Below are positions 1 to 64,000 of a stretch of DNA of 64,000 nt, in pieces. Position numbers and translations under genes: made by a program. Location: assembly GCA_029582155.1 (NCBI GenBank), contig CM055898.1, forward strand, positions 34,030,955 to 34,094,954, given 5' to 3'. This DNA is from Panopea generosa (taxonomy: Eukaryota > Mollusca > Bivalvia > Adapedonta > Hiatellidae). The first letter of the stretch is position 1, and each line of letters starts with the position of its first letter. Below the pieces are notes generated by a model. It worked only from the letters and a program-made list of their open reading frames with translations, did not search any database and had not been told where the DNA came from.

Positions 1-174
1 CACGTGTTTTGCTCGTATTGTCAAGTTATGTTGCACGATCAATATAAATGCCATTGTCCAAACCCATGTCAAAAGATGCGGTTTTGAGATATACTGTTTT
101 TTTTATGAATTAGCTTTTTGGTTTGTTTGTGTTTGATTAAAACTACAGCGTCAGTTTTATGCCATCTGGATATT

Positions 175-405
175 ACAGATGATCGGTTAATGTAACTACT
201 CTTTCTTGGGATCCTGGAAGGTTAACCAACACTCTAGTACACCCATCTCCGCAAGTATCTGATAACTTCCCCACTTGTATTAGCGGTGAGAGACGAATAG
301 CAACGATACGCAATGTCGTATTATCTATCAAAACGGAGACTGTAGCTTGACAGGGCTTAATTGATAGTAAGACACGCTACCGACTGAGATAACCGTGCCC
401 GGCTT
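175..405 (-). mobile_element. tRNA-derived SINE, family D
   Basis: On the minus strand a tRNA-like head with an A-box-like motif (TCTCAGTCGGTAGCG) lies near 400 and the body runs down to about 175. It contains the central motif GATACTTGCGGAG. The mirror copy in the other arm is at 7742-7975. Diverged relatives lie at 45405-45620 and 56530-56680. Confidence 0.6.
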
Positions 406-566
406 TAGATATTTGAATCAAGCGTGTGTATTACAAGCAATATACTATTATCAGATGATGTGTGTAAGATCAACTGATATGCTATATTAGACATTTACAT
501 GTTTATTGCTTTACATATATAAGAAATTACCATACATTAATCATGTTGGGAATATAGTGATTTGTA

Positions 567-3500
567 GGCATAGTGCCACCATTGCAAAAAGGAAGTGCTT
601 CCGTGGGGTAGTCGCATAATGGCGGTTGTAAATAATCCTCAATTCTTCTTCTTTAAAAATGCATTTTCCTATTTTTAATGCTCATTTTTTTATTTGAATG
701 GCATTATTGATGTATTTTGAACATTTTGATAGCATTGTCATGTTTGAATTGTGAATTTAGAAAAAAAAAATGATGCTTGGAAATTGGGGTATGAATTCAT
801 GATTTCGGAAGTCTACTTTCACTTTGTCACCAGTGTACACACTGAGCAGAAAAAAAATCTCTTATATGACACATGACCCCTACTTTTCTCATCATATTTT
901 GATAGTGCAGAGGTTGACAAACAGTAAAATGTAGGTTTCACTTCTTTCATTTGGGACCCTCTATGAATGACAAGCCTTCAAACTTTTATTATTTACTATA
1001 GAATAAAGAACAAAAATCAATGGTGGGGTTACACCTATAAGAGAGACTTGAGTGAAATGGGGGTGATTTTCCAAAATGTTAATTGTAGGTAAAATAACCT
1101 CTTTTCTACACTCTCATAGTATTAAATGACAAATTGGAGACATTTGCTTCATAAAAAAACTCATTTTGGCAAGTGTATGCCTCAAATAAAGCATATATGT
1201 GCATATTTACATTGAAATTTCATGAAAAATCACAAAATTTTGAAGATTTTTTATTTTGGATGATTTAAATGTGCAATTTTTAGCATGTACATTGTATTGA
1301 ATAATGTATTTTGGTAAGATAATGTCTTCAGTGTATCATGAGACTGTTTTGGTGTAAAAATTTTAATGGAATTAGGTAGAAAAAAAAAAATTATGGGTAA
1401 AATTAGTCGAACACATCAAAATTGCATGTCGGTCAACATCTCGCGCCTGTATATAATGATCATGTAAAAAGTGGTATTTTGACAAAAGTTTCAGTATTTA
1501 ATGCCTGCAACTTGGCAGTATTACTTCAAATTGGTAGTACTTAGCAAAAATGAGGTAATTATGAAATTAAAAAAAAAAGAGTTTCCTTATAGGCATAGTG
1601 CCACCATTGCAAAAAGGAAGTGCTTCCGTGGGGTAGTCGCATAATGGCGGTTGTAAATAATCCTCAATTCTTCTTCTTTAAAAATGCATTTTCCTATTTT
1701 TAATGCTCATTTTTTTATTTGAATGGCATTATTGATGTATTTTGAACATTTTGATAGCATTGTCATGTTTGAATTGTGAATTTAGAAAAAAAAAAATGAT
1801 GCTTGGAAATTGGGGTATGAATTCATGATTTCGGAAGTCTACTTTCACTTTGTCACCAGTGTACACACTGAGCAGAAAAAAAATCTCTTATATGACACAT
1901 GACCCCTACTTTTCTCATCATATTTTGATAGTGCAGAGGTTGACAAACAGTAAAATGTAGGTTTCACTTCTTTCATTTGGGACCCTCTATGAATGACAAG
2001 CCTTCAAACTTTTATTATTTACTATAGAATAAAGAACAAAAATCAATGGTGGGGTTACACCTATAAGAGAGACTTGAGTGAAATGGGGGTGATTTTCCAA
2101 AATGTTAATTGTAGGTAAAATAACCTCTTTTCTACACTCTCATAGTATTAAATGACAAATTGGAGACATTTGCTTCATAAAAAAACTCATTTTGGCAAGT
2201 GTATGCCTCAAATAAAGCATATATGTGCATATTTACATTGAAATTTCATGAAAAATCACAAAATTTTGAAGATTTTTTATTTTGGATGATTTAAATGTGC
2301 AATTTTTAGCATGTACATTGTATTGAATAATGTATTTTGGTAAGATAATGTCTTCAGTGTATCATGAGACTGTTTTGGTGTAAAAATTTTAATGGAATTA
2401 GGTAGAAAAAAAAAAATTATGGGTAAAATTAGTCGAACACATCAAAATTGCATGTCGGTCAACATCTCGCGCCTGTATATAATGATCATGTAAAAAGTGG
2501 TATTTTGACAAAAGTTTCAGTATTTAATGCCTGCAACTTGGCAGTATTACTTCAAATTGGTAGTACTTAGCAAAAATGAGGTAATTATGAAATTAAAAAA
2601 AAAAGAGTTTCCTTATAGGCATAGTGCCACCATTGCAAAAAGGAAGTGCTTCCGTGGGGTAGTCGCATAATGGCGGTTGTAAATAATCCTCAATTCTTCT
2701 TCTTTAAAAATGCATTTTCCTATTTTTAATGCTCATTTTTTTATTTGAATGGCATTATTGATGTATTTTGAACATTTTGATAGCATTGTCATGTTTGAAT
2801 TGTGAATTTAGAAAAAAAAAATGATGCTTGGAAATTGGGGTATGAATTCATGATTTCGGAAGTCTACTTTCACTTTGTCACCAGTGTACACACTGAGCAG
2901 AAAAAAAATCTCTTATATGACACATGACCCCTACTTTTCTCATCATATTTTGATAGTGCAGAGGTTGACAAACAGTAAAATGTAGGTTTCACTTCTTTCA
3001 TTTGGGACCCTCTATGAATGACAAGCCTTCAAACTTTTATTATTTACTATAGAATAAAGAACAAAAATCAATGGTGGGGTTACACCTATAAGAGAGACTT
3101 GAGTGAAATGGGGGTGATTTTCCAAAATGTTAATTGTAGGTAAAATAACCTCTTTTCTACACTCTCATAGTATTAAATGACAAATTGGAGACATTTGCTT
3201 CATAAAAAAACTCATTTTGGCAAGTGTATGCCTCAAATAAAGCATATATGTGCATATTTACATTGAAATTTCATGAAAAATCACAAAATTTTGAAGATTT
3301 TTTATTTTGGATGATTTAAATGTGCAATTTTTAGCATGTACATTGTATTGAATAATGTATTTTGGTAAGATAATGTCTTCAGTGTATCATGAGACTGTTT
3401 TGGTGTAAAAATTTTAATGGAATTAGGTAGAAAAAAAAAAATTATGGGTAAAATTAGTCGAACACATCAAAATTGCATGTCGGTCAACATCTCGCGCCTG

Positions 3501-4111
3501 TATATAATGATCATGTAAAAAGTGGTATTTTGACAAAAGTTTCAGTATTTAATGCCTGCAACTTGGCAGTATTACTTCAAATTGGTAGTACTTAGCAAAA
3601 ATGAGGTAATTATGAAATTAAAAAAAAAAGAGTTTCCTTATAGGCATAGTGCCACCATTGCAAAAAGGAAGTGCTTCCGTGGGGTAGTCGCATAATGGCG
3701 GTTGTAAATAATCCTCAATTCTTCTTCTTTAAAAATGCATTTTCCTATTTTTAATGCTCATTTTTTTATTTGAATGGCATTATTGATGTATTTTGAACAT
3801 TTTGATAGCATTGTCATGTTTGAATTGTGAATTTAGAAAAAAAAAATGATGCTTGGAAATTGGGGTATGAATTCATGATTTCGGAAGTCTACTTTCACTT
3901 TGTCACCAGTGTACACACTGAGCAGAAAAAAAATCTCTTATATGACACATGACCCCTACTTTTCTCATCATATTTTGATAGTGCAGAGGTTGACAAACAG
4001 TAAAATGTAGGTTTCACTTCTTTCATTTGGGACCCTCTATGAATGACAAGCCTTCAAACTTTTATTATTTACTATAGAATAAAGAACAAAAATCAATGGT
4101 GGGGTTACACC
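567..4111. mobile_element. TIR-bounded insertion made of 3.46 tandem copies of a 1,025-bp unit
   Basis: Near-identical units start at 567, 1592, 2618 and 3643, give or take a base; the last stops at 4111. The insertion is proven by the other arm of the inverted duplication, which has the uninterrupted site near 7578-7590. The filled site shows TGTA on both sides (563-566 and 4112-4115), a likely 4-bp target duplication. The insert starts GGCATAGTGCCACCATTG. Its end, read inverted, is GGTGTAACCCCACCATTG, which matches at 13 of 18 positions, so it has imperfect terminal inverted repeats. No transposase-like frame was seen, so it is non-autonomous. Superfamily is unassigned. Confidence 0.85.
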
Positions 4112-5851
4112 TGTAACAGAATAGACATTTGTATGTTGTAGTGCTTTAAGAGTTGAAAATGACATATGACAGTTTTGGAGAAGTTCTTAACACTTGCACA
4201 CGTCACGTTCGGTGTGATACTTGGTAGAATCAGTTGTAATTAATGAATAACTGTTAAAGGACTGTACAAAATATAAAAATATTATAATGGTACAGATGGC
4301 AGATCGAATCTATGACCATTGATTACTTATTAGACCACCATACCACTCATCCCGTATTAATGACGGCTCAAATGTACATGACTATATTAGTATTTGTTTG
4401 ATCATATCTATAACAAGTTTTGTTTTATAAGAAATATAGTGTTTTCCATATGATAAATGTTTTTGTCGCACCAGCACCGACACAGAAAATGATATTAAGT
4501 CTCAGGACTTGTTTCACTAAACATCTCAAGCTGAGATATTTCTAAAAAAGAACTCACACAATTGAAATCTGAAGATAATTTTAATCAATAATAAATGCTG
4601 ATATGTAAAATGATCAATGCAAGTGAAATTATAGCATTAAAAAACAACAGAGTTTAGGAAAATCTCAAGTTAAAAGGTTTAAAAGCAGTCGTATAACGTA
4701 AATCACAAAAATCCTCAGGTTAATATATTGTAAAGATATATTTAAAAGCGATATTATTAGAACCACGTTTTTCTCATATATCCCTTGTATACCTAATACC
4801 GCGATATACCTGTTACCGCGAATGCCCATTTAATAACAATCTGGGAAGACATGGACAAAGCTCCAACTTCCGTTAGCGTCGGCATTTGTTTGCATTTCGT
4901 ACTGGCAACTGTTTTTACTCAGCACACTTGTGTAACCTTATTACTGCTTATTGATGCCATTCTTTACATGGTTGAATTTTTTTTCAACTAGCGGTATTAG
5001 GTATGACCAGTATATATCACAGTTATGAAAAAACAAATGTCATAAAACAATGATATGTTTCATAGTTTCCATAAAAAGGATAGCCTTATTATGAACCGAA
5101 ACAACTGTTGATAAAATAAAATAATTAATAAAATATGTTGAAAGTTAAGTTAACATATATCAATTTATCACGTGTATGTTCAGCCTTATGAACATGTGTT
5201 TTGTCTAAAAATAATAAGACACATATTGAAAAGAGAAAAGAAATCGTGTCTGAAATAGAGGAAATTTTAAACGAAACCACGTTTAAGCTATATACACAAA
5301 TTCACATTAAGTCCGTCGAATTCATTCAAACGAAACAAAATTTACACTAAAAAAAACAATATATATATAAAAAAGAAGAGAAACTCATCCAAACACATAT
5401 GTTATAATACAACACCTGGATAGTGCTAGTCTAATATCAGTATACACAGACACATATTGCGTTCATTAAAAAGTTTCTCCAATAAAAATAAAAACAGATT
5501 TGTTTGTCTTACTAAAGAGTCTTAATTTACTTTGATATCTTAGACAAGTTAACCCAGAACACGTGGACGAGGCAGCGGTATCGGCTTCCTCTTTAAGTCC
5601 TCATCAGAACTCTTTGTTACCTCAACACCGCTCAATAAACACTTACCAGATGTCTTTGTCGGTACACCTTGTATACGGTGGCTTCCTGCTGTAGTTCTAG
5701 TTCCGCTGACTATATATATATTCTATACACCTGAGGTAATAATCCTTCAAACTCTTCAGGTAGAATTTGATACCAGGAAATATTATATTTGTGTTATTTG
5801 TTTTATAAAAACAAAATACATGAGAACTAATGTAAGATTCATTTTTTCAGT

Positions 5852-6208
5852 ATGTTCATTCCATGCTGCTTCTCTATTATAAACATTAATTTTCCTGGTA
5901 TCAAATTCTACCAGAAGTGTTTGAAGGATTATTACCTCAGGTGTATAGAATATATATATATAGTCAGCGGAACTAGAACTACAGCAGGAAGCCACCGTAT
6001 ACAAGGTGTACCGACAAAGACATCTGGTAAGTGTTTATTGAGCGGTGTTGAGGTAACAAAGAGTTCTGATGAGGACTTAAAAGAGGAAGCCGATACCGCT
6101 GCCTCGTCCACGTGTTCTGGGTTAACTTGTCTAAGATATCAAAGTAAATTAAGACTCTTTAGTAAGACAAACAAATCTGTTTTTATTTTTATTGGAGAAA
6201 CTTTTTAA
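5852..6208 (+). other. 118-codon open frame at the palindrome centre, coding status doubtful
   Basis: The frame crosses the loop and the start of the right arm. Its C-terminal half has an acidic stretch (SSDEDLKEEAD). In the left arm the matching sequence differs by a one-base indel at this stretch, so the two copies cannot share a reading frame there. A splice-donor-like CTGGTAAGTG lies inside it at about 6024. It may be a gene or transposase fragment caught in the duplication, or chance. I do not recognise the product. Confidence 0.2.
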
Positions 6209-7741
6209 TGAACGCAATATGTGTCTGTGTATACTGATATTAGACTAGCACTATCCAGGTGTGTGTTGTATTATAACGTATGTGTTTGGATGAGTTTCAT
6301 AAGATTTTCTTTCTCTTCTTTCTATATATATTTTGTTTTTTAGTATGAATTTTGTTTCGTTTGATTGAATTCGACGGACTTAACGTGAATTTGTGTATTT
6401 AGCTCAAACGTGGTTTCGTATAAAATTTCCTCTATTTCAGATACGATTTCTTTTCTCTTTTCAATATGTGTCTTATTATTTTTAGACAAAACACATGTTC
6501 ATAAGACTGAACATACACCTGATAAATTCACGGAAATATGTTAACTTAACTTTTAACATATTTTATTAATTATTTTATTTTATCAACAGTTGTTTCGATT
6601 AATAAGGCTACCCTTTTTATGGAAACAATGAAAACTATCATTGTTTTATGACATTTGTTTTTTTTTATAACTGTGATATATACTGGTCATACCTAATTCC
6701 GCGAGTTGAAAAAAAATTCAACCATGTAAAGAATGGCATCAATAAGCAGTAATAAGGTTACACAAGTGTGCTGAGTAAAAAACAGTTGCCAGTACGAAAT
6801 GCAAACAAATGCCGACGCTAACGGAAGTTGGAGCTTTGCCCATGTCTTCCCCGATTATTATTAAATGGGCATTCGCGGTAATAGGTATATCGCGGTATTA
6901 GGTATACAAGGGATATATGAGAAAAACGTGGTTCTAATAATATCGCTTTTAAATATATCTTTACAATATATATACTGAGGATTTTTGTGATTTACGTTAT
7001 ACGACTGCTTTTAAACCTTTTAACTTGAGATTTTCCTAAACTCTGTTGTTTTTTAATGCTATAATTTCACTTGCATTGATCATTTTACATATCAGCATTT
7101 ATTATTGATTAAAATTATCCTCAGATTTCAATTGTGTGAGTTCTTTTTTAGAAATATCTCAGCTTGAGATGTTTTGTGAAACAAGTCCTGAGACTTAATA
7201 TCATTTTCTGTGTCGGTGCTGGTGCGACAAAAACATTTATCATATGGAAAACACTATTTTTCTTATAAAACAAAACTTGTTATAGATATAATCAAACAAA
7301 TACTAATATATTCATGTACATTTGAGCCGTCATTAATACGGGATGAGTGGTATGGTGGTCTAATAAGTAATCAATGGTCGTAGATTCGATCTGCCATCTG
7401 TACCATTATAATATTTTTATATCTTGTACAGTCCTTTAACAGTTATTCATTAATTACAACTGATTCTACCAAGTATCACACCGAACGTGACGTGTGCAAG
7501 TGTTAAGAACTTCTCCAAAACTGTCATATGTCATTTTCAACTCTTAAAGCACTACAACATACAAATGTCTATTCCGTTACAAATCATTATATTCCCAACA
7601 TGACTAATGTATGGTAATTTCTTATATATGTAAAGCAATAAACATGTAAATGTCTGATATATCATATCAGTTGATCTAACTCACATCATCTGATAATAGT
7701 ATATTGCGTGTAATACAAACGCTTGATTCAAATATCTAAAG

Positions 7742-7975
7742 CCGGGCACGGTTATCTCAGTCGGTAGCGTGTCTTACTATCAATTAAGCCCTGTCAAGCT
7801 ACAGTCTCCGTTTTGATAGATAATACGACATTGCGTATCGTTGCTATTCTCTCACCGCTAATACAAGATGGGGAGTTATCAGATACTTGCGGAGATGGGT
7901 GTACTAGAGTGTTGGTTAACCTTCAAGGATCCCAAGAAAGAGTGGTTACATTAACCGATCATCTGTAATATCCAG
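7742..7975 (+). mobile_element. tRNA-derived SINE, family D, right-arm copy
   Basis: This is the mirror copy of the SINE at 175-405. The head starts GCCGGGCACGGTTATCTCAG. Further on it has GATACTTGCGGAGATGGGTG, the central segment shared with SINE family A. Confidence 0.6.
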
Positions 7976-8249
7976 ATGGCATAAAACTGACGCTGTAGTT
8001 TTAATCAAAAACAAACAGACCAAAAATCTAATTCATAAAAAAACAGTATATCTCAAAACCACATCTTTTGACATGGGTTTGGACAATGGCATTTATATTG
8101 ATCGTGCAACATAACTTGACAATACGAGCAAAACACGTGTAGGCAACATCTGCCGATGAATTAAAACTTTTCAACAGACGAGTTTGTAACAGGTTTGTTT
8201 CTATGTATGTCACGTTTCGATGCAGAATAGCGGGTGCTTTGAGTTGCAT

Positions 8250-9020
8250 CAATCAATCTCTATTTACAATTCAGTTTATCTGCGTTTACCGCTTTGTTTA
8301 CAATACAATTTATTTGCTGTCAGCTCGCTATTGACAGTATTATTTCTTTGCAATGTATTTTATATTCACAATCCAGTTTAATTTATCTTTTATATTACAA
8401 TTCGATTTTTTTTTGTAATCACTTCTGAACTAATAATATATATTTGCAGTCCCCTCTGTACAAACAATAGCATGTGTTTGCAGCGGGATTTTTTTTATTA
8501 ACCTTTAACTTAAGGTTAGTTGTCTATTAACGGTATGGTTTTATTTGAAGTCATTTCTCTATAAACATAGTGATTTATTTCAAGCATTTATCTCATCAAT
8601 TTTATTTGCAGTCATTTTTTTTTCTATTTACACTTTATTCGCAGTCATTTTTGCGGTCATGTTTTACTTGCAATTTATTCGCAATCAAGTGACTATTTAT
8701 TTGTAGTAAATTTATTCGTTTTATTCAAAATTTAAATTATTGCAGTTATTTTTCTACTTACAATTTAATCGCAGTCAATGTTCTATTTAAAATTTAATTT
8801 ATGTGCAGTTATTTCTTTGCTTGCAATTCATTCGCGGTCAATATTCTATTTGAAATGCAATTTATTGCAGCTATTGTTTTACTTGCAATATATTCGCAGT
8901 CATTGTTCAATTCAAAAATGGTAAATAATTTGCAGTCATGTCCCTTTTTACAATGTATTTGAAGTTATTTCTCTATCAACAAAACAATTTATTTTCAACC
9001 ACGTCTATATAACACAAAAT
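8250..9020. repeat. degenerate tandem repeat, T-rich, about 50-bp period
   Basis: Phrases such as TTTGCAGTCATTT, CTATTTACAATTTA and ATTCGCAGTCA recur irregularly through this stretch. It looks like an old, decayed minisatellite. No coding signal is seen. Confidence 0.55.
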
Positions 9021-9049
9021 TGCAACCATTAAAACTGTACCTTGTCATC

Positions 9050-9940
9050 TCTCATGTGTACGAGCAGGCTAATACATACGTCTTGACCGTAAATTAGCCA
9101 GACTACTTCTCTACCAGCATGTGTGCGAGCAGGTTAATATACAAGCGGAAAAAAGAAACTGTGCATTGGTATAATATGCTATAACTTTGGAGATATGTAA
9201 GAAATTTCTTCTTCTATAAAAATGCATTTTCCTTACTTTAATGCTTTTTTTTTATTTGAATGGCATTATTGATGTGTTTTGAACATTTTGATAGCATTGT
9301 CATGTTTGAATTGTGAATTTAGAAAAAAAATTGATGCTTGGAAATTGGGGTATGAATACATGATTTCGGAAGTCTACTTTCACTTTGTCACCAGTGTACA
9401 CACTGAGCAGAAAAAATGTCTTATAAGACAAATGACCCCTACTTTTCTCATTATATTTTGATAGTGCAAAGGTTGACTAACAGTAAAATGTAGGTTTCAC
9501 TTCTTTCATTTGCGGTTCTCTATAAATGACAAGCCTTCAAACTTTTATTATTTACTATAGAATAAAGAACAAAAATCAATGGTGGGTTTATGCCTTCTCT
9601 ACCAGCTTTGCGTACGAGCAGGCTTGTGTATACGTCTTGGCCGTAAACTAGCCAGTTTACTTCTCTACCAGCTCTGTGTATAAGCAGGCTAATACATACG
9701 GCTTGGCCGTAAACTAGCCAGCCTACTTCTCTACCAGCTCTGTGTATGAGCAGGCTAATACATACGTCTTGGTCGTAAACTACCCAGCCTACTTCTCTAC
9801 CAGCTCTGTGTACGAGCAGGCTAATACATACGTCTTGGTCGTAAACTACCAAGCCTACTTCACTACCAGCTCTGTGTACGAGCAGGCTAGTACATACGTA
9901 TTGGCCGTAAACATACCAACCTATTTTTCTTCCAGCTCAA
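9050..9940. repeat. 66-bp minisatellite, split by a repeat insertion
   Basis: Units carry CTCTACCAGCTCTGTGTACG, then GAGCAGGCTAATACATACG, then CGTAAACTAGCCAGCCTACT. About one and a half units lie at 9050-9150 and about five at 9596-9940. The gap holds a copy of the 5' half of the 1,025-bp unit. Because 66 is a multiple of three, frames stay open through the array on both strands (9520-9852 minus, 9742-9960 plus). I read those frames as by-products of the repeat, not genes. Confidence 0.85.
9205..9592. mobile_element. diverged partial copy of the 1,025-bp repeat element
   Basis: This matches about 650-1025 of the first tandem unit, from the A/T-rich stretch near TTTGAATGGCATTATTGATG to CAAAAATCAATGGTGGG, with scattered substitutions. 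It lacks the first ~75 bases and the second half of the unit. So the first ~470-bp part can exist without the rest. Confidence 0.85.
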
Positions 9941-9960
9941 AAATGAATCTTAATCGATGA

Positions 9961-10805
9961 TCAGACGGGGAGCAATTCGGAGAATTAATTTGGTATTATC
10001 CTTCACTGTCCTATCTTTGACGGTTCAACCAAGTCTAAACAACGTGCTATTGAACCGTAAAATAACTATCTAACATTTCGTCTTGATGTCATGTCTGCTC
10101 AAACAAAAGCATGAAGTAAACAAAGACGCTCAGCAAGTACGCAGACGAAATTTTTACTCCGTATTCGGCAATGGTCGCGACGCATAGTTTAACTTTCATC
10201 CCGCCCTTGTTATATTTCGTTGACGTATCGTCTAGTCGTCTGCAATTCTTGAGAATTCTATAATGACTATTTGCTATGTGTTAATTTATAATTACAGCGC
10301 CGTCAACCTTTCCAAGAAAGTTCGATATATGTTTTTGCATGGGTATATTTAGGAACATTCGATCAACAATCGCTAATTCTTTAAGGGTATATCGATAGCT
10401 GAACCCAATGCAAATATATAATAAACATGACGTTGCCACAGCTTGCCAACCTGCCAATATTCTGCCGTACGTTTCATCACGGTGTTGATTTCCATTTCTT
10501 GCTGGTGTCGATCAAATATTTGTTTTGAACAAGGGCACATTCATCAATGTTTGGAATGCACCGAGTTTTTTTTTTTTTTTTTTGGTTTTTTTGCTTTAAA
10601 AAGATATTTCTTGGTGCCAGAATTACTGACTATCTATCTGTGCTTGTTTTAGTAATGATACTGTATCAATTAGCTTTTAGTATACCTCCGAGAATGCGGG
10701 CAGTCGGGTATTTGCATTGAGCGCGTGTCCATGCGTGTAGGAGATGGGCGTCCATATATGTACACATACTTGTGCATGCGAACTTACGATTATTTATCTC
10801 TCTAA
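9961..10805. other. gene-free stretch
   Basis: Nothing recognisable was found. There is a homopolymer T run at about 10566-10583. Short frames here lack supporting homology or splice context. Confidence 0.5.
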
Positions 10806-11148
10806 TGCCCGTTTTCCATGGCGCGTATTTTTGCTGTGCTGATTTTTCCCTTAGCTACTTTTTGTCGCGCAGTATTAACAGAAAATTAATTTCAATGATG
10901 CATATTGTCTGAGCAGAGTTTATAGAGGCACGTGCGTGGAAATACACATGTATTTATTGTGTGGTGCCCATCCAAAGTGAATTTCCGTGCGGTTATTAGT
11001 CAGCGCAGATATCTGTTCCGATGGTAACGAAAGTATGCTAGATAGTGTGAAGCAATTTTTACAAAAGCAGCCTCTGTTCTGCGCATACAAAACCCTGCGA
11101 TTTAGGCTCCGAAACCGTCAGAATAATACGCGCCATGGAAAAAGGCCT
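10806..11148. mobile_element. 343-bp MITE, probably PIF/Harbinger-like
   Basis: It starts TGCCCGTTTTCCATGGCGCG and ends, read inverted, AGGCCTTTTTCCATGGCGCG. TAA lies on both sides (10803-10805 and 11149-11151), fitting the 3-bp TWA target duplication known for PIF/Harbinger. There is no coding capacity. The family call rests on the target duplication only. Confidence 0.65.
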
Positions 11149-11154
11149 TAATAG

Positions 11155-12105
11155 ATAACTGATAATACGTCAGTATGATAGTTATATTTTATGATAATAC
11201 GTCAGTATAAAAGTTATATTTTATGATAATATGTCAGTATAATAGTTATACGTTACGATAATACGTCAGCATGATAGTTATACTTTATACGTCAGTAAGA
11301 TAGTTATACTTTATGATAATACGTCAGCATGATAGTTATACTTTATACGTCAGTAAGATAGTTATATTTTATGATAATACGTCAGTATGATAGTTATATT
11401 TTATAATAATACGTCAGTATGATAGTTATACTTTATATGTAAGTATAATAGTTATACTATATGATAGTACGTCAGTATAATTGTTATACTTTATGATAAT
11501 ACGTCAGTATAATAGGTATACTTTATGATAATACGTCAGTATAATAGTTATACTTTATGATAATACGTCAGTATGGTAGTTATACTTTATACGTAAGTAT
11601 GATAGTTATATTTTATATGTTAGTATAATAGTTATACTATATGATAATACGCCAGTATAATAGTTATACTATATGATAATACGCCAGTATAATAGGTATA
11701 CTATATGATAATACGCCAGTATAATAGTTATATTTTATGATAACATGTCAGTATATTAGTTATACTTGATACGTTAGTATGATAGTTATACTATATGATA
11801 ATACGTCAGTATAATAGTTATACTTTATGATAATGTGTCAGTATAATAGTTATATTTTATGATAATATGTCAGTATAATAGTTATACTTTATGATTATAC
11901 GCCAGTATAATAATTATACTTTATGATAGTTATACTTTATGATAATATGTCAGTATAATAGTTATACTTTATGATAAAACGTCAGTATAATAGTTATGTT
12001 TTATGATAATACGTCAGTATAATAGTTATGCTTTATGATAAAATGTCAGTATAATAGTTATACTTTATGATAATACGTCAGTATAATAGTTATACTTTAC
12101 TAAAA
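11155..12105. repeat. 32-bp AT-rich minisatellite, about 29 units
   Basis: The repeated core is GATAATACGTCAGTATAATA followed by GTTATACTTTAT. Some units are shortened or partly duplicated. The array starts just after the MITE at 10806-11148. Confidence 0.93.
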
Positions 12106-12109
12106 GTAT

Positions 12110-13300
12110 CATGATAGTGTCAGTTTTATTTTTCGTGTTACTTATGCTATATTGACAATTCAGTAGTAATGGTCTGCATTGCATTGATATCCATGTTGTG
12201 TAATTGCCAGTAAAATATCACAGCGGCTATGACAACTCAAAATACACATTAGACTACAAGCAAGTCTTCATATATTTTTTCACAATATAAGTTACATATT
12301 GAAAACATTTCTGTTTGTATATACTCACACAACCGTTCAATTCAGAATAGTAACGAATCGTTGAATTTATAGATCTGTACGTGAATATATATATACATTC
12401 AGTTTCAATAAATTAAAATTTATTCAACAAATTTAAAACAAATATTGACCAAAGACATTTCATTGCTATAATGACATTACAAGTATATACAGTGTATGTT
12501 TAAGAAATGTAATATGGCATTATCATACCGATAAACATAATATAACGGTATTATCTGCGTCCTCTTAAGCTATTCGCTCTTCGGAAAGGCGGTTTTCTTG
12601 TCTATTGATTTTGCGTTAAAAAGAGTCGCTTTTTTCTCTTCTGACATTTTCAACTCGTAACAAAATTACGAAGGTCAATTTCGTTTATGTCACCCTGCAC
12701 GTTCCGTAGAAAGCATTTCTTTTGCCGCCGTGTTGTATCCGCAACGCTAGTGTCGGTGACATTGAAGCATTAAGTGAGTGGGCTGTGTACTATAAAATTG
12801 AAGAATATAAACGTGACACGTGAGCTTTTAATGGAAGAGATTTATCATCAGACAGAAAAAGAGAAAAGCAGAAACAAAAACTAGATTAGATTGCAAATTC
12901 AGAAAAAGGAATTAATCGTATCCTTGTGTTGATCAGATAAAAACATCCAGAGTTGTCGAGAATATTTTTTTAACGTTAAGTTGCGTATCGTGCCATCTTT
13001 GTATTACATATAATTGCGGATTTTCTTAATATAAAAAGGAAATGGTATATGGTGCTATCAACAAAATATCATACATGAATAGTCTTGTCATTTATTAACA
13101 ATATTGAATTTGTATTTATTAAACGAATTTGCTCAATACATCAATACATTATGCAAGGTTTTATCATTGTTGACATCGAGTTTAATATTCCAAATTGAAT
13201 AATAAATGTGAGATTCGTTTTATCACATAACCAAGTTGGTAGATTTACCACAATCTTGGCCATGTCTCCCTGTATAAAGAAGTACCTCCAACAAGAAAAG
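12110..13300. other. gene-free stretch
   Basis: AT-rich sequence with no repeat family or coding exon that I can identify. Confidence 0.5.
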
Positions 13301-13498
13301 AGCGTGGTCCAGTGGTAGAGCACCTAACTCATGATCGGATGGTCGTGGGTTCGATTCTCCGCTACGGCCATGTGTAGTGTCCTTGAGCAAGACACTTTTT
13401 CCGCATATGCTTTGTACTGGTACTACCCAGGAAGACTTCGACCGTGATTTGTCTAAGTTGTAAGAACTTGTTTCACAATTGCAGTAAAATAAATAAGT
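13301..13498 (+). mobile_element. tRNA-derived SINE, family C, best-preserved copy
   Basis: It has a tRNA-like head with an A box (TGGTCCAGTGGTAGAGC) and a B box (GGTTCGATTC), then GTACTGGTACTACCCAGGAAG and an AAATAAAT-rich tail. Diverged copies of the same family are at 29508-29705, 33762-33938 and 55936-56118. The extra 3' part and the repeated occurrence argue against a true tRNA gene. Confidence 0.75.
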
Positions 13499-14305
13499 TA
13501 AAACTAAGAAAAGGGCATCACGGTTCATTCATGATGCTATATATACAGATGTGTCTCAAGCTAGCTTCGGCTAACTTACGTCACATTTATGTATAGGTTA
13601 GAAGTTGTATAGTAGAAAAGTCCATGTAACTTTTATTTTAACCGGCTGATATGTCGATCTACTTTTTCATCCTGGGGCGATTTCATTTGCTGAGGAACTA
13701 GATCAACATTTACTGAAGGTCATGACATTCTATGTAAAATGAAATAAATCTGAAGCAATTTAATTGCCTGAAAAAGTAAGACAACATCTAAGTATTCATA
13801 TGTTCGGAAAAGTAGGAAAGCAGCTTCAAATGCCAGAGCTGAGATATACGGAAATACCGAGTGATGAATCGGTAGCGATATTAGGTCTACGCCATGTTAA
13901 TGTTAAAAAAAATATGACATGGATTTATCATATTTCCAATATATCACATACTTTACAGAGACCGAGACAGAGACACTTTAATGTATGTGCTAAATCAGAC
14001 ATAGTAATCCTATACAAGATGTTTAACCGATGCTTTATATCTTAAGTATCCAATACATCAAGAAACAAAATAGAAGGAAATAACACCAATTTCATGTATT
14101 CAAAAGGAATGATTGCGATTTAGCTGACACTAAGCAGAAATCAAAACAAAAAACAGAAAGGAAAAACAAATTTAAACACTTATGTTACGAAAACGTGTAA
14201 GTGCACTGGAAGAAATAATTGTCTCCTTGGCAACTCGTTATCTGATCATATAAGACCAGGTGTTATAACTCTCTCATTTTCTTTTTTTTGTTGTGTGTGT
14301 ATTTA

Positions 14306-14482
14306 CAGTCAAACCTGTCTTAAGCAGTCAGTCAATAAAAGGATCAAAGATGATCTGTTAAGACAGGCTGTTGCTTAATACAGGTAATCGTGCTCTGAAA
14401 GCATAGAAATGAGAAAAGTAAATGTGGCTGCTTAAGACAAGTTGCTGCTAAATAGAGGTGACCGCTAAAACAGGTTTGACTG
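14306..14482. mobile_element. 177-bp MITE with CAGTCAAACCTGT ends (Tc1/mariner-like)
   Basis: The ends are CAGTCAAACCTGT and ACAGGTTTGACTG, flanked by TA on both sides. The whole element is near-palindromic. Copies of the same family lie at 59252-59429 and 61588-61766. A TA target and CAGT ends are typical of Tc1/mariner-derived MITEs. Confidence 0.8.
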
Positions 14483-14483
14483 T

Positions 14484-17400
14484 ATATGGTTTTCTGTAAT
14501 TTTCAACATGAATATTGCAGTAATTGCAAGGAAATCACATAAAATTGTTATCTTATGATGGATATCGTTAAAAGTCTGTAGAATTGGCCCAGCTCTCCCA
14601 ATTGGGCCCAGCTCTCCCAACCGGGTCTGTTACATAGCAATGAGATTAGAGCACATCGGAGCACGTTGATTGGTCAGTTGCTTCAGGGAAAGTTGAATGA
14701 CTGTTTATTAAGCGTTAAATAGCTAAAATAGCTATGAATTGTGGGACAGGCAAGGAATTCTCTGCTTTTTCGTTGGGGGGGGGGGGGGGGGGGGGGGATA
14801 CACCTGATTTAGGAGGTGACTGGGATATGCCAGTAGAATCTCTGTCTTTTCCAAGTGTCTGGCGACCTTTATAAGGATGGATATGTTTGACGAATATGAC
14901 GTAAATGCAAGGACTTGTATGTGGCGAAGGATAAGAAACTTACATGCTCTTACTTCATCAGCCAGAAGTTAATGATCTAGAGTTATTGCCTTACATGAGT
15001 ACCTCTTTGTTACGATTATACCGTGTTCTGTAAGCGACTGGCCAACGCCCAGCCCCAACGATGAAAGTTCATGACTTAAAGACAGATCGATACATCGCCA
15101 TTGTTACACAGGACTCTTTTTTCATTAACGAAGATTAACACGTGAATTTAGTGATGGATGATAAAGATATAGTTTTATAAAAAACAGATTTCCACAAAAT
15201 AGTTAATGGATGCACTGACGGATTTAGAGAATGATAAGTGGATTCCGAAATCCTCCTGCCCCTACCCATGAGTTGTCCTTAATATTATAAAAAAAAATAC
15301 CTATATCGGTGAAATATGGTGAAATTCACTGGGAACAAAGAACTTTAATAAAAATGTATCATATCCAAATTTTGGTGACCCCAAAACCCGCTTTTGGACC
15401 CTACTTGTCCCTGCCTGATAGTCCTGAATCCGCCCATAGGATGTTATCAAATATACCAGGTTATCTCTTATTCATCAGAAGAAAGCAGAAGAAACATCAT
15501 ACCCATGCACTCAAAACTGAACCAAGATAATGAAATTTAATATTAAGTTTCCCATGTCTGCAACTTAAAACGCTTATTAAGGCATGCGTTTCGTTCTAAT
15601 GCCAATAATCTGGTAATATAGATGCTTAAAATTCCAGACAGAACTGAATTTACATTATCGGCTGAATATCTACTGTAAAACCGTATCGAAATTGTCACTC
15701 CTTAATTAAATATACCCATCATTCGGGGTAATAACTGTTTTATTTTACTGCAAACTTGCGAAAATTGAGAGAGAAAAAAATGCTGTTACTAGAATCAGTG
15801 ATTATGGCGCACAGAACCACGATGATGTCTTAAGGCTTAAATGTCTTTTACGTTGTATGTGTTAAATTGCATAATATTGCACGGTAGCATTCTTTGTTGT
15901 TTTTTTGTTTATGTTTTGTTGGTGTGTGTTTTGTGTGTTGAAAATATTTGGCAATTGTTTTTTATGCTTTATGATGAATTATTAAGATTTGTTAGTGAAT
16001 TACATAATTTCACTGTTAACACTAGTGAAATCATAAATTTTACTCGGTTCAATGAAAAATAAAAGATGATCTAGGTCTATTCCAATTTCCAAGCATTTTT
16101 TACATTAATAATGTCATTCAAATCACAAAATGAGCATTAGTACATGAAAATGCATCTTTAATTAAGAGACACAATGCTTATTTGTCATTGCTATAATCAA
16201 GTTTCCAATGATGGCTTTATGCCTGTTAATCTTCGATGAAAAACAACACCAGGAAATTCAGTCAGTATAAGTTTTTCTTTACCCTTGCAGCTTTATGAGA
16301 GCATGGAATGCCCCCCACAATTCATAGAACTTCAACGCTTACCAAACTGTGACGTCATTCAACTTCCGCTGAAGCACCTGGCCAGCCAACGTGCCCAAAT
16401 TCCACAGCTATGTGAGATCACCAAGCGGGGAGAGTTTTGTCTCTTGAATAGTCTAAGTTTAAGCGGTAACCAATTGTCGAGCAGCAATAAGTGAACTGTA
16501 TGGGTCCAAGGAACCAAAAATAATAACAAGTATACTTCGTCAAAGTACGGAACGTCTTAATAACGCACGCCATACAACAAAAAAGTCGGCTGTTTTGATA
16601 TTCTATAATAAGCCTTATATCAAGTATATCAATCTTGCTACAAGCGACGATATTATTAAACAAGTTGATGATATATGTCTTACAGTACTTAATGGAGTAA
16701 ACATAACTCACGGCTAATTATAAAGAACAGTTCATGAATATTTTATTAACATGAACTACCAGATTAAGAATAATATTACGTTTAAGCAATTTGTATTAAT
16801 AACAATATGTGCGCATGTTGTCAAAATTTAAAAGAAAATGCAAAATGTTCAAAAAAAAATAAAATTTCCACTTTGTACACTCTCTTTATTTATATGATTG
16901 CACAAAAAACACCGCCAAACATTAAGGAGGAGATATTGTAGGGTTAACTCATTTTTTGGGGGTCTTTAGCTCAGATTAAGCGGACATAGTGACCATTGGT
17001 TACCTGGACACGGCAAACAATAGAGAAATATTAACTACAATACTAACAAAGAAACAAGGTGTCATCAGAAGAAAAACAGTGTTGTTATACTATTTAATCA
17101 TTCATAAGTGCAGAAGACTCGCGACAAAGTCACCGAACCTGGAAAAAAAATTTGGTTTGGCGGGAATCAAAATTCACTACAGGTCGAAGGAAATGTATCT
17201 TATATGGTTGATGATGACAAGTGTGAGAATTGTCGAAATGGTGTGTAATACTGCGATACTAATTACCCAACTAACAACATAAATACTTATTATCAATAAT
17301 ATCGGATAAACTAATCTCTCGGGTAAAATAATCCCTTGGAAGAACTCACTTTTAATGAGTCTGTCATGGAAGGGAAATAAAATATGCAACACTTTACCAC

Positions 17401-17690
17401 CAGTTTCAGCTGTCTTCTATTTTCGAGCAATACTAAACGAGCGTCGTGGTCCCAGAGAACCAAACAATAAGACGGGTTTCAGCAAAAATAAGGCTCAAAG
17501 TGTTACTTTTCTACTTAATCATGACAGCTCTGTCTGAAACTACAAAACTGAACGCGTGCAACGGCATGACTACTATGCAAGACGAAAGAACAAAAACAAG
17601 GGTTGGAGAATTGACACTGCCAGTAATGGAGAGGGCGTTTACAAAGTTGATACCCGCGTAACCACTAATCATATTACATTAACAGAAAAC
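14484..17690. other. gene-free stretch with a poly-G run
   Basis: A run of about 23 G starts near 14776. A short duplicated phrase (CCCAGCTCTCCCAA) lies near 14588-14620. An exon-like piece is listed separately at 16288. The rest shows nothing recognisable. Confidence 0.5.
16288..16494 (+). other. possible orphan exon or gene fragment
   Basis: A pyrimidine-rich tract ending in TTGCAG (to about 16290) precedes a frame of about 68 codons with ordinary amino-acid composition (for example YESMECPPQFIELQRLP) and a less AT-rich base composition than its surroundings. It has a stop at its end. I cannot name a family and see no partner exon nearby, so this could be chance. Confidence 0.2.
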
Positions 17691-17696
17691 GGTTGG

Positions 17697-19466
17697 AAGC
17701 AATAACATGACCTGTAATGAAAAGAAACAAACAACTTTGTTAACAACATAACCACTAGGTAAGAAGTAATGACATGACCAGTAATGGAGGGAAACAAACA
17801 ACTTTGGTAACAATATAACCACTAGTTTAGAAGTAAAGACATGACCAGTAATGGAGGGAAACAAACAACTTTGGTAACAATATAACCACTAGGTAAGAAT
17901 TAATGACATGACCAGTAATGGAGGGAAACAAACAACTTCGGTAACAATATAACCACTAGGTAAGAAGTAGTAACATGACCAGTAATGGAGGGAAACAAAC
18001 AACTTTGGTAACAATATAACCACTAGGTAAGAAGTAATGACATGACCAGTAATGGAGGGAAACAAACAACTTTGGTAACAATATAATCACAAGGTAAGAA
18101 GTAATAACATGACCAGTAATGGAGGGAAACAAACAACTTTGGTAACAATATAACCACTAGGTAAGAAGTAACGACATGACCAGTAATGGAGAAAATCAAA
18201 CAATTTTGGTAACAACATAACCACCAGGTAAGAAGTAATGACATGACCAGTAAAAGAGAGAAAAAAACACTTGGTAATAAGTAATGCAATGACCAGTAAT
18301 GGAGAAAAACAAACAACTTTGGTAACAACATAACCACTAGGTAATAAGTAATGTCATGACCAGTAATGGAGAGAAACAAACAACTTTGGTAACAATATAA
18401 CCACTAGGTAATAAGTAATGACATGACCAGTAATGGAGGGAAACAAACAACTTTGGTAACAATATAACCACTAGGTAAGAAGTAATGACATGACCAGTAA
18501 TGGGGGGAAAGAAACAACTTTGGTAACAATATAACCACTAGGTAAGAAGTAACGACATGACCAGTAAAGGAGAGAAACAAACAATTTTGGTAACAACATA
18601 ACCACCAGGTAAGAAGTAATGTCATGACCAGTAATGGAGAGAAACAAACAACTTTGGTAACAATATAACCACTAGGTAATAAGTAATGACATGACCAGTA
18701 ATGGAGGGAAACAAACAACTTTGGTAACAATATAACCACTAGGTAAGAAGTAATGACATGACCAGTAATGGGGGGAAAGAAACAACTTTGGTAACAATAT
18801 AACCACTAGGTAAGAAGTAACGACATGACCAGTAAAGGAGAGAAACAAACAATTTTGGTAACAACATAACCACCAGGTAAGAAGTAATGACATGACCAGT
18901 AATGGGGGGAAAGAAACAACTTTGGTAACAATATAACCACTAGGTAAGAAGTAATGACATGACCAGTAATGGGGGGAAAGAAACAACTTTGGTAACAATA
19001 TAACCACTAGATAAGAAGTAACGACATGACCAGTAAAGGAGAGAAACAAACAATTTTGGTAACAACATAACCACCAGGTAAGAAGTAATGACATGACCAG
19101 TAATGGGGGGAAAGAAACAACTTTGGTAACAATATAACCACTAGGTAAGAAGTAATGACATGACCAGTAATGGGGGGAAAGAAACAACTTTGGTAACAAT
19201 ATAACCACTAGATAAGAAGTAACGACATGACCAGTAAAGGAGAGAAACAAACAATTTTGGTAACAACATAACCACCAGGTAAGAAGTAATGACATGACCA
19301 GTAATGGGGGGAAAGAAACAACTTTGGTAACAACATAACCACCAGGTAAGAAGTAATGTCATGACCAGTAATGGAGAGAAACAAACAACTTTGGTAACAA
19401 TATAACCAATAAGTAAGAAGTCATGACATGACCAGTTATGGAGAGCAACAGCCTACTCTTATACCA
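17697..19466. repeat. 67-bp minisatellite, about 26 units, with a 201-bp higher-order repeat
   Basis: Units contain ACATGACCAGTAATGGAGGG, AAACAAACAACTTTGGTAAC and AATATAACCACTAGGTAAG. Variant monomers with TAAAGGAGAG and ACCACCAGG recur every 201 bases (three monomers) in about 18830-19300. Three times 67 is divisible by three, which explains the long minus-strand frame at 18672-19295 with its 67-residue periodicity. Confidence 0.95.
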
Positions 19467-20199
19467 ATATAACCACTAGACAAGACAAAATTGAAGTATT
19501 ATATTCAGTAATGGAGATGAATAACTAATTTGATAGCAGTGTAACCGCTAGACCTACTTGCTCGTAAACTCCAACAAAACACAAATATCATTTTAAAGTT
19601 TCTGTTGCATACAATATATAAAATTGGTAATTGCATTGTTTGACACGAACCATGCATGTATGAAAAATGCATGATTGATATGATTCATTATTGAATGAAA
19701 AATATATGTCAATTCAAGACATTAAAATTCTAATGCTGTCATGTTATGTTTGTGTATGTTTAAGTTATTAATAAACGGGCCATAATCCTTGCTAAAAAAA
19801 GCACCAATGTGCTGACAGCTGAGTTAGATTAACATAAACACTCCAAACGGTGAAATTAAGATATTATCTTTATACAGTAACGTCATTTAATCCACGTCCA
19901 TAACTAAAAGGAAACTCACATATCATGCACCTGTTTCACCAACTTAAATACTTAAAAAACTTAAATCTAAAAAAAAGGCAGCAAGGTTATTATGATTTTA
20001 GACTGGATCCAATAAAACTACATATGGTTTCATTGATATTTGTTATATTGTAATACATAAATAACCAGTCAAAACTTAGTTAAGTTTTAAAGTATTTAAG
20101 TAAAATACCATATGCCTATATGCAATGGAATTACTACCAGACAGGTCAACTGGAGACATGTGTAATTAACCAGGATACGTGACATGGACTGTACTGACA
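19467..20199. other. gene-free stretch
   Basis: AT-rich with no identifiable gene or repeat family. Confidence 0.5.
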
Positions 20200-20211
20200 T
20201 TGGCAATATTG

Positions 20212-20473
20212 TTTTGTTTTTGTTTTTTTAATTAGGTTTAACGCCATTTTCAACGCATTTCAGTTATATATGGCATATCCAGTTTTACTGGTGGAGGAAG
20301 ACTCAGACTGAGTCAGATTGATTAGAACCACCGTCCTTCCGCAAGTAACTGGAAACTTCTTCACATAAAGTTTTTGGAGCGAGCGGGCCTCGAACCTACG
20401 ACCCTAGCGACATGGACTATACTGTAAGCGATCTTGAGACGGCGCCTTAGACCACTCGGCCACGTAGGACCCC
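20212..20473 (-). mobile_element. tRNA-derived SINE, family A, with target duplication
   Basis: On the minus strand the head is tRNA-like (GGCCGAGTGGTCTAAGGCG, then GGTCGTAGGTTCGAGGCCCG). The central motif TTTCCAGTTACTTGCGGAAG follows, then an A-rich tail at the low-coordinate end. The flanks repeat TTGGYAATATTG (20200-20211 and 20474-20485). This is a 12-bp target duplication that proves retroposition. Relatives lie at 36417-36634 and 58680-58904. Confidence 0.9.
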
Positions 20474-20485
20474 TTGGTAATATTG

Positions 20486-21057
20486 AAAAATACCAACTAC
20501 GTTACTTAACATGGGACTGTACATAATCTGTATTTCCAAGTTATAGTGATTATTTACACAGAATAAATAAAAGAGACATTCCATATACATGAGGTAGATA
20601 ATAAACGTTAAATACTAGTATTATACATATGTATATTCATAAAATTTTATCAAACACGACGATAAATGTTGAATACAAAATTTATTAAACGTGTCCAAAT
20701 GTAAAAATACAACCAGCACTTAAATTAGTAGATTTAAATGTTATTTATAGACTTTTTAAATGAAATTAATGTTTATATCTAAGAAAATTGAAGCCAGAAC
20801 TCGCACGTATAATAGAAAAAGTACCAGACGATTTTCTCATTAACCCTCGATAATCACCAGTGATTTTGTCATTTTTACGTGGTGTGATTCTCACATTTCA
20901 GCAGACGACATAAAAGAAGGGAATTATAGACAGGATATCACTATCTCATCGTTAATAGTGATGGTACAATACGACACAAAGGAGTGTGAAGGAAATTACT
21001 TATATGTGATTTCTAATTCTGGAATCAAATAATATGTACTACTACGTTTAAACAGCA
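20486..21057. other. gene-free stretch
   Basis: AT-rich with nothing recognised. Confidence 0.45.
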
Positions 21058-21464
21058 CGTTATAAACCCTATATATGTATATGTGCAATTACGTACATAC
21101 ATACGCATATTATATATATGCACAATTACGTAGGCCTATATACAACCACATGTTATAAACCCTATATATGTATATGTGCAATTACGTACATACATACGCA
21201 TGTTATATATATATGCACAATTACGTAGGCCTATATACAGCCACATGTTATAAACCCTATATATACGAGTATATACATACGCATGTTATATATATATATG
21301 CACAATTACGTAGGCCTATATACAACCACATGTTATAAACCCTATATATACAAGTATATAAATACGCATGTTATATATATATGCACAATTACGTAGGCCA
21401 ATATACAACCACATGTTATAAACCCTTTATATTTATATACACAATTAAGTATATACATACGAAC

Positions 21465-21516
<52 letters not shown>
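21058..21516. repeat. AT-rich tandem repeat (about 90 bp) ending in a TA microsatellite
   Basis: The phrase ATGTTATAAACCCTATATAT recurs about every 85-97 bases at roughly 21055, 21150, 21246, 21331 and 21414. CACAATTACGTAGGCCTATA recurs with it. A (TA)n run of roughly 45 bases follows from about 21468. Confidence 0.85.
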
Positions 21517-21518
<2 letters not shown>

Positions 21519-22062
21519 AAACACGTATATACATACGCACGATATAAAGATATGTATGTATTTGTATATGTACTCATTAGTTAACTATTCATAAGATGTA
21601 AATGGTTGCTTAATCCACACACAGATAAAACTTGTATCAACTTAACTTAACTTTTCAAGAAAGACATCAACCCAGATTACCACGAATTATAACGATATCT
21701 ATATTTAATTTATTCGAAGAATCTATATAATTCCTTGATTTATTTAAGTGCTATTTATTAGCTTTTTATATAAAAGGTTATATGTAAAACATATATAATA
21801 TAGTGAAGTCATTAATTTCTTTTAAATCAATATCGCAATAACTGTTTATATCATGTTATTAATTTAATACGTGTAAGGTCAGTATCACCTCACAATTGCA
21901 TACTATTATAAACTCCTACTAGGCTACTAGCCGCTGATTTTCTATAATATACAGTTGTTGGATCAGTTCGTTGTCGTTAAATTATAATCGACAGCCTAAA
22001 TAATACTCTTGTAAGCATTTTGAATGTATGTCTTAATGTAGATAACGGACACGATAGTTAAC
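21517..22062. other. gene-free stretch
   Basis: AT-rich with no identified feature. Confidence 0.45.
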
Positions 22063-22468
<406 letters not shown>

Positions 22469-22469
22469 A

Positions 22470-25228
22470 CATTAAATAAAACAATTTTGTAAAGAATATT
22501 CGTATAACATGGTCACATAACTTATATCTCCGGTCGACATAGTATAAGGACGGCGGCATGTGATGTACCAGTAAATCTACAAATTGTATACATGGTAGTA
22601 TATAATAAAAGTAGGATGCAAGTTTTGCATGTTTAATGAGCACGTACCAATATATCAAAGCCTATATTACCTCTAATAGTACGGCAGCCGGTTACGCTGG
22701 ATGTGCACGGTTATTTTATGGTGATTATCCAACGATACGATCAACGGTGATCGAGCCCGCGGATAAATGATTAATGAAGCAAACTAATTAATAATAAGGT
22801 TACCTACCTGTATTCCATTCGGAGTAACCTCCAGCTATGTACACAGTAAAATCTCCACAGAATAACACAGTATAACAACAACATCCAGAAATAAAACAAC
22901 AGTTTTCACAACATCACCATTGTAGTTTTTAGCATGATCTATAGCATCGTTGTTTTTTTTTTCTTCGACAAAACTCATTAGTACGTCCTCAGCGGTCTGT
23001 CAGGTTTACATGTGCTCTTTACCGCTTCGCTCATTATAGATATCGCTTAGATCGCTTACCGTAATCATTTTTTTTTCAAAAACCTCCAACATCGACTTAC
23101 TTCTTGCGATAAGTAGAAACTCACACACAAATCCGTTTTTCTTATTTCCTCTCTATTATGTCCGCGAGCATTTATCTATTTATATCTATATTTCTGATGA
23201 TACGGGTAATAAATAACGATCACGCGTCACAACGTGCTAAATAAAAATCACTGTAAAACATATAATAACACTCCTCTAATGTAAACGATGTAACTGTATA
23301 TGTCTATATAAGTCCACTCTATCATAACAGGCCTAATATCGCCGAATTCCTACTTTCTGCAAACATGAGGCGAGTTTGTCGTCATATCGGCGAGTTATAT
23401 TAACTCATTAGCGAACTTAATAACTTCGGCACATTCACTTAACCCGTCAGTATATTTTTTCAATATTTCGCACGTTCCGCCCTCTGTATTTAGCAGATTC
23501 CGCCCAAATAACACATTACAGAATCGGCCTTTTTAGCTAACTCATTTACTTGTGAAAATTCCTATTTATTCAGAAGACTTAACTTGGTAATCTTGCATAC
23601 TAAGCCTCTGTTTCCGAGTGATCAAAATAACGGCATTGGTTAGGTTAGGAACATTGCGCTACCAGGCTCGATCGATATATTGATGTTAAAGCGGCGCACT
23701 ATTTCTGGCAGTGTCTTCTTTATATCTGTTTCTAAATTAGTTAACCTTTAGTCCAATTACACGGCTTTCGAGATGTCCTGCTTGTAGAATGGGGTTATTT
23801 TCCAATCTGACGGTTGATTTGTTTTTACCGCATCCCATTTATCAAGACTTGATATATATATTTATTTTTTTAACAAAAAAGATTGTAAATAAAATGGTTT
23901 TGCATTATCATTTATTATGTTGTCTGGGCAGTTTACATTGATTTAATTACTTATTATGTTATAGTAAAAAAATGAAAAAAATATATACACTAACGTTTGC
24001 TTTCTTTTAAATTTCATTCATGAAATTAACTTAATATAATATATACACATACTGAAAGAATAAAGTAACGCCGGATGAATTTCAGAGCCACATTATCAAA
24101 CTATTGTTAATTATAATATATTATATTAATTAACTTGTATTAATTGATAGATTTGAAAATTTTCATTAAAATATTTTCAAAATTGATAAAATTTTAGTTA
24201 ATTCTTATTAATTGATATTTTTTTCAAAATTGTTCATTCAAGAGAAATTAAAAATTATGTTAAAATGAGGACTTGCATGACATCGCATGTTAACACTCGC
24301 CTTGTATATTTATGATCAGTAATTTATAGCTAGTTTCTTAAGACAAATGCTTTATAAATAAGCTCACTTTATACAGCCTGCCACATATATCCCATTAGGT
24401 TCTACTTTATCCCTAAATAGGCACCAAGTGTAAAATTATCCACACCGTGTTCTCAAAGATAAATAAAATCACCACTTGTCTCCTTCGACAACGCAGAGCA
24501 ACGAGCTCAGCTGAGGCTGTACTTATTTCTCCTATATATTTGTACAGTGTGAACAGATGTACCGCGTACAATCGGATTTGTTCTCTTATGAATATATCAC
24601 TTTAATACGGCGTACTATTTATTTATTTATTGGTAATTTAGGATGCAGTTAGTGTATGCAATCAGCAGACTCGGGTTGGCAAGGTATAGTTATACTGACT
24701 TAAAAATTTGCCGTTAAAACAGGCATACATGACTTTCCACCCCGCCCCTAAAGCGGCCGAATAAATATTACGCTCTCTACCACCCACCTAAAATATAATG
24801 TACTCCCTAAAAATTAAATTTGAAAAAATAATTAACTTTCCCTCCCCAAAATACACACGTGCATGCACGCACGTACGCACGCACACGCATTTTTAAAAGT
24901 TGATAGAAATCACGCCCTACCGTCCTTAGATGGTGAAACCACGAGTCTTCGGATTCTTTTTTGCTAACTGCTGCTGTTGATATTACTGCATCTCGACGTA
25001 TTGTCGTGTTCTTAGCGGATTAACAATAATATTTATATTTGAACAATTGCCGTTTTATTATTGTTTAAATTCCCACTACGACTTGTTTACAAGGAAATTA
25101 TTTTATTTACAGCATTTGAATCCTCACAGGGATATAATCGAAATAATAATTCATTTTGCAGGACGTGAAATATTGCAAATAAAAACATGTGGCCGTTGCT
25201 TAGTATGTGATGCCAATGTTACCGCACA
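22470..25228. other. gene-free stretch
   Basis: No gene found. There is an alternating purine-pyrimidine CG/CA-rich patch at about 24855-24890 (CACGTGCATGCACGCACG). Confidence 0.45.
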
Positions 25229-25527
25229 CTGTTAGGGGATAGAGCGTCCGCCTCGCATGCGGAAGGTCGTGGGTTAGATCCCTGGCCGGATCAGACCAAA
25301 GTCTTGACAATAATACTATAAGCTTCTCGTTTTGACGATCGGCGTTTCTAAAGAGGGTAGTTCTAGGTCTGGTCGGCCCGGTTTCAGTATAATGTCACTG
25401 GGTAGGGTATCGCACTATGTCATGACAGGCTGCGGCATGATAGTCTAGTGTGGCAGCGCTTACTGTCTCACGTAGACACCATGCCAATATAACTGAAAAA
25501 TGGTTGGTGCCGACGCAACAGCAATAT
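25229..25527 (+). mobile_element. tRNA-derived SINE, family B
   Basis: The tRNA-like head includes AGAGCGTCCGCCTCGCATGC. Next come GTTCTAGGTCTGGTCGGCCC, GTTTCAGTATAATGTCACTG and a 3' part matching the copies at 40539-40852 and 41099-41412. It is clearly diverged from them. Confidence 0.85.
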
Positions 25528-27169
25528 GCAAACGATGATATATGTGTTATAAATATGTCATAAACGTCGTAGACTGGTGAGTAGAATTAAAGTAATCGGT
25601 GGAAAATCAGAGAATATAATAAAGAATATAAAGTTAGAAAGGCGTAGTGAAATACTTATATATGTTCCTACATATATTGCCAAAATGATGCAGTTCATGA
25701 GTAGGCAGAAGCCATTACCATTCCTTGTCGAACGTACAAGGTTCACGAACCATCAAAAATTGCTCTGCGAAAATAAAATGAAACCCTATTTTTTGTTATT
25801 TTGATTTTAATTATTTTTAACTCTTTAAAAATGTCGCGGTATTTTTTTCCAATCTTACGCTTTTCGGTTAATAAACTATCATCAAAATTATGCGAAAATA
25901 GCGAAATTATGTCATGCTACTACATTAAAGCCATTTTTAGGTAAATATATCATAAACAGTAAAGACACTCTTGCTACCTGACATTGTTTACACATGTTGC
26001 TCAAAGTGTACCAGACAATGGTCAGAAAAATGTCTTTGGGAATCAAGCATGCCTAAGTATACACAATACGATGCATTTAAACAATTATCAACAGTTATAA
26101 CATTTCCCTAAATGGAAACTAAATTAAGTTAGATAGTCAAATACCATATTTGCATTTTGTGTACATAAACATTTTTAGAACTTTTTTTTTATTAAAATTG
26201 TCATGTGTCCCTTTAATAGGATGAAGAAGCAACTTCCTTTTTTTTAGAGATAATACAGCATTAATTAAGTAGTGAGACGTTCAACACATATGTAAAGTAT
26301 TTTGAGTGTATACATAAACCCATGACATATTTCCGTACGTCGCTCGTCAGCCCCATTCTTATATCGCAACGTTAATGAAAAACAAATATATGCCATATCC
26401 TCAAGAGTAAATAGACCATGAATGTTTAAAATCGAACTCGACAAGTAGATGGTTAGCTAATGAGGGTTTAATTACTATTGCTGAGAGTGAAATGTGTTTG
26501 AATTAAGCTGTTAGTAATAGCGAAGGATTTGACATGAGTTCGCTATAGTCAGCAAACTCCAGGCTGTCTTCCTGACGTATACGTGGATTGAAGGGAGTAC
26601 ATTCGTACCATACCCGATCTAATGAAGACTGAAAGTACGTACTGGGTTCTTCGTATTTAATTCCACTTTTTATGTAAACTACTATAAAACATGGTGGTTG
26701 AGTTTCGTCCTGTCTAGTTGCCGTATTTGCGGGGCCTCAACACGCAAACACTCCTACAAGAAAATTAGACAGAATATTTTGGTGCCGGTTCCATAGCGTA
26801 ACAGAAAGGAAGTAGTAGAACAACATTCGAAAGGTGCCAACGCAATTAAATATTAACTAAACCTTTTTTCACCCAGCTATTACCAAAGATTCGACATATG
26901 TTTTCAACTATATGCATTAATCTATTCACCGGTCCTAAATTCTGTGGCAACTCAACATTAATCATCTTTAACCTAAGCCGGTTTGTTTTTCTGATTACGT
27001 TACCGGTTTACATACGCAGATGTATAAATCATTTATCAAATACGTAATGCTTAGAATAATAGAATGATATCTACAAGCCTAAAACAGATATTTAAAAAAA
27101 TAATGAAGAAAATGACTTGGATACGGTATACATATTAAGGAAGGGAGCTTACTCCTATATGAGATTTGA
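25528..27169. other. gene-free stretch
   Basis: AT-rich. Overlapping frames at 25558-25804 on both strands have no recognisable similarity. Nothing else was seen. Confidence 0.45.
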
Positions 27170-28640
27170 TATATTTCAGCAACAGTTATCGATCCCAATC
27201 AGCAAACTACTAAAGATAATAAGACACAATGGATGTAGCAGGCAACGCATTATCTAAAATCGCACCAAGATATTTGACAGATGTTTGTGATTTTATGGTG
27301 TGGTCATCACAAAGCACTGATATATTTTGATCCAAATAAAATACATTCTGTTTTTACAGAGATACACTGATGACAGTTGGTTGTCTATTAACGCTTCTTC
27401 TAGTTCATTGCCTAAAACTTCGCTAATACGTGTAATAGCATTATGCTCTTTATGTGAGAAAAGTACAGCACTGTCATCAGCATAGAGACTCCGTGTACAG
27501 TTTTGCCGTATGCTAATACTCATATCGTTTACATAGCATAATACAATAGTGGCCCTTTGTGGAACCCAACATACAATATTTTCACAATCGGACAAGGTAT
27601 TGTTAACATGAATACCTTGTGTTTTACTAGACAAATACCGGTGGAACCACTCGACTGACACCACGCCAATCGATTTAAATTTGCACATAAAATGCTGTTA
27701 GCAACTGTATCTTGGTTAGTACATGTGCCGCCGTTTTGACCCGTCTTTTTGGACATATATGATGTAGAATTGTGTCCTATATTTATTTTGCATAATGCGA
27801 TGTAGAGCCTTGGACCTCCTTTCTGGACACATAATGTAGACTTTTGACCCCTTGTTCAATCCGGGATTCAATCCTCTCCTGTCTAGTTTCGACCCCTATA
27901 ATTGATTTGAATGTAGAGTTTTGACCACCAAATTTTAAACTGCAATGTAGAGTTTGTGCCTATGTTTTGAAGTTTTACATGGCACATATCTACCCATTTC
28001 AGGTCAATTCCCACCCCCTCCCCAACCCCGGGCAAACGCCTTCTGCAGATCATGGATAATCAAGCCAATAAAGAGGCAATTTGCATTGTGCTTTTTATAA
28101 TACAAAAAATACTGGTCTATAGTTAGATATATCAGACCTATCTTTTTGTTAAACAAAGGTTTTACTTTGGCACTTTTAAGACCACGTGGAATATCATGAC
28201 TAGTAATGAAACTCTTTATCAACAAGGTTGTGGGTATCTTAAATGATGCTGCATTTTTTTAAATTCAAACTTTTTGCAGGAATATTGTCTAGTCCAGTGT
28301 TTTTTAAACAATTTAATTCACAAAGTTCTATTTATACAAATTATTCACTTAAAGTGCAAATGTTTAATTTTAACAGAATCTGGATTTCTTTTTCTTGCAT
28401 AAACATTTTTAGAAATAGTAGAATCAACATTTTATATGTTTTAGGGTAAACTGGTATTTTTTAACTAGCATAGAGGCAACATTGGTAAAAATGTTTTAAA
28501 TGATTGACAATTTTCATTATCAATTTCTAAAACAACATTTGTAGAAGATTTAGTCTTTTTACTGTATCCAAGGACTCGTTTAGAGATATATAACTCTTCC
28601 CTAAGTCCTTGATATTATATATAAAGTAATATCTTTTTTT
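27170..28640 (-). pseudogene. decayed non-LTR retrotransposon (LINE) reverse transcriptase
   Basis: Minus-strand pieces follow reverse-transcriptase order. SFITSHDIPRGLKSAKVKPL lies near 28220-28150. WFHRYLSSKTQGIHVNN lies near 27650-27600. VPQ is followed by CYVNDM and the catalytic LYADDSAVLFSH near 27480-27445. VKYLGAILDN lies near 27280-27250. The normal GVPQGS motif is altered (WVPQRA), and the region after it is shortened. Between the first two pieces lies about 200 bp of unrelated sequence, so the copy is dead. The motif spacing suggests a Jockey/CR1/L2-like clade. I saw no endonuclease or intact 5' part. Confidence 0.85.
27758..27975. repeat. degenerate repeat interrupting the LINE remnant
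   Basis: ATGTAGA followed by a variant of TTTTGACC recurs about four times (near 27768, 27800, 27833 and 27908, and again at 27943). It does not fit reverse-transcriptase coding and separates two RT pieces. Confidence 0.5.
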
Positions 28641-29042
28641 AATCAGTTCCAAAATAGTAGAATCTAACCCATAGTTCAGTTCTTTGTAGGCCTACTTCTT
28701 TTATGGATGCAACAGATATTGAAACTGGTTTTAACCTGTGAATAAAACACCTACATTGTATTTTTTAATGATCTAATAACAACATATTTGTATTTGTTAA
28801 AAATACCTTTTCCTTTTTTCCTGATCAAATTTGAAAATGTAAATGATCCTTATGACCCGTGATGTATAATAACGCTTTTAAATAATATCATTTCCTTTCT
28901 TTTTCTTAATAATATTTCATTTTGGGTAATAAGCATTGACACCTCGAGATATTGCGAGATTTGAGATTGGAAACGAGATTTAGCAGAACGGAACATTCTG
29001 GATAGAAACATAAACTGGAGGAACATTTCTTGATATTTTATC

Positions 29043-32000
29043 ATGGTGCGTGTGTATTTTTTGTTAATTTCTATATAAGCATGACACTTGTAATAAAAAT
29101 GATACTTTGGAAATGTGTTAATGCAGTTAATAACGCTCTATGTCCAATATAAAACTTAGGTTGTTCTGTTAGTATGGACGCCATGTGACTCGGAAAAATT
29201 GATCACGAATGGACATGCTCGTTTGATAATTAGTAAAATGTTTAATCATGGACATAATGAACTGATGATTGCATTATATAATTTTTAATTTTACATATTT
29301 ATCAATATTTAAGTATTTGCATAAATATATTTAAATTAAATAAGATGCAAAAATATTTTTTGTTGACAGTACCCCACCCACTGGTGATGAATGGTGTAAA
29401 TAATGTTTTCTTGGTCAGCTTAATATATTTCATTATAAATATTGTGAATGAGAATCCCTATCAGGAAACCATGTAATAAGTGATCTCAGCAGAAGTTACA
29501 GATTGAAGCGGGGATGGTAATGTAGGGGATAGGGTATTGGCCGCTCATGACAGAGGGCACAGATTCGATCTCTAGCTTGACCTGATCGATGCCTCTCTGA
29601 AAACAACACTCAGTACTGGTTCTATCCAGGACCCGGACTGACAGTAGTTTATATAAGCTCTGAGGTTTCATCGCAGTTGAGCTGAAATAAATTGGTAATA
29701 AACTATGTTGCAGATTCCATCCCAGGTGAGACCTTGTAGTCTCGTAACACCCAGTCAGAGCTTTAAAATCGTTGTCAAAGCTTCTTGTCCTCAATTCCAA
29801 AAACTTCTCTTTTTTTTAATGCTGAAAATTGAATAAATGTTAAGGTTAGTTTCTTGAATGTTGCTTGTCCTGGATGAGTGAAATTTTCCAATCCTGCCAT
29901 TTGTTCTACCCATAAAGCAAAAATAAATTAATTAGATAAATTATTTTCTAATTTCAGGTGTCGTTAAATCCAGTACAGATTTTCAGTCGTGGAGCTGAAG
30001 AGGAAAAGGCTGAGACAGCTAGACTGGTTAGTATTTTTTTGCATTTTTTATTTGTGCAACAAAAGACTGATATAGTGAAAGATATGCAACTCGTTCATGT
30101 TTTGTATACTGCCACTAAAATGTAAAAGATTAACTTAAAATTTTACATCAAACTGCAATATTTTAAATACAAAATAATTTTGAATAATCAAAACATAAAT
30201 AGAAAAGCAGTGTTTTTTTTCACCAATTTGGGAAGATGACCCATACCCTTGGAATTGGGAATTTTAGCAGCATTTTCATTAACATTGGGAAAACTTTTGC
30301 ATTAAGTTTATTTGTTCAACTTAATAAAAATGTGCAAACTTGCTACTCTGGCTGTTTAATTAAAGAATCAATGTCATACTCAATTCAGAATGGGGAAAAC
30401 TTTGTTTATTTTATCAAGGAATTATAGCAAGTTTCAATTTACAATTACTGAAGCTTTCAATTGGGAAGTTTTACAACTCAGTTGGGAAAAAAAGATAATA
30501 TTTGCCATTGGGAATATGACCCAATAATGGCTATACAATTGGCCGAAAAAAAACACTAAAAAGTAACATCCAGCTTACATTCTAAAAAAATGATTGATCA
30601 TTAAAACATGAGAATCATAGTTCTCCATGTTAATATTTTTTGATAAAAAAACATAACTGTTTTATAGCAAGAACTGCTTCTATTTACAATACATTTCAAG
30701 CATTTGAAACAAGATAAATTGTTTGTCAGATTAAATGGTGGATTATTTATGTTTACAAAATATATATTTCTTTTCAGTCCTCCTTTGTTGGTGCAATTGC
30801 CATTGGTGACTTGGTGAAGAGCACATTAGGTCCTAAAGGAATGGTAAGCAATGTGTTTTAAAAGCAAAATGAAAATTACATAACACTCAGATATTCAATT
30901 TAGTACCACACAGTGGAAGATATTTTCACTTCACCTGTTAGAAAGTTTAATGTGTATAATTGAATATGGCTGGAAATGCATTACTTAAAATATTGATTTT
31001 TTTATTGTTTACACGATTATTTATCCCTGTATGTGTATGTTTTTTTCTATAATGCAAATATATTCAAGTAACAGAATAAAGGGAATATATTTTTTAAACT
31101 GTCTCATAAATTTCAGGACAAGATTCTCCAGAGCATGGGTAGAGGAGAAAATATCCAGGTTACTAATGATGGTGCCACTATTCTTCGCTCAATAGGTGTC
31201 GATAACCCTGCTGCTAAGGTTCTTGTTGGTGAGTGCTGTTAAAGTCATCCTTACAAAATTGTTTGCTGACTCTGTATGTTTTATTGCCAATGCACACATT
31301 GGAAAGTTAAATTTCCCCTTAGTGTTTGGTCCATCTTATTTTAACATATTTTTGTGTGATCCACACAAAGTTGGAAACCGTGAGTTAATACATCCAAAAC
31401 AAGAAGGCCAAAAGGTATATTCAGTGTGTCTCGATAAATTTTGGCAAATGGAACATTTTGTCTCCTGAAAAGAAAGGTCTGGGTTGATCCCTGTGTATGT
31501 CAAGTGGTATAGTTGTAAATGTTTATTTAGATATATCTTGGCTGGAAAATTCCACTAGTCAGCTCACCATGACAAGTAATATTTGGTCAGTATGAGTAAG
31601 ATAAGTAATTGACCTTTATATTTCTTTGGTTTTATGCAATCATAAAACCAACTTATTGAGACGGGATGAGTAATTTTGGTCATAATTGGCTAGCCCCAAA
31701 CATATACTAATGAAAAAGTATTAATGTATGTTGATGTCTAGGTGTGTATATAATGTATATGTGTCATTGTAGATATCTCCAAGGTGCAAGACGACGAGGT
31801 TGGTGATGGTACCACATCAGTTGTTGTATTGGCTTGTGAACTTCTCCGGGTAAGTTAAACTGTGCAACAGTCGGGTCATTGTTGAAACTCACTTATGTTA
31901 CATGGGTTAATTTCTCAAAACTACAACTTCAAATACACAGATCTAAGAGGCATTTGTATTATTATTCATACTGGGACATGGCTATTTTGATCAAAGCTTT

Positions 32001-35000
32001 ATTTACAGACTCCCAGATACGGTGATGATTTTGTGTATATTTATTCAAGATTGAGCTTGGTAGTTCTAAGTTCTAATATTATAATGAGGGTATATTTACT
32101 CTTTGCCTTTAGAAATGGGGAGGTATATTTATTCCCTGTTAAACAATACATGTTTAATACATGTATGTTTTTATATTAGACCTTTTGGAAGAAAATTGCC
32201 AAAGAAATCAAAGAACATTACCCTATACTAGTATACACATGCAGTAGTTTTCAAAAATGTCTGAAATATTTGAAAATTCAAACTGAACTGTTCAGTTTAT
32301 TGATACAATGGATATTTTGTTGTTCTCACACATTTTAGAAAATCAAATAGTTAAAAATATTCTGTCTTTTCACTATTCAGGACGAATGAGGTAAATTGCC
32401 TTCTTTACATGAATGGGTGTCTATATATTTAAACCTATGATTAAGTAGTGTTTTTATATTTTATACATCAATGTTTCAGGAAGCAGAGGGTTTGGTATCC
32501 AAGAGGATCCATCCACAGACCATTATATCTGGATGGAGAAAAGCCACTGATGAAGCTAGAAATGCTCTCACCAACTTCGCAAGGGACCATGGGTAATGTG
32601 AAGCTTTACTTGTATTGTCACAATCATTGTTGATTAGTTTCAAGCTTATTTATTTTACATCGATTGTGAAATGAGTTCTTGCCATTTAGGTCTTACCAGG
32701 CTTTTAAGTCATTTTGAGTAGAGCCAGTACTGAGCACATACGCGGTTAAATGATTTGCTGAATGATGCCACACATGACGATTGCAGGGAATCGAATGTTG
32801 TCATTTTATATGAAGTGTTTTTATGCGGTTATTTAACACGAGAGACTTCATTAGAGGCGACCACATGGACAAGTTGAACTGTACATGTTACATGTGTCGT
32901 GGTTGTGCGAAAATGCTTCAAATGGCTGATCCATTGCAAGCATTTGTCAGATGTTGTGACTGCTACCTTGTTTTCATCGGCTGTTAAAAATTGCATAGTG
33001 AGGCAGGGCTTCTTGACATGGCGGTACTGGTTTTTGATGTTTGAAAAATGCAAACATTCATTTCATGTACATGAGCATTATGTTATAATCAATAAATCTT
33101 AACTATTATACAGGTCTGATCCAGCAAAGTTCAAGGCAGATCTTATGAACATTGCCAGAACCACCATTAGCTCCAAGATTCTAACACAATATAAAGACAT
33201 GTTTGCTGAGTTGGCTGTCAGTGCTGTACTTAGGCTCAAGGTGAATTTTGTGTTGCAATATTTTGATACTTTTAAAAGTTGTATATGTTAGAGTGTCTGG
33301 TTGTTTCGACGGAAAATATGAAATCATATTTAATACGTTACACTTTACAATGTAATCAACTGAGCACAAAATATTGTCTTCAATAACAATACTATGAGAA
33401 AAAGTCACTGGCATCACTTGTTTTGTATAAAAAATAACATTTCCATTTAACTTGTCAGAATATGTAACGCATGTATTAACCCTTTACTCCATAGATCCGC
33501 ATTTTCTTGCACCAATCACAGAATGCCTTTGAAAACAGTGCAGGAAGAGTTCAGATCACAGAAGGCCTTTGAAAACAGTGCAGGAAGAGTTCAGATTGCT
33601 GGTAACAAGCAATATGAACACTTCCTGCACTGTTTTCCACTTTGTCAGTTAATATAAACATAATTCACTCAATAATTCAAAAGCCTTCTATATTAGGTGT
33701 CCAAAGGTGTCTATATTAGAGGTGTCCAAAGGCGTCAATATGAAGTAAAGGGTAAGCTAGGTATTAGTGCATTGGATAGTGTTGGTTGCTCAAGCGAGAG
33801 GTTGCGGACTCCATCTCCAGCTTGACCAGTTGGCCTCTCAAAAACAACATCAGTATTGGTTCTACCCAGGAAGCAGATTCAAGTGATTCATTTAAGCTCT
33901 GAGCTTACTTTGCAATCAGAATTGAATAAATTAGAATAATAAGTGCATGTACACTGTAAACATATATATTTGTTTATATATAATAAAATTAAAGGGAATT
34001 TTTGCTGAAGATTCAAAATATGAACGAGATATGACTTTACAATATTGCTTATGTTGAAGTTAAGTATTACGTGTATGGAAATACCAATAAGACTATGATC
34101 ATTGTTGTTACAGGGCAGTGGTAACCTGGATGCCATCCAAATCATAAAGAAATTAGGAGGGGGATTACAGGACTCGTATTTAGATGAAGGTTTGTAGATA
34201 TATCGAAATCTTTAAAACATTGCATCCTTTCTCAGATGATTAATTGATAAGTGGATATACATGTAGCCCCAAATTAAAAAAGGGTTTTTTACTCCCAAGA
34301 TACGGAAAGATGCAGATAAATAGGCATATATTTAATCCCAAGATCGAGGGCATCCTTAAAATGTTTGCTGTGCTCTGACCCAGTATTTTTCATGTATGTA
34401 TGTAATTTTTTTAACTTTATTTTGATTTTTCATTAATAGTCATTTTAAAGCAAAATGGACAGAAATCATGAAAAAAATAAATTAAATGCTTTGAACGGCA
34501 ATATAAAAAGTTAGCTACAATTTTGAGTGAGTAATAGGGACAGGGCAAACAATTTATTTTAAGGATGGCCTGAGAAATAATGTGAGAAACTACTACTGCT
34601 TGCCTTAAAAATGTACTTCATAGATACCGCATTATTTCTTCATGGCAGGTTTTCTTCTGGATAAGAAAATTGGTGTTAACCAGCCCAAAAGAATAGAAAA
34701 TGCCAAGATTCTTGTAGCAAATACATCAATGGACTCTGATAAAATAAAGGTGAGTGCGTAGTTAATATCATTAAAGCCAGATGTATTGAAATAACATTAT
34801 GTTGACAAGGTATGGAATAAGATATATAATACTATGCAAGTTTATAAATAAAAAGGGGACTACCAGGCACATATTTTTTACCACATTATTTACATGTAAC
34901 CTGTCACATTGGAAAGGCATTTGAGTGTTAATTTAAAATGTCACCAATATTTTGTTTATAGAATATATGAAATTGAGGAAAATATCAAGATCTTAAAATT

Positions 35001-38000
35001 GCTTAAAAACAAAGAGGTGGGGTAGGCTAACTAGCCTGTCAAGTGATTGTACCTTTGTCCTTCATGAGAATGGTAATACATGCAGTAACCTTGGGTTGTA
35101 TAGGTAAAAATCTGATGCTAATTTGGCAGTCTAAAACTTCAGCAATGTCATTTCAGTAAATCGATCTATTTTTTACAGGTGTTTGGTTCCAAAGTAAAGG
35201 TGGATGCTATCTCTAAGGTTGCAGAGTTGGAACTGGCAGAAAAAGAAAAAATGAAGGATAAAGTAGCTAAAATTCTCAAACACGGATGTAATGTATTTAT
35301 TAACAGGTAAATGATATTCATTGGTCTTGTTTATTTATGTATTGTTTTTATTTGTAGTAAAAAATAAACAAATCATTGTCAGTAAAAATGCTTTATTGAG
35401 GACTTACATAAAATGTAAATGGGTTTCTTTTGATCAACTGATGTTGAAAAAAAAACTTTGAAAAAAGTGTTATCCTTTTTCAAAATGTGTAGTATCATTA
35501 ATACTTTACAGTGTCAATGTCAGGTTAAAATAATATAAAGTTTCATGTTTTTATATGTTACATGTACATTTTTTTCCCCCAGTTTGCAAAAAGGTATTGT
35601 CACTAAATTGGGTCTCCAGTCTTGAGGTTTATATTTCAGTTCTTTCTAATTTTAAATGATTTATATACCATTACTACTATATAATAGATAGTACATGTGT
35701 TTTATGTTCTCAGACAATTGATCTACAATTACCCAGAGCAATTGTTTGCTGATGCTGGTGTTATGGCAATAGAACATGCAGATTTTGAAGGTGTAGAGAG
35801 ACTGGCTCTTGTCACAGGTAACATTTTACATGTTTAATTGTTGAAAATGACATTTAACTCCATTAAAGGTTTTGGTATGTTAGGGCTTTTCCAGAATTAA
35901 ATGTATGGGGGGGGGGGGGGGGGGGGGTCGGACGGCAGTATAATTAAAATTTTATGCCTGATGGGTGTTTTCATAAAAAAAAATGATGCCTTGCGGGGTA
36001 AAAGCTTATTAAAATTTTATGCCTTGCCGGTATTTCCGTCTCTGAACCGTATTTTTTCTTCTCGAAATTTTATACATTTTCTGCCCAGATATTTCCTCCC
36101 GTCGTATACAAAAACATAAAATTGTCCTTCCCCATGTACCGCACCGAGTCAACATCCCGCAGCGTCTAGATTTCGGCGAGCGTCTCATCTTTATCGCAGC
36201 AGAAACTGCAGGTCTTTTAAATTTACCTTGATTTGACCTTTATGTTTGCCACTGACACGCGTGTTGTAACGATTGTAATACACAACCTCCATGACCAAGT
36301 GAACGTTTTACGCGACTACACAGTTGGACACTCGATACACTGGTGATGTTAATATTAGGAATTGTCTTCAATTAACTTTTTCATCTCAAACTGATTGATC
36401 TTTTTTGTTAAGACCGGATCATTTACCTCTCACCGCTATGGTCGTAGGTTCGAGTCCTGCTCGCTCCAAAAACTTTATGTGAGAAAGTTTCCAGTTACTT
36501 GCGGAAGGACGGTGGTTCTACTCAGTCTGACTCAGTCTGAGGTCTTCCTCCACCAGTAAAACTGGATATGCCATATATAACCTGAACTGTGTTGAAAATG
36601 GCGTTAAACCCCATTCAAAAAAAAAAAAAAAAAATTGTTAAGACCGCCATAATATAATTACATCACCCGGCAACAACATATGATTTAATTTATTTGTTTG
36701 AAACAAAGTATAATTATCTACTTTTGGACTTCCCGAAAAGGGACAAGAAACATACTCTTAGTCGTGAATAAATTATTAACATGGAAATGTACGAGCTAAT
36801 CAGGTGGCGGAATACACTCGTAGCAGGCCGTAACCACCTCTACTTAATTAAATTGATGCCGAGATGCCATGTCACAAAATTATCTCCTCAAGTAAATTTT
36901 ACGAATTATATATCAGTATTTGACGTATCGGATATGTTAACAAATACTCCAATACGGATATGAATATACAGACGTGTATATTATTAAATTCCGCAAAACT
37001 TACGATTCAACTCTACGGCGGCATTGCTATAATTATATGCATATCCGCGCTGTTTGTCAGATAGTGTAAAACACTAATTTATTCGGCACAAAAAGAAACG
37101 CCAAGAAATGCAAAGTCTATTGTGACAAAAAATCTAAATAAGTACATTGCGTTAGCAGTGAAAATAAAATCCACATTCTCAGATATGTCACCCCACACCC
37201 TATACGCCTCATTCTTACCCCAGTGTCTGAAAAAAATCATGGCGAAAAGCAGATATTTCTTAACGGTCATACAAAAACATAAATTGGACTGTGAAATTGT
37301 CTTTGAGCATCCATAATCGGATTGTTTGCCATCGGGTGTGCGAAATGAGGTCAAATTAGATTAAACCTTTATCGATAGTAGGGAGTAAATAACATGTGTC
37401 ATAATAATGTTTGTTTCACTGTCAGAGTGACGTCATCGGACATTGGCACAAGGCGTGCATAAATTTAGGCATGTGTAGCATAACTCTCTTTACGGATCGT
37501 ATCAATTTAATAGTAATTCTTTTTTAAGAAATTAGTATACTGAAAAAAAACATTTTAGAAGACAACTAGTTACAAACAAACACTAACCTTTAATTATTAA
37601 TATGTTGTTTTTTTTCTCGTTTGTTATCTGTAGTGCCCCTTTATTTAATTCTCGACCTGAGATAATTTGTGACGCATATCGGCATTAGATCAAAAGTGTA
37701 ACGTCGGCGTACTTCAAAGAAAGTAGGCAACCGTCCAGACTAGTGTTTTGGAAGCGTTATAATAAGAAAACATTAGAAAGGGGAGTTTAGCCTCTTTTTT
37801 TATTTTTATTTTGTGCATGGTGGTATTTTATCTAATTAAATTTTATGCATGGTGGTATATATCACAATTAAATTTTATGCTCTGTGGGTAAAAAAAATAA
37901 GTGCCGTCCGACCCCCCCATACATTTAATTCTGGAATAGCCCTTACCAAAATGTGACCAACAAAAACTTCTTTAATCTGAATGGTAAACATGAAAGAATA

Positions 38001-41000
38001 TTCTCATTCTGAAATAAGACAGCACGTAAATACTCCTTTGCGATCTTCACATTGTTATTTGGATTCTTTCTACAAATTCTACATTAAGTAATCTGGTATG
38101 ATCAAATCAAAATAAAATCGATGACAATTGTTTTTACTTGTGCTCAAAATCATCTTTACTGTTTCAGGTAGTGAAATATACTCCACATTTGACAATCCAG
38201 AGTCGTGTAGACTTGGTGAATGTGATCTGATAGAGGAGATCATGATTGGAGAGGATAAACTTTTAAAATTCTCAGGTAAAACAATAACACGCACGTGTAT
38301 CTAACATATTAGATAAGCTCTTGTTTTAGTTCCCTAAACTCAAGTTAATTCTTTGATATGGAGTTATAGTAGGATGTCATTAGAATTGTGCATATTTTAG
38401 CTTTTTTTGTTTTCAGTAGATCTTGAGTGTAAATTACATACAGATATCTGAGATATGTTCACAAACTATCACTATGTTTCAAAGTGATATATTTTGAATG
38501 TTGCATTGTAACATTATATGTATTGAAAGTGCCGACAGGAGTGGTAGGTTAAGAGCATTACTTATTATCTGAGAGGAATTTTGTCTCCATCTTCTGGGAT
38601 TCCATGGAGCCCCAAGTGAAATACTTTTTTGTTTTATGTGGTAAATTCCAATGATAACTTGAAATCAGTATTGTTTTGAATGTTCACATATCGGTGATTG
38701 AAAATAATGAAAATTAAAAAAAACACTTTATAATTCTATTAAATAAGATATATCTATCAGCATTTGTACAGGGCTAGCCCGTTTGGTTCCGGCAAAGAAC
38801 AGAATCACTGTCGATCTCTGCAGAGGGGTAGGAATCCTCCGAATGGGTGTCATGTTCATTTTATCATTTTTTGTCATGTTCACTATTGTGGTTAAATTAT
38901 CAACCCCTGTGTGGTTCCAGGTAGCAATGAGTGATGGCAAGAATAGGATCACTGTGGCTTATGCATGTCGTAAGAAGCGACTAATTGAGTAATATGATAG
39001 AATTTGCTGAAACTCTATAGATCAGTTCTGCAGATATCAAGGTTCTAGGTTCATTCTGCATATTCATTTGTTGATGTATTTTTTTTTAATCTGTATGTTA
39101 ATTTGTGGTTTTTGTACATGTAGAGTGAAGTTGGAATCTTCCTTCCTGTTGGCGTGAATAACATATAATATGTTGGTACAGGGCTGTTTTGTATCAAGTA
39201 TTTGTATGCTACCTTGGTTTTCAATGCCCCTCAAATTATGCATTTTGTCACACTTTCTTATCAAGTGACTCTGAATAGTCTCCAGTCTGCCTGTATAGTC
39301 TCATTATATGGGTGGACAAATGTTAACACATGTTCAACTTGTGAGGGTCTGGTAAATTTGGCATCAAAAGTGAATTGTGTCCCAATGATTGTACAATGTC
39401 CTCTTGGTCAGGGAAAGTGTAAACATTTGTCTTGCAGGTGTGAAGCTCGGTGAAGCTTGTACAGTTGTGTTGCGTGGAGCCACGAAACAGATCTTAGACG
39501 AGGCAGAAAGGTCACTTCACGACGCTCTCTGTGTACTTACACAAACTGTAAAAGAAACAAAAACTGTGTATGGAGGTGGCAGCTCGGAGATGTTGATGGC
39601 TGACGCTGTGTCCAAGCTGGCTGCCAAAACACCAGGAAAGGAGGCTGTTGCCATGGAGGCCTTTGCCAAGGCTCTGAGAACTGTAAGCAGGATATCATTG
39701 AAATGATTGAAAAGCATGCAAATATACATTGTTCCCTCGTCCGCCAGATTTGCCTATATGAAGTCTTGGGCAATAGAGTAGTTTACACTGACATAGGTGT
39801 CGATTCATGTACTATTTATACACTTTTTTCAGCATTGTTAAGATATATTGTTGTACCTTCCTTGGTATCTCAACTTAACTCAATAAAGAAGAAAGATGGA
39901 TATTGAAATAAGAGGATACCAGAGTGTTTTGTCATTTTGTATCAAACAACATCAACAGTTTCACTTATGCCAGTCCTGATTGATAGATTTGAATTAAATA
40001 TAAAAAATAAATAAGGTTAAAAATGGTGACCACACTGCATTTAAATTTTAAGAGGAGGTATCTAGAATGTTTATCAATTAATATTATGCTAATGTAGTTT
40101 AGCTCGCACTTCAGTACTAGATAATTGTTTTTAGAAGAGGTATTGGGGCCAGGCCTGAACCCCTGACCTTTTGCATGAGCAGCCAACTCTTGTCCACTGT
40201 AGATTGATAGAGGCATCACAGCTCATGAGTTCATTGCACTTTCTGTTCAGATAGTTATGATTTATACTCTTACCTTACAGCTGCCATCTACAATGGCTGA
40301 TAACGGTGGCTATGATAGTGCCCAGCTGGTGTCCGAGCTACGAGCCATTCATACAGAGGGGAAGCAATCATGGGGAATTAGTAAGTCTACTAGCTATTAT
40401 ATTTGTTTTCTCTCTGATTTGCAGTGATCTGTAACCTCCAAAAGTCATATACATGTATATGCATCTTTATCTGTAGTGCTTAAACCACATTCCTTCTTAG
40501 AGCTAGCTTTCACTGCTTTGCTAGGCTATTTAATATAATGTTGTTGTTGTATGGTGCTAAGCGTCGCTTTCAACAATTTTTCAGTCATATCGCGACGGTG
40601 TCTGCTTGAGACAGTATTCTAAGCGCTGTCACACTGAAGTATCATGCCGCAGACACATAGTTTGATACCCCATCCAGTCACATTATACTGACACCGGGCC
40701 GACCAGACCTAGAACTCTTCTCTAAATGCTGAGTGTCAAGCGAGGAGACTTCAAGTACCATTTTTAAAGTCTTTGGTATGACCCAGCCGGGGATTGAACC
40801 CACGACCTTCCGCATGCGAGGCGGATGCTCTACCACTAGATCACGCCGCGGTCTATTAAATATAAACAAGAGGAGTAAATGGAACATTTGTGTCTCACCA
40901 TTGCTTGGAGTTGTATTGTTTTTTGTCTACAGAACTCCTTCAACATCTGTGGTTTGATTTAACCTAAACTTGCCGGGAAAGAACTGTGTGAGGGGTAGTT

Positions 41001-43674
41001 CCCTTTTGTGTTCCCATTTAATGATTTTGAGAAATGGCCCTTTCCATTTTTGGAATTATGTCTTTGCCATGCTTCTTCTCTTAAACGAACGCTGACAGCG
41101 GTGTGGTCTAGTGGTAGAGCGTCCGCCTCACATGCGGAAGTTTGTGTGTTCAATCCCCGGCCGGGTCATACCAAAGACTTAAAAATGGTACTAGAAGCTT
41201 CTTTCCTCGCTTAGCGCTCAGCATTGAGAGGAGAGTTCTAGGTCTGGTCGGCCCGGTGTCAGTATAATGTGACTGGGTGGGGTATCATTCCAAGTGTCTG
41301 CGGCATGATACTCCAGTGTGACAGCGCTTAGAATACTGTCTCAAGTAGACACCGTCGCGATATGACTGAAAAATTGTTGAAAGTGACGCTAAGCACCATA
41401 CAACAACAACATAAACCAACACTTAAATTTCAAAGAAACTTGCTTTTGACATTCTGGTTCAATCATACTCAGCTGATTTACAGACCTTTACAATGTACGT
41501 ATGAAGAATCTTGTTCTCTTGAACCATCATATGTATTTCACTGAGACTTGCTGTGAAGGATGTGTGACATCAGTTTCACATTGTCACTTTTCTTCAGCTG
41601 AAACTTGCTTAGAAGGATCATCCTAAAGCCTATTTTCGTATGTCCACCCATCTGTATTCGTGTTCCATGATTTTTGGCTTGAGTTGTGGCCATAGATTTT
41701 TCCTAATTAAAAACCTTGGCTGTACTTCTCCACAGTCATCGACCTCAGTTTGACAAAGTTTGCTGTGAATGATCAGTGAAGTTTTTATGTGTAAATTTAT
41801 CAACTTTGCTTTTTGGTGACATTTCAGTGTGTACATGCAGTCCTTAAACTCACGAGTTTTGAGCATTAACTATAACATTTCAGATAATTATATGAGGAGA
41901 CATAGCTCCCCCACCCTCCTAAAATATTCTAGTTAATAAATATGGAGAAACTTCTGCCAAAGTTATAATTAAGTTTTGATTTAAATAAACATATTCAAAT
42001 TCAGTACAAATGTCAATTATAAAAATGTTGAATCAGAATATTACAGGTGTGCAATTTTGCTGCTTGAGATAAATTCACAGCGTTTGAAAAGAAATGCTAA
42101 ATGTCTCCAGACTGATATTTTTTGGTGGGGAAACATATTTTTTTAATTTGGATTAAATTTATTTTGCCAAATCGATGATATTCGCCAGCTTGATGGTGTT
42201 GTTAAGTGCAGGATATATACAGGATGGGTAGCATTTTCTCCAGTATTAAATGCTTTGTCTAATAAATTTTCTTTAATCGTTCGTGCACAACTCGAGTGTC
42301 CTATTGAAGGGTTTAGGTTTACTTTGTTTAAATGACTTTATTATGTTTGAAGTGATTTTCCATTAATTATGATAACTCACTTATATATACCTGATATTAG
42401 TTGCTAGATTCCTTCTTACACATTTGCTCAACTCATTTGCTCAACTCTACTAACTATAAATAGCTGTGGCGACAGAGTGGCTGAGAGGATGGCAACAAAG
42501 TGTTAAGACGCCTCCATGATGCTGTATCACTTACCTGGCTGCTACATCACCAATCATATCATTGTGTCTTGTTATACGTGGCCCTGGTTTCACTTTACAT
42601 CTCCACTACTTCCCCAGTCTCAAATCTGAGATTTTTATACGCCAGCCATTCAGAGAATTGTGGGGCATTCATTAAGTGTTGCCCTGTCCGCCTGTTGTGC
42701 ATTCAAGGTTCCCATTAATAATTTCTGAGGGGGGGTATATGTATTTAATAATATTTCATTGCTATTTGCATAACTATAAAAGCAGGTCAAGTGCAATATT
42801 TGTCAACTTCATTTAAATGTTACAGGATTTATAATGGCCCCTACTCGACTTTATATTGGTTAAAAGTAAAAAAAATTGTTTCGTATCAGTAGTGGGGTAT
42901 TCATATCAACACATATTTCTATTAAAAAAAAAAAAAGAGAGAGAAAGCTTCTCATCGACTCTGTTAAGAGTTAAAATCATATTTATGAGACAAAAAAATT
43001 GGATACCTTTTGAGTGGAAATGCGAGATTCGGTATATATACAAGTTGAGATGTTTAATAGTGAAACCAAGGCCTGATCATGCATACTCATTGTTCATATA
43101 TTCATCACCATCTTCTTTTTCCCTTATCAACCAGACATGGACTTGGGCGAGGTGGAAGATATGGAACTGCTCGGCATTACCGAGTCATTCCAAGTAAAAC
43201 GACAAGTACTCATGAGTGCAAGCGAGGCAGCAGAGATGATACTACGTGTGGACGATATCATTAAAGCAGCACCCAGACAGAGGCCCCCAGATACCCGATG
43301 CCATTGATAATCTTAAGCAATTATAGACTAATTAATTAATTACATATGATCAAAGAATTAATTAAATGTAAGTGATAAAATTGAAAATGTCTGATGGAAT
43401 CATTCGTTAAAAAAAAAAGAGTATAAAAAAAAGAAACCGTTTTTAAAATTAAAAAGTCACGACTTGAGTTTATTGTTCATTGCTTGATACTCTCCTTGCA
43501 GACATGGATGTAGGTGAGGTTGCTGATATGGAGAAACTAGGCATTACAGAATCGTTTCAGGTGAAGCGACAGGTCCTCATGAGTAGCACAGAGGCTGCAG
43601 AAATGATCTTGCGTGTTGATGATATCATCAAAGCGGCACCTAGACAAAGGCCACCAGACAACAGAATGCATTAA
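29043..43674 (+). CDS. CCT2: T-complex protein 1 subunit beta (CCT beta), 15 coding exons
   Basis: This is one of eight subunits of the cytosolic TRiC/CCT chaperonin, which folds actin, tubulin and other proteins using ATP. Coding exons: 29043-29045, 29958-30026, 30778-30843, 31117-31228, 31773-31849, 32480-32592, 33114-33240, 34114-34189, 34649-34749, 35179-35306, 35714-35817, 38168-38275, 39438-39682, 40281-40380, then 43502-43674 (or 43135-43307). The sum is 1,602 bases and 533 residues; human CCT2 has 535. All introns are GT-AG. Nucleotide-binding signatures are visible: LGPKGMDK at about residues 41-48, GDGTTSV at about 94-100 and YGGGSSEM at about 406-413. The family tail [10 protein letters not shown] is present. 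Exon 1 would hold only the ATG directly before a donor (ATG|gtgcgtg), giving an N-terminus of [10 protein letters not shown]. That start is inferred and is the least certain part. The 2.35-kb intron 11 is mostly a transposon. Confidence 0.97.
29508..29705 (+). mobile_element. tRNA-derived SINE, family C, in CCT2 intron 1
   Basis: It has a diverged tRNA-like head (GATAGGGTATTGGCCGCTCA, CAGATTCGATCTCTAGC), then AGTACTGGTTCTATCCAGGA, AAGCTCTGAGG and AAATAAATT at the end. It is truncated relative to 13301-13498. Confidence 0.65.
33480..33753 (+). mobile_element. MITE with TTAA target and CCCTTTACT ends (piggyBac-like), in CCT2 intron 7
   Basis: It starts CCCTTTACTCCATAGATCC directly after TTAA (33476-33479) and ends TGAAGTAAAGGG. 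The interior has a duplicated CAGTGCAGGAAGAGTTCAGA segment and an inverted copy of the same (CTTCCTGCACTGTTTTCCA). Next to the 3' end are only two to three units of a ~25-bp repeat (TCTATATTAGAGGTGTCC). TTAA plus CCCTTT ends fits piggyBac-derived MITEs. The expanded relative is at 61846-62691. Confidence 0.75.
33762..33938 (+). mobile_element. tRNA-derived SINE, family C, in CCT2 intron 7
   Basis: This is a diverged copy directly after the MITE. It carries ATTGGTTCTACCCAGGAAGC, TTTAAGCTCTGAGC and GAATAAATTAGAATAA. Confidence 0.6.
35883..37942. mobile_element. 2.06-kb non-autonomous DNA transposon in CCT2 intron 11 (PIF/Harbinger-like)
   Basis: TTA flanks both sides (35880-35882 and 37943-37945). 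The terminal inverted repeats read GGGCTTTTCCAGAATTAAAT and, inverted, GGGCTATTCCAGAATTAAAT. They continue through a G run and GTCGGACGGCA. The left G run is 21 long (35907-35927) and the right is 7. Inside each end AATTAAAATTTTATGC-like phrases repeat, possibly transposase-binding subterminal repeats. No transposase was recognised; the short frames inside are unsupported. Without the element the intron would be about 290 bp, like its neighbours. A SINE is nested at 36417-36634. Confidence 0.85.
36417..36634 (+). mobile_element. SINE family A nested in the intron 11 transposon
   Basis: The flanking TTGTTAAGACCG is duplicated exactly (36405-36416 and 36635-36646). The body starts inside the tRNA-like head (B-box region GGTCGTAGGTTCGAGTCCTG), has AGTTTCCAGTTACTTGCGGA, and ends in a run of about 17 A. 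It is 5' truncated relative to 20212-20473. It is younger than the element it sits in. Confidence 0.92.
40539..40852 (-). mobile_element. SINE family B, minus orientation, in CCT2 intron 14
   Basis: The tRNA-like head is near 40850 (inverted: TGATCTAGTGGTAGAGCATC). The TTG-repeat tail lies at the low-coordinate end. The flanks repeat CTATTWAATATAA (40526-40538 and 40853-40865), a target duplication. It is inverted relative to the copy at 41099-41412. Confidence 0.92.
41099..41412 (+). mobile_element. SINE family B, plus orientation, in CCT2 intron 14
   Basis: The head has GTGGTCTAGTGGTAGAGCG and a B-box-like GTTCAATCCCC. The body contains GTTCTAGGTCTGGTCGGCCC and GACTGAAAAATTGTTGAAAG. The tail is ACAACAACAACATAA. 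Confidence 0.92.
43135..43307 (+). CDS. CCT2: CCT2 alternative terminal exon, upstream copy
   Basis: This 173-bp exon follows the acceptor TTATCAACCAG and begins AC, the phase needed by the exon ending at 40380. It encodes 56 residues from [18 protein letters not shown] to the end RPPDTRCH and then TGA. It differs from the downstream copy at 7 of 56 residues (L/V, E/A, L/K, A/S, S/T, T/N, C/M). About 27 of the 49 unchanged codons differ silently. The frame and acceptor are intact. No AATAAA lies between its stop and the second copy, only weaker variants such as TATAAA. Transcripts using it may therefore run through the second copy as 3' UTR. It could also be a recently disused copy, though the substitution pattern argues against that. 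Confidence 0.9.
43502..43674 (+). CDS. CCT2: CCT2 terminal exon, downstream copy
   Basis: It follows a good acceptor (GATACTCTCCTTGCAG), is also 173 bp and also begins AC in the same phase. It encodes from [18 protein letters not shown] to RPPDNRMH and TAA. The MEKLGITES version keeps a lysine where the upstream copy has leucine. It covers the C-terminal equatorial segment, including [10 protein letters not shown] and the tail, which in the family points into the folding chamber. Confidence 0.93.
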
Positions 43675-44520
43675 TTGGGCTTAATATCACTTTATAGAAA
43701 GTAAATTTTTAATACCATGCGTGAATCTGTTAAGAGTAAATTAATGTATGGAAAGAAAACATGTTGTCATTGCTTTAATATGAATTATTTATCAAAGTTT
43801 CCTTTGATATTCAAATATAAGGCATTGAACTTTGCTAGTTTTGCCATAAACATTAAAATATGTAAATTAACGAATTTTGATAGGAATTTATTATGGAAAA
43901 TAAGCTTTATTTGTTGCAGAATTTGTTGTCCTCAGATATCATGAATGATGCCATAAAGGAAATTATTGGATGTCAATTTAAATCCCAACATTTTTATGAT
44001 CCAATTTAACAAAACGAGTCTAAAACCACATAGAATATTGCCAGTGGGTCCGAAATACTTTTGAAACATGTTCCTGTGTATAACTCTTGATGTTTTAATT
44101 GCAAACATTGTACATATATATGCATACATTATATGCATACATATTTGAAACTTGCATTTCCATTTCAACAGAATGTGTACATGAATATTTAATAATCATG
44201 TTATTTTACCGTCTAAAATGGCGAAGAAATTTCAGACTTTAAAATCATTTGTTGCGGTAAATACATAATGTTTGCCAGAGGTAAATAGATGTTTGTTCCA
44301 TGTACATCATTTTTATCATACATTATCTGTATGTGGTTGAAAAAGAAATCCTGCAACTTGTAACAGATGTGTTCAGTCATTATGAATTTATTTAAGCATC
44401 TGCAAATAGTGACAATGTGCTCTCGATATTATTTATTCATATTTTTTTCTCCATTGAAACCATGCTTTTTGTATTTAACATTTTTTTTATAATAAATTGT
44501 GAAGAAAGTTTTATTTGTAT
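43675..44520 (+). other. CCT2: CCT2 3' untranslated region (inferred)
   Basis: There is no further coding signal after the TAA. The first canonical poly(A) signal that I see in good context is AATAAA at 44491-44496, followed by a GT/T-rich stretch. Its extent is inferred from that signal. Confidence 0.5.
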
Positions 44521-45250
44521 TTTGTTTATTTGATGTCGCTCTACAACTGTTGGAAATCAAATGTTGTAAAAGCCTTTTATTAATTGCATCTTTGTTCAAA
44601 ATGCATTCTTAATTTGAAAATATACTTACAGAATGAAATCAAAATTGGAGTTGAACAGTGTTTCATTTCAATAAGTTGTATTATTCAAACAGGGAGGATG
44701 AACTTGGGTCATTCGTCATGTAAAAAAAACAACAAAAAGTTAACATTCAGATGGAAGTTGGAAAGGAAGTCGGCAAATAAAAATGCATAATGAATCAAGA
44801 ACCTTTATACCTTGATTTTTGGAATATTCTGTTGGCTTGCTCTGTTGCCAGAGGGACATGCCTGAGCTACAGTGGTCCTATTCATGCCGTGACTCGTGTT
44901 GCATCCTGGAGTTATACTGATGATTAAACATCCAATTGTACTACCTTTATTTTCATGAAATCATTTCAAACTTGCCCAGTATTGATATATCAAAAAAATA
45001 TAGAAGGTGTTAAAAAATAAGTAAAAAATGGGTCACATGGTCAGATTTTATGAAAAGCTTGTAAAGAAAGTTGTAACCTTTCAAATATTTCAGTTAAGGA
45101 AAATAGCAAATTGAGATGTTTGGTAAACCTAGAATCTGGGCGAAAGTATTAAAACTGGGTCAGACTAGTAAAAACTTGAAAGCACACTAGCCTTATTATT
45201 GTAATTAAAATCCAATTGTTGATTTCTTTTTGTGTTGAGAATTCCTTTTC
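44521..45250. other. intergenic stretch
   Basis: Nothing recognised. Confidence 0.4.
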
Positions 45251-45254
45251 AATA

Positions 45255-45408
45255 ATGCAGTCGACCCTTTACTACTTTATTGAATATTTGACATCATTTT
45301 TATGCCATCGAGGGCTAACAGACAATCAGTTAGTTGCCCCTTTACTACTTTATTGAATATTTGACATCATTTTTATGCCATTGCGGGCTAACAGACAATC
45401 AGTTAATC
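45255..45408. repeat. tandem duplication, about 75 bp twice
   Basis: The segment CCTTTACTACTTTATTGAAT to GGCTAACAGACAATCAGTTA occurs twice in direct order (45265-45332 and 45339-45406) with two or three differences. It abuts the SINE at 45405-45620. A version of its end (TTGTCTGTTGGCCCTAGATG, inverted) also adjoins the family D SINE near 56640-56665, so it may be the 3' end of that SINE family. Confidence 0.8.
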
Positions 45409-45620
45409 TAACCACTGTTTCCTGGGATTGTGAAAGGTCAATCAGTACTTGAGTACACCCCATCTCCACAAGTAACTGATAACTTGAATCAGTTGTGAGA
45501 GATGAATGATAGTGAGACGATGTCATATATCAGTCATCACGAAGACTTGCCGGGTGGAGATTTAAACTCCTGGATTGATAGCTGGACACGTTACGGACTG
45601 GGCTAATTTGGCCCAGCCTA
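45405..45620 (-). mobile_element. tRNA-derived SINE, family D
   Basis: The tRNA-like head on the minus strand is near 45615-45545. The central motif AAGTTATCAGTTACTTGTGG lies at about 45485-45465. The head is weakly conserved. Confidence 0.6.
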
Positions 45621-45718
45621 TACTTCTCAAGTTTCACAAAGTAGAACAAAGGACAGATGCAAAAGAATTTGAATAAGCCTTGTCATTGTTGGGGCGTTTT
45701 AAGATGGACATATTTGTA

Positions 45719-48700
45719 TTAAGGAGGAATCTACCTTTTAAATTATTTTCGAAATCAGTGGAATATTTGGTATGTAATGAAATTAGAAGTAATTTCCAAT
45801 TTGGATATGCTTTTTTTTCTGCGGTAAATATAACACTTCTTTACCTATGACGTCGTAAACATGGCCATGTTTGGTCTTTCTGACGTCCCGATTTATAGCA
45901 GCAAAATCGCGTATTTGTCGACCTCAGTCAATTTATACCGAATGTACAGAATCGAAACACATATCACCACGTACACATTCAACGGATATATGAATTTACA
46001 TATGCAATAATTACGACGAACGCCAAATTCTGAAAATACTAGCGAAAAACGGAAATTATTATTTTCTCGATTTTTTCGGAAAAAAATGCTTCAAATCAAA
46101 ATTACCAAAAAACAAACCGAGCGATTTTGGAATAATTTTTATTTGATTTCTAACAATATGCTTCGCAGTGATTGTGAGATTTTTAGAACAATTGACAAAC
46201 TAGATTTTTTTTTATTTTTAATTATTTAACCCCACCCTACGTCAAAAAAGACGTCAACATATTACATAATTCTACGCGTTTTCCATAAGATTTTTGGCGG
46301 TTGATTAAGGTTAAAATATTTTCTAAATCAGTGGCTCAATTAGTATATTATGAAACTATAAGTAATTTCCAATGTGAATATGTATTTTTTGCAGCGGTCA
46401 ATAGAATATATATTTATATGTGACGTCGTAAACATGGCCATGTTCAGCCTTTTTGACGTCCCAATGTATAGCAGCCAAATCGCATATTTTTCGACCTCAG
46501 TTGAGTTATTCCTAATACACAGAATAGAAACATATATCACCATGTACACATTTTACGGATGTTTGGATTTACAAATGCAAAAATTACGACGAACCCCACA
46601 TTTTGAAAATACTAGCGGAAAACGGAAACTATTTTTTTCTCGATTATTTTTCGAAAAACGGCTTTAAATCAAAATTACCGCAAAACAAATCAAGCGAATT
46701 TTGCATATTTTTTATATGATTTTAAACTATATATTGTACAATTATTGTGAGATTTTTAGAAAAATTGACAAACTAGATTTTTTATGATATTCAATTATTT
46801 ATCCCTACCATACGTCAAAAAAACGCTTTAAAGCAAACGTCAACGTCGGTATAGCGCATGAGGTATACGTTTTGTGATATTTAAGCAAGTTTGTTCTTAC
46901 CATTATATTAGTATTTTGTACACACAAGTTATATATACTTCTGCTGTTTAGTGTCAACTTATTTGTCTATTGCATTTATGATAGCGTGTCTGTTTAGTGC
47001 ACGTACAAAACCGTCATTTTTTTTTCACTTACAGGGAACTGGATTCCAAAACAATATTCTCATTTCTGACTAGCTCCACGACAGCTAGTGAAATGTGGAC
47101 ATCACGGTTGTCAATTATTAGAACAACAGGTCTGGCCTTTCTAAAGTTCGGAGCAAACTGTTCAGTACACATTCATAAAATGAGCTTGAAACAATACCCA
47201 CTATAGCAATGAAAAGCCACCCTTCCACCCAGCCCCATGCTCCTACGTACGTTCAATGACAATATACCTGGATCGTGGCTTTTCACTGCTCATCATAGAC
47301 GGTATTGTTTCAAGCCCATTTTATGTATGTGTAACAGTTTGCTCCGAATTTTAGAAAGGCCAGACCTGTTATTCTAATAATTGACAACCGTGATGTCCAC
47401 ATTTCACTAGCTGTCGTGGAGCTAGTCAGAAATGAGAATATTGTTTTGGAATCCAGTTCCCTGTAAGTGAAAAAAAATGACGGTTTTGTACGTACACCAA
47501 ACAGACACGCTATCATAAATGCAATAGACAAATTAGTTGCCACTAAACAGCAGAAGTATATAAAACTAGTGTGCACAAAATACTAATATAATGGTAAGAA
47601 CAAACTTGTTTAATTATCACAAAACGTATACCTCATGCGCTATACCGACGTTGACGTTTGCTTTAAAGCGTTTTTTTGACGTAGGGTAGGGTTAAATAAT
47701 TGAATATCATAAAAAATCTAGTTTGTCAATTTTTCTAAAAATCTCACAATAATTGTACAATATATAGTTTAAAATCATATAAAAAATATGCAAAATTCGC
47801 TTGATTTGTTTTGCGGTAATTTTGATTTAAAGCCGTTTTTCGAAAAATAATCGAGAAAAAAATAGTTTCCGTTTTCCGCTAGTATTTTCAAAATGTGGGG
47901 TTCGTCGTAATTTTTGCATTTGTAAATCCAAACATCCGTAAAATGTGTACATGGTGATATATGTTTCTATTCTGTGTATTAGGAATAACTCAACTGAGGT
48001 CGAAAAATATGCGATTTGGCTGCTATACATTGGGACGTCAAAAAGGCTGAACATGGCCATGTTTACGACGTCACATATAAATATATATTCTATTGACCGC
48101 TGCAAAAAATACATATTCACATTGGAAATTTCTTCTAGTTTTAAAATATACTAATTGAACCACTGATTTAGAAAATAATTTAACCTTAATCAACTGCCGA
48201 AAATCTTATGGAAAAGGTATAGAATTATGCAATATGTTGACGTCTTTTTAGACGTAGGGTGGGGTTAAATAATTTCAAATAAAAAAAAATCTAGTTTGTC
48301 AATTGTTCTAAAAATCTCACAATCACTGTGAAGCATATTGCTAGAAATCAAATAAAAATTATTCCAAAATCGCTCGGTTTGTTTTTTGGTAAATTTGATT
48401 TAAAGCATTTTTTTCGAAAAAATCGAGAAAATAATAATTTCCGTTTTTCGTTAGTATTTTCAAAGTGTGGCATTCGTCGTAATTTTTGCATCTGTAAATT
48501 CATATATCCGTTGAATGTGATCGTGGTGATATGTGTTTCGATTCTGTACATTCGGTATAACTTGACTGATGTCGACAAATACGCGATTTTGCTGCTATAA
48601 ATCGGGACATCAGAAAGACCAAACATGGCCATGTTTACGACGTCATAGGTAAAGAAGTGTTATATTTACTGCAGAAAAAAAGCATATCCAAATTGGAAAT

Positions 48701-48773
48701 TACTTCTAGTGTCATTACATACCAAATATTCCCTTGATTTCGAAAATAATTTAAAAGGTATATTCCTCCTTAA
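45719..48773. mobile_element. 3.05-kb foldback element (near-complete palindrome) with pogo-like transposase remnants
   Basis: The left half from TTAAGGAGGAAT is matched, inverted, up to 48773, with its centre near 47246 and a loop of only about 60 bases. TA flanks it on both sides; alternatively TTAA is the target and the ends are GGAGGAAT. Each arm holds two tandem diverged copies of a ~550-bp module (about 45740-46260 and 46310-46830). Close to the centre each arm encodes RPVILIIDN followed by HISLAVVELVRNENIVL. This resembles the second catalytic-Asp region of DDE_1 (pogo/Tigger/jerky) transposases, which fits a TA target. It lies in the CCT2-CEP290 intergenic space. Confidence 0.92.
47338..47471 (+). 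pseudogene. pogo/Tigger-like DDE transposase fragment, right arm
   Basis: Plus-strand translation gives APNFRKARPVILIIDNRD, VHISLAVVELVRNEN and IVLE. Then the similarity stops at a donor-like CCTGTAAGTG. In DDE_1 proteins this is the conserved 'RP-ILL-D-H-SL-V-EL-N-I-L' block around the second catalytic aspartate. The mirror copy lies at about 47030-47160 on the minus strand. Upstream, LFQAHFMYV may belong to it, but stops interrupt the frame. The remnant is short and broken. Confidence 0.6.
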
Positions 48774-48775
48774 TA

Positions 48776-51659
48776 GATATACATATACATGTTCTGATGT
48801 TTTTTTTACCAAAGTGAGAAACTTGATTGTTTCGTTAGTTGGTAAACAGTTTGTGTCGAGTCGTTTTCTCAGAAACTTTTAATGGCAGATTTGCAGAGGA
48901 ATACACTACACAATTGCACAAGAAGTGGTGACCTTGGCAGGTTCCATAATTCTTTTAATTTTGAATATAAGTTTGGCCCATGTTGGTTTTTAAAAAATTG
49001 TGAAAAGTCAATTTCTCGGACACAGGAAATGAAATGATACTTTCAAAACAATTGTTCAATTAAAGAACCAGACGTGAACTGCACGGGCTCCATTACTCCA
49101 TCAATCACAAACGAGCATTCATTTGTTTGAATTAGTAAGAAAGTGGAGCGAATAGAATGTTGGCTGCTCACGCCAGCGATCCCTAGAGGCAAGCTTGAGA
49201 GATTTTTGACAATTTTGTTGCATGTTCAAATTTAGATTAGCGTCTAAAACGATTTTATTTCCAGAAAATATATAATTTTCTGCATGATTTGACCAATTTA
49301 AGATTTATTTGAAAGAGTATTAAAAATATTATGAATAATTGTTGGCTAAGGTCTATTTTTGTTGGAAGTTGTTTTGTAAAAAGCAGTCATGGGCTTTCTT
49401 ACAATTGAGCTACCAGTAAAGTAAATAAGTATTAACTAAATAACATACTTTCATTCACCTGTCTTTATTATGTTTTCACCAATTTTGAGTTGTGCTCAAT
49501 AAGTAGAGTATTTCTTGGATCTTAACCAAATTTATACAGAGTGTTTAAGACTTGTACATGTATTTAGATCAGTTTTGGTAACCAGTCAATTCGAACCATT
49601 ATCCCAAGAATTCTGTAAAGATTATGAAAATGGCATGTCGTGTCAATAGCTTGAAACAGTTATTGCAAGATTCTCTTCAGAATTGTACAGAATGTTGCTT
49701 ATCACTTGACATTCCATTGGATTGATGTCCAGCTCTGTGGATATGAATTGACACGAGTAATGTCCCTTAAATGTAAAATTACATTTTATTCAACATCTAC
49801 ACAACTCCACAAATATCACTGGATTATTTTTTAATTTATTCACACTTTCACAATACCTTGGATCTGCAAATAGTTAGCTAATAAGGAGCCCCATCTTTAA
49901 TATCATTAATACGCCACATTACTTCTCTCCCTTACTGACCGGTGTAATTGGGCAACAAAAGATGGACACTTAATTGATGGAGTTTTAAAAACAACAAATG
50001 TACATGCTTATAGACCTATGTGTAAAATTTTATTATAAAGTACTATACATTTAGTTAAATAATAAATAGCATATAAATCTATTTAACCTTGGACGGTAGA
50101 GTATCACAGATCCTATTTTATGACTTGACACTTGAACAGTAAGTGTTGACATTGAGCACAATATACTGGTACTGTGTTTTGAGAATTCTACTAACGAAAT
50201 GGCAAGCACAAGCTTATTTTGTTTCCGTTATGGCCAGGCTTCTGTTTCACAAATACTTAATTGAAAACTTAATTTTGAATAGTTATTTATTTAGTTTATA
50301 ATCTTACTAAAACCAAATGCAGTTTTACTGGAATCACTCTAAAGTCATGGTCGCCTGGCTGCTTTTCTAAGATTTAAGTACAATTTATATGTTGGTGAAG
50401 CAGAAGCCGGGTCCTGTATAAAGCTTTCATGGGTATGGTTATTCATGTGTAATTCTTTAGTTCCATCAGAAACGAGTAATGTGCAGATTCATAAACAATT
50501 TGTATACATATGAAGTTAATAATTCAAAACAGGTTGAATAATGAAATGTGGCACTGTTTAAACCAAGAAGAAAGCACTAGTCTTGATCCTCTTGCTAGAT
50601 CTTGCGTTTTATTTTATATGTGCAAGTCGAATCAAAATATTTAGTGTTATTTCTCTTAAGATGTTTATAAATGATCAAAAAAGAAAAAAGTGACCATGAA
50701 AAAAATATATTTAAACACTCTGTAAGAACGGGTCTTGGGAAAAAAGACAATTATTTGTTATTTACTGAACAACAAAATTGTTGTTAGAAAAAAAATGATA
50801 TTTAAGATTACTTCCTTGTTATAAAAAATTACCACTCCCATTAATTATTGATCATTTTGAGCTTTTTAAAATGTCTTTGTTTTGTTGTTTTTTGAAGATG
50901 TGGGATGGTGCACCCTTTGTACCTTTTCTTGTTACATGGAACCGTACCAACTCATTGGTGTTGGCCTCATACTTTCCTAGCTCTGATAAATATACTTTGC
51001 TCAACTTGTAAACCAATACTTAAGTTACATGTAGTTACTAATAAAAAAAGAAAACCTTATAGTGAATGATTTTTTCTGTTCGACAATATCAAGATTTCAA
51101 ACAAAATTTCAAACATTAAACACTGGAATGTCAAATTACTACAGGAAATGCCTGGAAGTATATGAATTCCAGATTGGAATGGCAGTTGTAAAAAAATCTA
51201 CATATAAACTGGACGGCAGTTCAGCATTTTTATACAGATTTGTAAACTACATGTGGTATTGATATAATAATTATTCTATATTAAATTCTATGTTTAGTTT
51301 ACGATCAACAAATCATAACTTCAACAGTTGAACAAGTAAGAAATATACCATTCGTCTCTAATTCTTATATTACTATATTAGTTGCATGTATTTTCCCACA
51401 TGGAATGTTTATGGTGACAACTGGATAATTCGTGTAGAATTAATAGTGGCACTGATAATACTACAAAGATATTTTATATTTTTTCCCCCCAAAATAAATA
51501 TTTTTTCCTTCCTTTCAAATGCACACATGGTTTGTCTCCAACCTCCATCCAGGCAGCTATATCATTTGGTACTTGATCCACTCTCTTTACATATATAAAG
51601 TATTGTCATGTATTTGACACATTCACACGCTAAAGTCTACGTTGACAGATCTCCCTCTA
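48776..51659. other. intergenic stretch between convergent gene ends
   Basis: No gene was found. A weak family C SINE-like phrase (AATAGAATGTTGGCTGCTCA) lies at about 49150-49170. The part nearest 51660 should contain the CEP290 3' UTR, whose end I cannot place. Confidence 0.45.
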
Positions 51660-54600
51660 TCATACAGTGGGTATATTGATCGAGATTCCAAACTGCTTGC
51701 CAATCTGTTTCAACTTTTCTTCATACAAGAGATTTTTCTCAACACATTGTTTATAATTGAACTTAAGGTCCTCAATTTCCTCAAAGAAGTCTGGTCCGAA
51801 GTTCCCAAGTTCTTTCTTCATCTGAAAAATGGAAGAGTACATTAGGATTTATACTTGGAACATTGTTATTTCCATAATAATAATAATAGCAATAATAATA
51901 AATTATATCTTTATTAAGTGAAGGTAACACATAATGACAATACTACTGAAATCAAGGTACATATATTTTCAATGTGACGTAAAACATTACAATATTATAT
52001 CAGCACATACAACTATATCTATGACAAACATTCGGTTTAGTTATACATGCATCTTCACATTGATACATGCACATTTAAACTATTTTATACAATCAAAAAA
52101 ATATGTCTTAGAGATACTGGTATAGCATTCCATATTAGTGAGCTGTTATAACTAAAGCTATTTCATACAAAACTATTTTAATATCTTAGACTGGATTTCA
52201 TCGATATGACTCACAATCATGGTACCATGAATAAAAATGACTTTAAATTAACAGGACATGACAATTTTAATGAATTTTCATTTCACTGCTAGTTTTAATG
52301 TACGACTCCACACATTTTGTTTCTGTTTTTTTATTATATATGATGGATTAAACATAGCTTGAAAAAAACAACAACATTTGAAACAAGAGTTGTCAGAAGA
52401 CAACAAAGCTCGCCGATGGGATAAAACTCACCACCAATGCAAAGAATGAGATTGGAGGCAAATACCAAAACTTAAACGCATCTAAACGCAAAAGTTGAAC
52501 CTGGGTGTGTAGACAAAAAATTAAGTCTTAAAGGGCAATAACTCTGCCAAAATGCAACCCAGAGTTATGGTTCTTGTCTCTGTGTGTTTCAATGATGATG
52601 GTGAACACACATGCAAAGTTTCATTCATATCCAATGAGTGGTGTCGTAGATATCTTGCCTGATAAAAAAATTTAACCTGAAAAATTAAGTAAAAAAAGGC
52701 CCATAACTGTGCCAAAATGCAACCCAGAGTTATGGTTTTTGATTCTGTGTGTTTCAATGATGATGGTGAACACACATGCAAAGTTTCATTCATATCCAAT
52801 GAGTGGTTCCATAGATATCTTACCTGATAAAAAACTTTAACTTGAAAAATTAAGTCGAAAAAGGGCCATAATTGTGCCAAAATGCATCCCAGAGTTATGG
52901 TTCTTGTTTGTGTGTGTTCCATTGATGATCGTGAACACACGTTCAGTTTCATTCACATCCAATGAGTGGTTGCATAGATATCTTAAAAGCAACTAAATGC
53001 AAAGTTTAACCTGGGTGTCTAAGTCCAAAAAGGGCCATAACTGTGCCAAAATGCAATCCAGATTTATGTTTTTTAATTCTGTGTGTTCCATTGATGATGG
53101 TTAACACACATGCAAAGTTTCATTGACATCCAATGAGTGTTTGCATAGATAACTGAAACTCGGTTTTAAATTTTTCAATATTTGACTGACTGCGATATAC
53201 AACTTAACAAGATTCCACTTACCCTGGTCACCTCCATCCTGAGTTTATCCCGTTCCAGACCGACAGTCTTCAGTTCCAGTCCCAACTCTATATTTTCTGA
53301 CATGGCCTTGTCATAACCACTTGCCTTGCTGAATATATCTTCACTCATCTGTAAAAACATCATTTTTAAGAGGCATTCAATCGAGAGTCGGTTGGTGACA
53401 ATTGTGCAGGTTGTACGTGTAGAATGGGGTCAAACACCATTTTCAATTTATAACTAGTTATATATGGTATTTACCTAGTTTTATTAGCCGAAGTAGATCT
53501 TGGAAAAAGTAAAACACTTATTCTGAGATAACCGATTTGTGAGAAAGACAATTTTAAAAATGTTCATTATTAGAAATATGTCTTGTTGACACGAATGTCC
53601 CGGTGACTGATTTGAAATCCATTTTTTACCGAAAATTAAGTTAAAAAGGTGCCATAACTCGAGTAAAATTTGACCGACAATGAGAAATATCAAACTTGAC
53701 CTGTATCTAATAATTATACAGCTACACACCTAATAAATATAAAATTTATAGACCTCTTTAGAACTCATTGATCAAAAAACAATTTTTATCTACGGACGAA
53801 TGAATGAATAAACAAACAGACAGGTGTAACACTTTTACCCCTTTATCATTCTTCGAATTGCTGGTGGAGGGGTGGAAGGCATAAAAAACTGTTAAATAGC
53901 AACCATCAGACAAAAACACCAGAAACCTGTGACTTACATTTCCTGCCCCAGCTTGTTGTCTGGCCATACCCAGCTCATGAACCAGTTCCTTCTTCTCGTT
54001 CTCCAGCCTGTCTATGGTCAGTCTGGACTGTTGGTAATCTCTCATCATGTCCCCGTCCGACAGTGCGGATTGACCTTTGGGAATACGCTCCAACACGGCC
54101 ACCTGTTTTAAAACATGATGTTTACACTAAGCTCATTGACATTGCTCCGAAACCAGGATATGACTTTCAATTTGGTTAACATATTCTTTAAATCATGCAG
54201 CGAACTCACGTGACATAATGCTATGGATTGGTGTAAAGAATTAAAGGAAGAAGTCGACTTCAGGCAATATTTTTGCAGATAACTTTCTTAATACTTCATG
54301 AAAATACATGAAACAATGACGTACACTCGTAGATGAATCACTTGTAATTTTCTGTTTAGAAAATGATGGAAAGTTAATTGAATCACAGAAATTCCTTGAT
54401 GTGCAGGTCGGCATTTTCTGTTTTATGCGTCAATGTTTTAGCATAACCCGACACTGGCCAATGAGTGACTTTTTCGCAGGCCGTGATTTAGTATTTGGTT
54501 AACAAAATTAAAGAATTTTACACTACAGAGACAAAATACAATATTGGTTATTGAACTGAATATCCATAATATATAATATTTGATATAAACGTGCAATTTA

Positions 54601-57600
54601 ACTGCTATGATAGAAAAAATATCAGTAATATAGGTGGGGTCTCTTTAACTAACTTTTTTGGTACATGTATTTATCATTCTTAATGCAATTCCTTGCTCTA
54701 CATATTTCTTACCAAGTTATGTCACACATGAAATGTTTATATAAAAGCCTATTTCCACATCTAATTTACCTTTTTCAGTAACTGGTCCTTTTCGGCCATT
54801 AATCTTTGTTCTCTGACAGCGGCTTCCTTCAACAAAGTCTTCGAATCCGACAAAAGTTTTGTCTAAAATTGAATTGACAAACTTGGTTAAGTCAATGTTG
54901 CACATGATATGTCACTTTTAATCGAGCATGAACAACAAATTTAGCTTTTGAGTTTTCAATTTCAAACAGATTTATCTAAGAGGCAAATGTATAAAGAATA
55001 CATATGAAGGATGAATCTTAAATCTTAGACAATTTGCACATCTACCCATCATACTGAAGATGTTTTTATAAGTTGGTATACATTATAAGAAGGTCCTCAA
55101 AGACAAAGAAGTCTGTCACAGTCCCAAGATCCCTTACATCGAAGTTGTGGATTTGATTCTAGCTCAGTGCAAAGTTTTAAGTTACTTGTAGAAGGACAGT
55201 GGTTATACTCGGGTTCATTCTGTGATCTTCTTCCAACCAATAAAACTTGTCATCATATACAACCTGTAATGTGTCAATGGAATGAAAACCCATTCCCTTC
55301 CTACTCCTTCAGCAGTCACTGTAACTATAGTCAATAGTCAAACAATCAGGCTAATCTTAACCACCACACAAGCACATTTCACACCTACCTTTTTGTTGAG
55401 TTCTATTTCTAATGCCTTTAATCTTTCCTCGTACATGCGGGTGACAACAGCTGACTTCCAGCCCTTGGAATCAGTCATTTGACCTTCGTCCTGTTTGCCC
55501 TCTTCAATCTGGAGTCGTGTGCGTGATTCGGCAATCTGACTTTTCTGTTGCTCCAACTTGATCTCGAGTGATGTTATCTGTGCTCGTAGCTTCTCATTGG
55601 TATCCATCTCCTGTAGATAAAGAAAAGATTTGTGAGTTCAGATATAACAGCCAATAAAGATTGTTTTCACATATCATTTGGATAAGGTAACCATTATTTA
55701 ACCAGGAAAATGTTGTTGTATGATGTTTAGCATCGTTTTCGACAATTTTTCATTCATATCGCAATGGTGTTTAGATAGTACTCTAAACACTGCAACACTG
55801 GAATATCACATTATACTGACTTAAGTATTTGGTATGACCCAGCTGGGATCAAACCCACAACCTTCCACATGTGAGGCGGATGCTCTACCACTAGACCACC
55901 GCTGCAGTTACCAGGAAAGGGAATTTAAGTGTAGTTCATAAGTGAAATGGTAGTACAGTGGACATAGTCTAGGGCGTTTGCACCAGAAGATGCAGGCTCC
56001 ATTTCTGACCAGACCAGATGGCCTCTCAAAAACGTAGTATTGCTTCGTCAAAGGAAACAGACTCAAAAGCGATTCAAGTAAGCTCTGAGCTTACTGAGCA
56101 TTTGAGCTGAAGAAAATACATGTAAATACAACGTAAATACATGTAAAATGTATTATTGTGTGGGCATCTGGTAAGAAATTCTGTATTCAGTACAATAAAT
56201 ATCATTACCTTTAATTGCAGTCCTTCTATTCTGAACAGTGGATTTAATATGCCTTAGATTAAAATACATGGAGTTTAATTAACAAAGTAAATCAATAATA
56301 TGTATCAGAAGAATACCTTCATCAGATCTCTCCTCATCTTCTCATAGTCATTCATCATCTTTGCTGTACCTTTCTGTGCACTTGTGTACCTCTCACTTAG
56401 TGTGGAACCCATCTTCTGACGCAGTTCCTCTAGCTGGGACTGTAGGAAATATGGAATTAAATTATCAATTATATTTCTAAATGAAATATTTATTTATGAC
56501 TGATATATTGTGACATTGCGTCCAATTGTCATTCACCTCTCATCAATAATTCAAGTGTGAAAGTTATCAGTTACCGGTACTTGTGATGATGGATGTACTG
56601 GGAACTCAAGTACTGGTCTCAGAAAAGTGCGGTTAGATTGTCTGTTGGCCCTAGATGGCATTAAAATGAGAAAAAAAAGTGAAAAACAATGCACAAGTAT
56701 CATTCAGCAAAGTTTTGTTTGAAGACTATAAATTAAAACTTCAAGTGTACCACAATATAATCTGACATATGATTTTATATGTACATGACAACAGAACATT
56801 TTATTATTAGCCGAAGAGATATCTTATGAATTAGCCATCATCCTCTTTCTACAAGATGGGTGTGGTGAATTACAATGGGAGAAGCCAAAAACTCCGACAT
56901 GAAACAGCGATTTCATTTATTTCTAATTGACTCAAATATAATATTTGTGACAGATCTCCCAAGAAGGGTATGTCTGTGTTAAAATTCCATTCTACATGTA
57001 GGTGTACAAATCTTATGTTGGTACAGGTTATATAAGAAAGAATGTTCAATGTGTTAATTTGGATGAAAAAAATGCAAAATAAAGCTGTTTGGACAAAAGA
57101 TTGGAAAAACCAATCCCTGAATGACGATAGAGTAGAGGTATATTAAATGGAGTATATCAAGAAAAAACGCTTCACACGTCTTAAAAGTTAAATTATTGAT
57201 AAAATGGATAAAAACCATCTCATTATCATAAATAAATAAAATCTGAATGGTTTGGTCAAATCCACCAAAACATGATAAAACCAATATTTCAATCGGAGTA
57301 GTAAACTTGAAACTAAATCCCTATTCTAAAAATAGACAGCACTTAAATTCTGCTTGATGACCATCGCATCGTCTTTCAGACTCTTTCTAAGATGAAACAA
57401 TTTTCACTATGTGTAAAACTGTATAACGGATCAAATTGAAATCAAAATTAATTTATTTTATATGTCACAAAATATGTTGCAATTTTAACCTACATGTAGG
57501 CACGTAGCCCAAGTAAGATACCCCTTTTTACATACTATTTGGGCATGTTTAAATAAATATCCTTTTGGCAATAAGTGGTCAATGACTATATATAGACATG

Positions 57601-60600
57601 ATATATTGGTAAAAAATGTTTTTAGCCAATTTAAAAAAATCCTGATATATTCCCTTTAAAGTGTTGAATACATCTGTATCTGGTGTGTATCATACCTTGA
57701 CCGCTTCATTCTCTAACTGTAGATTCTGTAATCGTTCATTACTGACCACCCCTGGAGCCTTCTTCAGCTGTTCATTCTCGGACTGGACCCGTTCCACCAC
57801 CTTCTTTAACAGCGCGATTGTCTTCTCCAGCTGCCGTGAACTCTTGCCACTTTCACCGATCTAACAAGGTGAAATTGTACAGATATTTAAAGGGCATTTT
57901 CCCGCCATATGGTACCAACAGAATTTTTCCAGAAAGTGTACATTTCACTGATCAAGGGCAAATATATATAGACAAAAGGATTCCTGCAAAGTGTTCAGTA
58001 GATTGTTCACGAAGTGCCTTGTTTTATTACAGTGGTTTATCAGTTATTAAGCTAAGTTAATATCTACCAAATATGACCAGTCTGTGTAGTTTAGTGATAT
58101 TTCATATTTACCAAATATGACCAGTCTGTGTAGTTTAGTGATATTTCATATTTACCAAATATGACCAGTCTGTGTAGTTTAGTGATATTTCATATCCACC
58201 AAATATGACCAGTCTGTGTAGTTTAGTGATATTTTATATCTACCAAATATGACCAGTCTGTGTAGTTTAGTGATATTTTATATATACCAAAAATGATAAG
58301 TCTGTGTAGTTAAGTGATATTTTATATCTACCAAAATATGACCAGTCTGTGTAGTTTAGTGATATTTCATATCTACCAAATATGACCAGACTGTGTAGTT
58401 TAGTGATATTTTATATTTACCAAATATGAACAGTCTGTGTAGTTAAGCAATATTTTATATCTACCAAATATTACCAGTCTGTGTAGTTTAGTGATGTGTT
58501 AAATAGTCATGGACAGATGCTAGAACAAACTTTAATGGTGTACAAATATCACCTAGTAGCACAATTCAAAATTAAAGATAAGCCGAGTCCATCAAATGTT
58601 AACTTTTAATCTGACAATGTAAAGATATATGTGTTCATACAAATGGCAAGTTACTATGTAAACTGAGAAAAACCTTCTTTTTTTAATGGAGTTTAACACC
58701 ATGTTCAACACATTGCAGGTAATATATGGCATATCCAGTTTTATTAGTTGAGGAAGACCTCAGAATGAATCAGAGTAGAACCACCGTTCTTCCGCAAGTA
58801 ACTGGCAAACTTTTTCGAATGAGTGGGACTCGAACCTATGACCTTAGCGATGAGAGATAAGTGATCTTGAGACGGCATCTTAGACCACTCGGCCACGGAG
58901 GACCCAAACAAACATTTAAAATCATTCCTAGTGCTGTAGCAGTCATAGAATGTTTCCAAGCAAGCCCAACGATGAGACCACAATCTCTATCTAAAGATCA
59001 GAGTTTGTGCCAACATGTAGACACTTCACCTAATGTTGATTAATACAGAATACAGAAATATAAATATTCTAACTCACCCTCCTTATACTAGACCCGGCAG
59101 AGTCCATGGATCTGTTGGTGCCGTCCCCTGCTAACAGTTGACTGTTCTCTGACTTCAGTGCCTCGACATACCTCTGTAGATCTGTGATTCTGTCCTGTAT
59201 AAACATTAGTGTTTGAGATAGTGCATATTTATCAAAAATATGGTATATGTACAGTTAAACCTGTGTAACTGGTCACCTCTATTAAGCAACCACTTGTCTT
59301 AAGCAGTCAATTTTGTTATTTACCATTTCTGTGCTTAAAGTGCAAGTTAACCTGTATTAAGCAACAACCTGTGTTAAAAGGCCACTTTTGCTAATTCCCT
59401 TGGCTGACTGCTTAAGACAGGTTTCACTGTATAATTGTACATAATTCTTTTTCACCCCTATATTTTTCATCTAAGTTCTTATACATGTTAAACCACATCG
59501 ATTTTATAATAGAAATGAAAAAAGATAAATGTAAAAGGACATGTATGGGTGCCAACAATGTGTTTAATAGTAAGTTTTACCAAAAATTAAGTTGAAAAGA
59601 GGCCGTAAATTTTGAAAATTTTTAGCATCATTGATAAATATTGAACATGACCTTAATTTTATATTTATACAATTAAAACACCAAATATTAATTAATACAT
59701 AGACCATTTCAGAAGTTATTCATCGGTAACCAATTTGACAGCTTGAACGTATGGACAGGGGTTACAACTACCCATTCATCATTCACTCAATGTGGGGTCA
59801 TAAAATCTGGAGTCAGGTATATACCATAAACTATGTCTATATTATTTAGTTAAACTATGTGATAAAACATACTACTGCGCCGTGTGTTTTTTTATTATTC
59901 TATAGATATGCAATCATGCTAAATGTGATAATAACCCGTATCTCAGCTTTGAATAATGATTGTTTTATTCCTAATGGCAGTAACATTGATTAGATCCAAA
60001 CCGATTAAATAGTGATTGAGCAACGTCGGTTTTCAAATATGGGATGTAATGCCTGAGTTCAAGGTATTAACAGAAACAAATACTGTGCATGATGCAGGTT
60101 TGATACACTAAGGAATTAAATCTCATATTTAGAAAACAAAATTTAATCTTTGCGTTACATTTTCTTTCAAAAAATATTAAAAAAGCTTTTCAATCTTGAA
60201 AAAAACAGCCCTGTGATAAGAGATTATAATGTTGTAGCAAGCAATATTTTCTAGTTTGAAGTTGTCTTTCTTTTTTTTTGGTAATCTCATGAATTCACAG
60301 CAAAAAAGTAATAAAAACAAATTTGGAAAATCAGTTAAATGTAACAATACATGCATATTCAGCACCATTATGAAACAAATCTATGTCATTACAGATTAAG
60401 TTATACCTTGAGACGTGGCACATCTTTACGTGCCTGTTCTGCCTCAAACTTCATCTCTATGTTTTCCTCAGACATCTTTAGCACCTGTTTCTGTAAGGAC
60501 TGATTCTTGTCAAAGAGTTGCTGGTACTCTCCTGTACCCTGACCACCACTGCTACCCATTGGAGACTGGAGAAAATAAACATTTACAAAACATTATCACA

Positions 60601-63104
60601 AGGTACTGGGCAATGTAGTGTATGATAATTAATCTACTATTGTTTGGGGCGCGTGTTTCAGCCAATGGTTTTTTTTGCTTTTATAAATACAATTTCAGTG
60701 GCACATCTTTAAATTAGGTATCAAGAGATCAATTATTTTTAGTGGTAAATTAAACTGTTTTACTTTTAAAAATCTGTCAAGTAAAATATATTTTACAGCA
60801 AAAAATGATTTTAAATGGTAAAATGATTGCCTTTTTAGACAGTAAACATCAAGAAACTAGAAAATATCGCAACTATGTTACATCCATGTTGATCCATTTT
60901 AAATGTTATGAATATAATGTGATATGATGTCACTTCCTGTGTGAAATCATGACATTTTCCCGAACTCATGCCATTTTCCCGAACTTTTGAAGGTGCTTAT
61001 AGTTATATACTGAATTGCATCTTTAGTTATCAAGATACCTGTTCTGTAGTTTGTGTTTACAGTTTTTTTCAGCGTTATTTAATCAACCAACCTGTGCTGT
61101 AGTTTGTGCTTTCTGTGCAACCACCTTCTCCATGACGTCTAGTTGTTCAGTAAGCTGTTGATTACGTATCTGAACTTCCTGTAATGGCGCATCTCTTCCC
61201 ATCAATAGCTGACGACGTAAATCTGCATTCTGTGTTAAGTATATACATGTACTTATTAAGAGACGTAAAAAATAAAAATCATTGAACCTTTACAGACATA
61301 CGATGCTCATTTTCAATTGATATATACATGTACTCATAATTCATAATTCTTGCTATTTCAGCCTTGCCCGAGATTTGAGACTGGTTATGATATAAAAAAT
61401 GTCATAATTATTCATGCTTTTTAGGTCATGAAATAACAGGTAGTGTAAAAGAGACATGTCTTTCCTGTTCAATTTACATGTACAAACTTTAACTGAAAGG
61501 TGCAACACAGTATTTACTGGTATACCGGTGGTAAATAAAGGAGGAAAAAGACATGGTTATTCTAGTGCAATATAAAATATATAAATACAGTAAAACCTGT
61601 GCAAATGGTCACCTCTATTTAGCAGCCACTAGTCTTAAACAGCCACATTTGCTTTCCCATTCCTATGCTTTCAGAGCATTAAATTCACCTGTATAAAGCA
61701 ACAACCCGTCTTAAAAGGCCACTTTTGCTCATTCCAATGACTGACTACTTAAGACAGATTTGACTGTATATTAACTAAACTAAACAGACATAAGATTAAG
61801 GCTCTGTTGCCATTTGAAAATTGACCAGGTTCCAGTTTTGTTTAACCTTTTACTTCATATAGACGCCTTTGGACACCTCTAATACAGAAGCCTTTGGACA
61901 CCTCTAATATAGAAGCCTTGAGACACCTCTAATATAGACGCCTTTGGACACCTCTAATATAGAAGGCTTTGGCCACCTCTAATATAGATGCCTTTCGACA
62001 CCTAATATAGATGCCTTTGGACACCTCTAATATAGACGCCTTTGGACACCTCTAATGTAGATGCCTTTCGACACCTAATATAGATGCCTTTGGACACCTC
62101 TAATGTAGATGCCTTTCGACACCTAATATAGATGCCTTTGGACACCTCTAATATAGACGCCTTCGGACACCTCTAATATAGACGCCTTCTGACACCTAAA
62201 TATAGACGCCTTCGGACATCTCTAATATAGATGCCTCGGACACCTCTAATATAGACGCCTTCGGACACCTCTAATATAGACACCACTTCTAATATAGACG
62301 CCTTCGGACACCTCTAATATAGACACCTTCGGATGCCTCTAATATAGACTCCTTCCGACGCCTCTAATATAGATGCCTTCGGATGCCTCTAATGTAGACG
62401 CTGTTGGACTCCTCTAATATAGACACCTTTGAACGCCTCTAATATAGATGCCTTTGGACGCCTCTAATATAGACGCCTTTGGATGCCTCTAATATAGACG
62501 CCTTTGGACACCTCTAATATAGACGCCTTTGGACACCTCTAATATAGACGCCTTTGGACACCTAATATAGAAGGCTTTTATATAATTGGGTGAATTATGT
62601 TTATATTGACTGACAGGGTGGAAAACAGTGCACTGTTTTCAAATGCCTTCAGTGACTGGTGCGGGAAAACACGTATCTATGGAGTAAAGGGTTAACATAT
62701 TAACTTGAGATTTTCCTTAACTGAAATGTTTGAAATGTTTACATTGATAAGTGTAGTTGTTATCTATTTACCAACATCGTCATAAACCTGGGACTAAATA
62801 CAACTCAAGCATTAAAAAATTACCATCTTATAAAAAAATACAACTAGGGCTTTGCATATTGCCTTTGCATTTGATATAAAATTATAGAAATCTCATTAAC
62901 TTAAGCAATTATTCAAGACTGTCTTGCCTATACATTATACAGGTACTGACCTCTTCTTGGAGCTGGTAATTCTGGTTTTTGAGTGCCTCCAACTGGTGAT
63001 CGGGTTTGTTACTTACACCGATATTGAGGGGAGGGGCTGCCACAGCTGTCTTCGGCCCCTGGGAACTTAGGCGCCTCTCTAAGTTGTCTTTCTCTTTATT
63101 CACT
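51660..63104 (-). CDS. CEP290: centrosomal protein of 290 kDa, C-terminal part, 11 exons
   Basis: CEP290 is a very long coiled-coil protein of the ciliary transition zone. Exons in coding order: 63104-62951, 61229-61092, 60565-60407, 59194-59078, 57860-57696, 56439-56317, 55610-55389, 54862-54770, 54102-53938, 53348-53223, 51821-51660 (stop TGA at 51660-51662). All have GT-AG borders and join in frame, giving about 540 residues. They are rich in E, K, Q, L and R with heptad-like spacing. The naming rests on the last exon: FFEEIEDLKFNYKQCVEKN closely matches the C-terminal FFEEIEDLKYNYKEEVKKN of vertebrate CEP290 as I remember it. The protein ends GISINIPTV, without the acidic extension of the human one. 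The exon at 63104 starts with one base completing a codon, so more exons lie beyond the window. Confidence 0.88.
52385..53160. repeat. tandem repeat, four units of about 167 bp, in the last CEP290 intron
   Basis: GCCATAACTNTGCCAAAATG, followed by CAACCCAGAGTTATGG, recurs near 52533, 52698, 52863 and 53031. CATGCAAAGTTTCATTCATA and CCAATGAGTGGT recur with it. At the start lies a short hairpin, GTTGTCAGAAGACAAC (about 52389-52404). This kind of repeat is familiar from bivalve genomes. The long minus-strand frame at 52521-52952 is a product of the tandem repeat. Confidence 0.85.
53640..53850. repeat. interspersed repeat, also present at 59580-59790
   Basis: Both copies run from AAAATTAAGTT and a GCCATAACT/GCCGTAAAT variant, through CTTGACCT/CATGACCT and ATTTATAC-type text, to a closing segment with GACAGG followed by a TAAC- or TTACAAC-type sequence. 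They appear to be diverged members of one family related to the tandem units at 52385-53160. Confidence 0.45.
55710..55909 (-). mobile_element. SINE family B, internally shortened, in a CEP290 intron
   Basis: The tRNA-like head (inverted: GGTCTAGTGGTAGAGCATCC) lies near 55905-55880. The TTGTTGTTGTATGATG tail lies at the low-coordinate end. ACCAGGAAA flanks both ends (55701-55709 and 55910-55918), a likely target duplication. It lacks about 100 bp of the middle found in 41099-41412. Confidence 0.88.
55936..56118 (+). mobile_element. SINE family C in a CEP290 intron
   Basis: A diverged copy with GATGGCCTCTCAAAAACG, TTCAAGTAAGCTCTGAGC and TTGAGCTGAAGAAAAT. Confidence 0.6.
56530..56680 (+). mobile_element. 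SINE family D, 5' truncated, in a CEP290 intron
   Basis: It has AAAGTTATCAGTTACCGGTA, ACTTGTGATGATGGATGTAC and the 3' TTGTCTGTTGGCCCTAGATG. The tRNA-like head is missing. Confidence 0.6.
56681..57695. other. CEP290 intron sequence
   Basis: Intronic. No identifiable element or conserved block was seen. Confidence 0.4.
58052..58498. repeat. 44-bp minisatellite, about 10 units, in a CEP290 intron
   Basis: ATATGACCAGTCTGTGTAGT followed by TTAGTGATATTTCATATCTA recurs every 44 bases with few differences. Confidence 0.95.
58680..58904 (-). mobile_element. tRNA-derived SINE, family A, in a CEP290 intron
   Basis: The minus-strand head GGCCGAGTGGTCTAAGATGC lies near 58890. The central motif GCCAGTTACTTGCGGAAGAA is near 58790-58810. 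The A-rich 3' end is near 58680. No clear target duplication was seen. Confidence 0.85.
59252..59429. mobile_element. Tc1/mariner-like MITE, second copy
   Basis: The ends are CAGTTAAACCTGTGTAACTG and ACAGGTTTCACTG, with TA on both sides. The interior matches 14306-14482 (CACCTCTATTAAGCA, CTTAAGCAGTCA). Confidence 0.8.
59580..59790. repeat. interspersed repeat, relative of 53640-53850
   Basis: It shares AAAATTAAGTT, ATTGAACATGACCTTAATTT-type text and the GGACAGGGGTTACAACT end with the other copy. The boundaries are not clear. Confidence 0.4.
61588..61766. mobile_element. Tc1/mariner-like MITE, third copy
   Basis: The ends are CAGTAAAACCTGTGCAAATG and ACAGATTTGACTG between TA dinucleotides. 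The interior shares CACCTCTATTTAGCAGCCA with the other copies. Confidence 0.8.
61846..62691 (-). mobile_element. piggyBac-like MITE carrying an expanded 25-bp minisatellite
   Basis: TTAA flanks both ends (61842-61845 and 62692-62695). The left end is CCTTTTACTTCATATAGACG and the right end, inverted, is CCCTTTACTCCATAGATACG. These match the element at 33480-33753 in the opposite orientation, including the ACAGTGCACTGTTTTC segment. Between about 61857 and 62574 lie roughly 28 units of CTAATATAGACGCCTTTGG plus ACACCT, with some 23-bp variants. The shorter relative has only two to three such units. Confidence 0.85.
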
Positions 63105-64000
63105 CTGAAACCATCATGTAATAAATATATGAATATGAAATTTTTTATTGTTGAACTTTGTTATCTCAAATATATGTTTATGATAACCAATATTGCAGAA
63201 ATGCAAAATGACATATTTTATGAAATACAAGGGACATTAAGGGCCTTTTTGGATTCCCATGTAAATGTATTTCACTATACAGGTACTTGAACTTTTTGTT
63301 CTTTTTTATACGACATGAGCATATACATTTTAACAAAGATATATGAACATAAACAGATAACAAGATAGTAGGTTATCACATAAAGTGATTTTTTCTTAAA
63401 ATGTAAAATCTTGACTTTTTTTTGCATTAAATGCTATCATGTCTATAAACACATTAAAAACTAGACTTGCCCTTTGTGCCAACGTCAAAGTCCTAAGATA
63501 ATTTTACCCTGTTCCAAGAATAGTTTAATAGATATCAAGTTTATATCTATTAAAAAAAAAGCTGATTTCGCTGTTTGAAACTACTATTAAAGTATATTTA
63601 GTTTCCACTGTCAGTGCCAGTAGCATTCAAGATAAAATTAATGAATGTAACTTTATTATTTCAGAATAATACTAAACAACGTACCAACAGAAGAATGTAA
63701 ATACTCCAATACTTAAAATAAACCAGGTATTAACAATCCATACTCAAACCAGTGATTTTATTGCATGTTTATGTCTTTACTCAAACAAACACTATCTTAT
63801 TTCACAAACATTGCAAGCATATTTCATACACTACAAGTATTCATGTATATACTCCATTGCACACCATTAACAACCCCAACCACAACTTATCTGACATGTA
63901 CCCAGTACTCAGTAAACATACTACACCGTGATATACTATACAGCATGTCAACCATACAGATTTATCAATACCACGGTAGTTTTCAGGTATTAATGAATAA

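Follow-up and report, generated by a model that had tools for sequence, protein, structure and literature searches.

The CCT2 gene in this stretch of bivalve DNA ends in two tandem copies of its last coding exon, which we call A and B. Working from a single genome, we consider it likely that the last coding exon was duplicated in tandem long ago, giving two alternative terminal exons, both under selection, whose 3′ splice sites would compete for one shared donor. Judged from its sequence, the pair is real and probably functional.

Results

A single CCT2 locus carries both terminal exons

The CCT2 gene lies on the + strand and spans roughly 29-44.5 kb of the window, by which we mean the whole 64,000-nucleotide stretch analysed. 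We joined thirteen exons ahead of the duplicate, with gt/ag ends throughout, and the resulting frame is open over 532 residues with either ending (Table 1). The exons are numbered from the first one that could be joined, and "exon 13" is the last shared exon. The likely start codon is one of five ATG/GT(A or G) candidates in 26001-29957. It is supported by the first joined exon, which opens in frame at codon 2, and by the N-terminus of several relatives, which reads, for example, MVSLNPVNIF.

The identity of the gene is clear. The isoform B product scored 936.6 bits with the curated NCBIfam model TIGR02341 (chap_CCT_beta; cut-off 522.15) over residues 7-525 of 532; it thus passes the CCT-beta model at full length and belongs to CCT2 (T-complex protein 1 subunit beta). 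The product also matched the CCT2 chain 4b2t_B of the PDB (E 1.2e-263), and among its named relatives Ruditapes and Dreissena matched best. For the trees, we drew 33 rows (without the last exon) and 49 and 30 rows (terminal exon) from 264 proteins plus the window. In the tree without the last exon, the gene fell inside a 9-row clade with Dreissena and the Ruditapes-like row P0007 (99/96).

Searching the genome (1.47 Gb; best candidates scored), we found one CCT2 locus, and it contains both terminal exons. Neither a retrocopy nor a third terminal exon appeared among the scored candidates, and with one CCT2 locus in 1.47 Gb there was no separate full gene copy of the CCT6A/B type. In the genome search for the chaperonin family, four loci gave matches to the profile end (487-489 of 490), and CCT2 alone gave two. 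Performing tblastn with both peptides over the whole window, we obtained just three matches beyond A and B, each with an E of 3.3 or higher. An Rfam scan returned a tRNA-like match only.

Table 1. Features of the CCT2 gene, in window positions.
Feature	Position	Strand	Remarks
Likely start codon	29043..29045	+	inferred: end of Met-only first coding exon, ATG/gtgcgt
Thirteen joined CCT2 exons ahead of the duplicate	29958..40380	+	continuous frame
Exons 1-4 as joined	29958-30026, 30778-30843, 31117-31228, 31773-31849	+	
Exons 5-8 as joined	32480-32592, 33114-33240, 34114-34189, 34649-34749	+	
Exons 9-13 as joined	35179-35306, 35714-35817, 38168-38275, 39438-39682, 40281-40380	+	
Intron ahead of the duplicate exons	40381..43134	+	shared donor TTA/GTAAGT to exon A acceptor
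Terminal exon copy A	43135..43307	+	56 residues + TGA, tail RCH; acceptor ...TTATCAACCAG
Spacer between copies	43308..43501	+	194 bp; isoform B intron, isoform A 3′-UTR (predicted)
Terminal exon copy B	43502..43674	+	56 residues + TAA, tail RMH; acceptor ...CTCTCCTTGCAG
Likely shared distal poly(A) signal AATAAA	44491..44496	+	motif only, T/GT-rich stretch next

Exons A and B are 173 nt each, have AG acceptors, and both continue the phase-1 exon 13 (donor gtaagt after 40380). Of the 56 residues, 49 are identical between the two, and 27 of these shared residues have silently different codons. The seven residue differences (A/B) are L/V3, E/A7, L/K11, A/S28, S/T29, T/N53, and C/M55. Re-deriving these features from the sequence, we recovered what a sequence-only reading had described: two exons of the same length and phase with their own acceptors and stops, the same number of shared residues, about 27 silently changed codons, and seven differences that include a Leu/Lys and a Glu/Ala change and the RCH and RMH tails. 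Comparing the exons by blastn gave an E of 2.4e-30, which excludes a chance likeness. The bases differ at 45 of 173 sites, 32 of them third codon positions, and 12 of 19 fourfold third positions are different. At third codon positions, the GC content is 0.50 for A and 0.45 for B, compared with 0.39 across the remainder of the gene.

The seven differences lie mostly at variable positions

We checked how variable the seven positions are among 264 CCT2 proteins, unweighted, which comprise the best 120 of 1479, of 503, and of 505 matches. Exon positions 3, 7, 11, 28, 29, 53, and 55 rank 1, 11, 6, 27, 17, 5, and 7 of 56 in variability, respectively. Their mean entropy is 2.20 versus 0.92 for all positions, a value reached in 10 of 20,000 random sets. 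By this measure, the seven differences are mostly on variable positions and resemble tolerated drift. Few of the 264 proteins have the B residues S28 (5) and T29 (4), and a genuine difference between A and B would most plausibly reside at positions 28-29 of B (ST).

The predicted structure of a close relative assigns position 3 to a turn, position 7 to a strand, and position 11 to a short helix. Positions 28 and 29 belong to the long C-terminal helix, and positions 53 and 55 to the disordered tail, which leaves five of the seven outside the tail. The overall quality of this model is poor (mean pLDDT 64; TM about 0.49 to CCT2 chains), and we took the secondary structure alone from it. Residues from about 401 to 500 are well modelled, with block means of 82-93, whereas the means at 501-520 are 68 and 53; residue about 500 corresponds to exon position 23, and the C-terminal helix beyond it is less well modelled. 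As modelled, the tail pair (53, 55) would be the only differences facing the chamber. We take the positions early in the exon to fall within a hairpin and a short helix located after the nucleotide-binding region. The LC3-binding motif of human CCT2 is presumably also in this exon, and it is not used in our argument.

Could the choice between A and B build tissue- or stress-specific TRiC rings with altered ATPase-domain or tail behaviour? In such a case, a bivalve lineage would have long kept two CCT2 C-termini, and the hairpin and short helix, the C-terminal helix, and the chamber tail would vary between its rings, for example in sperm or ciliated gill. We regard this as unlikely. The modelled placement of E/A7 in a strand, L/K11 in the short helix, and A/S28 and S/T29 in the long C-terminal helix would favour it, as would the rarity of S28 and T29. 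The C-terminal tails of human TRiC contact substrate (PMC10188570), and the two oyster AOX copies differ in their response to air exposure (PMC5589949). However, the A/B differences gather at variable positions, the tail holds just two of the seven, and departures at invariant sites are equally few in A and B (see below). The functionally distinct chaperonin rings put forward as possible in the sequence-only reading are thus not supported by where the differences lie.

Both copies have been kept as CCT2 protein

We compared A and B with 19 clam-like terminal exons, hand-picked by similarity and tail motif without use of the species name. At the 32 positions that are invariant in these exons, A and B depart once each, at the same position (V42I). 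Residues unseen in the 19 rows number five in B and three in A, versus 0-4 when each of those rows is compared with the other 18. Simulating drift (uniform mutation, point changes only, 5000 runs), we found no neutral copy that, at 0.2 changes per site, still had an open frame and 49 or more of the 56 residues (0 of 5000); with 0.1 changes per site, 4.7% did. Since a freely drifting copy would not show such a pattern, the sequences indicate that both copies are maintained under protein-level purifying selection. The kept invariant sites and the simulation together imply that both have been preserved for the CCT2 protein that they encode, with a slightly tighter constraint on A.

The sequence-only reading had called the duplication old and both copies selected, and had proposed comparing replacement with silent change between them. 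Performing this comparison by the Nei-Gojobori method, we counted 31.5 differences over 36.0 synonymous sites, a saturated pS of 0.875, against a dN of about 0.10. Together with the absence of the pattern from all 5000 neutral runs at 0.2 changes per site, these values bear out that view. As the silent sites are saturated, we read the A/B split as old.

The same numbers weigh on the idea that one copy is in use now and that the other lost its role so lately that it is still intact. The acceptor of A is the weaker one and is indistinct among other AG sites, which would suit this idea. However, saturated silent change with few replacements requires long selection on both copies, and neutral drift of 0.2 changes per site already erases the pattern. 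We find it quite improbable.

Competing 3′ splice sites would suffice for the choice

We scored the acceptors with a matrix built from this one gene's own 13 acceptors. The real sites, scored leave-one-out, range from -4.2 to 12.4; acceptor A scored -0.1 and acceptor B 8.7. Acceptor A is thus within the range of real sites yet weak. Among the 192 AG sites in 40400-43700, 37 score at least as high as A (A counted), so that the matrix does not single out acceptor A, and four score at least as high as B (B counted). Because the B acceptor is stronger by this crude score, we would tentatively take B as the probable default and A as the regulated form.

Joining donor 40380 to acceptor A (43135) would give a protein ending in ...TRCH. 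Joining it to acceptor B (43502) would give one ending in ...NRMH, and A would leave with the intron. Since A and B each end in a stop, the choice would need no machinery for mutually exclusive splicing, and competition of the two 3′ splice sites would suffice. In the A-type mRNA, the 3′-UTR would comprise the 194-bp spacer and exon B down to the likely shared poly(A) signal at about 44491, unless the RNA is cleaved earlier. The sequence-only proposal that each transcript ends in one copy holds for the protein, but an A-type mRNA may contain exon B as well, on the pattern of oyster AOX (PMC5589949). The spacer contains ATTAAA at 43361 and 43448, and its count of A(A or T)TAAA is 2 versus a chance mean of 1.85 (shuffle). 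At chance level, these hexamers lend no support to a separate proximal poly(A) site after exon A, and we propose none.

As the A/B choice would also alter the 3′-UTR, its effect may fall on mRNA control no less than on the protein. In the ring, the two proteins are probably near-interchangeable. Any A/B difference would most likely lie in expression and 3′-UTR control rather than in a new folding chamber.

Three observations count against two selected, competing terminal exons: the weakness of acceptor A relative to B on the 13-site matrix, the spacer hexamers that are no more frequent than chance, and a donor-like site at 43367 that could instead yield an A-to-B spliced, stop-containing RNA. 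This last site raises the idea that exon A is mainly a regulatory switch, in which 13-A-B splicing leads to RNA decay. The site (AAT/GTAAGT, after 43367 in the spacer) scores 7.6, a value matched by 64 of the 3740 GT sites of the window, and the stop of A would sit 60 nt ahead of the junction. However, a decay switch does not need a conserved 56-residue protein, yet exon A has kept CCT2 sequence. In addition, the implied 134-nt intron is half of the shortest other intron (273 nt among 12). We therefore hold such a switch to be very unlikely.

Origin of the pair

In the terminal-exon trees, A and B came together, with 94/80 and one further row (P0136) in the 49-row tree, and with 90/72 in the 30-row tree. 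These trees have 56 columns and group A with B weakly. Topology tests neither rejected nor supported placing B with the RDH-type clam exons (p-AU 0.335) or A with the RCH-type exons (p-AU 0.337); A with the RDH-type exons gave a p-AU of 0.328. Older origins of the duplication, relative to other bivalves, are thus not rejected by these sequences. We also searched contig sets that yielded no bivalve DNA: for the exon A peptide against genome contigs, the best 80 of 111 relatives were labelled archaeal, and the exon B peptide gave no locus in viral contigs. Protein clusters at 90% identity would merge isoforms A and B.

The silent A/B differences are evenly spread; the longest identical run is 9 nt, which was reached in 4742 of 5000 random placements, and the spread of differences shows no sign of a conversion tract. 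The flanks of A and B have short matches alone, the best being 13 nt (E 0.003) inside an A-rich run. A recent origin of the pair, its homogenisation through gene conversion, or an artefact of assembly would suit the weak grouping of A with B and their common I42, unseen in the 19 clam-like rows, but we reject recent duplication or conversion as the main account and find the whole idea hardly credible, given so many evenly spread base differences, the lack of a conversion tract, and the dissimilar flanks.

Discussion

Adjacent homologous last exons of equal phase and length, each with an acceptor and a stop, and both maintained by selection, mark the CCT2 pair as probable tandem duplicated alternative terminal exons of the AOX type. 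Mutually exclusive internal exons have constitutive exons on both sides and no stop inside, whereas each CCT2 copy contains a stop. The two arrangements are alike in that the copies are tandem, homologous, and equal in length and phase, with one used per protein (PMC9013439, PMC3228551); they differ in that the CCT2 copies are terminal. Here, exclusion of one copy from each protein follows from the stop codons in the terminal copies.

The nearest parallel is the oyster gene for alternative oxidase, AOX (PMC5589949). There too, a bivalve gene carries a tandem duplicate of its terminal coding exon (exon 10, in Crassostrea virginica and C. gigas), each copy with its own stop. Proteins of equal length arise through an alternative 3′ splice site, and the longer mRNA holds both copies. 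The isoforms were proven by cDNA, the form with the first copy was dominant under air exposure, and the authors consider the duplication older than the divergence of the two oysters. The systems also differ: in C. virginica, the AOX copies diverge at 15 of their 41 residues, compared with 7 of 56 here; the second AOX copy is much more conserved, whereas the CCT2 copies look about equally constrained; and the AOX isoforms are backed by cDNA and stress data, whereas the CCT2 pair is known from genome sequence. In human capping protein beta, too, a structural C-terminus is encoded by homologous alternative terminal exons that resemble each other in length and phase, but those exons are chosen with separate poly(A) sites (PMC3228551).

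Second forms of a chaperonin subunit are known from testis-specific CCT6B (PMC8176918, PMC13043943), and from planarian CCT duplicates, judging by the title of that work. Those forms are separate genes, whereas here one gene has two last exons. Searching the open-access literature at listing level, we found no description of duplicated terminal exons in a CCT gene. Thus, the kind of event is known already, and CCT2 appears to be new as a gene in which it occurs.

TRiC is usually viewed as a single fixed set of eight subunits, with variety arising by gene duplication. A conserved pair of CCT2 terminal exons would make splicing a source of variety in an essential ring subunit. If true, this would be TRiC diversity at the level of splicing, where the variety met in our searches stems from separate paralogous genes. 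Even with equivalent proteins, the pair would offer a clean natural test of why two exon copies persist. It would also be a second bivalve case beside oyster AOX, and a hint that last-exon duplication may be a recurring event in bivalves.

A further chaperonin-family match

Searching the 1.47-Gb genome for the chaperonin family, we found a match at locus L002 (L002:1501-2427; G000:C4:14891984-14892910, minus strand) that spans 294 profile positions. The match lies in a single 340-residue frame with one TAG and is therefore apparently without introns. CCT2 itself showed no match to this locus.

Features on either side of CCT2

At 28991-29045, a heat-shock-element-like GAACATTC continues into TTCTGGATAGAA, immediately 5′ of the likely CCT2 start codon (29043-29045). 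This is the sole such dimer within 28501-29500, and a single one upstream of the gene could also be obtained by chance. An open frame on the minus strand (27296-27697) that contains a YADD motif resembles a reverse-transcriptase remnant; the frame had no Pfam match at E 0.01.

About 1.2 kb past the likely CCT2 poly(A) signal, we noticed a large near-perfect palindrome (45711-48781), which may be a fold-back element or may reflect an artefact of long-read sequencing. Besides its main arms, further arms are 93-99% complementary, and overlapping weaker ones 76-82%. The window also carries five minisatellites.

Repeats and palindrome arms in the window
Feature	Coordinates	Description
Minisatellite	9594-9938	66 bp
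Minisatellite	11160-12099	32 bp
Minisatellite	17696-19479	67-bp unit, 201-bp higher order
Minisatellite	58060-58495	44 bp
Minisatellite	61857-62578	25 bp
SINE-like pair, tRNA-derived	40538-40853 + 41094-41412	mutually inverted; intron preceding duplicated CCT2 exons
Inverted repeat	42580-42611 + 43042-43073	32 nt, 72% complementary
Palindrome main arms	46072-47024 + 47470-48422	953 nt, 97% complementary

Inverted repeats in the intron

The short inverted repeat, which places one arm 61-92 nt 5′ of the acceptor of exon A (the first duplicated exon), may have arisen by chance. The SINE-like copies, the first of which holds an Rfam tRNA match (40779-40842), share inverted arms of 209 nt (93% complementary) and 92 nt (89%), and this pair could form a long pre-mRNA hairpin between the donor and the exon A acceptor.
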